Under the pieces are notes generated by a model that saw only the letters and a program-made list of their open reading frames with translations, ran no database searches and was not told where the DNA came from. The translations under genes and the position numbers were made by a program. From NCBI GenBank assembly GCA_948567375.1, contig OX419760.1, forward strand, positions 11,780,001 to 11,844,000: a stretch of 64,000 bases of DNA. The letters run 5' to 3'. Positions 1-64,000 of this stretch are shown one piece after another. Numbering within the stretch: the stretch's first letter is position 1; each line of letters opens with the position of its first letter. The DNA is from Lunularia cruciata. Its lineage: Eukaryota > Streptophyta > Marchantiopsida > Lunulariales > Lunulariaceae.

Positions 1-620
1 GCCAAGGAATATATGCAATAGCCTCCACCTTGGTCTATCAAGTCACCAAGGCCTCACTAAATCCACCAAGCTAGATAAGTGTGACCCAAATACTCAACTT
101 GCTCTTGGAAGAACTTGCACTTCCTATGTTGTAAGTTGAGTTCATGAGATCTCAATCTCCCAACCACTTCCAACAAATGTCTCTCATGCTCCTCTACAAG
201 ACTCTAGATTAAAATGTTAACAATATAGCACTAAGTAAAACCCAACTACTATAATCCTATTCATAACACTCTAGAATAGAAGTGTTTTTTAACCCAAATG
301 GTAAGAATTTCCATTGATACGATATATCATTGCCATGAGGATCAATAGCACATAAATGCTATCTTAGACTTATCCTCCTCTTTGATTGACAATTGATGAT
401 TTACTACTTAAAGATCTAAAGTACTAAAGACCTTTGCATACCTAATCATCTCATCAATACCTAATACACATCAACACCTAATCACATCAAAGATATCTTC
501 CATTGTAGACATAAGATACCAATCAACTCTAGCCTATAGTTTGATAGGATAATAATCTCCACACATATGCCAATCCATGTAATTGCCAATATGTGCTTGA
601 ATTATCTCAAGAGACATACG
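1..620 (-). pseudogene. Family D reverse transcriptase, decayed, truncated by window edge
   Basis: Minus-strand translation in shifting frames gives the Ty3-type RT landmarks in order. CGDYYPI with a following IFD segment lies near 470-571 (the family norm is CVDYRxLN or CGDYRPIN). AKVFSTLDL, with the first catalytic Asp, follows. Toward the window edge come EEHERHLLEV, then KCKFFQEQVEYLGH, then TKVEAIAYIP near 1-150. The spacing fits RT motifs A to E. The YxDD motif is not legible. Several in-frame stops make it non-functional. It directly follows the methyltransferase-like region, so both probably belonged to one polyprotein. Confidence 0.72.
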
Positions 621-664
621 GCTTACAAGTGTTTGAGTGGTGATGCTTATCAAGTGAATCCTAC

Positions 665-1640
665 ATTGCTCATAATCCATGTCAGATAGTTTAGGTCCAT
701 AGCCTGACTTAACACCTAATGCCTAGATGCCTCTAACATGACAATAATACCAATATGGAAACTTGACCACTCTCTCTCTCTATCTCATTGCCATTATACT
801 CAACCAACAACTATAATTGTGAGTCCTAAACAAGTACAAGACCTTCCTTCAAATAAGCATAGGAGGCTAGGAAACTCATGAGTGTGGGAAAAGCAACTAT
901 TGGTTGTCCTACAAGGTTTTCCATTGCCATAGATGACCTATCAACCACTCTCATATTTAAGATTAACACCCAACATCCAAAACATTATTGATAATAAGGT
1001 GTGCTAGTTGTTGAATCATAATATAGGCACATTTTAAAACTTCTATAGGTAAGAATTTTGTCCATCAAAGATAAAGATGATGTGCAATGATATGTGTGAC
1101 AATATCAAAGATAAAGATCTATCTCTAGCCATACCCAACAACATTGTAGGGCTAATCCAAGTCTAGACTTGACATGTATTTGCCATCACCCATGTACAAG
1201 AGTCATCCATCAAAGTGATGTTCTCCAAAATGTATACTTGATAAACTACTTGAATGAACTTTGAGATGTTAAAGTATACATAACATCTCCCAAAACATAC
1301 TATAATAGGAATCTTGCAAACCTTATCCATGGGTAACACAAGTACCAATATGACTTTGAGATGGCCATCTAGAAATCACCAAATGAATAGTATCATATCT
1401 CTCTAGATCATATGTCCTCAACAAGGAAATGTTTGACATTAGGGTCTATTGGTAACCACTAATTGTTGACATTGGCAATAACTCAAGATACTTGTATGCC
1501 AAAATTTGCAACATGGTGCAAAGAGACTTGTCTAGCCGTCTCATCCTTGTCCATATACAAGTACCTCTAAACCCATATGCTTGCTTGCAATACTACAACT
1601 AATCTAATGCTTATCACACCAAATAAATCCAATAGGTGTA
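665..1640 (-). pseudogene. C5 cytosine-DNA methyltransferase-like domain embedded in the family D retrotransposon, decayed
   Basis: Minus-strand translation shows the C5-methyltransferase motifs in order, broken by stops and frameshifts. Motif I (SAM binding) reads LDLFGVIS at about 1611-1636, against the family form DLFxGxG. A following segment reads RYLYMDKDETARQVSLHHV at about 1510-1567. Motif IV reads WPSQ at about 1355-1378, where the catalytic PCQ has lost its Cys. Motif VI reads ENI within YILENITLMDD at about 1205-1235, against ENV. A C-terminal piece reads SQAMDLNYLTW at about 669-706, in the place of motif X. A live enzyme would methylate DNA cytosine at C5 using SAM. The region sits between the protease region and reverse transcriptase, so it was part of the element's pol and not a host gene hit by an insertion. 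This copy is dead. Confidence 0.75.
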
Positions 1641-1869
1641 GTCTCCAAAGGTGAGAAGCTAACCAACTCTAAAGAATCATCATCAAACTAGCCCATTGAT
1701 GGTACAAGGGCTCCAGTCCAAGCCTATCCCACCAACCTATCTACATGATGTTTCAACTCCTCATTAAAACTCCACAATGAAACATAAAAAATGGATGGAA
1801 CAATTTCAATCATACTCCAAGTCCGAGTGACCTGCTTTGATATTGGAGTATTCTCCATGTGGGCATTTC

Positions 1870-2502
1870 TACTCTAATAACCCATCATGCCAAATAAATA
1901 AACCACTAAATTTTGATATTGATGCCATAGTCCTTGACTATAGTGAGCCAAGACTACCATTACTAAAGTGTACAGGTAGTGACATACACATCCCTTACTT
2001 GATTGCCAACTTGGCCTATATAAAGCTATCTCTTTCCAATGGTAAAAAATGAAACCCATGAGATATTACACTACTTTACCAACTAACACATCATATGACT
2101 CTACTACTATTGCAATGACATGGGCTCTCATTGAAAACCTATCAATTTGATGACCAATTTGAAGCTATAAAATAAGCTCTCCATATATGATGTACCAGGT
2201 GGAACCATCTCCTAAATATGTTTGGATTTTAAATGAACACCTCTCCACATTGATCTTCCATAGCCCAAGACCAAGAATTGTAGTTTACCTTAACATAAGG
2301 AGCTATGCACTAGAGTCTAATACCTCTATGGTATAAAGACCTTCCCTCAAGTTCCCACCAAACTAAAAATCACACTCTAATTGTCCAATAGTACAACTCT
2401 AGGTGTAAACCTAGCTTGCTTGAATGCAAGTCTAACAAGTAACTCCTCTTACCTAGCAACTAGTAGCTAAATGGATCCCATGCTCCTCAACTAAGGTAGA
2501 TC
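1870..2502 (-). pseudogene. Family D protease region, downstream part
   Basis: On the minus strand, YDVLVG followed by MGF..HWKEIALYRPSWQ is read at about 1990-2101. YDVLVG resembles the conserved end of retropepsins, usually YD[AV]LLG. A 61-codon stretch from 2059 to 1874 stays open. The region is the direct continuation of 10306-10450: removing the family-A element and one copy of its 4-bp target duplication joins the two. The active-site Asp triad is not clear, so this is a protease or protease-to-methyltransferase linker by position and motif only. Confidence 0.5.
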
Positions 2503-3181
2503 TGTGAGCCGGCCTGTCTCTCACTCAGGATGAACCTCTGATGGCTATTATGGTAGCGCACCATGGACTAAGAAGGCAAGGAACCCCAACTCCATCATAC
2601 TCCTCCAAGGCTAACACTCCAAGACTCAAGACATTGCTCACTAGAGAACTCAATGAGAGAGAGATAGTTGCAAATGAAAGGATGATGAGTACCTCCTCAC
2701 TCCTTGTTTATATACTTGTGAAATAGTTACGTACCAAAGTTACTAATTACCGTAGTAACTCAAGTTACTAGACTAAAAGTCAAGTAAAGTCAAAAAGTAG
2801 AAAGGAATATCCATTCACATGGGCATATTCCCCTTATCTTGACCCAACCACTAAAGCAAGGATTCCTTCACATGGGCTATCCTTGGACTAAAGAAGAATC
2901 CAAAACAAAAAGGCTTGCGGGCCCAAGAGTTCTCAACTCTTTCCCCAAAGCCAAACACCTAGGAATAATACCAAGTCAACACACTAAAATCCAAAATAGT
3001 GGTGCTCATCTTTTCTACTTCCTCTAAAGTAAGGTCCCATCTATCTTAGCTATGACTAACTTTAGCTAACCATGACTAATATAGAACCATCCTTTATCTC
3101 TATATAAATAATATCTCTTAAGTACTTGTAATACCAAGCTAAATATCACAATACCACACACATGCACAAATGGGTGTTACA
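2503..3181 (-). repeat. 3' LTR of the young family-A element
   Basis: This 679-bp direct repeat reads as identical to 9627-10305 when compared line by line. On the minus strand it begins TGTAACACCC and ends CTCACA. The purine-rich CCGGGGGTAAA (3182-3192, minus sense) just before it is the likely polypurine tract. Small ORFs inside it recur in every LTR copy and are not genes. Confidence 0.95.
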
Positions 3182-3229
3182 TTTACCCCCGGACTAAGTT
3201 TTCACTTTGTCCTCAAAGTGAAGGTCTCT

Positions 3230-6200
3230 CTACCTTCTATGGTACATCTTCAACTTATCATGGTTAATCCTATCAAAGTGTCTTCCTCCCAACTCCTTGA
3301 GATCATAAGTGTAATTTCCCCACACCTTCTCTACTATGAAAGGTCCAAAGTACTTAGGCAAAAACTTCTTTTGTACTCTCTTGAATCGAATGGAATCAAA
3401 CAACATTACCCAATCACCTTCTTTGAAAGGCTCCAACTTCTTCTTGCCTTGCCTCTTGTCATAGCTCTCCTTTTGTTTCCTTTGGGCTTGCTCCACTCGA
3501 ACCATAGCAACTGCTCTTGCCTCTTCCAACTCCATGAGTTGATCCTTCCTTGACTTCCCTGCATCACTTCCTTGTGCTTTCTTCAATCTTCTATGAATGC
3601 TTTGGAAGGTAGGAAGATCAAAGTGAATAGGTAAGGTAGACTCAATACCATACACCAATTGGAATGGAGAATATCCAGTGGAAGTCTTCATGGTTGTCCT
3701 ATACTCCCACAAAACTGCATGAATCCTCTTGTCCCAATGATGTTTAGCCCCCTCCATTTCTGCATCTTTGGCCAACATCATGCACAAGGTCTGATTGGTT
3801 CTCTCTGCCAAGCCATTGGAATTTGGCTTATAGGATGTAGTTACTCTATGTGTGATAGAGAAATGTCGTAGCATGGCTGTAGTAATGCTTCCTGTAAACT
3901 CTCCTCCTCTATCAGAAACCAACTCCAAAGGGCATCCAAACCTAGTGATAATGCGTTCGTAAAGAAATCTACCCACTTCATCTTCATTCTTGTCCCTCAA
4001 TGGTCTAGCCTCAACCCACTTGGTAAGGTAATCAGTAACTACCACAATGTACCGATTGTTCCTTGGGGTTCTATTGAGAGGTCCTACAAAATCAATTCCC
4101 CACTTCTCAAAGGGTCCTAGCAATGGAATTGATCTAAGTGGTGGAGTGGATGTAGACTTTCTAGCAAAAGCTTGACAAATATGACAAGTTTTGCAATAAT
4201 CAAGACAATCCTTGAAAATCCCTCTCCAATGGTAACCTGCATCTAGAATCTTGAAAGCAGTCACCTTTCCTGCAAAGTGTCCTCCACATACTAAACCTTC
4301 ATGAAACTCCTTTATGAGTAGGATAGACTCTTCCTTACCCACTGCTCTTCGAAGTAGACCATCTGCTCCTTGGTGAAAAAGAATATCATCCACCATTGTG
4401 TAAGGTCTAGATCTTGCTGCAAGGGCCTTCCTCTCCCTAGCATGCATCCCTTCTGGATAGTTACCTCTTGTCACAAAATCCACAATCTCCTTGTACTCCA
4501 TTGGAACCTCTTGAGTGACTGAGATTGTCATGAGCTCCTCATCCGGGAAGGAATCATCTACTGGCTCATCTCCATCATGATCATAGGCTCTAGATAACAA
4601 ATCAGCATTTGCATGTTTCTTTCCTGGCCTATCCTCAATTGTGTAGTCATACTCAGACAAGAGAATCATCCACCTTGCTAGTCTCCCTTCAACATTAGGC
4701 TTGTTGAAGATGTACTTCAAAGCCTTGTGATCCGTGACAATTGTGGCTTTCCCTCCAATCAAGTAGTGTCTAAACTTCTTGAGACCAAAGATCACTGCCA
4801 ACCCTTCTCTCTCTGTGACAGAGTAGTTCTTCTCTGCTGAAACCATCTGCCTACTAGCATAAGCTATTGGATGATCATGCCCATCTTGGTCTAATTGACT
4901 AAGAGTGCATCCTATAGCTACATTAGAAGCATCAGTGTAGAGGATGAAAGGCTTACTCCAATCAGGTTTAGCAAGAATTGGAGCTACAACAAGGGATTGC
5001 TTGAGCTCCTCAAAAGCTTTGAGAGCCTCCTTGTCTTCCAAAATCACCATGTAATCTACACCCTTCTTCATGTAGATGGTCAATGCATAAGCCTTGTTGG
5101 AAAATGAGAAGATGAACCTCCTATAGTACCCAACCATTCCCAAGAATTGGCGTAACTTTGTCAAGCTTGAAGGGAATGGAAGGTCTGAGATTTTCCTCAC
5201 CTTCTCAGGATCAACTGCTATTCCATCCTTGGAGATGATGTGCCCCAAAAGTAGACCTTCTTCACATCCAAAAATGCACTTCTCTGGGTTGAGTGATGCA
5301 TTTGCCTCATCCAAGCATTGCAAGACTTTGATTAGGTGCTCAAAGTGCTCCTCCTTGCTCCCATAGACACAAAAGTCATCAATGAAATCTCTCACAAATT
5401 TCCCAATGAAAGGTTCAAATACCTTGTTCATGAACCATTGGAATGTGGCTGGAGCATTGCAAAGCCCAAAAGGCATGACCTTGAAAGCGTAAGTTCCCCA
5501 AGGTGTGGTGAATGTGGTGAGTTGTTGATGCTCTGGTGCAATCTTGATTTGGTTATATCCACTATAACCATCTCCAAAACTGTACCTCTCATGACCTGCA
5601 ACCTCCTCCAAGATCTCATCAATGAATGGCAATGGGTAGTAGTCCTTCTTGGTAACAGCATTGAGCTTCTTGTAATCCACACATACCCGAAGCTTGCCAT
5701 TCTTTTTCTTCACAATGACAATTGGAGACACCCATTCTGAATTCTCCACCTCAAAGATAAATCCAGCCTCCTTGAGCTTATCAATCTCCTCCTTCACAAC
5801 CAAAGATATTGGTGGGCTAATGCGACGTTGCTTTTGGCGGATTGGTCTTGCATGTGACTCCACCTCTATCTTGTGCTCCTCCAAGGTGACTTCCTTCAAA
5901 TCCTTGTAACTAAAAGCAAACACATGGATGAACTTGCGGAAAATCTCCTCAAATCTCACCTTCTCCTCCTTGGTAACATTTGGGCCATACTTGAGGGTAG
6001 ATAACCTTCTCTCTACCTCCTCAAGTGTCAATGGTGATTTATCTGGGTCCTTCAAAACCTCTGGCTTAGGTGCAAAATCCATAGCACACAAAGGATACAC
6101 ATCTGAATCAGATTCAGATTCATCCTCCTCCGTGGAAGTCTCCTCTTCCATGCTTGTGTCCACACCTGAAGCTCCTCCTTCAGAATCAGATTCCCAATAA

Positions 6201-8056
6201 TCAGAAGATGGGGTATCTGAATGTGAGGTGTTGGTGGTGTTAGTCACAGGAACAGTGACTCTATGGTTTGATGGCCCAATCCTTAAGTACCCTTTGTGCC
6301 ATCGATCAGTTGTGCGTGCTGCTCTCAACCATGGCCTCCCAAGAAGTAAGTCATAGCTTGAATCCTTCAAGACTTGGAAAGTCATGAGATTTTGAACTCC
6401 CATAACTGAAACTACCACCTTATCCATCACTCCTACTGGTCGAACTTGTTGCTTGTTTGCCATGCTCACCACAAATGTTGAAGCTCTTGAGGGTATCATA
6501 CCCAACTTCTTCATCAACCTTTCTGACATGGCATTCACTGCTGACCCTCCATCAACCAATGCATCCTTGATGTTGTGACCATTCACTCTCACATCAATCT
6601 TGGAGGCATATTCACAAGCTTCCCATGGTGCTGGCTTGGCATCCACCACCCCCATTGATATTGGAACTTTTGCCTTCTTCTTCTTCTTGCTCCTTGTAGA
6701 ACTCAAACCACCTCTAAGCTCCTTTCTCAAGGTAGGGTTCAAAGCAATTAATTGGCCCACTGTGATGTTAGCCTTGTGACTACCAACATCCTCCAACACA
6801 TTGTAGTTCCATTGTTGCTTGGAGATCAAGAAGTCCTCCATCCCCAACTTCTTCCTTGGAGTCTTTGTTGTTGATGGTGTTGAGGTGCGAGTGCTCCTAG
6901 TAGACATAGGAGTATCCTTGCTTGAAGTAAATCCTTGAGAAGAGTGAACATCCTCTACAAAACGAGCTCTCTTCTTCTCTTGTGCCAAAAGCTCCAAATT
7001 AGGACCCTTGGAGTTTGAGCACTCTCCCTTCTCATACTTGCTCTCAACCACATCTATGGATGCTATCCCCTTACCTTTGTTGGGATTAGGAGCCACTTGG
7101 GTTTCACTACCTCCCTCTTTCCCTCTATTGGCTCCCTCATAACCCCTTCCTCCATGGTAAGTGGAATTTGGGCAATTCCTTTGGATATGGCCTCTTCCCC
7201 CACAACCAAAACAATTTCTATCATTGAAATTGTTGGCTGGTTGGCCTCCTCTATATGGATGGTTTCCATAACTCCTAGGCCCTCTCCCTACATTCTGATC
7301 CACCTCTCTCTTCTCCCATAATTGCACCACATTGATCTTGAGATCCGCAAGTTGTTCTATGATGGTTTGGAGTGGATCTTTTGGTGGAGGTGCAAGAACT
7401 GGAGCAACTACTACTTGTGGTGCAACCCTTGTCACCAAAGTATCAGAAGTTCCACCATACTTGTAGCCTTGAGGAGGATGCACAACCTCCTTCACCACCA
7501 AATCACTTTCATCCCCTTCCAAACTCTCCTCCATACGAATTGCGATCTTGATAGCTTCAACCTTGGAAGAAGGTTTCTCATATCTCACCTTGCTTCTAAT
7601 TTGTGGTCTCAATCCTCCCACAAAATTCTTGGTGAGCATGGCCCCTATGCCAATCATTGTAGTCTCCACATCATCCCCACCCTTCCTCAACACTATGCGA
7701 AATCTGGACTCCAATTTTTCCACTCTTTCCACATAGACTCTCACTTTCTCTCCATCTCCTTGCTTGATAAATGTAACCTCACTCATCAATCTCTCATAAC
7801 TCTCATCAGGAAGAAAGTTCTCAATGAGTGCTGAAGTCAAAGTCTCCCAAGACTCCTCTTCCCCCTCTCTCCTCTCTCTCTTTTGGTATTCTGACTCATA
7901 CCATGTAAGTGCTGCATCCTCAAAGAAATCTGGTAATAATGAGGCCCACTCATTCTTCCTCCTCTCATTGTTTCCTATGCAAGCTCTCTTGAAGTCTCTC
8001 ACAAAGGCCTCCACATCTTCTCCATCCTTGCCAAAGAAAACCGGAAGTTTCCCCAT
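3230..8056 (-). CDS. Gag-Pol polyprotein of family A (gag, protease, RT, RNase H, integrase)
   Basis: This is a single 1608-aa frame from ATG 8056. Gag covers about residues 1-180. A CCHC zinc knuckle lies at C282, C285, H290, C295 (CX2CX4HX4C). The retropepsin has D502-G-G in place of DTG/DSG and ends at DLLLGRPWL (about 569-577). An acidic Ser/Glu linker spans about 612-660. RT covers about 740-960, with VCVDYKKLN (791-799), the first catalytic Asp at 829 and FIDD at 891-894 instead of YxDD. RNase H runs from TDAS (1041) to ADLLSR (1151-1156). Integrase has an HHCC region (H1252, H1260, C1291, C1294) and the D,D35E triad D1322, D1382, E1418. It ends at INHDKLKMYHRR with no chromodomain. Gag and pol are fused with no frameshift. 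The RT style and the Asp-type primer site place it outside the chromoviruses, nearest the Athila/Tat side; that placement is inference. All catalytic positions look intact. Confidence 0.95.
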   Translation of the reverse strand: MGKLPVFFGKDGEDVEAFVRDFKRACIGNNERRKNEWASLLPDFFEDAALTWYESEYQKRERREGEEESWETLTSALIENFLPDESYERLMSEVTFIKQGDGEKVRVYVERVEKLESRFRIVLRKGGDDVETTMIGIGAMLTKNFVGGLRPQIRSKVRYEKPSSKVEAIKIAIRMEESLEGDESDLVVKEVVHPPQGYKYGGTSDTLVTRVAPQVVVAPVLAPPPKDPLQTIIEQLADLKINVVQLWEKREVDQNVGRGPRSYGNHPYRGGQPANNFNDRNCFGCGGRGHIQRNCPNSTYHGGRGYEGANRGKEGGSETQVAPNPNKGKGIASIDVVESKYEKGECSNSKGPNLELLAQEKKRARFVEDVHSSQGFTSSKDTPMSTRSTRTSTPSTTKTPRKKLGMEDFLISKQQWNYNVLEDVGSHKANITVGQLIALNPTLRKELRGGLSSTRSKKKKKAKVPISMGVVDAKPAPWEACEYASKIDVRVNGHNIKDALVDGGSAVNAMSERLMKKLGMIPSRASTFVVSMANKQQVRPVGVMDKVVVSVMGVQNLMTFQVLKDSSYDLLLGRPWLRAARTTDRWHKGYLRIGPSNHRVTVPVTNTTNTSHSDTPSSDYWESDSEGGASGVDTSMEEETSTEEDESESDSDVYPLCAMDFAPKPEVLKDPDKSPLTLEEVERRLSTLKYGPNVTKEEKVRFEEIFRKFIHVFAFSYKDLKEVTLEEHKIEVESHARPIRQKQRRISPPISLVVKEEIDKLKEAGFIFEVENSEWVSPIVIVKKKNGKLRVCVDYKKLNAVTKKDYYPLPFIDEILEEVAGHERYSFGDGYSGYNQIKIAPEHQQLTTFTTPWGTYAFKVMPFGLCNAPATFQWFMNKVFEPFIGKFVRDFIDDFCVYGSKEEHFEHLIKVLQCLDEANASLNPEKCIFGCEEGLLLGHIISKDGIAVDPEKVRKISDLPFPSSLTKLRQFLGMVGYYRRFIFSFSNKAYALTIYMKKGVDYMVILEDKEALKAFEELKQSLVVAPILAKPDWSKPFILYTDASNVAIGCTLSQLDQDGHDHPIAYASRQMVSAEKNYSVTEREGLAVIFGLKKFRHYLIGGKATIVTDHKALKYIFNKPNVEGRLARWMILLSEYDYTIEDRPGKKHANADLLSRAYDHDGDEPVDDSFPDEELMTISVTQEVPMEYKEIVDFVTRGNYPEGMHARERKALAARSRPYTMVDDILFHQGADGLLRRAVGKEESILLIKEFHEGLVCGGHFAGKVTAFKILDAGYHWRGIFKDCLDYCKTCHICQAFARKSTSTPPLRSIPLLGPFEKWGIDFVGPLNRTPRNNRYIVVVTDYLTKWVEARPLRDKNEDEVGRFLYERIITRFGCPLELVSDRGGEFTGSITTAMLRHFSITHRVTTSYKPNSNGLAERTNQTLCMMLAKDAEMEGAKHHWDKRIHAVLWEYRTTMKTSTGYSPFQLVYGIESTLPIHFDLPTFQSIHRRLKKAQGSDAGKSRKDQLMELEEARAVAMVRVEQAQRKQKESYDKRQGKKKLEPFKEGDWVMLFDSIRFKRVQKKFLPKYFGPFIVEKVWGNYTYDLKELGGRHFDRINHDKLKMYHRR

Positions 8057-8292
8057 CTTAACCCCTCACTATTTTTCTTTTCTCTCAATTTTTTTTTTCC
8101 TCTTTTCTTTTCTCTCACTCTATTACTAATAGAGTATATACATGACTAACACCATCTGAGAATAATCCACTCTAGGGAACACAAAAGGTTCAGGTTGCTC
8201 CAAGATTTCTATAGCAACATCAAATCCTAGAGTGCATATTAATCTAACTCTCATGGATAGTTTATCCATAAGTTGAAAGATTATCTCCATCA

Positions 8293-8766
8293 CTAATCTT
8301 GAGAACTAGCTGATGAAGGTGGTAGTATTTCTGTAGCTGTACTAAGACTCTCTCCAAGATCCTTCACCAAAGTTTCCAAAAGTGCTTTTACTCCACTACA
8401 CTCATGTCCTTTTGGAAGTCCTTCAACTCCACAAACCTCACACAACTCCTTGGTCTTAGATCTTCTCCCTCCCAATCTTGGTGAAGAAGGTCCAACATGC
8501 AAACCCAAGTCAAGTAAGCCTCTCCTTTCCCTCAATCTCTTGCTCTCAAAGGTCAATGGACATGAACTTGCCTTATGTCCCTTCTCTCCACATAGAAAGC
8601 ACTTAGACTCACTCTTTCCTCCAAGTGGTGTAGGTTTTTGGATCCTCTCAACACTCTCTTCAAATTCTATTGTAAACTCTCTTTTCCTCAAATCCACCCC
8701 TACAATCACCTCAAACCCTTGGGGAACCTTGCATAATCTCAATTTCCACTCTTGATGACTCTCCAT
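8293..8766 (-). CDS. Leader ORF of family A: small zinc-knuckle protein of unknown role
   Basis: This is a 157-aa frame between the 5' LTR and gag-pol, in the same orientation. I start it at ATG 8766; the open frame extends eight codons further up only to a GTG. A CCHC knuckle (CFLCGEKGHKASSC, residues about 56-69, CX2CX4HX4C) is followed by a second Cys/His cluster (CEVC...GHEC, residues about 109-123) and a Ser/Leu-rich tail. It ends 236 bases before the gag-pol ATG. The relative at 57715-58183 keeps the same frame, knuckle and second cluster with only a few disabling changes, which argues it was under protein-level constraint. It could be an RNA chaperone or an accessory nucleic-acid-binding factor; the sequence does not say which. 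Expression would need a spliced or bicistronic transcript. Confidence 0.7.
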   Translation of the reverse strand: MESHQEWKLRLCKVPQGFEVIVGVDLRKREFTIEFEESVERIQKPTPLGGKSESKCFLCGEKGHKASSCPLTFESKRLRERRGLLDLGLHVGPSSPRLGGRRSKTKELCEVCGVEGLPKGHECSGVKALLETLVKDLGESLSTATEILPPSSASSQD

Positions 8767-9414
8767 GTTCCCCAAGATGAATCTAAACACTCAAACATGC
8801 TTTTTGTTGATCTCAAACTTCTCATGCATGAGATCTCCACTCTGCAGAATTGACCCTTCCTCACAATGTCACTCAAATCTCCCAACTAATATGTCACAGT
8901 CCTCTGAAATTTTCCACACTTGATCACAACTCTAGGGCGTCCCTCCCTGCAAAATTTTAGATCTTTTCATCGAGCCATTTGGCCTAGACACCTTTCTATT
9001 CAGCACCCATATTTCAGATTTGGTCTGAAAACCACCCCCCTCACTTCAAAAACTCATAACACACTGCGCAAAAATGATCTCTCTCTAATTTTTGTGGCAC
9101 CAGGTAGGATCCAATGCACTGAATTTTCTTGGAAATTTTCAGGACAATTCACTAAAAATTGAAGAAATGGCAGACTCTGTACAATTTTCCAGAGAGCATG
9201 CAGTTGCGGGAGCACTTTACCCTATCAACTTTCAAAAATTCTAGCCCAGTGCGCATAGAAGCTCTCTCAATAATTTCAAGTGTGCTAATTGAAAGATAAC
9301 CCAAGCTATCATGTGTAGAAATCTCAAGTCCAGATCTCAAACTTGAGATTTTGCCCAAAATCACCTTAATCCCCAAAATCTGCAATCCACCTCACACAAT
9401 CTCTCCAATTCCTC

Positions 9415-9585
9415 TCATGTGTACAAGATGTACAAAATCACCTCAAAGACATCATAATGAACTACAGGGTATACAAATGGATCTTGGTTCTCTAACATAA
9501 GTTCAGCCCTCTCCTCTCCTAATGTTCTCTCCAAGTGAGCTCTCATAGCCTCCTTCTGCCTAATGTAGAATTGGACGCGGAACAT
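9415..9585 (-). CDS. Short leader ORF (56 aa) just downstream of the primer binding site of family A
   Basis: The frame opens at ATG 9585, about 40 bases inside the LTR, and starts MFRVQFYIRQKEAM. The open frame itself runs back through the primer binding site into the LTR, but only to a GTG. The decayed element at 56171-63979 keeps the same frame with few replacements. No known domain is recognised. It may be an upstream ORF in the leader or a chance frame in conserved leader RNA; conservation in one relative does not settle this. Confidence 0.35.
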   Translation of the reverse strand: MFRVQFYIRQKEAMRAHLERTLGEERAELMLENQDPFVYPVVHYDVFEVILYILYT

Positions 9586-9604
9586 TATCTTGCCTTCTAG
9601 AGAG

Positions 9605-9622
9605 GTCCCGGCAACGGAACCA
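9605..9622 (-). promoter_or_regulatory. Primer binding site of family A, tRNA-Asp-like
   Basis: On the minus strand, TGGTTCCGTTGCCGGGAC lies four bases after the 5' LTR end. The core CCGTTGCCGGG matches the complement of the 3' end of plant tRNA-Asp, the primer type used by Athila/Tat elements. The two or three bases after TGG differ from the usual TGGCGCC. Confidence 0.75.
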
Positions 9623-9626
9623 AAAA

Positions 9627-10305
9627 TGTGAGCCGGCCTGTCTCTCACTCAGGATGAACCTCTGATGGCTATTATGGTAGCGCACCATGGACTAAGAAGG
9701 CAAGGAACCCCAACTCCATCATACTCCTCCAAGGCTAACACTCCAAGACTCAAGACATTGCTCACTAGAGAACTCAATGAGAGAGAGATAGTTGCAAATG
9801 AAAGGATGATGAGTACCTCCTCACTCCTTGTTTATATACTTGTGAAATAGTTACGTACCAAAGTTACTAATTACCGTAGTAACTCAAGTTACTAGACTAA
9901 AAGTCAAGTAAAGTCAAAAAGTAGAAAGGAATATCCATTCACATGGGCATATTCCCCTTATCTTGACCCAACCACTAAAGCAAGGATTCCTTCACATGGG
10001 CTATCCTTGGACTAAAGAAGAATCCAAAACAAAAAGGCTTGCGGGCCCAAGAGTTCTCAACTCTTTCCCCAAAGCCAAACACCTAGGAATAATACCAAGT
10101 CAACACACTAAAATCCAAAATAGTGGTGCTCATCTTTTCTACTTCCTCTAAAGTAAGGTCCCATCTATCTTAGCTATGACTAACTTTAGCTAACCATGAC
10201 TAATATAGAACCATCCTTTATCTCTATATAAATAATATCTCTTAAGTACTTGTAATACCAAGCTAAATATCACAATACCACACACATGCACAAATGGGTG
10301 TTACA
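9627..10305 (-). repeat. 5' LTR of the young family-A element, with promoter
   Basis: This 679-bp copy reads as identical to 2503-3181. On the minus strand a TATA-like TTTATATAGAG lies at about 10222-10232 (the same site in the 3' LTR is near 3100-3109), so transcription would start near 10195. The LTR ends CTCACA at 9627. The flanking GATC at 10306-10309 is the target duplication. Confidence 0.93.
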
Positions 10306-10870
10306 GATCCACCATCAACCACCTCTCCTTTAGAAGCAAGAACCACACAATCATTACTCTCACAAACTAGAAAACCAACTAGAACATTGGATTTGGATGA
10401 TATCTTAATGTGAAGATCTCATTGGCTAAGAACAAAGAGGAGCTCATAGTCAATTGATCCGCCCCCAACATTAGGCTGAATAAAGTCTTAGTAGAAGTAG
10501 GTGGCTTATTGAGTCCATCCTACACTCCATCACCACCTACCATACCTATACTAGGACATCTAGGAACCATGGATGTTATATATAGTGCCTTAGAGAGTGT
10601 GAAAGATTGGAGAAGTTTGACCTATCTAACAACTTCTTCTCTCTATGGGTCCAACTCCATTGATGCTCCTCTAGGCTCAAGAGCACATATTTCATTCCTA
10701 GTTACTACAATACATTCATCCACTTGTGTTGATCCGCACATGAAATTATGGACATCTCTCTCACTAGCATAAGAGGTGGAAGCCTCAATATCTAAATCTA
10801 ATCTCCTTTGAGTTATAGCTATGTTAGCCAATCTTTGTTGCAACTACTCAATATGAGAAGCCGTAGTTAT
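10306..10870 (-). pseudogene. Family D region between gag and protease, decayed
   Basis: This minus-strand sequence continues from the D gag knuckle toward the insertion point of the family-A element. A 66-codon open stretch (10843-10643) encodes a Glu/Arg-rich piece (ITQRRLDLDIEAS, then CIVVTRNEIC) with no recognised domain. Near 10306-10400 a frame reads NVLVGFLVCESNDCVVL followed by EVVDGG, which could be the start of a retropepsin. Stops break it throughout. Its reading continues at 2502 after the family-A insertion. Confidence 0.45.
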
Positions 10871-10879
10871 ATCAAAAGT

Positions 10880-12372
10880 AAAGGTAGGTATTCTCCATTA
10901 ACCTATGGCTCCTCTACTTCTTGCCATAGCATTCTTACCACTTTGTAACTTTGGGTGTAAGTCAAAGCATTCGTCACTAGAATGACCAAATCTATGGCAA
11001 TGGTCACATTTTTTTAGGGTTGGTTGAGGTGCTTTTGAGGTTTTATGCCTACTACTTTGGATGCACTCTCTCTTGTGGTGAAGTCAACTACAAGTCTAAT
11101 AAGAAACACTACCATTCACTAATTATTGCTAACCAAAAAATTGAGTGTAATGGTCTATTTGCACTAGGTCCACCACTTGCTTCATAAGATTAGAGTTGTC
11201 CATTGTACCCTTAAAGATAGTTTGGAAATAGTTTTCAACAAGCAATTAACACGTCTTAGTTTCACCTCACTAACTACGTCATTGCTCCAACACGGTGTGG
11301 TGCACTTTGTTGCACTCCAGAAGAAGTAACAACTATGGATGAGGTCTTTCTACCAATTTTAGATATCACTACTCTGTTCTCCACCATGTTGAGCTTGATA
11401 TGCTTTGCCAAACCAAAGACCACCACCAAAGTTGGTGAGAGAGCTTGTAAAATTATAGCATCATGTACTGTATGTTTTAGCTCCCTATCAAATGTCCCAT
11501 ACCAAATTGGACAACTTGGGCCTCAATAACTGCCTAAGTAAAATTGATCAACCATCTCATGCAAGTGTGTGCCTTCTACAAGCTCCAACCTTCCACTAGA
11601 ACTCTTACAAGCTCTTTAGCTTGTTAGGCCACACTCCTTGGTAGTTCTCTTGCAAGCACTAGAAGAACTCCACCATGATTTTAAACCTTGATATTACACT
11701 ACCTCTTATAATGATACTTCCACTTGAAATAGTATCATCTCCAACTAGTGCACTTCCATTAGATACACCATCACTACTAGAGCTAGAACTCCTAAGTATT
11801 GCCAATCTATCTCCAAAAATCAATTTTGAAATGATGGAGATGTAGTTCAAAGACCAATATTTTCTCCAAAGCTTGATCTCTTCCAAGTTTGCTATCTTGA
11901 ACTTGTGGTAAGAATCCATAGGTGGACCCTACAAGTGTTGGAATAACCTCTTCCATGCCATGAAAGATATAAACAAAGTTGGGTTATGCATCTTCTATAG
12001 ATTACACAAAATATCATTATTGAATGAAATCATCCAACTCAATTGCACCCATTATACCAAAGTAGTACTTGGGCTTTTGGAGGCCATATAAATCTGGTCC
12101 ATATCCTGCAACATTAGCATGGATTCACACATGCACTCTCAATTAGATAAGCTCTCATGTCAAACTTCAAACCAAAATCAATCTCCTTCCTCACTAGGAC
12201 TTGAGATATTAGCTGATACCAAGTGCCACTCCATATACATCCGTTGCACATTGTAGTAAAATTTCCTCTAAAATCCTTAGAGAACTCCATGGAGACAATG
12301 TACTCCAAACTGCAACCATGACTACCAAGTGCCACAACTAAAAACCACCAACAATTGGGCATCACCCACTAA
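10880..12372 (-). pseudogene. Family D gag, decayed
   Basis: The minus strand parallels the gag at 54860-56170 piece by piece. Shared segments are KYWSLNYISI ... RLAI..SSSSS ... MVEFF (11919-11659), a block near 11335-11520 corresponding to the open block 55611-55853, and a CCHC knuckle CDHCHRFGHSSDEC at about 10960-11010. An upstream degenerate Cys cluster near 11050 matches the first knuckle of the right-hand copy. Many stops are present. The leader between the LTR end (12373) and gag is included. Confidence 0.65.
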
Positions 12373-12432
12373 TACTACTTAAGTACCTCTAAATTTTGAT
12401 AACTATACTAGGAGAAAGAGTGACCTATAGCT
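12373..12432 (-). repeat. End piece of the family D LTR, cut off by the copia insertion
   Basis: The minus-strand sequence matches the last part of the D LTR at 54640-54708. The bulk of this LTR lies on the other side of the copia element at 24956-27500. TAGCT (12428-12432) here and TACCT (24956-24960) are the 5-bp target duplication of the copia element; the uninterrupted D copy has GGTTA (minus sense) at this site. Confidence 0.6.
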
Positions 12433-12674
12433 TACAAGAAATTAGATAGGAAGAGAAAGAAGCCATTTTGTCAATGTTGCAATCATAGAATGAAGCAACA
12501 AAGCTTGTGTGCCAAGAACAAGAAAGATCTTAAAGAGAGATCTCTCCAAATCCAATAGTCACCATTTACAAGATGAGTGTTTTATATGAATGGACATGAC
12601 TCCTAAAACTAATCCTAATCAAGATTAAGTGATCATTTGCAAGATATAAATTAACCAATTGCTATATTTTAACA
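12433..12674 (-). repeat. Copia 3' LTR
   Basis: It matches 24722-24955 with clear divergence. On the minus strand it starts TGTTAAAATATAGC after a purine run GAGTAGGAG (the likely polypurine tract) and ends ..CTTGTA, so the terminal CA has decayed. Confidence 0.75.
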
Positions 12675-12899
12675 CTCCTACTCAATTATGAATTTTTTCA
12701 TTCTATTCCTAATGTAGTGATATGCTTTAGACTAAGTCTTTTAGGTAAAGTATTTTTCTATACATAACTATACATATTTAGTACATAAATAGTTGATGCT
12801 TATTTCTCCACTAAGCAATTGATCTTTGATAAAAAATGATATTTAATATCAATATGTTTTGTCCTATCATGGTTCTTTCTTGTAGAAGCAATAACAATT

Positions 12900-13160
12900 C
12901 TACTCTTGATATGAAAAAAGATCCATTGTCTTTTGAGGATAACCAAAATTTGAAAGTAGACATCTTATCCAGTTTGCTTCAATGCTTGCTTTAGTTAAAG
13001 CCATGTACTCAACTTCAGTACTTGATAACACAACTAAATTTTGCCTCTTACTTCTGCAACTTATTGTTCCTCTTGCATGGAAGAAGCAAAGTCCACCAGT
13101 AGACTTGTGGGAATCCACATTGTCACCATAAGCAGAATCTGAAAGTCCTTGTAGAGGCAA
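12900..13160 (-). pseudogene. Copia RNase H fragment
   Basis: The 86-codon frame contains GLSDSAYGDNVDSHKSTGG and LSSTEVEYMALTKA, the copia RNase H signatures (D.D..DRKSTSGY and ST.AEY.A). It is open only in this stretch, and the neighbouring frames to RT are broken. Confidence 0.85.
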
Positions 13161-13558
13161 TGGTGAACCTGAACAAGAATACTTGCGGGGAAAATGTAAA
13201 GTATTGTGTAGGTACTAGATTGGACATGTATTGAGCAACAGAACAAACTAAATAAGTATTATCAGGTCAGGAACAGATCATTGCCCTCATTAAAGTGCTA
13301 CTCTTATAGGGAATTGTTGTCATACACACAGTTTGAGTTCGAGTAGAAGGTGTTTGATTGATACTTAAAGACAAACAATGAGCAGCAAGTGTAGAAATAA
13401 GTTTACAATTTAAATAAGTTGAATTTTTCCAACCTTTTTTTGAATGTAGCCAATCTGATTGATCTTAAGCCAACCTTGCTTTCTATCTCATTGGAGATAC
13501 ATGCCAAGTACATTATCATGTACTTGGCATGTATCTCTAATGCCTTCACCTAAGTATG

Positions 13559-14600
13559 TCATTTTAAAATCCTTGCTGAGTAAATCTTTAACATTCTAGA
13601 GTATCGCAAGACTTGAGTAGCCAATATAAGATCATCAACGTATAATGCCAAGACAAGCATGGTAGAGTCTTTGTGTAAAAAATATTTGTTACTATCAATT
13701 GTGGAGCTAATAAATCCAATGTCCAACAAAGCATAACAAAATTGTTCATTCCACTTTTGTGTTGATTGTTTCAGACCATAAATAGATTGGTTAAGAAGGA
13801 AAACAAGAGTAGGATCAGATATTTTCAAACCTTCAAGAAGAGCCATGGAAATTTATTCATAGAGTCTGACATAAAGAAAAGCAACAAAAATGTAAAGTTG
13901 GTGTAGCTCCAAGTCTAAATGTGCTGCCAAGGCAAATAGAATCTGCAAGGATTGAAGTTTAATTGTTGAAGAGAAGATTTCAATATAGCTAATGCAAAGG
14001 ATTTGAGTAAATGCATTTGCCACCAAACAAGGTTTGTGTTTCAGGATTTGTCGATTGAAAGTAGGTTTGATTTTGAATACCTACCAACATCCAACACTAG
14101 TCCAATCAACAAGTAGAGGGACCAATGTCCATGCTTGCATTGTAGAATGTTTTGTAACTCAACATTGATGCATCTTTCCAATGCTTAGCATCGAGTCCTA
14201 AAATAGCTACTTTGTATGTGGAAAGCTTGTTCAAAGGATGAAGGGTAGATAGAAATCCCATTTCCTATGTTTATTCTTTCAAACTTCCACCACACTTGGT
14301 CATATTTTTCAAGTACTTTAGAAATATAAGAACTGCATCTGAGTGCATGAGGGGGAGCAAGTGGATCAAGAAAAGGAACAAAGGGAGGTCTAGCTTGTCT
14401 TTGATAATAAAGGAGAGTACATCATTTCATAGAGAGGAGGGAGAAATAAGAGGTGTCAATATTATAGGCAAAAGCATATTAGTAGAGGGTTGAGCAGCTA
14501 GTTGAGAGTTTAGAAAATCTAAGAGGAACTCCCATTTAAGTAAGTAAATTTGGGGAGAGGATAAAGGAACATCAGGGTGAGGTGACGCTTTGAAGAATCA
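13559..14600 (-). pseudogene. Copia reverse transcriptase, decayed
   Basis: The open part (13846-13559) shows NQSIYGLKQS..KWNEQF and ALYVDDLILA, with the copia YVDD active site intact. Sequence upstream to about 14600 holds further RT in broken frames. Confidence 0.8.
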
Positions 14601-14699
14601 AGGACTAGAGTGGAGAGTGAGATTGTCATCTTCATGAGAATGATCAGATGACTATATATTATTTGTGCAGATTTAGTCTTTGAGGATCACTACATCTTG

Positions 14700-16030
14700 T
14701 AAAATGATTATTTTATGATCATTTCTCCATCCCAATCAATAGACTTTGCTTTCTTCATTGTACCTTAGCAAAATACATGCTATAGTTTAAAAATCAAACT
14801 TAGAATGCAGTTTCTCATTAACATGGGCAAACTTATGGCTCCTAAACACTCTAAAATGTTTTAAGTATGGCCAAACTATACTTCATAGGTGTATTTTTTG
14901 TAAATAACTGACAGGGATAATAGTTTCTCCTGAATAAGTCAATCTATATTCATGCAAACTGCCACTTAATACATCTAGAAGAACAATAGTTGTTGAAGGC
15001 AATACTTTTATATTCCCTAGAATTGTCACATCAAAGCATTTTAATCTTTGCATGAAAATGATGTGTCTCAATGCTAGTAGAATACTACCTAGAATGAGTT
15101 AAGCATCAGACTTGTTTTGCAAGAGGTAAAGAAAATAGAATTGGGAAAAATCATCAATGAAGAGAGTAAAAAAATTGGTAACTAGAATGTGTAGGAGGTA
15201 ATATTGGACCATAGATGTATGAGAAAATTAGACCAAGCAAGTCCTTTGCTCAAGTAACATGTTTGGTAGAAAATGGTTCTTGTGATTGTTTCCCATATAG
15301 ATAGGTAGTTCATTGAGAAGGCTTAAGTTTATGTTTATGAGTATAATTGGGAACACCTGCAACCATATCATCCAAAAAGAGTTGATGTAGTTGGTGAGTG
15401 CTGATATGGCCTAATGGACTATGCCATAAATCAAGAGGATTAACATGGACATTGGGGCAAAAACTGATTCAAGAAGGAAAATTTGTGATTCCAAGATGAT
15501 ATAAATGTTTTGTCAATATGCAATATGCAATTAAATTAGCATTTGGATAATGTAATATATAATGTTTATTGGTCGTTGACAAAATCCACCCATGAGGTCC
15601 AATTGCTTGATGGAGAAAATATTTCTCCTTTACCTTAGTATATGAATATCAAGAACATGTTGAATAACTTTGAATCACCTTGGGGAAGTTGAACAGCCAC
15701 TTGGCCTGAACTGAGTATATCTTGAGTGGAATTATCACCAAGATATACCTTTTGTGGTATAACATCAAGCTCAAAAACAAAAAAGAACTATTTATGAAAT
15801 GAGCCATATTATGAGGAGCTCCCATATCAAGATACCAAGAATGATCTTGGTTTAAACAAGAAGTAGTACTATAAGCAATTACAAAATATTTATTTATTTA
15901 TATGAATCTGCTTGAGCTTGTTGTCTGTTTGAGTTTGTTGTAGATTAATCATCAATTTGTTTTTTGCAATCCTCAAGGTGATGTCCAATAAGATGGCAAT
16001 AGAATCATTTAATCTTTTTATTGAGATATA
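14700..16030 (-). pseudogene. Copia knuckle, protease and integrase region, decayed
   Basis: Read on the minus strand in broken frames. A knuckle remnant FYCHLIGHHLEDCKK near 15960-16010 has its first Cys lost. A protease remnant WYLDMGAPHN (normally DSGA) lies near 15810-15845. A GAG-pre-integrase block LWHSPLGHISTHQL lies near 15385-15430. Integrase core CDNSREYKS..F lies near 15000-15040. The order is that of Ty1/copia. Confidence 0.75.
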
Positions 16031-16287
16031 TTTGATACTATAGAAGGTCTTGATAAAGATGTAAAATCTGGTTGGAAACTAGATCAAGAAAAAGCATTAA
16101 AATATCCATTTTGGCATTTAATAAAAATTCTGATTCTTCTAATTCTCTACACTAAACTTGCCTCTTGTAGGAGAATTACCCTTCAATGTTTACAATGCAG
16201 TTGTGGATCAAAGGTCCCAGTCTTTAACATTTTCTCCTCCTAAAGGAGATATATTGTTAGTTTCTGCAAGGTCAGATTTTGTTGACC

Positions 16288-16698
16288 TCATGGTGAAGTC
16301 AAAAGATTTTGGAAATTATTAGGCAAGTTATGCATCATAGCAAACATTTGATTGTTGTAAGAAGTTGGAACTCTTGTAGATAATAATTGATCAACCAAAG
16401 TTTTGAACTGATGAATGTGTTTCATAACACTATCACCTTCTTTCATTTTCAATGTTTTTAGCTCATCTTGAATGTACATCCTCATGATTATATCTTGAGC
16501 TTCACATAATTGCTCAAAAATAGTCCAAGCCTCAAAGGCATATCATGCAAAACTTACATGATGAAAGAGTTTAGGGTTTAGCATATTATCAAGTTGGTTC
16601 ATGATAAAAGATAGTGCAAAAGCATTACTTGTGTCCTAGTCAACAATGCTACTAGAGCCTATTAATGGTAGAGTTGGAGCTATAGCAATTTTTTGACC
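16288..16698 (-). pseudogene. Copia gag fragment
   Basis: The open stretch 16485-16288 reads LKTLKMKEGDSVMKHIHQF and TLVDQLLS, the copia gag (UBN2-like) signature. The frame upstream, to the solo LTR boundary, has stops (AFEAWTIFEQLCEAQ is legible). Confidence 0.8.
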
Positions 16699-17369
16699 TA
16701 TGAGTAAGCTTGTCTCTCACTCAAGATGAACCTTTAATGGCTATTATGGTAGCACACCATGGACTAGAAGGCAAGGAACCTCAACTCCAAGACACTCCAA
16801 GACTCAAATCATTGCTCACTAGAGAACTCAATAAGAGAGAGATAGTTGCAAATGAAAGGATGATGAGTACCTCCTCAACCCTAGTTTATAAACTTGTGAA
16901 ATAGTTATGCATTAAAGTTACTAATTACTAGAGAAACTCAAGTTACTAGATAAAAGTCAAATAAAGTCAAAATTTTAAAGGAATATTCATAGTCATGGGA
17001 ATATTCCCCTAAGCATGTGTTTTCATTTTGACCTAATTATTGAGTCAAGGATTCTTTCACATGGGCTATCCTTGGACTATAAAAGATCCAAAGCAAAAAG
17101 GTTTGTGGGTCCAAGAGTTCTCACCTATTTCCTCAAAACCAAACACCTAAGAATAATACCAAGTCAATACACTAGAATCCAAAATAATAGTGGTCATCTT
17201 TTCCACTTCCTCTAAAGTAAGGTTCCCTCTATCTTAGCTATCACTTAATCTAGCTAATGATGACTAATGTAAAACCATAATTTATCTCTATATAAATAAT
17301 ATATTTCAAGTACTTGTAATACAAAATTAAATATCACAATAGTACATAGATGCACAATTGGGTGTTCTA
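16699..17369 (-). repeat. Solo LTR of family A
   Basis: This single 671-bp copy is related to the LTRs at 2503-3181 and 9627-10305, in the same orientation, with no internal sequence beside it. Both sides are copia sequence. GACC is duplicated at 16695-16698 and 17370-17373. The ends have decayed (TATGAG and TTCTA on the plus strand). The Gs and Cs of CpG and CCGG sites in the young copy are mostly changed here. It most likely arose by LTR-LTR recombination. Confidence 0.85.
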
Positions 17370-17441
17370 GACCAACTTGTGTGGGAGTAACAACAACATG
17401 CTAAGTGGATTAGGTTGAGTAACATTGACTATGTCCATGAG

Positions 17442-18179
17442 TGTAATACCAAGAGCTAGCCATATGATCTAGATATGAAATTTGGTTTGGTAACATCTAG
17501 AATGATGTTATATATGATGGTCAAAATAGATCAGATAGAAGTATTACCAAAAGAGTACTTCTACTAATAGAGCAGAAACCGAAATAGACTTGAGAACCTT
17601 AGAACCAATAGCTAGACATATGATTTAAAGGATAAAATTGGTTTGGTAATATCTGGAAGGATGTTACACATGATGGACTAAACAGATCAGAAAGAGATAT
17701 CACCAAAAGGGGGCTTCTACTTATAGAGTAGAACCGAAATATGCTTGAAATCTTTGAAGGCAATTTTGGAGGCCTAAACGGATGAATTGGGCCTAAAAAA
17801 TGTGCATGCCCCCCCCCCCCCCCCCCAACAATGGAAAAGCTGGCCTTCCCTTCCCCTTGGTTTGTCTCATTGATAGATTTCCAATGGTACCTTACATGAT
17901 TCTAAGACTCCTATAGGAAGATTCTCTAAAATATTCCCTCTGGTCAAAGCTTGTTTGACCAACCAGATAGGACCTAGACCAACATGTCACCCATCCAAGT
18001 AAGTAATCCAAGGGTGGAGCTTGCTGACATGTCACCTATATGTGTGCCTAATCCTATGGTGTAGCTTCCTTGGAAGAGATCCTCTTTGTCTATATAATAA
18101 AGAGAAGGTGCTCTTTTGGTGCACCAAATGTTGAGTGTGTAATTTGTGTTTCTCTCTCTCTTGTCCTCGGAGTATTACA
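17442..18179 (+). repeat. 5' LTR of the chromovirus
   Basis: This 738-bp LTR pairs with 23278-24017. It holds an 18-base C run at 17809-17826, absent at that length from the partner LTR. A TATA-like CTATATAATAAAG lies near 18092-18104. Confidence 0.9.
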
Positions 18180-18180
18180 A

Positions 18181-18191
18181 TGGTATCAGAG
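18181..18191 (+). promoter_or_regulatory. Chromovirus primer binding site, initiator tRNA-Met type
   Basis: TGGTATCAGAG starts one base after the LTR end. It is the standard complement of the initiator tRNA-Met 3' end. Confidence 0.9.
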
Positions 18192-18318
18192 TGAGTGTTT
18201 AGTCCAAGAGAGTGGATCACCCCTCTTGGAAGAGCACGAACTACTGAAACTGAGTAATTTGAGGTGGAGAACATAGAGTAGTTGCTAGACTTAGGAAGAA
18301 CTTTAGAGAGCGGACGAG

Positions 18319-19860
18319 ATGGATGCACCGGGAGGAAAATTTCCCACACCTAGCTTTCCATTCCCAAATCCATTCCACATCAAGGTTATGTACATCCAAC
18401 TTGAGCAAATGAGGGTATTGCTAGTTTATCACTTTGGTGCAGAATTCATGGACAAAGTGATGAACTCACTAAACCCGGTGATTCTACCTATGGTGATATA
18501 TGACAGTGGGATTTGACAATCTACATTCTACTATGATGATATGGATGTGAATGTCCCAAATCCTCTCCATTTCAACACTCAAATAGAAATCCATTATGTA
18601 GTGAGACCGAAAGTGATGTTTAGAGATTTTGTGGTTAGAAATTTTGCAAGGAGTATTATCAACGAGTGATAGCTTCTAAGGTCCCAATGGTAGTTCTGAT
18701 AGTTTGTGCACCTTCTAGAGTGATCATATTGACTATGTATTGAAGTAGACATTAGCAATTGAGTGTTGCAGGAACCATGGATCCACAATTGCAAGAGCTG
18801 TTGCAAGGAATGCAAGGGATGTTGAATGAATTTTGAGAGATTAAGATGACCATGGAGACATTACAAAGTCAAGTGTAGATCCTTAAGAACAATCAAGCCA
18901 TGCAAGAAGAAGAGCCGTCTCAAAACCCAATACTTGCGATTGAAGTACTTGGAGAGGCAACTGTGCTTACGAACCCTATCAATGATGAGGCCACATTGCT
19001 ACTCCGGATGAAAAAGACCTACAATATTGAGCCTTACAAGGGGCAGCGTATGATGGGAGTAGTGGAAAATTGGATCTCAAGAATGAATCAATATTTCTGA
19101 TTGTTCTCAACAGAGATCACAAAGTAGGCGTGTTTGCATGTGGGTACTTGACCGATAAAGCCCTCACATGGTATGATGCTTAGGAATGATCCATGTTGGC
19201 AGAGAGAAGGGAGGTCACGTGGACATCAATGCAAGAAGGATTGTTGATGAATTTCCAATCGGTGGATTTTGTGTAGAAGGCTTGAACGCGACTATGGGGA
19301 TTGAGACAGAAGAACATCATACAAGAGTATGTGGAGGCATTTTTGGATCTACAAGTTGCAATAACCGACATGAGTCCAGTAGAGGCTCTCGAAAATTTCA
19401 AACAAGGGTTAAAGGAGCGGATTCGCCAAGAAGTCATGGTGAAAAATCCTCACATGGTATTTGAAGCCATTGCTTGTGCACAGAGAATAGCAAGAGCATT
19501 GGATGGAGGTGAAGGAGTAGTTCTACCTCAACATTATCGGGCAGAAATGCCACACATGGGTGGACCCATACCGATGGAATTGGGCAACCTTCAATTTTGA
19601 GATTGAGGAGCATGACCGCTTCAAGGGAAGCGTGGACGGGTAGAAGAACAAAGAGATGGAGTCCCATGAGGAGAAGGAACTTGAGGAGAACAACACCATT
19701 GCTACAATTGTGGTCGTATTGGGCACATATCTACCAACTGTCGCACTCATTTCCCTAGAGGCCCTCGGCCTTCATACAGGCGAGCTTTGAACAACATGGA
19801 GAGGCACATTGAAGAGGAGGAGGTGGAAAACACTTCGGAAAACAAAGATTACTAGTAAAT
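18319..19860 (+). pseudogene. Chromovirus gag, decayed
   Basis: Broken frames carry gag pieces: ENWISRMNQYF (to 19100), EYVEAFLDLQ and ALENFKQGL (19301-19600), and a knuckle CYNCGRIGHISTNC at about 19700-19741 (CX2CX4HX4C). Frameshifts separate the pieces. Confidence 0.75.
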
Positions 19861-19923
19861 GTACCTTGCAGCCTTACTAGCTCAACAAGGAAGAAGAGAA
19901 GCAAGGGAAGGAAGAAGACTAAT

Positions 19924-20484
19924 ATGCAAAGATCCCAAAAGGCAACCTCACAATTGATTTTTGTGAATGGAGTCCTAGAAGGCAATCAAGTGAGAGTATT
20001 AATCGATAGGGAAGCAATAGAGAATTTCTTATCTCGCTCTATTGCAATAAGATTGGGAATGGATCTGGAGAGAGATGGGAGTGAAGAAGTAGAGTTGCCT
20101 AACGGGCAAACAAAGAGGATTGAATCATTACCTAAACGGGTCACACTCTCTGTAGGAGAATATCATGAAGCAATTGAGTGGCAAGTGATACAATTAGCTC
20201 GTTATGATGCAATCTTAGGCATACCATGGATAGAGCATTACAACCCTATAGTAGATTGGAGGAAGAAAGTAGTGAGAACCCACCAATGGTCAATCATTAG
20301 AGTTAAAGAAAAATCACCTAGGCAGGATTTGCCTCTATATGTCATAGGGACAGCAATTGTCTGTAAGACCGATATATGTTTCATGGGTCTAATAAGAGAA
20401 GTCCAGAGTGCGCAACTCGATGGACAAATTCCTGAGAAATTGAAAGATGTGGTGGATGAATTTCAAGATGTCTTTTCCCGATGA
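19924..20484 (+). pseudogene. Chromovirus protease region
   Basis: The 186-codon frame shows VRVLIDREAIENFLS where the family has LIDSGA..NFIS, so the catalytic D-S-G is now D-R-E. It continues to YDAILGIPWIEHYNP, the usual retropepsin end. The next frame (RT) overlaps its end, which suggests a frameshift. Confidence 0.8.
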
Positions 20485-21600
20485 TCTACCCTTAGGATTA
20501 CCACCAAAAAGGAGAGTAGATCATAAAATTGAGACACTCCTAGGGAGGACACGTCCTTGTAAGGTCCCATATTGCCTATCATCTCATGAGTTGGAGGAGT
20601 GTAAGACTCAAATTGAGGAGATGTTGCAAAAGGGGTTCATCCAACCTAGCGTATCAGTATATGGGGCTCTTGTCTTGTTTGTGAAGAAGAAGGATGGTAC
20701 AATGCGCATGTGCATTGACTATCGAGGTCGCAATCAACAAACAATGAAGAAAAAATACCCCTTACCTTGCATGGATGACCTATTTGATCAACTCCATGGA
20801 GCAAGATACTTCACCAAATTGGACTTACGGAACGGTTACAATCAAATCCAAATTGCAGAGGAGGATGTGTACAAAATTGCCTTTCAAACCAAGTATGGCC
20901 ACTTTGAGTATCTTGTGATGGCTTTTGGCCTCACCAATGCACTTGCCACTTTCATAAGTCTAATGAATGACATGTTTTTTCCATACTTGGATAAGTTTGT
21001 TATCATCTTCTTGAATGATATCTTAGTTTACAGTAGCATGATGACGGAGCACAAACAACATCTACGAGAGGTCCTCCAGATTCTAAGACAAAATTGATTG
21101 TATGCCAAAATCTCAAAGTGCAAGTTTGGCAAGTCTGAAGTAGACTACTTGGGGCATAGAGTAAGTGCAGAGGGCATTCAAGTATTGATGGATAAAATAG
21201 AAGTCATTAAAAAATAGAATGCCCCAGAAGATCAGACTCAACTCAAGAGCCTCTTGTGGTTGACGGGATTCTATCATAGATTTGTCAGATACTTCTCCAA
21301 GGTTGCATAGCCCCTAACGGCACTACATGGCAAGGGGAAGAAGTGGACATGGGGAACCACACAAGAGTTGGCCTCTCAAGAATTGAAACCCGCCTTGCTA
21401 CATGCACCAATCTTGAAGTGGTATGACCCAAAACATCCAATCAAGTTGGCTATAGATGCATCAGGCATAGTAATAGGAGCAATCCTACAACAAGAGTGGC
21501 ATGATGGATGGCATCCAATTGCATATTTCTCTCTAAATTTTTTACCGGCAAGTGCAACTACCACACCACAAAATGAGAAGAGATGGCCATCATTCTAGCA
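20447..21600 (+). pseudogene. Chromovirus reverse transcriptase and RNase H
   Basis: RT motifs are clear: [25 protein letters not shown], and [11 protein letters not shown], where the second residue pair of YxDD is N-D, so a catalytic Asp is lost. A stop follows at about 21097. RNase H begins at AIDASGIVIGAILQQ (about 21440) and breaks near 21600. Confidence 0.85.
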
Positions 21601-21739
21601 ACCAAGCATTGGAAACACTACTTGGGCGAGAAGGCATTTGTAGTAGAGACAAACCACAAACTTCTAGTCTACCTCAAGACGCAAAAGGATCTATCTCGTT
21701 GCCTGATTCGGTGGGTAGAGTGGTGACAATGCTTTAACA

Positions 21740-23260
21740 TGACAATCACTTACGTGGAAGGTAAGAAGAAACTTGCAGATGCATTCACTGGCATGCCAAT
21801 GGCAAACAACTTGGTGGTAGAGGTTAAAATTAACCCTGAATTATGGCCAGAGATTCTGGTTGCTACAAAAACTGATCCAAGATTGTAGAAGCGCAATCAT
21901 CCAAAGGCGTCACTAGCACCCAAGGACTCACCTTTCGTGATGGAAGATTATGGATCCCAAATGTCCCAAAACTATGCACCACCATTCTAGCAAAATGTCA
22001 TGATTTGGCCATTGCAGGTCATGTCCGAGTGGACAAGACCTTGGATGCAGTCCAACGCCATTACTATTGGCCTAAGATGAGCAACATCGTGATGGACTAC
22101 GTGCATAGCTACCTACTTTGTCAACAGAACAAAGCTTCTAATCAACCTTTCCCCACACCTACCCAACATTGGGAACAAGTGAGTATGGATCTCGTTTGTG
22201 AATTACCCAAAACCACCTCAGGGTTTGACTCTATTGTGGTCTTTGTGGACTGGCTCAGCAAAATGATTCATGTACGCCCTACCACCAAGGATGTGAGCAC
22301 TCCACAACTAGCTCAATTATACTTAGATGCAGTCTTCTCTCACTATGGCTTGTCTAGAGTACTTATCACTGATAGAGGCACTCAATTCACCAATTTGTTT
22401 TGGTAAACTCTCTTTGGTTTCTTCAAAACCAAGTTGGCCATGTCCACCGCTTACCACCCACAAACAGATGGCCAAATAGAGCGGGCTAATTGCACGATTG
22501 AAGACATGTTTTGTGGCTTCACCTTAGAAGAGCAAGAGAGGTGGGACACCCTACTCCCATTGGTGGAATTTGCTTACAACAATTCAGTGAATGCATCCAC
22601 CAAAGTCACTCCATTCTTCTTCCTCATGTATGGTGAGCATCCCTTCACACCTTCTAGCTTGATGAAGATCCGTCTTGTGACCACCAAGGTCGATGCAATC
22701 AACACGTTTGTTTCTAGAATCCAACAAGGTGTAGAGAGTGCCAAGCACAGATTACAGATTGCACAAAATCGACAAAAGCAATATGCTGATGCACACCGTA
22801 GGCACATGGAGTTCAATGTTGGGGATCAAGTGTGGCTTTTGGCAACCAACCTCACATTAGTTGGACCTTGTAAGCTTAGACCTCGTTTTATTGGGCCTTT
22901 CTTGATTCTTTGTTGCGTTGGCACTATGGCTTATCACCTTGAGCTTCCACCACACATGAAGATCCATCCCGTGTTCCATGTTTCCCTACTATGTAGATAT
23001 GCTCCCCACTCAGGCCAGGATCATTCCACCCAAGACATTCGACCTTGTCCGACACTCATTGATGGCATAGAGGAATATGAAGTGGAGCGTATTCTCCAAA
23101 AATGCATGCATAGTACTTGCCATCCATGGGTGGACTATCTAGTACAATGGAAAGGTTAGCCCCTCTAGGAAGCAACCTGGGAGCCCACTGCCAATTTGAC
23201 ACATACACCGGTGTTGGTGCAAGCATTTGAGCAACAATTGTACATCGAGGACATTGCGTC
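21740..23260 (+). pseudogene. Chromovirus integrase with C-terminal chromodomain
   Basis: The zinc region reads GHVRVDKTL..HYYWP..CQQNK, with one Cys of the HHCC set replaced. The catalytic core keeps D (MDLVCELPK), D (ITDRGTQF) and E (QIERANCT), but a stop lies between D and E at about 22404. A chromodomain, YEVERILQ ... YLVQWKG ... EATWEP, lies at about 23069-23205 with stops after WKG. This identifies the element as a chromovirus; chromodomains target integration to marked chromatin. Confidence 0.87.
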
Positions 23261-23277
23261 TTAAAAGGAGGGAGGTT

Positions 23278-24017
23278 TGTAATACCAAGAGCTAGCCATA
23301 TGATCTAGATGTAAAATTTGGTTTGGCAACATCTAGAATGATGCTATACATGATGGTCAAAATAGATCAGATAGAAGTATCACCAAAAGAGTACTTCTAC
23401 TAATAGAGCAAAAACCAAAATAGACTTGAGAACCTTAGAACCAATAGCTAGACATATGATTTAAAGGTGAGAATTGGGTTGGTAAGATTTGGAAGGATGT
23501 TACACATGATGGACTAAACAGATCTAGAAAAAGGTATCATCAAAAAGGGACTTCTACTAATAGAGTAGTAACCAAAATATACCTAAAATCTTTGGAGGCA
23601 ATTTTGGAGGCCTAAATTGATGAATTAGGCCTTGAAAATGTGCAAATTACCCCCCCTCCCAATGGAGTAAAGGCTGACCTCTCCTCCCCCTTGGTTTGTC
23701 TCATTGAGTTCTTTCCAACGGTACCTTACTCATGTGATTCTGAGACTCCTTCAGGAAGATTCCCTAAAAGATTCCCTTTGGTCAAAGCTTGTTTGACCAA
23801 CCAGATAGGACCTAGACCAACATGTCACCCATCCAAGTAAGTTATCCAAGGGTGGAGCTTGCTGAAATGTCACCTATCTATGTGCCTAATCCTATGGTGG
23901 AGCTTCCTTGGAGGAGATCCTCTTTGTCTATATAATAAAGAGAAGGTGCTCCTTTTGGGCACCAAATGTTGAGTGTGTAATTTGTGTTTCTCTCTCTCTT
24001 GTCCTTGGTGTATTACA
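23278..24017 (+). repeat. 3' LTR of the chromovirus
   Basis: This 740-bp LTR is visibly diverged from 17442-18179. It begins TGTAATACC and ends GTATTACA, followed by GTGAG (target copy). Confidence 0.9.
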
Positions 24018-24721
24018 GTGAGTCATGTAGCTTGAAGAAATAGACTCATATGTAATTTCCATATAAATAATATGTACCATCAAATTTGGGAATATCTTTG
24101 ACCTTTAACATGGTTGTTTGCCACAACATCTCAATACATGTTAAATAAAATGAAGTTCCAAATATCAGTGTTGAGACCCTAAATATTAATATGAATTATA
24201 GATATTATAACCTTTTGGTACCTTTTGGGAGTATAACAAATGTGGCTTTGCATTGAGTACAAACATTTTTGAATTTGGAAATATTTTTTGTATTTGGTGA
24301 AGGATACAAACACTATTTGAATTCAAAAATAATAATTTTCTCTTATGGGGTTATGGGGCACTTGGCATTGGGTAGTTAGGTCAAGCAGGTAGTCATGTCA
24401 AGACTTCTTGAATTCAAAAATCCTTTTTAATTCAATATTATAGGTTGTTGCACATTGATTGGATGGGTCAAAGATTTAGGCAAATTTGGATACTAAGGAC
24501 TCCTAAGGAATTTTTTTCTCATGAAATTGATCTTAGAAAGACTTTCACAAAGTCAAAATTTAAGTTGGAAGAATTATTGTCTCCAAAAAAACAATGGATT
24601 CTCTCCAAAAATTGCAATAAATAGAATTTTAGATAATAGTAAAGTGTCCTTTACTATCCTCTTGTAAGCTTTGGAACATGAGGAATCAAAAATTATAAAA
24701 TTCAATGAAACTTTGATACCA
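24018..24721 (-). other. Copia leader and primer binding site
   Basis: Copia internal sequence lies upstream of gag on the minus strand. The minus strand has TGGTATCAAAG at 24711-24721, directly after the 5' LTR, an initiator-Met-type primer site. No other coding signal was seen in this stretch. Confidence 0.65.
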
Positions 24722-24955
24722 TGTGAAAAGTAAGACAAGGAGAGAAAGAAATTACTTTGTCAATGTTGTGATCAAAAAATGAATTAACAAAGCTTGTGTA
24801 TTGGGAACTAGATCGTAAAGGTAGATCTATCAAAAGCCTATAGTAACTATTTTATAGGGTTCAATATGAATAAACATGACTGACTAGAACTAATCCTAAT
24901 CAAGATTAAGTGATCATAAGTTGGATACAAAATAACAATTTGCTATATTCTAGCA
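24722..24955 (-). repeat. Copia 5' LTR
   Basis: This 234-bp partner of 12433-12674 reads TGCTAGAATATAGC to CTTTTCACA on the minus strand. TACCT at 24956-24960 is its target copy. Confidence 0.75.
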
Positions 24956-27500
24956 TACCTTACCATTACAACACTCATCCTCATGGTTTGTAAATAACTA
25001 CTTCTGATCTCATTGGAGAGAAACATAGGTAGTTTGATTGGTAATTGTTCAAGCCTCACTACTAAGAGCACACTAGAGCACCAATGCTCAAATATCAAGG
25101 CACTTCATACAAATTTGGTGCAAATAAAAAATAAAGAATGGAGAGTAGCCCAATCACAAGAAGTCCAAATAATAACCCTACATCTCACAAATTCAATTGG
25201 TTTGAATTTCTTACCACTTGGCATTTTACATAATAGGATTGTCTATGTACTCTTACACTATCAAGATCACCAAGGATGGGATCAAATATCCTTTCATTGC
25301 CAAAGCTATATAGGTATAAATATGAGTACACCAATCTTTGGAACAACATATGGGAGTAAACCTATTAGCTAAGGCACAAATCTAAGAACCAATGATCTAG
25401 GCTGCACAAAAATCAACCGAAATCATCCTTTCTCACTAGGTTAACACACCAGTGAGAAATGGATGATTTTTCCAAAAGACCAAAAATCCTCTAAATTGGT
25501 ATCAATTGGGAAATTTTATCCCTTATTGCACACACTAGCGAGAGATGGGTGATTTTTCCAAAAGATTACCAAAAAATTCTCTAAATTGGCTAGCTTCATG
25601 TTAGCTTGTTAGCCCTTCTAGTCCTTTGTAGCCTCAAAACACCAAATTGAGCAAATTGAGGCCTTCTTTGTTGCCACTTCAAGACCTCCAAAACCCTCTC
25701 TAACTTGAGCCTAACTCACTTCAAGATCTCTTGAACACTTTCTAGATCTAATAGACTCTACCAAATCAAACCCTAAATTGAGCAACCTATAAATCAGATC
25801 AATCTCTGCCAAGACCTCCAAAACCTTCTCTAACTTAGGCCTAACTCACTTCAAAATCTCCTAAACACTCTTCAGATGTAGTTGACTCACCAAATCCAAC
25901 CTTAACTTGTACACCGTCCAAATCAGGTCAATCCTTTGTTGATCTAACAAACCTCTAAGTCATTTGCCAAATCTAGACTTCCATATCAAGCTACTTTCTC
26001 CAATTTGGAGTATGAAGAACTCTAAATTCTTAATTTAAGGGGATAGGTTCACAAATCTAACCCCAATTGTGCACTTGGGTCTAATTTGCAACACCAAATC
26101 ATCAATTGAACCTTCATTCTCAAATTGACTTCTCTTATAAAAAAAATGGGATACTCACTCCTCAAATTGATTTCAATTTCCCATTTGCAATACCCAGTTA
26201 CCAATTTGACCTTTCACTCTTAAATTGGCCTGTCCAATCAACAAAATTGGATATCCATTCCTTACATCAATCTCAATTTTGGAAAATTTGGGCAATAATT
26301 CTATACATAGTCTGCCCAACTATCAAATCTACAACCAACTCAATAGTGTTTCTATGCACAATTTATTCAATTAAAATCATAATTGAGTAATAGTGATCAA
26401 AGATACCAATGATTACACTAAACTTGGAGATACTACTAACGGCCCACAATTCTTGCACTTAATTTACCCATTGAGTTTTTCTATGTAACCAATGACTCTC
26501 AACTCAAATTATATCTAAAATTTGAACAATCAACACTCAATATATGCTACCAATAGGCCCTAAGCACATTTTCAAGTGTAATACTTTGAGGACAAGAGAA
26601 CTCTTCAAGAGAGAAAACACAATTTACACTTAATTCTCCAATGCTCCAAAGGAGCACCTTCGTTTTATTATATAACAAAGAGTATCCACTCAAAAGAAGC
26701 TCTACCCTTGGATTAGATACATGGATTGGTGACCTGTCAGCAAACTCCATCCTTGGATTAGTTGTTTGGATGGTTGACATGTCAGTCCTTGTCCTATCTA
26801 GTTGGTCAAATGGGTTTGACCAAAGGGAATCTTTAGGGAATCTTCTTGTAGGAAGCTCAAAATCGCATGAGTAAGATACCATTGGAAAGCTCTCAATGAG
26901 ACAAATCATGGGAGGAGAAATCAAACCTTTTGTCCTTGAGGGGGGAATATTTCTATTTTTGAGGCCTAATTCATCCATTAAGGCCTCCAAAAATGGCTTG
27001 AGAGTTTTCAAGCTATTTTTAGCTTTTGCCCTATTAGTAGATGTACTCTTTTGGTGATACCTTTGTCTGATCTACCTAGCCCATTGTACAAAACGTCTTT
27101 CTAGATGTTAAAAGCTAATTTTCACCTCTAGATAACATGTCTAGCAATACATGTATTACATCAAGCCACATCTACTCTAGGTAGGAGAATCAAGGTGATA
27201 CTTATTGGCCTTTGTCCACCACAATCAAGAGCTCAAAGGCTCAACATAGAAGAAGTGAGCTCTCTAGAGTTTTACCTTCAGGTATACTCCCTCTTGTGTG
27301 GCAAGAATCCAACCCTATCTAGTCCATCTAATAGTACATTTGATGGTGCAAACAATAACTAGAATGGTGTGATCAATAGACCTAATACTGTGTCTAGTTA
27401 CTATTAAGAAGTAATTGGATAACTACTAGAATAGTTACAATTATCAAGACTAACACTCTAGCATCATAGTAAACTAGCTTTGGTGCTACAAATGTCATAA
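24956..27500 (-). repeat. Family D 5' LTR, main part, with a nested solo LTR
   Basis: The minus-strand sequence matches LTRs at 31346-32951 and 53037-54708 over most of its length. Matches include the outer end (GACATTTGTAGC.CC.AAGCTAG) and the part near CAAACTACCTATGTTTCTCTC at about 24990-25040. It is cut on the left by the copia element. The inserted solo LTR at 26577-27160 accounts for part of its length. Confidence 0.75.
26577..27160 (-). repeat. Solo LTR of a chromovirus related to the 17442-24017 element
   Basis: This 584-bp copy has ends TGTAATAC...GTATTACA on the minus strand, as in the chromovirus LTR, and shares internal blocks such as CACCAAAAGAGTAC and CTACTAATAG. A perfect 5-bp duplication TCAAG flanks it (26572-26576 and 27161-27165). 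It is shorter than the 738-bp LTR, so it is a subfamily or has deletions. Confidence 0.87.
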
Positions 27501-30500
27501 TATCACACTTTGACCTTTGAGATACTACTCATTTGCAAAGTGCTTATTGTGAAGTATCAAAACCTTATTACTTGTTAACACTCTGGTAGTTCTCAACTTC
27601 CATCAATGTTCTACTTCCAAATAATTGCTCTACCAACTAGGGATCAAACACACAAGGTGGTAATCTATTTTTAATACAAAGATTCATAAAGAAACCAAAC
27701 ACAAGTAGATTTTCACTTTGCACAAAATTTTAACAAGATAATGAAGAGTACATGCTCTTTCATTTATTCACCAATGATTGAAAAGAATTGGTCTTTGAGT
27801 GCTTAACTTATACAATACTAAGTAACCAATAGTTAAATCTAAAACAACACCACCATACACACCCCGATTGACTGAATTATCAAAAAGGTGCATCTAACTC
27901 TAAAGTTCTTGCTTTACTTTGTGACAAAGCACCTAATCTCTAAAACTCATTAGGCATGTCTGCTAAAATTCTATCTAGCTTCTTTGAAACCTATACTGAG
28001 TCATACTTTAGGTGTTCTTGAGTCTCTATTGTGTCCTCTGAATTCTATCAAACAACTCTATTTTAGCATCTTCCAACTTCTTTCCTCTAGTATTTACGTT
28101 AACTAACTTCAACTTGATCTTCGTTGGAGCTTTCAACTTGTCTACCAACAATATGCATCCTATATATTGATCAATACCTTCAATTGCTTACACATCAGCT
28201 CCAACATCACATTAAGATTAGGAGATGTTCTTTCAATTAGGTTGTTACATGCACCCTTCCCTATCATCAACTCTCCATTATCACAATGGCCACCAAATCT
28301 GGAAAGCCAGCTTTTGCTTCTATAAACACATGCCATGATAGTTCCTAGATCTAAACAGTTGCTTGTCTTAGCTCTTCCTTTAATGATTCTAAGTCAACAT
28401 ATTTTTGACTTTTTAATATAGCAAAGGTCTAGCTTTGCCTTGCCTTTCAATCATTCTATGGTTTGCACTCAACTTCCAAATTGTGTTACTTCTTTCTTCA
28501 GTCTTGCAATGAAACTATCTATAGAGTTTTGAGCATCTCCTTTAAAATTTTGAATTGCATTAAGCTCCCCTTGCAAGTGCTTAAATTTAGTGCTCAAAGC
28601 TTCTATTAGGAGTGTTTGCAAATTTGCCTTCTTCCTCAACTATTCAACCTCATATCTCAATTTTTCTCTACCTCTCTACCAACCTTGATTGGTTTTGAGA
28701 AACTTCTAAGCGTCTTCTAACTCCTTCATATATGGAGGTGTTTCCACACAATAAGTTTTTAGAGCTCTATGCATCCACTCAAACAAATCTTCTACATATT
28801 TCAAATTTGGCAAGATACTCTTATAACCTATGTAAATTCCCATTAAGTGCTTTAGCCTTGGCAAAATCACCTCACATAGAACTTCTAGAGGAGCCACCTC
28901 ACTCCAATTTATTTTCTTCCCTAGTACAAGCTCTCTACTTTGTTCTTTCTCTGCCACCAACAACTCAAGACCTACAACTTGCATACTTCCACTAGGTATT
29001 TTCTCAAGTATGAAGTCCTATGGCTCCAAGATAATATCTAAATCCAAGTCATCTAATTTTTTTTTCTATTTTGGGCACTTGGGTGCATTTGGCTTGCCCT
29101 TTCAACTTAGTTTCATCCTCCAAAGCCTCTCCTCTTGACAAAGAGAACAATTCTTGTTTTTACTTGGGAACCTTAGTCCTCCTAGGCCACTTCCAAAGTC
29201 TGGTGTTTATGGCCTTTGTAGGAGAATCAACCTCATGCTTCCTTGGACCATTCTGACCAAGTGTCACTCTTCTCCAATCCTAGTCCCTTGGTTGATTCAA
29301 GAAGTATGACTCACTGATTTGATGTCCACCAAAGAAGGCTTGCTCCAAATTTTTCCAGAGTCCTATTCATATATAAAAGTGAATCATTAAGGGTACAAGG
29401 TAATGCAATCCCTTATCTCCAAATGAATGATACATCTATTAGGCATGAAATATATGAACCCAATCAATTGCTTCTTGAGCAAAGAGGTTCTAAAAACAGA
29501 TCACTTGGTTTAGGGTGAGGTAAGTGGTTCAATATGGCTTGAACAAATTCATAATGGCAAGCACAATTTCTTTCTTAGAAAGGTCCCTACACTCATTTAC
29601 TACGCAAACATTTAGAGTGTGCTAGCCTGAACTAAATAGTTCTTTAACTTTGTCTTCAATTGTCTTGGTTGTGTTATACTTTACATCTAAATAATATCTG
29701 CCTTCTTCTCTAGCCTCATCTCCTAGAACATGGCACCATGGAGCTCTATCCAAAGATACAGGTTGCCTCTGAGTATGTAACTCCTATGGAATTTCCCAAA
29801 TCTAATTTCTTGTCCTACTTGCATTGAGTAAAAGTCTAATCCTACAAAGGAAGGTAATGTGCTTACTTTTTGAGCTTCTTTCTCTTGGCAAACATATCCC
29901 ATTGGCTAATCTAGGAGGTTTGAAGGTTGATTATTTTAGTCCTACTTGTACCCTAAATCATTGCTCCTCAAAAAGCCATGCTCCTCACACAAGCACTAAC
30001 ACTTGTAGTTTTAATACCTCAGAAATCCCTTTGCATTGATTGTATACACTTAGTTTAGTACCAATTCTGACTACTCAAGAACTTTGAGTTCTTCTTCTTG
30101 TACATGTGAATTGCAATGAATAATGACTGAAATTTATACTTGTTGGATTTCCTTCACCCTTGAATCTTCAGCTCTCATAACTCCAAACCTTATTTTGAGC
30201 TACGTGTAAGAGATCCCATGGTAGTTTTAGTAATTATACTTTCTTGAATTTCCTACACTTTCTTGAACTGGTTTGGGTGATAACAATGTTTCAAGCTCAA
30301 TGCACTATACTTTCTTGAACTACTTGAGTAACATGAAAATTCATGATACATTAGAGATACTATTTGATAACTTGGAAGTTCAAGTCCTACTTTGAAGTCC
30401 TACTTTGGAGGTCTACTAAATAACCCAAAATTCTTCTTGACATGAAAAGTCCATCTTTCATGGGAATGACCTCCAAAGTCCATTGACTTCAAAGATACAA

Positions 30501-31345
30501 TGCTTTTTAACTTTTGAATTTCATTCTAGTGCATGTACAAACTTTCATGCCTTAAGTAGAATACACTTGCTTTCTCTTCCTAATGCCAACTAAACTAAAA
30601 TTTATTATTCTAATATATACACAAAAGTATAGTAAACCAATAAAAATGTTGAAAATTTTCAAATACCCAATACTACACCTAACCAAATTGGAGAGGAAAA
30701 AATATCTCCCTAGTCATTTGCATCCAATGTGTTACTTCACTTCATAGCTCAAAGGTAAGGCACTCATTTGGAAACATTGCCTTTCAAATACGGAGTATAA
30801 ACAAACAAGGAAATTTGTGAAGCAAAATGAAGTGGGAACAATTGTAATGAAGAAGAAGAGGTTGGCACCTACAAGATTGTAAGGACTAAAAAAGAAGTCA
30901 AAGAAGAACTCACAAGTCATTGATGTATCTTTGGAAGAGGAAGCCAAAGACACAAAGAGTGAAGAAGAAGAAGGAGAGAACTACCCCACCATGTAGCAAT
31001 CAATATCCAAGTCCAAGGGCATAGACCAATATGAAGATGCATAGTCTACTCCAAATGAGGAAGAGTATAGTGCACAAGAAGATAAGCTAGCCAAAGACCA
31101 AGAGGAGAAAGAAGGTCTTTGTACCAAGGAAGCAAAGATACACTATAGGCCAAAGAACACTACAATCATGACCAAGAAGCAAGGCCCTCCAAAACAAACA
31201 CTAGAAATTACAAGGACGACAAAGTAGAAGAGCCTAAGCAATCCAAAGGTTTGGGATCAAAGATGAATTAGTAAACACTCCCATTGACTCTCTTATCAAA
31301 TGTGATAAAAAAAGTCAAGGAGGAAGAAATTGTCCAAAATAGATA
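27501..31345. other. Decayed repeat-like DNA with no recognised gene
   Basis: This AT-rich sequence lies between two D LTRs in opposite orientation. On the minus strand a 92-codon frame (28984-28706) starts MQVVGLELLVAEKEQ, is Leu/Glu-rich and continues past stops into heptad-like LRKK..LQTLLIEAL. Further up, broken frames are Lys-rich (RRTKVPK). Plus-strand 30860-31200 reads KKxKK..EEE-type low-complexity coding. I do not recognise the family. It may be the remains of an uncharacterised mobile element protein. Confidence 0.4.
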
Positions 31346-32951
31346 TGTCATGACATTTGTAGCACTAAAGCTAGTTTGCTTGGATGCTAGAGTGATAGTC
31401 TTGGTGGTCTTAGTAGTTGCTAAGAGGCTACTTAATGCCAAAAAAATTGTGTTAGGGATATTGATCACACCATGGGACCCACCATCACTTGCACTGTTCA
31501 TATTGTTAGATGAACCATCAATGTCACTAGAGGGGTTGAGGATCCAAATCAATCAGAGGCGTATACCTTTGAAGTACAACTCTAAAGAGCTCACTTCTTT
31601 GATGTTGAGCTTTATACTTCTTGGTTATGGTAGATAGGGGCTGACAAGCATCATCTAGAGTTTCTTAGCTAGAGTGGGTGTGGCTTGATTGTAATTAGTG
31701 TCCATTGTTGACAGATTATTGAGTTGATGATTGAGTTTTGATCCGAGTTGAGTATAATTCAAGTGTGAAGTGAATCGATTACATGAGACAAGTGAAGTCA
31801 AGGAGAAAGTTGGGTCTAGAAACTGAGTGCATTGGTGGCATCTCCAAGCTTGGTAGGATTGTTGGTATCTATGATGATTGTTAATGGAATTCTCTTTTAG
31901 TGGTGTGGATCACGAAAAAAAAGCCTTACTAGATTTATTACAAATTTGACAATGGGGTAGATAGTGTGCAAAAGCACCACCCAAATTTCTCAAAATTGAA
32001 TCAATTTGATATAGTAGATGTTCAATTTGAGCACATAAAGGTGAAATCAAGGTCAATTTAATGCAAATTGAGCACAAAGTGCAAAATTGAAGGTAGATTT
32101 GAGAACCCATCTCCTTGAATTAGGGATTAGGAGATCCTTATCCATTTGACTTGGCTCAATTTGACAATTAGAGATGGATTTAGAGGTCGACCAACTATAG
32201 TAGAGATCTATAAAATTGGCAAAGGTTTTCTATATTCAAAGGTTGAGTTAGTGGAGGTTGTCTAAAGTTAGAGGTTGCCCAAATTTATTGGATGTTAATT
32301 AGATTTGGAGAGGGTTTGAATTGGCAAGAAGAAAAGTATCATTTTGCAAAATTTTGGTGTTTAAGGCTTCAAGGCATAAGGCTAGAAGGGCAAACATACT
32401 AATGTGAAGCTAGTTAGTTTAGTCAAGTTTTTGGTAGTTTTCAATAGTTGTGTGAAAAAATCTACCCATCCTTTAGGAATGTGTACAAATAAGATCTAAA
32501 CCCAAATCTCTAGTTCCATAGTAAACTAGTCCACATAACTTTTTGTCTTAGTGATTAGTAGATTGATACTTATACTCATGTAGCTTTGGTTAGGAGAGGA
32601 AGTTTGATCCTATATTTGGTGATTTTGGTAGGATAAGAGTAGATAAACATTCTTTATATATCAAATGCCAAATGGTAGCAAAGTAAATCTACTTTTAATT
32701 TTTCAAATAGAGAGCTATTGTTTTTTTTTTCTTGTGATTGGACCTCCTTCATTCTCTATTTCTTGTTTGTGTGAGATGCTTGTGTTTTAGTGTGTTCTTG
32801 GTAGTGAGATTGGAGTGATGATTAGTTAGACAACGTATGTTTCTCTTTGGTAAGGTAGGAAGTGATGGCTATAGACCGCAAGAATGCGTGTTGTGATGGT
32901 AGGTTATAGGTTGCTCTTCCCCCTAGTATTGTTATCATAATAAGAGTTACA
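31346..32951 (+). repeat. Family D LTR, second copy
   Basis: It begins TGTCATGACATTTGTAGC, where the first ten bases are a perfect palindrome, and ends GAGTTACA; it is about 1.6 kb. It matches 53037-54708 over long blocks (for example around GAGCTCACTTCTTTGA and the CATCATCTAGA segment). Only 31 bases follow before the chromovirus at 32983. Past that element the sequence is non-LTR retrotransposon, so this LTR is solo or truncated. Confidence 0.75.
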
Positions 32952-32982
32952 TTAGTGGGTGGTTCTTGGTGACGGAACTTAG

Positions 32983-33498
32983 TGTATAGCAATATGGAAT
33001 TTAAAAACAAGTTAATCAAGACTAAAAAAGTAGTAAATAGGCCAAATTAACCAAGAATTATAGGGAATGTTCTAGAAGCATCTAGGAAGCTTCTTAGTAT
33101 TTTCTAAGTATTGGGTAACATGTATGCCAAGAAGGCAACTTCTAGGAGAAAGCTTTTTGGGAAGCTTCCAAAATAGCTTAGCTTTCATACCAAATAGGTA
33201 GCTTCTAGAAGGAAACTTCTTTGGGAACTTACCGACTAGTTTGGTTTGCATGCCAAGTGGGCAGCTTCTAAAAGGAAGATTCTTTCTTGAGAAGATTCTT
33301 GGTTAGCTTAGCTTGCACTCCAAGAATAAAATTTTTAAGAAGTTTCTTGAGAAGCTTCCCAAGAGCCTTATACATTCCTTACAAATATCAAAGCCCAAGT
33401 TGATGTTAGGCATTTAGATTTCCTTTCATTCAAGAGTCTCAATTGTGATCTTTCACTATGGTCTTCCGTTCTCTTATTTCTCTCATCTATCTTTTACA
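32983..33498 (+). repeat. 5' LTR of the second chromovirus
   Basis: This 516-bp LTR pairs with 37999-38503. It contains runs of a degenerate AAGCTTCT / AGCTTAGCTTGCAT-type internal repeat. Confidence 0.85.
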
Positions 33499-33699
33499 TT
33501 GGTATCATGGCAAGAATGAGAGGGATGAAATGTATGGACCACAAATCCGTTTCTTCCAAACCATTGGCAATGTACTAACCAAACATTGTTTCACATAGTT
33601 TATCATCTCACATTTTGGGCAGAATTTTTATAAATGTAATCACCTTGTCTAATGGACCATTGATATTTCCAATTGTAACTTATGGAGAGCAATGGATGT

Positions 33700-35050
33700 G
33701 TTGCATGCACATGTTAGCTTAAATAATTGTAGATAGTTTGATAGAGTAGTAGCCATTGCGGCAATGCCTAAATTCATCATTGTTATGTATCAACAAATCA
33801 AGCAACTTACTCAATTGTTGGAAGAAAGAGAACATCAATGACAAGAGCTTGTAGAGCGAGCACCATTTTGAGAAGGAGAAGAGAAAATCCAATTTTGAAA
33901 GCCCCAAGTATTTGAAGGCAAGAATATGTTTGAGTGTAATGGAGAATTTTGTGTTTAATTGCAAATGTTATTTTGAAGCTACAAATCTTCAAGGAATGTA
34001 GACAAATCCACTTAGCTTCAAGCCAATTGGATGGAGTGGCAAACTATGGTGGCAATTCTAAATGGAGCAAGCTAAATAGTAGTTTGTTGCACTAATCTTT
34101 ACATGAGAAGAATTCAAGAGTGTAATAATTGAGAGATTCCAAGCTATATATGCAACATGAGATAGATTGGATATATGAGCAACTACATCACTCAATTCCA
34201 AAACATCATAATGTAAATTTTAGATATACTAGAAGGTGAATCTCTAGATCAATTTCTGAGGGGCTTGAAGTCACATACCAAATGAGAAGTGACCAAGCAA
34301 AAGCCTAAACTCTTGGAGGAAACCATGCAGTTTGTTGAGTGCTTTGATTCCTTGGTTACCACAACTTTATCTTGACCTTGACTTTCACAAAACCTATCAA
34401 CACACTACAAATGGATGGAGAAGCCAACACCAATGGAGATTAATGTTATCCAACAAAGATCACTTGGCACTATAAATAAGGAGAGATTGTTACAAAATGG
34501 AGGTTGTTTTTGTTGTTACCAAATTAGACATTATATTATTGAATGTCCACTCAAGAATGGATGACCTTGAAAAATTGCCCAAATGAAGTTCATGGAGTGT
34601 GTGATGATCAAGGAAATGAAGAACCCAAATATGAGATATTGAGCCACTTATTGGGAACTTGATTTATTCTAATAGGATTAAAGGCTCAAGGTATGCAAGT
34701 TTTCTTTACTTACAAGGTATGATATTTGATTGTGATGGTAGGATTTTGGTGGATTTTTGAAGGTCAGAGAATTGCATGTCCATGCAATTAGCAAAAGAAT
34801 TATGTATTCCTATCAAAACCATATTTGGGAGTAGATTGATTATGGTGGATGGTAGAAAGGGGTCTGCATTTTGTAATTCACACCCTATTACATTCAAGAT
34901 TGGGAATAAGTATTTAGAGAGTGTGTGAGGTTTGTAGTAGCACCTCTACACTATGATGTCATTCTAGGTATGTCTTGGCTTGAACATCATACAGTTCAAT
35001 TTAATTGGACCTTAATAACAAATTCAAGTACAACACCAAGGTAAGAATTA
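33700..35050 (+). pseudogene. Second chromovirus gag and protease, decayed
   Basis: Broken frames end gag with a knuckle CFCCYQIRHYIIEC at about 34507-34548. A protease-like stretch follows (IFGSRLIMVDGRKG and later MSWLEHH-like sequence), with stops throughout. Confidence 0.6.
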
Positions 35051-35269
35051 TTGATTAGGTTGTCTAGCACATTTATGTAAGGGAAACCTAAAGAATAGTC
35101 AGTCCTAAAATAGGAGGTTTATGAGTAAAGCAACCATAGAGCAAGCTTTGGAGGAAGATATTTTTATTTTCATGATGTAGATTAAACCAATGTGCATGGG
35201 AAATTTGATCAGGGCTAGAAGCCTCATCAAGAAATGGTTGATTAGATAGTTCAAGAGATTTCAGATGTG

Positions 35270-36420
35270 TTTTTGGATGATTTTCTAAATGAGTTATCTT
35301 CCAATCATGGTAAGCCCTTTAAGATTGAGTTATTGCTAGGAAGTACTCCAATGAGTACATCAATCTATCAACTGTCACCAAAGGAGTTGGAAGAGCTTTA
35401 AACAACACTAAAATAGTTGTTGGAGAAGGATTTCATATGACAAAGTACATCTTGTTGGGGAGCACCAATATGATTTGTCCCAAAGAACAATGGAGGACCT
35501 TGCTTTTTTATTGACTATCTTGGCCTCAATAAACAAATTGTGAAGAATGCATATCCTTTGCCTTGAATTGATGATTTGCTAGATCAATTGAGCAAAACAT
35601 AATACTTCTCTAAGTTGGATCTTCAAAGTGGCTATTGGTAGATCCCATTGACAAGAAGGATGTGCAAAAGACTACCTTTTGCACAAGATATAGATATTTG
35701 AATGGAAATTTCTACTTTTTGGGCTCACTAATGCTCCAATGGTATTCATGGATCAGATGCATCAAGTATTAGATGGGCTATTGGATTGGTATATGACAAT
35801 GTTCTTGGATAATATTTTAATCTATAGCAAAATTGGGGCATAACACATGAATCACATGTGAGAAGTCCTAAGACAACTACATCAATAGAAGTTTTATTGT
35901 ATGAAGTCAAAGTGTGCCTTTTGGCAATAAGAAGTTACCTTCTTGGGTCATAAGGTCTCATTGGAGGAGATCAAGATGGAAGAGGAGAAAATCAAGGCCA
36001 TTACTAATTGGCCTACCCCAAAGGATGCCACAAAAGTGTAGGCATTTAATAGATTGACAAGCTTTTACTGATAGTTCAAACAATACCATGCTCAAGTGGC
36101 CGCACCATTGACCAATCACTTAGGGAAGGTCTCAAGCTTTCAATGGACCACCAAGCACAAAGAAGTATTCAAGAAACTAAAGCATATGGTGTCCTCACAA
36201 CCCATCCGTCAACCATATGATCCTCAACTACCTTATGAGGTTGATTTTGATATTTCTAACTTTGCTATTAGAGTGGTGTTGCAGCAAGAACTTCTAGATA
36301 GGTTACATCCTATTGCCTTTATGTCTCACTGAATAAACCCCATAGAAAGGAATTACTCTGCTCCAGATCAATAACAACTACAACTGTTTGACATCAAGCT
36401 TGAGTACAAGCATGGTAGAT
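35270..36420 (+). pseudogene. Second chromovirus RT and RNase H, decayed
   Basis: Broken frames show AYPLP.IDDLLDQL, YFSKLDLQSGY and later FLGHKVSLE. The open piece 36096-36332 covers the RT-RNase H connection (KEVFKKLKHMVSSQP ... VDFDISNFAI). The RNase H first Asp motif (usually TDAS) reads FDIS. Confidence 0.75.
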
Positions 36421-36458
36421 TCCATGTCATCCTTTATGCCCTATCACAACAACAAGAT

Positions 36459-37930
36459 TTGAAGACTCTTCTTGAATGTCTCATCACAACAAAAATTAAG
36501 ATAGTGTCAATCTACTCAAAGGTCCAAATCAAGTTTAGAACCACTTTACAGCAAGATCCCTTCTTTTGGTTGATACAAGGTCATCTTGTAGCACATGATA
36601 AGGAGTATAAGACTTTTTTCCTCAAAGATGGACTTCTATGTTGCAAGAACTACATCTATCTTCCAACTTTAGGTGATCTATGCTTGGTGCAACTTCAAGA
36701 GGCGCATGACTTACTAGTTGCATGACACATGGAGGTAAATAAGACCTTTAGTACTTTATAGTGAGAATGGTGGTGGCCAAACATGGCATGTGAAGTTTTA
36801 GACTTTGTTCAATCTTGTGAGAGTTGCCAATGCAACAAAGCTAGCAACCAAAAACTAGGTGGACTACTCTAATCACCTCCAATCTCATTTGCTCAATAGG
36901 AACATGTGACCTTAGATCTGATCAGATCCTTGGCAAGGACAAAAAAAGGCCAAACAAGAATTATGGTGTTTGTTTATAAGCTCAGTAAGAAAATACATTT
37001 GGCACCAACCTTTGACACAATAGATGCTCCAATATTGGCCCAAATTTACTTTCACAATGTCTTCAAGCATCATGGGATGCCTTGTGTTTTCATCTCTGAT
37101 CATGATCCTTGATTCAATGGTAAAGTTTGGCAAGCACTTTACAAGCTACTCAACACCAAAGCTTACTTTATTTATGGCCAATCATCTTCAAACTAATGGG
37201 CAAACCAAATATACAAATCCCAGCTTGTAGAATATGCTTTGTGCCTTTGTCAACATCCACCATACCAATTGGGATGAATACCTTGCAGTTGTTGATTTTG
37301 CCTACAATAACTCAAATTAAGCAAGCACTAGTCTCTCCCTTCTTCCTTAATTTTGGCCAAGACTCCTTATTCCAGATACCCTTCTTGCTCTCCTGCCATC
37401 TCATGTTCCCCATACTTCCACTCTCTTTTCCACAATAGCTCACTCCTTACAACAAGCCAAATCTCATCTCCTCGTTGCTCAAAATGATCAAAAGCAATGC
37501 GCAGAATAACATTGTTGTGATCTCACCTTTCAACTAGATGATAAGGTCATGCTTTCTTCTTGTAACTTACTCCTTCCCATTGGTGCACAAGTTCACCAAC
37601 TTGCTCCTAATTGGATAGGTCCATTTGATGTCACCTAAATCATTTCCCTTGTTGCTTATCGATTGCATTGCGTAGTCATATGCAAATCTACCTTGTCTTT
37701 CATATTTCAAAGTTGAAACCTTTTTTTCTATTCCATATTCCTTTTCCACTTGTGCACAACCTTCTCCTCCTCTCATCCTTATAAATGATCATGAGGAGTA
37801 TGAAGTTGATTGTATCCTTGCACATTGCAACATTCAGCATGGCCGTTAACAACAAACGGAGTACAAAGTCCTTTTGAAAGGTATCCTTTGCATGATGCCA
37901 CTTGGGAGCCTCTTTCTCATCTCTACAATA
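36459..37930 (+). pseudogene. Second chromovirus integrase and chromodomain, decayed
   Basis: Zinc region SCESCQCNKASNQ lies near 36815-36850. Core pieces are VTLDLIRSLA (36906 on) and VFISDHDP (to 37112). A chromodomain remnant, EEYEVDCILAH ... YKVLLKGYPLHDATWEP, lies at about 37783-37930. Confidence 0.75.
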
Positions 37931-37998
37931 CAAAAACAACCATTTAGGAGTTTGAAGCTTCCATGGTGACAAAGACATCACCAACTAGTAGTGGGGAA

Positions 37999-38503
37999 TA
38001 TATAACAATATAGAATTTACAAACAAGTTAGTCAAGACTAACAAAGTAGTAAATAGGCCAAATTAACCAAATATTATATTATGTTCTAGAAGCATCTAGG
38101 AAGCTTCTTGGTACTTTCCAAATATTGGGCAATATGTATGCCAAGTAGGCAACTTCTAAGAAGAAGCTTCTTGGGAAGTTTCCTAACGAGCTAAGCTTGG
38201 ATGCCAAGTAGGTAGTTTTAGAAAAAACTTCTTGGGAAGCTTCCCGACTAGTTTAGCTTGCATGCCAAGTAGGTGGCTCCTAGAAAGAATCTTCTTGAGA
38301 AGATTCTTGGTTAGCTTAGCTTGCACTCTAAGAAGGCAACTTTTAGGAAGTTTCTTGAGTAGCTTTCCAAAAGCCTTGTATGTTCTCTATATATACCAAA
38401 GCCTAAATTGAGCTAGGCATTTAGAGTTTCCTCATTCAAGAGTCCCAATATGATCTTTCACTATGGTATTCCATTTTCCTATTTCTTTCCTTAGTCATTT
38501 ACA
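37999..38503 (+). repeat. 3' LTR of the second chromovirus
   Basis: This 505-bp LTR begins TATATAACAATATAG (TG lost) and ends ..ATTTACA, followed by ATTAG. Confidence 0.85.
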
Positions 38504-39690
38504 ATTAGGGCCATGTATGCTCCCACAACTATTAAATGAGTGGTGTAGACTACAAATAGCCCTACACATAGCCATGAGAAGTTGTGGTCTCATACTACAA
38601 AAGGCCATAACATCAATAGCCTTTATAAGTGCATGGGCCATTGTGGCCTCCCACTTAGGCAACATGTTCTTTCACCATGTTCGTCCCGTTTTATTAGCAC
38701 CTACAATGATAGTGGATTCAATTACCCATGACTTTCAAATATATCTATGGTAGGCTCATGATCTTTTACTTGGACCTGCATGCACAACAATGGTCATTGA
38801 CAACTCCCATTGTTTGTCTACTTTGTTTCATTAGACTCCAAGAAGATTCAAGCATACATCAATGAACATATGTATATCCACACCCTTACCAACATCCTCA
38901 CTAATGCACCATTATTTAATAGAGCTAAGATTCTTTCTTGTGGAAAAAAAGGCTTTGGAGTGCTTCCCGTTTGATAAAGGATTTCCATTTCACATTTGAG
39001 GAGTTCCACACTACACTCTACTTATGCTTAGGTCTCCCTCATCTGGCCTTGCTAGGGCTTCCAAATAGATGAGTATGCATGTGGTTCCACATATGACACA
39101 CAAGGGATACATATTTTATAGTGTGTTGTAGGAGGAGACCCCACCAGAGATCATGATGCCATTAAGAAACGGTGGCTCAACTCCTCCAATACACGGTCCT
39201 AGGTATAGATTGAGCAATGGTTGGACTTACCAAGACCCCCTCTACGCTGGATGAGAGCAAATATTGTCACCTTCACAAATGATTGGTGTACTTTGTATGA
39301 TGTGGTGGTTGTAAATCCCCTACGTGTAAAGACACTAGTACAAACAGGCATTGAAGCAGGAGCAACAATTACCATCACAAGTTGGGAGAAAGGAGTATCA
39401 TTATGCACCTCTAGTATCTTTGTTCTTTTGTTGGTTGAGATTTTTGGGCATTTTCATCACCACTTGGATGCACTACTTAGTGAAGCAACATGAAGTTCCT
39501 TGCTGAGGAGAGAGGCTATTTGCTGTCTCCCAAGCTATGCTCGCATCCAATTTTTTACAGAAAGTCTCATTCACACTACAACGCTCTCAGAGCTTGGAGT
39601 TTTCATAGACAAGCTCCCGCCCTAGGAGTGCACATCATGTTTAGTGCACTCTCCACTCACTTACCAAATATACATAGATAGAGTACATCT
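38504..39690 (+). pseudogene. 3' part of a non-LTR retrotransposon (CCHC plus restriction-like endonuclease), decayed
   Basis: Broken frames read LLNEWCRLQIALHIAM.SCGL, then a Cys-His cluster of the form ACGS..DTQGIHIL.C..GG...DHDAI near 39080-39170. Next comes RANIVTFTNDWCTLYDVVVVNP (39250-39320), which has the spacing of the PD-(D/E)XK core. It ends in an FGHFHHHLDALLSEAT piece (to 39493). This order is that of the C-terminal half of non-LTR elements that use a restriction-like endonuclease. The same domain appears at 51361-51830 on the other strand. Confidence 0.6.
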
Positions 39691-39790
39691 ATCTACCAGC
39701 TACTTTTATTTGTTGTTTTTTAGTTACTTGTTTATAACCTTCCCCCTTTTGCTAGCTTGTGGGTCTAGGTTTTGCTTCGGTTTGTAACGG

Positions 39791-39816
39791 AGCACGCAGC
39801 CGAGTGGCTGCGTGCT
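39791..39816. other. GC-rich perfect hairpin, 11-bp stem
   Basis: AGCACGCAGCC, loop GAGT, then GGCTGCGTGCT. It lies where AT-rich repeat DNA gives way to the CpG-rich gene island. Confidence 0.7.
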
Positions 39817-39923
39817 TGGTTACCCTCTTACATTCCTTTTGCTCCGGAGTATATATTTTTGTGTGTATCCACTTAGTCAGAACGAAAACCTCCATACTAA
39901 GTGGTGTTTCCGTACTCCTCCAT

Positions 39924-39955
39924 ACTCCGTGGGGTTTCCATTAACCCCACGGAGT
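39924..39955. other. Perfect hairpin, 13-bp stem
   Basis: ACTCCGTGGGGTT, six-base loop, then AACCCCACGGAGT. It overlaps an imperfect 28-bp tandem repeat (unit starting CCTCCATACT) at about 39890-39947. Confidence 0.7.
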
Positions 39956-40028
39956 TCCCAAACATCTCTCACCCTTGCTTCACTAAAAGCGGACGAAGCA
40001 GGGCCAGATACGATTTCCACTCGCACTC

Positions 40029-40256
40029 ATGGAAACAGAGGAGTTTAGGTTCAGTCAACGGCAACAGAATTGCGAGCAGAGCTGTAGGCTCCAACTAATT
40101 TTCAGAGTGTCGGTTTTGTCCTCCCCTACACTCGCCGCTATCTGCTCCACTATTTCAACGCTTTGCGTTTATGGGCTTGTCCTGGCGCTCTCCATAGCCG
40201 CTTGGTCCTTTGGTATTCTAAAGTGGCCTTCAGTTGTTCGTATCCGTGATGTGTAA
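40029..40256 (+). CDS. Possible short ORF with one hydrophobic segment; unidentified
   Basis: This 75-codon ATG frame in CpG-rich DNA has a hydrophobic stretch (ICSTISTLCVYGLVLALSIA) at about residues 38-58, which could be a membrane helix, followed by a basic end and a GTAAG-like sequence at the stop. It might be a first exon or chance. No family is recognised and no partner exon was found. Confidence 0.2.
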   Translation: METEEFRFSQRQQNCEQSCRLQLIFRVSVLSSPTLAAICSTISTLCVYGLVLALSIAAWSFGILKWPSVVRIRDV

Positions 40257-40621
40257 GTTTGACCAGATCTATCCCTCGCTTCAGGAGATCTATATGAAAT
40301 ATTATAACGTCAGCTTTGCCCGGTTTCCCTGTCGATTATCTGATTCCATCTTCTGAGTATTGGGTGTACCGAAGTTCTGGGCATGACGTGCTAGTTACAC
40401 TATCAATCTCATTCAAAATTCTCGTCCTAGAGTTGAGAGTTCAACGTCGATACATAACTTGCGGGTGACGTCTCTTAAGCATCTCAGTTTACACAGACTA
40501 ATGTAAAGGACTATAGGACTGCTCTGAAGGTTTATTGAATTATACTGTGGGTCGCTTTGGGTTGCATGGAAGTTTCATGATAGTCTTCTGTTTCTGTTTG
40601 ATAACACCTCCTTAGTTGTTG

Positions 40622-40720
40622 TCAGAGGTACCACATGCAGCAAAATCTCGAGAAAGGCGACCAAAATCTCGAGAAAAGCGACCACGTAGAACACATGAAG
40701 GATGGGAAGACCCCATACAA
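40622..40720 (-). repeat. 3' tail fragment of the non-LTR family
   Basis: It shares a 36-base block with 51136-51171 (including CCACGTAGAACACATGAAGG), followed on the plus strand by GGGAAGACCCCAT. Beside it is a two-copy 18-bp repeat (CAAAATCTCGAGAAA.GCGAC), where the other copy has three GAGAAAAAGAC units. It is interpreted as a 5'-truncated insertion. Confidence 0.5.
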
Positions 40721-42257
40721 GTAAACTGGGGCTAGGCCCCAATAATATCGAATAGCAAAATGAGGAGGAAATAAAATGAACGTAAAGTTGAGGAAAGCTC
40801 TGCTTGAGGAAGGAAACATAAACGTACAGATGTTCGGCGAAGATTAGGGTACCAACTCCTCTCAGTTGACTTATTAATTTCCTTGTAATTGGCCCTTGAG
40901 CGTCAATATGGGGATTCTGGATACGTTATCGGCTAAGCCATAGAGCTGAATATGAAGGATTAAAGGGTAGAAGATCGCGGTTAGTAATGTCACGTGATCT
41001 GCGATGCACTACTCTATCACTCAAACTGGTACTACTGTATCGACAAAAAGCAAAAGTTTCATATTCTCTTACTATATGTCTGCATCATGAAAAGTGATTA
41101 AGACACGCCGGGAGTGAAGAGACTCCAGGAGTCTGTCCGTGGGGACAGGTGAAGGATCAAGTTCCAATCAACGTCATGATCAAGGGAGAGACGTTCAGTT
41201 ACTTCAACCACGGGAGACTAGTGAACCTTCCATAGCAAGCCAACAACATCCTAATCATAAAGGAGAGAAAGCAAGGCGATAATCATGTAATCATGAGGGG
41301 AAGCCATCATAATACACAGTGTAGGCACCAACTAGAAAACAAGTGCAAAATGCCATAGTCTATCATAACTATTCTGTTTATCAGGCAGTAAGCAGAAGAT
41401 TGGAAGAAAGGAAACTGTCTCTGAGGTGGCACTTTTCAAACCTGCACAGAAGGGAATCTTGTCCTCAGTACGTGCTACAGCTCTTACACACTTCAGCACC
41501 AAGGGAACGGAAGGAAGAAAAGAGACGAGGATCGAGCCGTACTCGTGCCGAAAGGGTTCAACGACAGAAAAGGGTAAAGAGAGTTCCAGGACAGAGGATT
41601 GTCAGTCAGTGTTGTTGTGGAGGTCTCGGGAGAAGTGATGTTCGTGAGATAAAAATTAAGAGTAAAGACGAGGCGACCGAAAATGTGTGAGCCCCTTCAG
41701 AGCGAGGTCCCGTGGAACAGGATGCGGCTTCAGGGGGTTTGAAGTGGACCCGCGGAAATCATCTTGGTCGCTCAACATTCGTTCCCTAAGCACTCTCACA
41801 TTCGCATGCACTGTGGTGAGCAGGATCTGTTTCACTGTGCGGAAGGGCCAGCGTTGGGGAGAGAATTTGCTGTTTTAAAGGCTGCGCGTTACAGTCTCAG
41901 AGGTTGCCAAAAGTTGCAGAGTACATGAAACTGGGAGTCTTTCACACATTGGAAAGATAGAAACCCGCACAATGATCTCTTTGTTCTACATGTCGGTAGG
42001 TTTTCTCTTTCCTCATTCACGAGCTAATATGTGGATCTTTTAATTATTTCTTCGAGATTCTTGCCGATTGGCGATGGACATTCAGTCTTCATGAGCTGGA
42101 GGAAGTAGCTTAGATTCTGAGATATCCTGAGATGAGGACCAGGACAGGGGGACGCGCGGCGCTCACATTGCGTTGGGAACTTATTGCAGATGACAGAGTA
42201 GGTGCGGCACAGGAAGTAAGGAAGTGAGCAAGTAAGAGCTGCAGCAAATAAACTATA
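40721..42257. other. Upstream region of ENODL-1; no gene seen
   Basis: This mixed-composition, CpG-containing DNA should hold the ENODL-1 promoter. No clear TATA box was found within 300 bases of the ATG. A basic open frame at 41343-41690 opens at GTG and looks incidental. Confidence 0.4.
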
Positions 42258-43757
42258 ATGGCTGTATCAAGGTACCAGATTGCAACTTGGTTTGCGTTCT
42301 GCCTCGCTTTCTCTATATGCGCAGAACATGTTCGAGCTCAAGCTCAAGTTTATGGGAAGACCTATAAAGTGGGTGACAATACTGGTTGGACGTACATTAA
42401 TGCCAGCACCGGGCAACCTGTGGATTACGCAAAATGGGCTGCGCAATACGTGTTTTTTGTCAATGACGTCTTAGGTACGTTTCCATTAGAAAGATTGTCT
42501 TCCTTCTTCTTGACAGGCTCGCAATATCTTCCTCGAGGTCTCCAGTAAATTCCAAATGTGCGATGCGGCTGAGGAAGCACCTGCGATTCTTTTTGAGTTC
42601 TGAGAGAGATATTAGCTGTTCATGTCTTTTCCATTGAAGTGATAAGCTACCGCTCGTGTCTATTCATATTTTCCCTGTTTACATAGCGCTACCGTAGCTA
42701 GCGTTGGCTTAGCATTCTGGCGCAATCTGACAGGCTTGAATGGTCCACCCATTGTACTTGAATTAGCTTCAGTACATTCTTTTCCTCGCTTCTAGGCATA
42801 TTAAGTCCCTGAGAAAATTGAGGTGCTAACCATCAACACTTCTTTTTTGTAGAGTTCATCTACGAGCCCAACAAGCAGAATCTTTATTCTTTCGACAGTT
42901 TTGATGCGTGGACTTCTTGCGACTTTAGTGCAGCTCAGTTGCTAGACAACGGCACCAACGGAGTTTCCCAAGTATGTGCTTAGACTTCTTGCGGGTAGCG
43001 ACACTTGAAGACGGAAAAAATCCTTCGAAAGTGGCAGCCGTTATTCGTTTAGCACGCACAGGTCCATTACATTTACTCTATCCGTCAGGAAAACTGTTGT
43101 CTATCATCTCTGATGAGTGTCCCCGTGGCTATGTAGTGGTACCTGCCTTATGAGGGCTACTACGATTTCGCCAGCGGTATCTACTGCTCCGCAGGACAAA
43201 AGTTTAGAATCTACGCTGTAAACGCTTCCTCAATTCCATTTGGTAAGATCGTTGATACTATCACTTTTGTCATTGTCGTCGAAGCTTGAAAGAGCTTGAA
43301 GGATTCGTTGTCTTATTTTACCTCAGTCTCAACGACGTCTACTAGAATGACTTTGCATGCGAAAATTTGAATCAATTTTTCAATTCCTCGAAAATCTCCT
43401 CACTTGTCCACGCGCTTTCAAGACGGAACAAAAGAAACGCGGTTTATATGTTCTTGATTTAATGGAAAGTAATCTACGAACTTACTTTATTCTGGCTCTT
43501 GTTGGGCAGTATCCCCGTCTATACCGTCGACGGCAGACGCGCCTGATTCCGCACCATCACCAGACACGGCGCCTGCACCTTCTCCCGGTGGTGATTTTCC
43601 TCCGGGTACCAATCTTCCTCCTACCATCGACGCACCAGGTGTTGCTGGGGTGCCATCTCCTCCGTCCTCTGCCTCACCAGCAGCAGCCTGGGCGCAAACC
43701 TTGAGTCTTCTCGTTCCGTTTCTTGCAGGATCTTTAGCTGCAGCGTTTATGTTGTAA
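42258..43757 (+). CDS. ENODL-1: early nodulin-like protein (phytocyanin fold), secreted, probably GPI-anchored; four exons
   Basis: Exons are 42258-42474, 42853-42971, 43137-43242 and 43510-43757, all with GT-AG borders in phases 1, 0, 1; the product is 229 aa. Residues 1 to about 28 are a signal peptide (MAVSRYQIATWFAFCLAFSI...). The phytocyanin domain follows: YKVGDNTGWT, DYAKWA, VLEFIYEP, then a Cys in WTSCDF and another in IYCSAGQKF that can form the conserved disulfide. The copper ligands are absent: the first His site reads KQN, the ligand Cys site reads FAS, and the second His site is Tyr. This is the early nodulin-like class and not a blue-copper protein. A Pro/Ser/Ala-rich stretch (arabinogalactan-type) and a hydrophobic C-tail (LLVPFLAGSLAAAFML) suggest a GPI anchor. 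The role is probably structural or signalling at the cell surface. Three introns is more than the single intron usual in seed-plant phytocyanin genes. Confidence 0.9.
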
Positions 43758-46700
43758 AAAATTTCTTTCTCTATTTCCCACTCTGAGGTTTAGAAATTCA
43801 ACTTTTCGGAATTGGGTCCTCGATCAATCTTCGTAAAGTGATATCTCGTGATACATTCTCCTAATCAGCCATCCCATCCAGCTGCTGTCCAGACGTGAAA
43901 ATCTATCAAGCTACTCTTCCTCCTGACATGTAGCAATCCATGGATACTTTTTTCTGTGATATATGCCGACGACGGGTCGGCGGAAGGTCATCAGTTAAAG
44001 CAGTTAAATTTAAAATTCATACATCGAAATATGGCTTGGGCTGACATTATTCAGCCAGTGCCGGTCCTAGTCAGCGGAAAGCTATGGAGTGAGCTCTCTC
44101 GTTTTTTTAACTGGACGTTTTTATCCCTGTCAGGACAACCCCATTACCCGGCTGTGGTTGGCGGACACCAATGTAGATCAATAGAACTCTAGGAAATAGC
44201 AGACCCAAGTTGTAAGCAGAAGCTGGGTGCCTTCTCGCATTTTTTCAATGTACACAAAGATTCTTCTACATGTGGATAGGATATGCTTCAAAGATGTGGA
44301 TTCTTTGTACATCCCAGATTGTTCAATATACATAGATTCCTGCACATGTCTGGAATATGTTTTGTCCATCTGGGTCCGTGTTATCGTCATAGCTCCTAGA
44401 TAACCAGATATTGCGGAACTTCCGCACAATCTAGCGAGATTGGAAATAGTGCCTGGTACTTGTTCATTACTTGGCTATGACGAATTGGCAGTGCCTATCT
44501 TTTGCAACTACCCACCTGATGAAATTTGCTAATTTTCGTCCAATGCCACAAAGCAAACCAAATTGTCTCTTCGGAGAAATCTAATAAACTCAACTCAACT
44601 TAACAGGTGCAGTTTATCCAGCCTACTTGGCGAGGTACAAGGAACTGGACTCCACGAAAGTGGAATTTTAAGCTCACATTATTGTTCCGACGTACCCTCC
44701 GACAGCGAGACTCGGAGCAGCAGGAATTATGTGGAGCAGAATCACATCAGCGCACATCCGGATTTTCTTTAATGCGACTATAGTACGAGTCGGGAATTTC
44801 TGTCTCTGCACAATCTTTGCATGACCTGTACAATACGGGTTGTTAAGCAAATTCTAGTAAATAACACGTTCTTACGTTATTATAACTGGATTGAAAATAC
44901 GTACAGAGCATGATAATACCAAGTTTCGATTGTACTATATTGACCAAGAACAGTGGGGTGGGTTCGAGTGTTGCAAAGAGCCTCACAGATTGTTCTGCTA
45001 CTTAAGCTGGTAGACCCAGGCAGACAGCAAAATAGTGTTAAGCTGTGTAATATACTGAATCCCTTGTAGAGTCACAATGTCAGCTTTTTCTGTTCATGTC
45101 TGCAGATGTTATAGGGGAACAACCTTGAAAGAGACTTAAAGTAGATAAGGATTAAGGTTCACGCATGCAAATCTGACAATGTTACACACGCGATAACCTT
45201 CAGGACTCTTAGATGCACCTGAGACATACGGACGGTGAGAAATGAAACTACACTCCAAATTGAGCTTAGGAACATCATGAAACAATGCATTCAGGTTAGA
45301 GAGTGTTCTACTACCGCTAGCTTCGGCCCGGTCTCACCGAATATGACTTTCCCTTACCAGCTGCACGTTCTTCAGACATATGAAGTGAGGAATACTGCCA
45401 ATCCCTGACCACGCCCTCATGAGAGTCTTAGATACTAAAGTCACTGGACTTGCGGGACCAAATGCAGGAAACTCACGTATTCCTTCCAGCTCAGAGATGG
45501 GATTTCCTAACTATATGTCTCTGGAGAAATTGAATATAAAATTATGCTGTTCTAAATTGCTGGCTACCTGGCTACCCGACGGTACGAATAGAGCCGTGCA
45601 TGCCACCGGCGAAAGGTGAAAACTCTCAGGGGAACCACTTCTCTTCTGAAAGTGGGCCCCTGATGCACGAACAGCATTGGTGGCAGATCTCCATGACGAT
45701 GGAGTCACCGATACTTCTTTTGAACCTTTGAAAGGAGAACTCCGGTGCGTACTACGAAAGTCACTTAAGGCAAAACACCAAACATAAGCTCTCTCTCTTC
45801 CAAATCAAACCAGATGACTTAAGTAGCCCTAGTAGTAGCCTCCCGGTACTGATTATGTACTGTCGTCCTTTCGAGAAACCATTACTTGTTTGACTGGCAT
45901 TGTTCGGTAAAGTCAAGAGTTCTTGTTTGTATTTAACAGTAATCTTTCGCTATACTCATCATGCTGCTAAGTTCAAACCTTTCCAGAATAAATTAATCAC
46001 AGAGAATCAAGGAAGAAGACAATTGAGGAAGATTGCTTACTTTTGGAGAACAATCGAATATTATGTTATCGAATTGGACAACAATCGAATATAACGAGTA
46101 TTCTGTTTACAGGAAGTAACAATTTGACAGAATCTCAATCTTTTTGTCATTGCTTTGGCGACGACAGTCCACCCGAACATATTGTTTCTATCTAGCCCGT
46201 ACTGCCAAATCATCAAAAAACAATCAGTGACAATTTTTTTAATAATTGACATAATTTGACGCCTTTTCTTTGTTTTATCTGATAGTTTCCCGCTATTATT
46301 GTCAACTACTGTAGCGCTTAACGAAATAAAGATAAATGTGATATAAACTTTTCTCACCTAGGCACTTTGGGCCATGTTTACTTCTATGAGTTGGTCAGGA
46401 GTGAATTAGAAGAGCTTCTGTCCAGTTAAACATTGAGTCATTCACCACAAAGTACCAGTTGTCAGTCCGAGTTTGTGCATTCCTCTTCGTCGTGCAGAGA
46501 TTAGGTTAGTACAATGTCAAATTACCATATAAAGGACTTTAGTGCACCCTTCTTTGCAAATATGACACTACAAGTTCTGTAGCAAACTTACTTGAGCATA
46601 ATGAGAATTTGATCATATTTTATGAGCAGGCTAAGTAGAGCAGCCGTACGACAAATACATACTGCCAGATTCTATTAGTGATTAGTTTACACAACGATGG

Positions 46701-47125
46701 TATTTACTAGTTTCGGATGTTCAATGTATAATATTGACTTATTCTAAGATTTTACAACTCTACATTTCCAGTTCTTGATGCTGGTTCGTCAAACAGGGAC
46801 GATCATTTGTCCTGAAAAAAGTGGCCAGAAATTATTTTATCTGAGTGCCTACAAACACACATCGCTCAATGTACCTAGCTCCCTTTTAACATTGCAATAT
46901 AATGTCAGGTACTGATTTTTCAGCAAATTATCTCAGATACACAATGATACGGTACCCCGACTGAAGTGATCACATTATGTCATTCGGGTGGGATGTCGTG
47001 AAGTCATATTACAGAAACAGATGCTGATGGAGAGTACTAGATTGGACAGAAAACACAATTCTTCACTGCATAGCAGCATATTCAAATTATGGCGATAAGT
47101 ACTGTATTTTACATGGGACCTAAAT
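43758..47125. other. Intergenic region between the convergent ENODL genes
   Basis: No gene was recognised on either strand. It should hold both 3' UTRs. Small direct repeats are present: an imperfect pair (AGATTCTTCTACATGTGG and AGATTCCTGCACATGTCTGG) near 44268-44350, and CAATCGAATAT twice near 46050-46090. Open frames here are short and unrelated to known families. Confidence 0.5.
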
Positions 47126-48853
47126 CTACAGGAAGACCACGAGAGATGACATGACGCAAGCTACGACGAGCATCACGGCTTGTGTCAAAATCATGGGAGA
47201 GGAGGCCGACGGTGGCGGTGGCGGTGGCGTCGTCGGTGTCTTGGTGCTTGGACTAGTGGGTGTGGTCACGTTGGTGATTGGTAGCTGGGCCTCTGGTGCT
47301 GGGGCTGGTCCTTCAGGAACTGTGTTTTCACAAGTGGACAGACATCACAGCTTCTTTAGAGATGGAGTTCCGGAAGAAAAAGTGGACTACTACAAGGCAT
47401 ATCGAGTGCTAACTATCTACAGGATCAAAGTCTGGTAATATCAGCCTAAGGATAAAATTATGCAACGGTCTCTGAAATTCAAGGGAGAAATATCACCAAA
47501 TAGTTTCTACAAAACCTACTAAACAGAAACTAGACTAGCTTGAAAGCCAGAAATTCAAATGCGTTAGATTCCTACCAGGAGATTTCAGTTGGTAACGTGA
47601 AGGAACAAGCCTAAGCAGAAGGATGAGAATTGATCATGAATTCTAGGGGGATGCAACACTGCGGCTTGTCCCCGATAAAGAACTCCCTCTAGAATGAGAA
47701 CGTGGAATCCCTTTGCTCCATCTTGTCTCTACGGTTCTTACACTCATTTGTTCCCAGGAGCACAATTTGTGCAAGATGTTTCACTTTTGGTGTTCCTATG
47801 TAGCTTTAGTAGTGCCGGGTCCGACCTTTATCTGCGGACCTCCCCATTCCTTAGACTTCTAACAAATTTTCTGCTTATTCAATAAGCCTACTGGACGTTC
47901 GCTCACTTTTTAAATCTGACTTACTGAGTAATAAAGCAATAGAGCCTAGGCCGTGAGCCAGTTCTGATCAATGGGTTGCTCGTCCAAACTAGATGGAAAG
48001 GACACCAGGGCTATACTTCGATGTATCTAGATCTGAAGTATCGAAGACGATCGAGTTTCTAGATTGTTCTGAATTATCTGCTGCCAGTTGAATGTTATCA
48101 ATTCTTTATTAACACAATCATCGAGTGGTAAGTCAATGCGACCGAGGAGACTAATTCTTACCAACAACTTGAGTGATAAGTAACTCGGGGTCGACAGCGT
48201 AGAGGTGGAATTTCTGGCCTTGATGGCAAAACATGGCGCTGGCGAACTCATAGTGACCCTCTGCTGTTAAGATCCACTGTATTGTACATTCCAGTGTGAG
48301 AGTAGGCTTATTCTAACTTTAACTTTACAGAGCAATGCGAACAAAAGAAGATTTAGATTTTAATACGCACATCTATAATCTATTTTCACTAAACATATGC
48401 ATAGGACCATGTACATACAATTGATCATACATACTTGAGAGGATCCAGCGGTGCCATTGTCAAGCATGAACCCTTGAGTGAAGTTGCAATTCTGCCATCC
48501 GTCGAATGTGTCGAAGGTATAGATGTTTTGCTTGTCTACAGTGTAGCTGAAAACTACAGGACAAATATGACCAAGCGAGAACAGATGTGAACATGAGGGA
48601 AAACCGAAGCTAAGGAATCAACCGTTACTGCATTGGTAGTTCATTGAAGATCTAATCAGAGTGCAAACGTACCTAGAACGTCATCCTTATAGAAGGTGTA
48701 TTTCTTGGCCCAAGCATCATAGTCTGCCTGTTCACCGCTGGTCTCATTAGTAAACGTCCATCCCAGTTCATCACCCACCATGTAAGTTTTTGCCCAAGCG
48801 ATCTGAGAAGCGACGCAAAGAGTCACGCAGAGTACGATCCATCTCGGTGCCAT
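47126..48853 (-). CDS. ENODL-2: early nodulin-like protein (phytocyanin fold), secreted, probably GPI-anchored; four exons
   Basis: Exons in reading order are 48853-48673, 48553-48435, 48276-48162 and 47319-47126, with GT-AG borders in phases 1, 0, 1 as in ENODL-1; the product is 202 aa. I start at ATG 48853 because it opens a good signal peptide (MAPRWIVLCVTLCVASQIAWA). The frame reaches an upstream ATG at 48988, which would bury that signal. Domain landmarks are YMVGDELGWTF, DYDAWAKKYTF, VFSYTVDKQNIYTF, GWQNCNF and MFCHQGQKFHLYAVD. Copper ligands are lost at the same three sites as in ENODL-1. Exon 4 encodes a Pro/Thr-rich stretch with six prolines in a row and a hydrophobic tail (AVMLVVACVMSSLVVFL), typical of a GPI-anchored protein. 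The last intron is 842 bp. The paralogues are convergent and 3.4 kb apart, most simply a local inverted duplication. Confidence 0.88.
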
Positions 48854-49061
48854 GGCTGGCAAGCTGGAAATTTGCTGCACCTGTTCTACTGAGAACAAGT
48901 AACAGCGGTTCCTGATTGACGTAACAAGTGAAGCTAGATTAAGTCGAGTACCAATTCTTCTCTGTGTTGCAGACTTCGTCCAGAGCATAATCCTGGAGAC
49001 TGGTGCTCAGATGTTCAATTGAGAGAAATTATGGAGATATATGAATTGCCAAGAGCTCGCT
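48854..49061 (-). promoter_or_regulatory. 5' leader of ENODL-2
   Basis: This is the region between the TATA box and the ATG at 48853. A transcript starting about 30 bases past the TATA box would have a 5' UTR near 180 bases. Confidence 0.45.
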
Positions 49062-49071
49062 TTATATAAGG
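49062..49071 (-). promoter_or_regulatory. TATA box of ENODL-2
   Basis: The minus strand reads CTTATATAAA, about 210 bases upstream of the ENODL-2 ATG. It is the only strong TATA sequence in this neighbourhood. Confidence 0.6.
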
Positions 49072-50744
49072 AAGGCGGAACTACATTATTCTATTCGATA
49101 TCGGTAATATCTGTCAAACCTCATCCTGTTGGCGCGGCAAGCATGCCTAGTAATGCACGAAGTTTAGGCAGCAAATCCCGCTTGTGAGTGTGGGTCCGGT
49201 CCCTTATGCGTCTTGAACGTGCTCTCTCCTATCCTGAGATGCCGGCTGATGGACGAGTTCTTGCTCTGCTTTCGCGTACGATAAGTTGCCGCTTATTTCG
49301 ATACAGTAAGGAGAACTGAGCAATTTCAAAAACCGAGAACGCACTTTGACCGCACGCGTGGAATTCGGCGTAGTGGCAATAACACCATATTGATACTTGA
49401 TGGAATGTAGCAATGCTGTTCTTACGTTTCTGTATCTTCCATTTAGTATTTGGCAGCACTCACGGAGCTGTGTCCATTGCATAAACTGTTTGAGAGAAGG
49501 TTGCTGCGTGAAGTGCGCAAGACTTGGAACTCACATGCAAGTTTGTCCCGTCTTCTATATGTGCAGTGTGAACGTTCCCGGTTTCTTAGAGGACCTTTCA
49601 TGGAGGTCGAATGCTCTTGGGTGGACGTGCCTATCGCGTTGGAGCACTCCCATGTCTCGTGAATCACATTCTAAACCACCAGTTATGCCAACAGTAACAG
49701 TTCAACCTAGCCAAAAAAATTCAAGGTACTGTGCTCAAGTTCTGAGTCTGGATTTGCCATCGGATTTTCCAACCTGCTGAAACGATTCGTACCTTCGAAT
49801 AGGGTGATGCTACACTGACATTCAGTACCATGTTTTCAGTCCCGCCGCGTTATGTTGCCATTAAGTAGGTCAATTTGTTCTCCCGCCTGGCGACTTTGAA
49901 GAAACGGAAGTGAGGCTACATGGCATACTCTCTCCACATTTATGCAATCAAGCGTGAAACTTCGGGTTTTAGTTCTCGATGTCCAAAAGTGAGTCAGTGG
50001 AAGAGGCAAATTAGATCTAATGTTATTCACTTCAGATGCTAACAAGATGATGAGAAGACGAGGCAATTCAAGTCTCGAGTGTGGCCATTTTGACCGACCT
50101 CTTAGAAGAAACTGGCAGCATTTATCGTTCCACTTTTCGAAGGCCATGATCTTGCAACGTATTAATGTCGTTCTTATCTTTGATTTTCTAACTCCAAGAT
50201 CTTAAAGCATGTGTCTCGTTACACTGGAAAGTATAATCCATTTCCCGATAGGATAAGGCTAGGAATTCAGCGTGAAGATCCGGTTTAAGGGATTAGGCAA
50301 CACTAAGAAAGACCACAGGAGACACCTTATTAGTGTAGGGGCCTTCAGGGAGATGCTTGTTCTTCACGAGTACTTTTGAAACCTGAATTGAGCGGAAAGG
50401 TTTGCAATGGTGAAGTCCCACGAATAGATAAGATACTGAGGAGAATCAATCAATCTACCAAGATCGTCCAATGGGACATATACTAAACCTTCTGTCTATA
50501 CCTTTGTTAGCGATGCTTGAGGGTGTTTAGCAACTGCACAGTCGAGTTAGTGAGAATTGGATAATTCAAACACCCCGGCCAAAGAAATTCTGAGCAAACC
50601 AATTTCTAAACATTAATTCTTTACCGGGTAGGTATAATCCATAAAAGTGAAAGCTGTAATTGCATTCTTAAGAAAAAGCTACACATTTCTCCGTGTTCAT
50701 GACCTTGTTTAAAACTGTCTTGAAACTAATGTAAATCTGCACAT
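49072..50744. other. Distal upstream region of ENODL-2; no gene seen
   Basis: This is CpG-containing, non-repeat-like DNA. Frames up to 127 codons occur on both strands over 49200-49780 and overlap one another without a recognisable domain. I assign none. Confidence 0.4.
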
Positions 50745-51081
50745 TAATTATCGAGGGAAACTTACCAAAATACCCCTATAAGCTGCAAAAATTACAAAAA
50801 TACTCTCTAGGTTCAAAAATTACACTTACTACCACGTGGCTATGGTTGTATCAATTACGGTCAGATTTACAATACGACCACTTCCCATTCAAAGTTGTTG
50901 ATAATGACAAAGCTGCTATCATATTGCGTCCCCTCCACAAGGCTTTGTTGATATGTGGCTTCCATGCTCGCGTTATAGAAGAGCTAGCAAGAATGCACTG
51001 CAACGGTGCTTGTGAATGGTGTGTGTATGAGGGACTGCGAAGGAATAGAGAAACAAGAGAAACGAACAGTTTGAACTTGTA

Positions 51082-51171
51082 AGGTACAGTTCTGCACAGT
51101 GAGAAAAAGACGAGAAAAAGACGAGAAAAAGACAACCACGTAGAACACATGAAGGATGGGAAGACCCCATC
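51082..51171 (-). repeat. Non-LTR 3' tail block with short tandem repeat
   Basis: Three copies of GAGAAAAAGAC abut a 36-base block shared with 40681-40717. The minus-strand frames of both copies read GVFPSFMCSTW. The block is the 3' untranslated or terminal region of the non-LTR family. Confidence 0.5.
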
Positions 51172-51360
51172 AAAGCTCACATTGGGAGACAAAAGAGGTA
51201 AATGGAACTAGGTTCCAATGGTGTCGGTATGAGAAATCTGCCATACCGCACCTAATATGTCTAAGCTATTTAGGTCAGAAGGTCTAAAAACTACTAGAGC
51301 ATCCAAAGAAACATCACCTAGTGTGATTGCTTTCCTATGGATTGTACCAACCAATGTTCT

Positions 51361-51830
51361 CTAGAGAGCAATGGACACATACTGTCTAAAGTATGTTGTA
51401 AAGTATGAGAGTGAGAGTGATTCTCCTTGACATCTAATATGATAAGCTCTCGTGCATTCTCTAACAAATGTGTCAAATGCCGTGTCCATCACTCCATATA
51501 ACTCCAAGGCTAGAGGAACAAAGAGGTGACCTTGTTGCATACCCCTATACTTAGGAGACCTTGCATGTTGCTGCTCCACTCGCCGCCCATCCAAGGGGAT
51601 GAGTAATCAATCCCTCCAAAACTGCATCATGTGTAGGGTTTGTAACCACAACATCCACCACTGTCAGTTGATCATCATAGACCAAGTATAAGTCTGCTCT
51701 TACACATGTCATTTGCAAAGCATACAAATGCTCCCTCCAAGCAAGTTATCCACTCACTTGTGCCCTAGCAGACACTACATCCCTGATGGCATCATGTGTA
51801 GCTATCCTCTGTCCTCCAAAAAGATACTAT
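51361..51830 (-). pseudogene. Restriction-like endonuclease tail of a non-LTR retrotransposon, decayed
   Basis: Minus-strand frames read GGQRIATHDAIRDVV, then RADLYLVYDDQLTVVDVVV, then KYRGMQQGHLFVPLALELYG and YFRQYVSIAL. The order DL..DD..VVDVVV..K.KY matches the PD-(D/E)XK core of site-specific non-LTR elements. It is the same domain as 39250-39493. It begins abruptly at the GGAGGACAGAGG junction near 51825, so it is 5' truncated. Confidence 0.6.
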
Positions 51831-52171
51831 GGGTATTACAAGGGTACTTTTAGAGGTATTCTGGTAAGTTTCCTAATTATCAAACACAAAGAGCACTAAA
51901 ATATACTCAAAACACTTCCTTTGATTATATCTAATTACATGAAATGAAGAATGGATTACTTGCTAGTATGAGACACTATATCCCTTATGGCATCATGGGT
52001 AGTTATCCTCTGTCCTCCAAAAGACACTATGGGTATTACAAGGGTACTTTTAGAGGTATTTTGGTAAGTTTCCTAATTATCAAACACAAAGAGCACTAAA
52101 ATATACTCAAAACACTTCCTTTCATTATATCTAATTACATGAAATGAAGAATGGATTACTTGCTAGTATGC
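51771..52171. repeat. 200-bp tandem duplication
   Basis: Unit 1 (51771-51970) and unit 2 (51971-52171) share almost every base, for example TATGGGTATTACAAGGGTAC and ATGGATTACTTGCTAGTATG. Differences include one extra A in unit 1 and a few substitutions. The duplication includes the right inverted end of the possible TIR element and a short piece of the non-LTR fragment. Confidence 0.85.
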
Positions 52172-53036
52172 AAGTTCTAAACTAATGAAACACTTAGATA
52201 TGCTACTTGGCTTTGTTCATTTCTAGACTGCTGCTCTTGAGCAGTGCTCAAGAACTTCTAGACTATGGTGCTAGCATCTTAATGGAATGGAACTTTTTTT
52301 AGTAAAACATCAGACCTATTTATAAGCATTGGGTGCTCTAACTCTAACTAGTGCATTGTAGGGTGCTTCCCAACTTCTATAGTATATAGTAATACTTGTA
52401 CCAACCTTAGCTACCACATGCCACATATACTACCATATGAAAAGCAATTTCAACCCTCACATGCATTGAAGAAATGATTGTACTCTAATTAAAAATTTTA
52501 ATTTATGAAATTATCTCTTGATAAAGCTTTATAAAAAAGATGCAATCTTTTTTGTTGGTGTTGATATAGCTGAAAAATTTCTCTTGTTTCTCTTGTTGCT
52601 CTCTCATGTAGTGATATTGGATCTTTATGTGCATTGTTTGCTTATAGAATACTAGTTTCACTAGCTTGATAGCACTTTGATTGTAATTGTACACTAGAGT
52701 TGGACAATCTTGTTCAAACTACAGTACCTTAAGTGACTTGTCAAGCCATATTGCTTCCTTGGTAGCTAAATATGCTGCTATATACTATGCTTCTATAGTA
52801 GAAGTAATTGTGAATTTTTTTGTTGTTCTTGAATGCTCCAAGCTCACGAAGAAGTTATTAAACTTCAGGTTCTAGTTCATTGAAGCTTGCTTCAAGCTAT
52901 AAAGGCTCTTTAGCAATCTGAAAAGACTCTTCTACTTTTCAACTTCTTTTTATCCTTATGACTACTCCATCTCCTCATAAATATCTCCATTAAGACAAGC
53001 TATCTTGGTATTAAATTGAGCTATCTCTTTGTCTTT
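52172..53036 (-). mobile_element. Copia remnant with internal deletion
   Basis: Minus-strand frames read IACLNGDIYEEME (the RT AFLNGDL motif), LLKSLYSLKQAS, then jump directly to TSTIEA.YIAAYLATKEAIWL and NQSAIKLVKLVFYKQT..HIKIQYHYMREQ of RNase H. The YVDD segment between them is deleted. A probable LTR lies at about 52172-52460 (TATA-like TATAAATAGG on the minus strand). The D element at 53037 cuts its upstream end. Confidence 0.7.
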
Positions 53037-54708
53037 TGTCATGCCATTTGTAGCGTCGCACCTTGATTGCTCGGACTCTAGAGTAGTAGTGTTGGTAGTC
53101 AAGAGTATTTTGGTAGTTACTCATAGACTACTTGTTGACGGTCAGCTTTTTTGTTTGGGATATTGACTATATAGTTGGGTTTATTGTCACTTAGCACTAT
53201 TCGCACCGTTGGGTGTGCCGTCAATGGGACCATTAGGGTTTGAGACCTAGCTCAAGTCCAAGGGGTATACTTTCAAAGTGTAGCTCTAGAGAGCTCACTT
53301 CTTTGACATTGAGCCTTCAAGTTCCTGGCTATGGTGGACAGAGGCTGGCAAGCATCATCTAGATTCTCTTAGCTAGAGTGGGTGTGGTTTGGCTGTAATC
53401 AATGCCGAGTTGTTGGTAGATTATTGAGTGATATATCAAGTACTGATCTGATTGAGTTTGATTCAAGTTGTGTATACAAACTGATTACACCAAAGAAGTG
53501 AGGTTAGGGGGAAATTGGATGCAGGGACTGAAGGTGTTGGTGGTATCTCCAAGCCTTGCTGATCATTGGTAGCTCAATCGTGGTCTTAAGTTTACTTGAG
53601 AGTGATTTTGTGTGCAAAAGGTCTTTGAATTGATGTAAATTTGGTAGTGAGGTAGATGATGTACAAAAATTTTGAGCAAAGAGAAGCAATTTTAAAGCAA
53701 TAGTTGTGATTTTGAGCTTAGGAGTGAAAGTAGGACCAATTTGGTGCAAGTTGAGCTCAAAAAAGTGAAATTGAAGGTGGAGTTGGGAACCTATCCCCAT
53801 GAATTTGTAATTTGGAGAACCCATCATTTCAATTTGGCTTGAATGCAGAGTTAGTGGAGGATTTGGCAATCAGCCAAATTTAGGGATTTATATTAGATTT
53901 TACATCAGATTTTTGATGGATTTTACATCAAATTTGGCCAAATTTGGAGGATTTTTGCCAGATTTAGAAAGGGTTGAAGTGGCAGATTTTGGCTTGAAAT
54001 GGAGGAGCTTGGCCAGATTTGGAAAGGGTTCAAAGTGGCAAGAAGAAAGGATGCACTTGGCATTTAGAGGCTTTGAGGCATGGTGTTGTGGGCTATAAGA
54101 GGCTACAAAGGCCTAGAAGGGCCAGCAAGTCAACTCGTTGGCGTGATGCTAGCTAGTTTAGAGTAGATTTTTGTCATTGTTTGGCAAAATCTACCCACCC
54201 TGCTAGATTGTGCACAATAGAGTTTGACCCCTAGATCTTTGGTTCTTAGATTGGTGCCCTAGCCAACTGGTCCACCCTCACTTGTTGTCATAGTGATTGT
54301 TCCACTATTATCTATACACTTGTAGCTTTGGCTAGGAGAGATAGTTTGATCCCATCCTTGGTGATCTTGGTAGCTTAGGAAATAGATAACTTATATTATA
54401 TCATATGCCAAATGGTGGCAAAGTAAGTCTAATGTTGATTTATGAGATGGAAGTTTTTTTTAAAGATTTTTTTTGATTGGACCACCTCCATTCTTTGCTT
54501 CTTGTTTGTGCACCATGTTTGTATGAGATGCCCTAACTTTATAGCGTTGGTTCTCTAGTGTGCTCTTGGTAGTGAGTTAGTCAGACTACCTATGTTTCTC
54601 TCTAGTGAGGCAAAAAGTGATGACTTGCAGACTATGAGAGTGCGTGTTGTGATGGTAGGTTATAGGTTGCCTTTTCCCTCTAGTGTATTTATCGTGGTTA
54701 GAGCTACA
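53037..54708 (+). repeat. Family D 5' LTR, third copy
   Basis: It begins TGTCATGCCATTTGTAGCG and ends GAGCTACA; about 1.67 kb. It matches 31346-32951 and the nested LTR at 24956-27500. It supplies the uninterrupted sequence for the copia insertion site (GATGGTAGGTTATAGG near 54653-54668). Confidence 0.78.
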
Positions 54709-56170
54709 TTATGGCTGATATTTGGTTGGTACGTTGGCACTTGGTGGTGTTGGCACTTGGTGGAGTACTTGTGGTGGTTATAGTTATGAGTTGCAGTTCC
54801 TGGTTACTTCGTCACGTTGGAGTTCTTTGAGGATTCTAGCGGAGATAGCATTGCAGTACACAATTGGTTTACCCAAAGGAGCGTTTGTTATCTAGAGTGT
54901 GCTCAAGGAGGAGATTGACTCTAAGTCAGATTTTTAACATAAGAGCTCATTTAGTTGAGAGTGCACTTGGTATGTCTGCACCATTGTTGTGGGACATGGA
55001 CAAGATTTATGGGGCCTCCAAGGGCCCCAAGCATTACTTTGGTAGAATGGGTACCATTGAGTTAGATGACTTCATCTAAGAGTTTGATAGTTGGTGTGAT
55101 CGGCAACAGATTATGGAACTTGACTTTGTTCACACCCTTCATGGCATGAAAAGGGTTATTTCAACACTTGGAGGGTTTGTTGATGGATGAACACCATGAG
55201 TTTAGAAGAGCTCACTAGAGGAGATTGAGCTATAGAGATAGTATTGGTCTCCAAACTATATCTCCATTACTTCAAGCTCAGTTTCTAGGGGTAGATTGGC
55301 AATACCCACAAGTTCTAGCTCTAGTAGCATTCATGGATCTCTTGAAGATGGTGCTATTATGAGTGGAGGTACTACTACATGAGGTGGTTTAGTGTCGGGG
55401 TTTAATCCCATGGTGGAGTTCTTCTAGTGTTTGAGGCAGAACTACCAAGGAGTGTGGATTGACAAACTAAGGAGCTTGCAAGAGCTCTAGTAGAAGGTTG
55501 GAAAGAGCCTACGTGAGGCATACACTTTCATGAGATGGCTGATCAATTTTACTCAAGGAGTTGTTGAGGCCCAAGCAGTCTAGTTTTGGTATGGGATAAT
55601 ATACAAGGAGTTGCAATGTAGAGTTCATGATGCTACATTGTTATATGCTACTTTGCCTACTTTGGCAATGGTCTTTGGTTTGGCTGAGCGTATTGAGCTC
55701 AACATGGTGGAGGAGAGAGTGGTGACATCTGGATTTGGAAGGGAGACCTCATCCACAATTGTTACTTCTTCCAAAGTGCACCATGTCATGTTGGTTTTCA
55801 AGGATAAGATGAACAATCCAAATCCTATGGAGCAAGTGGAAGACCTACTATAGCTAGACCCTTACTTTCACTTTTGGGTAAGCAGTAGCTAGTGAGTGGT
55901 GGTGTTGCTTGTTGGACTTGTGGTGGACCTCACCATAGGAGAGAGTGCTCTCAAGGCAGTGGACTTGATACCTCTAGTGCATCATAGCCAACATAAAGAT
56001 AGTGTGAGCATTGCCATAGATTTGTCACACTAGTGAGCAATGCTTTGACCTACACCCAAAGTTACAGAGTGGTAGACTTGTTATGGCAGGTGGTAGAGGA
56101 GCTCCAAGTCATGGAGGACAAGGTGGTAGAGGTGGTGGTAGAAGGTCCACACGTAGTAGGGGTGCAATAC
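54709..56170 (+). pseudogene. Family D leader and gag, third copy, decayed
   Basis: Gag frames are MDKIYGASKGPKHYFG (54864-55079), LRQNYQGVWI and LREAYTFMRWL (stops between), and an 80-codon open block ending VEDLL (55611-55853). Two knuckles follow: CWTCGGPHHRREC near 55909-55947 and CEHCHRF.. near 56008, the second shifted out of frame. The sequence then runs to the family-A insertion at 56171 and resumes at 63980. Confidence 0.7.
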
Positions 56171-56862
56171 TATACCACCCATTTGTGCATGTGTGTGGTA
56201 TTGTGATATTTAGCTTGGTATTACAAGTACTTGAGAGATATTAGTTATATAGAGATAAAGGATGGTCCTACATTAGTCATGATTAGCTAAAGTTAGTCAT
56301 AGCTAAGATAGAGGGGACCTTACTTTAGAGGAAGTGGAAAAGATGACCACCACTATTTTGGATTCTAGTGTGTTGACTTGGTATTATTCCTAGGTGTTTG
56401 ACTTTGAGGAAAGAGTTGAGAACTCTTGGGCCTGCAAGCCTTTTTGTTTTGGATTCTTCTCTAGTCTAAGGATAGCCCATGTGAATGAATCCTTGACTTA
56501 GTGGTTGGGTCAAGATAAGATCATAGGCTAGTGGAATATGCCTATGTGAATGGATATTCCTTTCTACTTTTTGACTTTATTTGATTTTTAGTCTAGTAAC
56601 TTGAGTTACTACGGTAATTAGTAACTTTGGTGCATAACTATTTCACAAGTATATAAACAAAAGGATGAGGAGGTACTCATCATCCTTTTATTTGTAACTA
56701 TCTCTGTCTCATTGAGTTCTCTAGTGAGCAATGTTTTGAGTCTTGGAGTGTTAGCCTTGGAGGAGTATGATGGAGTTGGGGTTCCTTGCCTTCTTAGTCC
56801 ATGGTACAGTACCATAATAGCCATTAGAGGTTCATCCTAAGTGAGAGACAAGTGGGCTCACA
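56171..56862 (+). repeat. 5' LTR of the decayed family-A element
   Basis: This 692-bp LTR pairs with 63291-63979 and ends GGCTCACA, followed by TTTT and the primer site TGGTTCC at 56867. Confidence 0.9.
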
Positions 56863-57714
56863 TTTTTGGTTCCGTCTTCGGGACCTCTCTAGAAGGTAAG
56901 ATAATGTTCCGCGTTCAATTCTACATTAGGCAAAAGGAGGCTATGAGAGCTTGCTTGGAGAGAACATTAGGAGAAGAAAGGGCTGAACTTATGTTAGAGA
57001 ACCAAGATTTATTTGTATACCCTGTAGTTCATTATGATGTCTTTGAAGTGATTTTGTACATTTTGTACACATGAGAGGATTTGGAGAGATTGTGTGAGGT
57101 GGATTGCAAATTTTGGGGATTAAGGTGATTTTGTGCAAAATCTCAAGTTTGAGATCTAGACTTGAAATTTCTACACATGATAGCATCCTTTAGTTATCAC
57201 ACTTAAAATTATTGTGAGAGCTATTATGTGCATTGGGCTAGAATTTTTGAAAGTTGATTGGGTAAACTGCTCCTGCAATTACATGCTCTTTGGAAAGTTG
57301 TAAAGAGTCTACTATTTCTTCAATTTTTAGTGGATTGTTGTGAAACTTTCAAAGAAAATTTAGTATGTTGTATCCTACATGTTGAACAAAAAATTAGAGA
57401 GAAGTCATTCTTGAGCAAGGAGTTATGAGTTTTTGAAGTGAGGGGGGTGGTTTTCATACCAAATCTGAAATTTGTGTGCTGAATAGAAAGGTCTCTACGC
57501 CAAATAACTTAATAGAAAGATCTGAAATTTTGCAGAGAGGGACACTCTAGAGTTATGCTCAAGTGTGAAAAATTTCAGAGGACTTTCAAATACTAGTTGA
57601 GAGATTTGAGTGAGATTGTGAGGAAGGGTCAATTCTGCATAGTTGAGATCTCATGCATGAGGAGTTTGAGAGCAACAAAAAGCATGTTTGAGTGTTTAGA
57701 TTCATCTTGGGAAC

Positions 57715-58183
57715 ATGGAGGGTCATCAAGAGTGGAAATTGAGACTATACAAAGTTCCCCAAGGGTTTGAGGTGATTTTAGGTGTGGATTTGAGGAAAAG
57801 AGAATTTACAATAGAATTTGAAGAGAGTGTTGAGAGGATCCAAAAACCTACACCACTTGGAAGAAAGAGTGAGTCTTAGTGCTTTCTTTGTGAAGAGGAG
57901 GGACATAATGCAAGTTCATGTCCATTGACCTTTGAAAGAATGAGATTGAGGGAAAGGAGAGGTTTACTTGACTTGGGTTTGCAGTGTTGGACCTTCTTCA
58001 CCAAGATTGTGAAGATCTAAGACAAAGGAGTTGTGTGAGGTTTGTGGAGTGGAAGGACTTCCAAAAGGACATGAGTGTAATGGAGTAATAGTGCTTTTGG
58101 AGACTTTGGTGAAGGATCTTGGAGAGAGTCTTAGTACAGCTACAGAAATACTACTACCTTCATCAGCTAGTTCTCAAGATTAG
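57715..58183 (+). pseudogene. Leader zinc-knuckle ORF of family A, broken copy
   Basis: It starts MEGHQEWKLRLYKVPQGFEV, parallel to the intact 8293-8766. An in-frame TAG (57877-57879) lies just before the knuckle CFLCEEEGHNASSC, which is otherwise intact. An insertion near 57985 shifts the frame. The second Cys cluster CEVCGVEGLPKGHEC is conserved. Conservation on both sides of the breaks supports a real protein ancestor. Confidence 0.65.
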
Positions 58184-58422
58184 TGATGGAGATAATCTTT
58201 CAACTTATGGATACACTATCCATGAGAGTTAGATTAATATGCACTCTAGGATTTGATGTTGCTATAGAAATCTTGGAGTAACCTGAACCTTTTGTGTTCC
58301 CTAGAGTGGATTATTCTCAGATGGTGTTAGTCATATATATACTCTATTAGTTATAGAGTGAGAGAAAAGAAAAGAGAAGAAGAAAAAAAATTGAGAGAAT
58401 AGAAAGATAGTGAGGAGTTAAG

Positions 58423-61400
58423 ATGGGGAACTTCTGGTTTTCTTTGGCAAGGATGGAGAAGATGTGGAAGCCTTTATGAGAGACTTCATGAGAGCTTGTA
58501 TAGGAAACAATGAGAGGAGGAAGAATGAGTGGGCCTCATTATTACCAGATTTCTTTGAGGATGCAACACTTACATGGTATGAGTCAGAAAACCAAAAGAG
58601 AGAGAGGAGAGATGGGGAAGAAGAGTCTTGGGAGAGTTTGACTTCAACACTCATTGAAAACTTTCTTTCAGATGAGAGTTATGAGAAATTGATGAGTGAG
58701 GTTACCTTTCTCAAACAAGGAGATGGAGAGAAGGTGAGAGTCTATGTGGAAAGAGTGTAAAAGTTAGAGTCCAGATTTTGCATAGTGTTGAGGAAGGGTG
58801 GGGATGATATGGAGACTACTATAATTGTCGTAGAGGCCATGCTCACCAAAAATTTTGTGGGAGTGTTGAGACCACAAATAAGAAGTAAGGTGAGATATGA
58901 GAAACCTTCTTCCAAGGTTGAAGCTATCAAGATTACAATTCGTATGGAGGAGAGTTTGGAAGGGGATGAGAGTGATTAGGTGGTGAAGGAGGTTGTGCAT
59001 CCTCCTCAAGGCTACAAGTATGGTGGAACTTCTGATACTTTGGTGGCAAGGGTTGCACCACAAGTAGAAGTTGCTCCAGTTCTTGCACCTCCACCAAAGG
59101 ACCCACTTCAAACCATCACAAAACAACTTGCAGATCTCAAGATCAATGTGGCGCAACTATGGGAGAAGAGAGAGGTGGATCAGAATGTTGGGAGAGGGCC
59201 TAGGAGTTACAGAAACTATCCATACAGGGGAGGCTAACCAGCCAAAAATTTCAATGATAGAAATTATTTTGATTGTGGAGGAAGAGGTCATATCCAAAGG
59301 AATTGCCCAAATTCCACTTACCATGGAGGAAGGAGTTATGAGAGAGCCAATAGAGGGAAAGAGGGAGGTAGTGAAACCCAAGTGGCTCCTAATCCAAAAA
59401 AAGATAAGGGGATAGCATCCATAGATGTGGTTGAGAGTAAGTTTGAGAAGGGAGAGTGCTCAAACTCCAAGGGTCTTAATTTGGAGCTTTTGGCACAAGA
59501 GAAGAAGAGAGCTCATTTTGTAGAGGATGTTCACTCTTCTCAAGGATTTCTCCAAGCAAGGATACTCCTATGTCTACTAGGAGCACTCGGACATCAACAC
59601 CATCAACAACAAAGACTCCAAGGAAGAAGTTGGAGATGGAGGATTTCTTGATTTCAAAGCAACAATGGAACTACAATGTGTTGGAGGATGTTGGTAGTCA
59701 CAAGGCTAACATCACAGTGGGCCAATTGATTGCTTTGAAACCTACCTTGAAAAAGGAGCTTAGAGGTGGTTTGAGTTCTACAAGGAGCAAGAAGAAGAAG
59801 AAGGAAAAAGTTCCAATATCAATGGGGGTGGTGGATGCCAAGCCAGCACCATGGGAGGCTTGTGAATTTGCCTCCAAGATTGATGTGAGAGTGAATGGTC
59901 ACAACATCAAGGATGCACTTGTTGATGAAAGATCAACAATGAATGCCATATCAGAAAGGTTGATGAAGAAGTTGGGTATGATACCCTCAAGACCTGCAAC
60001 ATTTGTGGTGAGCATGGCAAACAAGCAACAAGTTTGACCAGTAGGGGTGATGGATAAAGTGATTTTCAATTATGGGAGTTCAAAATCTCATGACTTTCCA
60101 AGTCTTGAAGGATTCAAGCTATGAATTACTTCTTGGGAGGCTATGGTTGAGAGCAACACGCATAACTGATAGATGACACAAAGGGTACTTGAGGATTAGG
60201 CCATCAAACCATAGAGTCACAGTTCCTATGACTAACATCACCAACACTTCACATTCAGATACACTATATTCTGATTATTGGGAATCAGATTCTGAAAAAG
60301 GAACTTCAGATGTGGACACAAGCATGGAGGAGGAGACTTCCACGGAGGAGGATGAATCTGAATTGGATTTAGATGTGTATCCCTTGTGTGATATGGATTT
60401 TGCACCTAAGCCAGAGGTTTTGAAGGACCTAGATGAATCACCATTGACATTTGAGGAGGTAGAGAGAAGGTTAGCTACCCTCAAGTATGGCCCAAATGTT
60501 ACCAAGGAGGAGAAGGTGAGATTTGAGGAGATTTTTTGCAAGTTCATCCATGTGTTTGCTTTTATTTACAAGGATTTGAAGGAAGTCACCTTGGAAGAGC
60601 ACAAGATAGAGGTGGAGTTCACATGCAAGACCAATCTGCCAAAAGCAACGTCGCATTAGCCCACCAATATCTTTGGTTGTGAAGGAAAAGATTGATAAGC
60701 TCAAGGAGGCTAGAATTATCTTTGAGGTGGAGAATTCAGAATGGGTGTCTCCAATTGTCATTGTGAAGAAAAAGAATGGCAAGCTTTGGGTATGTGTGGA
60801 TTACAAGAAGCTCAATGTTGTTACCAAGAAGGACTACTACCCATTACCATTCATTGATGAGATCTTAGAGGAGGTTGCAGGTCATGAGAGGTACAGTTTT
60901 GGAGATGGTCTTAGTGGATATAACCAAATCAAGATTGCACCAGAGCACCAACATCTCACCACATTCACCACACCTTGGGTCACCACACGCTTTCAAGGTC
61001 ATGCCTTTTGGGCTTTGCAATGCTCTAGCCACATTCCAACAGTTCATGAACAAGGTATTTAAACCTTTCATTGGGAAATTTGTGAGAGAATTCATTGATG
61101 ACTTTTGTGTCTATGGGAGCAAGGAGGAGCACTTTGAGCATCTAATCAAGATCTTGCAACGCTTGGATGAGGCAAATGCATCACTCAACTCAAAGAAGTG
61201 CATTTTTGGATGTGAAGAAGGTCTACTTTTAGGACATATCATCTCCAAGGATGGAATAGCAGTTGATCTTGAGAAGGTGAGGAAAATCTGAGACCTTCCA
61301 TTCCCTTCAGGCTTGACAAAGTTACGCCAATTCTTGGGGATGGTTAGATACTATAGGAGGTTCAACTTTTCACTTTCCAACAAGGCTTTTGCATTGACCA

Positions 61401-63242
61401 TCTACATGAAGGTGGGTGTAGATTACATGGTGATTTTGGAGGACAAGGAGGCTCTCAAAGCTTTTGAGGAGCTCAAGCAATCCCTTATTGTAGCTCCAAT
61501 TCTTGCTAAACCTAATTGGAGTAAGCCTTTCATCCTCTACAATGATGCTTTTGATGTACCTATAGGATGCACTCTTAGTCAATTAGACCAAGATGGGCAA
61601 ATCATCCAATAGCTTATGCTAGTAGGCAGATGGTTTCAGCAAAAAAGAACTACTCTATCAAGGAGAGAGAAGGGTTGGCAGTGATCTTTGGTCTCAAGAA
61701 GTTTAGACACTACTTGATTGGACGGAAAGCCTCCATTGTCACGGATCACAAGGCTTTGAAGTACATCTTCAACCAGCCAAATGTTGAAGGGAGACTAGCA
61801 AGGTGGATGATACTCTTGTCTGAGTGACTACACCATTGAGGATAGGCCAGGAAAGAAACATGCAAATGCTGATTTGTTATCTAGCGCCTATGATCATGAT
61901 GGAGATGAGCCAGTGGAATTCCTTCCTGGATGAGGAGCTCATGACAGTCTCAGTCACTCAAGAGGTTCCAATGGAATACAAGGAGATTGTGGATTAAGTG
62001 ACAAGAGGTAACTATCTAGAAGGGATGCATGCTAGGGAGAGGAAGGCCCTTGCAAAAAGATCTAGACCTTACACAATGGTGGAAAATATTCTTTTTCACC
62101 AAGGAGCAGATGGTCTACTTTGAAGAGCAATGGGTAAGAAAGAGTCTATCCTACTTATAAAGGAGTTTCATGAAGGTTTAGTGTGTGGAGGACGCTTTGC
62201 AAGAAAGGTGATTGCTTTCAAGATTCTAGATGCACGTTACCATTGGAGAGGGATTTTCAAGGATTGTCTTGATTATTGCAAAACTTTTCATGTTTGTCAA
62301 GCTTTTGCTAGAAAGTCTACATCCATTCCACCACTTTAGATCAATTCCTTTGCTAGTACCTTTTGAGAAGTGGAGAATTGATTTTGTAGGTCCTCTCAAT
62401 AGAACCCCAAGGAACAATCGGTATATTGTGGGAGTTATTGATTATCTTACCAAGTGGGTGGAGGCTAGACCATTAAGGGACAAGAATGAAGATGAAGTTG
62501 GTAAATTTCCTTATGAATGCATTATCACTAGGTTTAGATGCCCTTTAGAGTTGGTTTCTGATAGAGGAGGAGAGTTTACAGGAAGCATTACTACAGCCAT
62601 GCTATGACATTTCTCTATCACACATAGAGTAACTACATCCTATAAGCCAAATTCCAATGGCTTGGCAGAAAGAACCAATCAGCCCTTGTGCATGATGTTG
62701 GCCAAAGATGCATAAATGGAAGGGGCTAAACATCAATGGGACAAGAAGATTCATGCAATTTTGTGGGACTATAGTACAACCATGAAGACTTCCATTGGGT
62801 ATTCTCCATTTCAATTGGTATATGGTATTGATTCTACCTTACCGATTCACTTTGATCTTCCTTCCTTCCAAAGCATTCATAGGAGATTGAAGAAAGCACA
62901 AGGAGGTGATGTAGAGAAGTCAAGAAAGGAATAACTCATGGAGTTGGAAGAGGCAAGAGCAATTGCTATGGTTCAAGTGGAGCAAGCCCAAAAGAAACAA
63001 AAGGAGAGCTATACAAGAGGCAAGGCAAGAAGAAGTTGGAGCCTTTCAAAGAAGGTGATTGGGTAATGTTGTTTGATTCTATTCAATTCAAAAGAGTGCA
63101 AAAGAAGTTTTTGCCTAAGTACTTTGGACCTTTCATAGTGGAGAAGGTGTAGGGCAATGACACCTATGATCTCAAGGAGTTGGGAGGAAGATACTTTGAT
63201 AGGATTAACCATGATAAGTTGAAGATATATCATAGACGATAG
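58423..63242 (+). pseudogene. Gag-Pol of family A, broken copy
   Basis: It is collinear with the intact 1608-aa protein. The ATG (58423) is followed within eight bases by a one-base deletion. Open pieces cover gag (58464-58979), the knuckle-protease region (58980-60037, where the protease DGG reads DER), the acidic linker (60189-60659), RT (60673-61291, FIDD kept), RNase H (61313-61827) and integrase (62130-62934). Stops and frameshifts separate them. Integrase keeps VSDRGGEF and GLAERTNQ. Confidence 0.9.
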
Positions 63243-63290
63243 AGAGACCTTCACTTTGAGGACAAAGTGAAAACTTAGTCCGGCGGTAAA

Positions 63291-63979
63291 TGTAACACCC
63301 ATTTGTGCATGTATGTGGTATTGTGATATTTAGCTTGGTATTACAAGTACTTGAGAGATATTATTTATATAGAGATAAAGGAAGGTTCTACATTAGTCAT
63401 GATTAGCTAACGTTAGTCATAGCTTAGATAGAGGGGACCTTACTTTAGAGGAAGTGGAAAAGATGAGCACCATTATTTTGGATTCTAGTGTGTTGACTTG
63501 GTATTATTCCTAGGTGTTTGGCTTTGAGGAAAGAGTTGAGAACTCTTGGGCTCGTAAGTATTTTTTTAGGATTCTTCTCTAGTCCAAGGATAACACATGT
63601 GAAGGAATCCTTGACTTAGTGGTTGGGTCAAGATAAGATCACATGCTAGTGGAATATGCCAATGTGAATGGATATTCCTTTATACTTTTTGACTTTACTT
63701 AACTTTTAGTCTAGTAACTTGAGTTACTATGGTAATTAGTAACTTTGGTACGTAAGTATTTCACAAGTATATAAACAAAGGGTGAGGAGGTACTCATCAT
63801 CCTTTCATTTGCAACTATCTCTATCTCATTGAGTTCTCTAGTGAGCAACGTCTTGAGTCTTTGAGTGTTAGCCTTGGAGGAATATGATGGAGTTGGGGTT
63901 CCTTGCCTTCTTAGTCCATGGTGCGCTACCATAATAGCCATCAGAGGTTCATCCTGAGTGAGAGATAGGCCGGCTTATA
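63291..63979 (+). repeat. 3' LTR of the decayed family-A element
   Basis: This 689-bp LTR begins TGTAACACCC after CGGCGGTAAA and ends GGCTTATA, followed by GTAC. Confidence 0.9.
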
Positions 63980-64000
63980 GTACCTACCATTACTTTTTAT
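63980..64000 (+). pseudogene. Family D sequence resuming after the insertion
   Basis: The last 21 bases (GTACCTACCATTACTTTTTA..) match the D sequence that follows the same point in the left copy (minus strand, about 10870-10891). This fixes the insertion site. Confidence 0.6.

What the first reader, a model, noticed from the sequence alone, without database searches (positions are those of the whole stretch)
665..1640. A cytosine methyltransferase-like domain inside a land-plant LTR retrotransposon
Seen: minus-strand pieces LDLFGVIS, YLYMDKDETARQV, VISRWPSQ, YILENITLMDD and QAMDLNYLTW occur in the order and spacing of C5-methyltransferase motifs I, IV, VI and X. They lie directly before Ty3-type RT (VFSTLDL, KCKFFQEQVEYLGH). 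Known: retrotransposons that captured cytosine methyltransferases have been reported in dinoflagellates and charophyte algae. Inferred: family D had the order gag, protease, methyltransferase, RT, so it could have methylated its own or host DNA. This copy is dead (PCQ reads PSQ, stops).
Basis: partly seen in the sequence, partly recalled or inferred. Interest (0 to 1): 0.93.

Follow-up and report, generated by a model that had tools for sequence, protein, structure and literature searches.

The report
Liverwort jumping gene with DNA methyltransferase
The dead sequence in this window is an old copy of a jumping gene that carries its own DNA-methylating enzyme, and the same plant genome still holds much younger, partly intact copies, so a mobile element in a land plant appears to have owned a tool normally used to silence such elements.

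Summary
Observation confirmed. Minus strand 1638-653 is a decayed DNMT3-type C5-cytosine methyltransferase between protease and reverse transcriptase of a Ty3-type element, which a young nested insertion (2503-10305) splits. Its pieces find relatives at E 1.6e-42. A profile search finds 594 proteins; of 120 listed, the 13 with an organism name are liverworts or Sphagnum. The host genome (565.8 Mb, probably a liverwort) gives 123 scored PF00145 matches; 32 of 36 places examined are this family. Ten of ten copies compared share one layout: A1 - ORF1 (gag, protease, methyltransferase) - UAG in a leaky-stop context - ORF2 (RT, RNase H, DDE integrase, PHD finger) - B1-A2-B2. The ends are DIRS-like, yet 9 of 10 copies have 4-bp target duplications. 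Seven of 34 copies have an open methyltransferase domain. DNMT3-bearing Ty3 elements with the same repeat oddity are published for the alga Klebsormidium; a 2019 paper says land plants lack methylase-bearing transposons. The land-plant occurrence, the young copies, the ORF1/UAG placement and the PHD finger look new. Enzyme activity and role are inferred.

The parts
10305..12350 (-). 5' part of ORF1 (gag, CCHC region at about 11095-10817) of the methyltransferase-bearing element, copy 1
   Evidence: tblastn of ORF1 of copy E19: residues 11-695; Marchantia polymorpha protein P0010 residues 87-193 at 11095-10817; DNA match of copy E23 at 12302-10304
2503..10305 (-). Young Ty3 element nested in copy 1: 679-bp LTRs 2503-3181 and 9627-10305, 100% identical; gag-pol frame of 1611 codons at about 3230-8065; flanked by GATC repeats (2499-2502, 10306-10309)
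1625..2457 (-). Protease and linker of ORF1, copy 1
   Evidence: tblastn of ORF1 E19 residues 716-995; P0014, whose protease matches PF13650 below its cut-off, at 2445-1625
653..1638 (-). Decayed DNMT3-like C5-cytosine methyltransferase domain (11 stops and 6 frame-changing gaps against a relative, PCQ changed to PSQ)
1609..1632 (-). Motif I (LDLFGVIS)
   Evidence: alignment of relatives
1356..1367 (-). Motif IV (WPSQ; WPCQ in relatives)
1217..1234 (-). Motif VI (YILENI)
689..706 (-). Motif X (QAMDLN)
78..587 (-). Reverse transcriptase (start of ORF2) of copy 1; RNase H, integrase and PHD-finger remnants continue left of the window in L029
   Evidence: tblastn of ORF2 E23 residues 118-278 here; 319-754 and 935-1026 in L029
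53037..56170 (+). Second, better preserved copy of the same element: A repeat 53037-53458, gag 54733-56169; its methyltransferase lies right of the window in L031 (968-2061)
   Evidence: DNA 78.6% to copy E23
56170..63988 (+). Second nested insertion, same family as 2503-10305 (93% identical), splitting copy 2

Best explanation
Copy 1 is an old, dead member of a Ty3-type retrotransposon family of bryophytes that carries a DNMT3-type de novo cytosine methyltransferase as the last domain of its gag-protease frame. Shown here by sequence: layout A1 - ORF1 (gag, CCHC, protease, methyltransferase) - UAG - ORF2 (RT, RNase H, DDE integrase, PHD finger) - B1-A2-B2; 4-bp target duplications; recent insertions, some with open frames; relatives in liverworts and Sphagnum. 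Inferred: the leaky UAG lets most ribosomes stop after the methyltransferase, so the enzyme is made in gag-like amounts and packed in the particle, and a few read on to make RT and integrase. The enzyme then methylates the element's own new DNA, before or just after integration, while the PHD finger steers integrase to marked chromatin. A copy that arrives methylated would look like host heterochromatin and avoid being sensed as foreign, or would limit its own expression after the jump. Identity and layout about 0.95; UAG readthrough about 0.7; self-methylation as main role about 0.4.
Against: No activity was tested. The one published test of a Ty3-borne relative (Klebsormidium domain in yeast) saw no methylation and was called inconclusive by its authors (PMC5890265). 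Only 7 of 34 copies have a fully open methyltransferase domain, though 32 of the 34 were drawn from the best scoring places. The selection signal is modest, and recurrent C-to-T decay can mimic shared variants: in the class of two or three copies 78 of 89 variants are of that kind. Protease is slightly better conserved than the methyltransferase in Sphagnum P0038 and M. polymorpha P0092. No Pfam gag or protease profile rang in the two long ORF1 stretches scanned. PHD was seen only in this genome. Readthrough is judged from the codon context, whose meaning is recalled from tobamoviruses.
Confidence: 0.85

Rival explanations
1. The methyltransferase piece is a host pseudogene or a separate insertion that happens to sit next to an RT remnant.
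For: The window copy alone is broken by an insertion and by stops.
Against: Ten copies elsewhere in the genome have the same domain in the same order with protease and RT, between the same terminal repeats and mostly with target duplications. Relatives have protease and methyltransferase in one frame. The plant's own DNMT3-like gene (L001) falls outside the element group, 100/100.
Confidence: 0.01
2. The bryophyte element and KnitGypsy-Dnmt3 captured a DNMT3 independently, so there is no old streptophyte lineage of such elements.
For: Captures are recurrent (Symbiodinium LINE and DIRS, Klebsormidium; PMC5890265). The paper places the Klebsormidium domain in the Pol frame, here it is in the gag-protease frame.
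Against: The same rare mix, DIRS-like repeats with Ty3 domains, is reported for KnitGypsy-Dnmt3 (legend of its Fig. 4) and found here in 10 of 10 copies. Both domains are of DNMT3 type.
Confidence: 0.3
3. The domain is kept for a use other than methylating the element's DNA: RNA methylation, structural role in the particle, or an effect on the host (opening or closing chromatin elsewhere, defence against other DNA).
For: Activity is untested; Klebsormidium domain inactive in yeast. RNA methylation is proposed for the LINE case in that paper's discussion; a defence role is proposed in PMC6338049.
Against: PCQ and ENV are kept in 7 of 7 open copies and AHRLR of motif VIII in 6 of 7. Sequence comparison ranks DNMT3 far above DNMT2-type enzymes.
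Confidence: 0.3
4. The domain is a passenger that decays and is not selected.
For: 27 of 34 copies sampled carry a stop, frame-changing gap or large gap in the domain; singleton variants look neutral (N/S 0.92 of expected).
Against: Variants in several copies are depleted in amino-acid changes (0.58 of expected for two or three copies, 0.48 for four or more), and the domain is 53-73% identical to five proteins of other sources over 271-330 residues.
Confidence: 0.07

Closest known systems
KnitGypsy-Dnmt3 of Klebsormidium nitens (de Mendoza et al. 2018, PMC5890265; sections 10 and 11 and passages read)
   Same: Ty3/Gypsy domains, an unrearranged DNMT3-type methyltransferase, and terminal repeats laid out as in DIRS elements
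   Different: Paper puts the domain in the Pol frame; here it ends the gag-protease frame before a UAG. PHD finger here; the word PHD does not occur in the paper's main text, its figures were not seen. Host here is a land plant, with at least 32 verified places. Its sequences were not at hand, so no tree.
SymbioDIRS-Dnmt3 of Symbiodinium (same paper)
   Same: DNMT3-type domain in a retrotransposon; split repeats are general for DIRS (recalled)
   Different: DIRS has a tyrosine recombinase; here a DDE integrase and 4-bp target duplications
The plant's own DNMT3-like (L001, L004) and DRM-like (L002) genes, named by reading their translations
   Same: DNMT3-superfamily C5-methyltransferases
   Different: Host genes split in exons or circularly permuted; the element domains form one group apart from them, 100/100, though L001 and L002 are long branches
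Chromovirus-type Ty3 elements with a chromodomain at the integrase end (recalled)
   Same: Chromatin reader fused to the integrase C-terminus
   Different: PHD finger instead of chromodomain

Membership tests
C5-cytosine DNA methyltransferase (PF00145) | Profile match above the curated cut-off in well preserved relatives | tested here: met
   13 of 18 relatives scanned; 3 of 3 ORF1 stretches from three genome copies; window copy itself no hit
C5-cytosine DNA methyltransferase (PF00145) | Motifs I, IV (PCQ), VI (ENV), VIII, X in order | tested here: met
   Alignments of relatives and genome copies; PCQ in 32 of 34 copies, lost in the window copy and in L031; motif numbers recalled
DNMT3 type | Closest to DNMT3 by sequence and fold, motifs not permuted | tested here: met
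DNMT3 type | De novo methylation activity | not testable with these tools
   no experiment
DNMT3 type | Place in a DNMT tree with animal and plant DNMT3 | tested here: inconclusive
   Tree with one host DNMT3-like, one host DRM-like and three phage enzymes only; long branches
Ty3/Gypsy LTR retrotransposon | gag, protease, RT, RNase H, DDE integrase in this order | tested here: met
   RT, RNase H and integrase by Pfam, order in 10 of 10 copies. Gag and protease by homology only: two CCHC-like knuckles, LDSGAQ, relative P0065 with PF13650 over its cut-off; no gag or protease profile rang in the two long ORF1 stretches
Ty3/Gypsy LTR retrotransposon | Equal LTRs at both ends | tested here: not met
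   5' end has A only; 3' end is B1-A2-B2 in 10 of 10 copies
Ty3/Gypsy LTR retrotransposon | Short target-site duplication | tested here: met
   4 bp in 9 of 10 copies
DIRS order | Split direct repeats A1 ... B1-A2-B2 | tested here: met
   the definition is recalled
DIRS order | Tyrosine recombinase and no target duplication | tested here: not met
   DDE integrase PF00665, duplications in 9 of 10
KnitGypsy-Dnmt3 | DNMT3 domain, Ty3 domains, DIRS-like repeats | tested here: met
   against passages
KnitGypsy-Dnmt3 | Methyltransferase in the Pol reading frame | tested here: not met
   domain ends ORF1; TAG before ORF2 in 13 of 13 loci
KnitGypsy-Dnmt3 | Common ancestry in a tree | not testable with these tools
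   no Klebsormidium sequence fetched

The most novel reading that the evidence does not exclude
One Ty3 lineage captured a DNMT3 before plants came on land, took on DIRS-like split ends with a DDE integrase, and has kept the enzyme ever since in streptophyte algae, mosses and liverworts. In liverworts it also owns a PHD finger on its integrase, so a single element carries both a writer of DNA methylation, made at gag level, and a reader of histone marks, and uses them to set the methylation of its own new copies.
Probability: 0.4. Interest if true: 0.88.

Novelty: new variant of a known kind. Interest (0 to 1): 0.74.

Why it matters
DNA methylation is a main weapon of the host against such elements, so an element that carries a de novo methyltransferase turns the usual arms-race picture round. 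Published cases that I saw are algae (PMC5890265), and one paper says land plants have no methylase-bearing transposons (PMC6338049, passage). Finding it in liverworts and Sphagnum, including model Marchantia, with recent and partly open copies, puts the question what the enzyme is for into plants that can be grown, methylome-sequenced and, for Marchantia, edited. The unusual ends with a DDE integrase also bear on how split-repeat elements replicate.

Tried and rejected
Single-frame Pfam scans of the window copy and the X-joined composite gave no methylase hit; PDB phmmer with the composite gave only a chance match. Scans of viral contigs with three queries and of prokaryote genomes with one found no relative, so no DNA from other species was available and no between-species dN/dS was run. 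The 20 phage records listed, of 190 with a match, are 25-30% identical. A U4 snRNA match at 11118-11299 is absent from three stretches of better copies, so I read it as chance. ORF2 has no close relative among the proteins fetched (best rows about 30% identity), so the PHD finger in other species is open. Copy number could not be refined: the genome search gave a result only once. A promoter scan of 1-200 was made without use. Paper searches: and, for the host, 97; only open-access papers are held. The third A-B unit in copy 15 was not followed. Rows dropped: in the tree three of 20 chosen relatives (P0015, P0047, P0083) whose start my pattern did not find; in the variant counts four of 34 copies (window copy, L031, L033, L042). 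In one search some pieces of relatives gave no alignment or a short one (for example 74 residues of protease for P0013).

The statement that the host is a liverwort rests on the best named relative of the young insert's frame (Marchantia polymorpha, 69% over 71%) and on eight contigs of 60-85 Mb summing to 558 of 565.8 Mb; that liverworts have about nine chromosomes is recalled. Lunularia cruciata (assembly 580 Mb with a Ty3 burst, PMC9985172, passages) would fit but is not shown.

Full report
1. The observation. No frame alone reaches a Pfam methylase hit, nor does the X-joined composite. Chance is excluded by three tests. The composite, searched against 5.8 billion proteins, finds 11 proteins, the best at E 1.6e-42 and 37% identity over its whole length. 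Of 123 family proteins compared by tblastn, the best piece in 1-2502 has 98.2 bits; the best in 100 dinucleotide shuffles has 32.3. A profile of the domain, run unfiltered on all six frames of the window, matches only this region and strand.

3. Who has it. The second search lists 120 of 594 proteins at E up to 1e-5; 13 of the 120 rows carry an organism name and all 13 are bryophytes: Calypogeia fissa (4), Marchantia polymorpha (4) and M. paleacea (1), Riccia sorocarpa (1), Sphagnum troendelagicum (2) and S. jensenii (1). Several relatives hold protease and methyltransferase in one frame (for example P0065 with PF13650 and PF00145). By reading, P0057 (Riccia) and P0011 (Marchantia) run on from the methyltransferase into Ty3-type sequence before and at the start of RT.

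4. The host genome. The window is G000:C10:11780001-11844000 of a 565.8-Mb assembly in 74 contigs. The host is probably a complex-thalloid liverwort; this is inference from the best named relative of the nested insert's frame (Marchantia polymorpha, 69% over 71%). A PF00145 search scored 123 of 2161 candidates, all 123 over the cut-off, many with long open frames, the longest 1428 codons. I examined 36 of these 123 places: 32 are this family, four are not (by reading, L001 and L004 host DNMT3-like, L002 DRM-like, L003 another methyltransferase). These numbers are lower bounds and the sample favours well preserved copies.

5. Layout of the family. Ten copies were fetched with 9 kb on either side. 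All ten have a direct repeat of about 450 bases (A) at both ends. After the right-hand A every copy goes on for another 108 bases (B2), and the same 108 bases (B1) stand before it: A1 ... B1-A2-B2, in 10 of 10. A2-B2 begins TG and ends CA, and 9 of 10 copies have a perfect 4-bp duplication outside A1 and B2 (copy 27 has none). A1-A2 identity is 89.9-99.3%, B1-B2 92-100%. Ten of ten copies hold, whatever their frames, at least 1130 of 1138 residues of the ORF1 stretch compared and at least 1036 of 1037 of ORF2, the PHD finger included. ORF1 holds gag with two CCHC-like knuckles, protease and methyltransferase; in one copy it is 1428 codons long and unbroken. It ends in TAG in 13 of 13 distinct loci, followed by CAGCCA in 12 of 13 (one locus of the 14 rows is listed twice, and the window copy could not be aligned there). 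UAG-CAR-YYA is the leaky context known from tobamoviruses (recalled). ORF2 starts in the same frame and holds RT, RNase H, H2C2 zinc finger, DDE integrase and a C-terminal PHD finger (PF00628, E 2e-10 and 7e-10 in the two copies scanned).

6. The window copies. ORF1 of a young copy aligns to 12350-10305 (residues 11-695) and, beyond the nested insert, to 2457-1248 (716-1130); ORF2 aligns to 587-78 and goes on in L029, where RNase H, integrase and PHD remnants lie. DNA identity is about 69-78%. So the methyltransferase is part of the element and not a neighbour. The insert 2503-10305 is a recent Ty3 element (LTRs 100% identical). A second copy starts at 53037, is split by an insert of the same kind and carries its own decayed methyltransferase in L031 right of the window, 82% identical. 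In a tree of 24 rows the 19 element domains form one group against the five others (100/100), and the window copy is sister to the young family of the same genome (98/94; long branch).

7. Is it kept by selection? Seven of 34 copies have a domain without stop, frame-changing gap or large gap; PCQ is kept in 32 of 34. Among 30 copies, variants seen once look neutral (N:S 120:51, 0.92 of expected); those in two or three copies stand at 44:33 (0.58), those in four or more at 26:26 (0.48; Fisher against singletons p 0.012). Without C-to-T/G-to-A changes the contrast is 57:25 for single against 10:15 for shared, p 0.0099. Between species the methyltransferase is more conserved than the protease in 5 of 7 relatives in which both aligned, for example Calypogeia P0013 (72%; protease 64%, linker 53%, upstream 44%) and the unnamed P0014 (73, 64, 47, 46%), but not in Sphagnum P0038 (58 against 62%) or M. 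polymorpha P0092 (49 against 57%). Decay is dominated by C-to-T/G-to-A changes, 213 of 320 variants, with per-site counts of 0.68 at CG, 0.73 at CHG and 0.17 at CHH (54 of 80, 98 of 134, 61 of 359): the mark expected if the host methylates these copies.

8. Mechanism. Shown: order, frames, stop, repeats, duplications. Inferred: the enzyme is made with gag in excess over RT, is carried in the particle, and methylates the element's DNA at or after reverse transcription; the PHD finger guides integration. The Symbiodinium DIRS enzymes methylate CG in yeast and self-methylation of cDNA was proposed there; the Klebsormidium domain gave no activity and was called inconclusive (PMC5890265, sections 10 and 11 read).

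9. What is known. DNMT3 domains in a Ty3 element of Klebsormidium with DIRS-like repeats are published (PMC5890265, passages). A 2025 DNMT survey speaks, in the passages seen, of earlier cases in streptophytes and dinoflagellates (PMC12344493). PMC6338049 states that methylase-bearing transposons are absent from land plants such as tracheophytes (passage). I found no report of bryophyte cases in the listings of nine searches of the open-access library; subscription papers are not covered and most listed papers were not opened. Hence: new variant of a known kind.

Noticed in passing
window 2503-10305 and 56170-63988: Two copies (93% identical, opposite strands) of one Ty3 family are nested in the two copies of the methyltransferase element; the first has identical LTRs and a frame of 1611 codons.
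   Followed up: partly
window 31558-31870, 32304-32963, 27155-27269, 24963-25401: Further fragments of the A repeat and 5' region of the methyltransferase element, 68-82% identical to a young copy.
   Followed up: no
window 11118-11299, minus strand: Rfam U4 snRNA match just over its gathering score inside the gag remnant; absent from three stretches of better copies, probably chance.
   Followed up: yes
L016 (copy 15), about 5285-5841: A third A-B unit follows the 3' end of this copy, perhaps a solo repeat.
   Followed up: no
G000 copies of the domain: C-to-T/G-to-A decay is as frequent per site at CHG as at CG and about four times rarer at CHH, which suggests strong CHG methylation of these elements in the host.
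   Followed up: partly
L001, L004, L002, L003: The host genome has its own DNMT3-like, DRM-like and further C5-methyltransferase genes, named by reading.
   Followed up: partly
window 51770-52170: Two adjacent 200-bp units, 96% identical.
   Followed up: no
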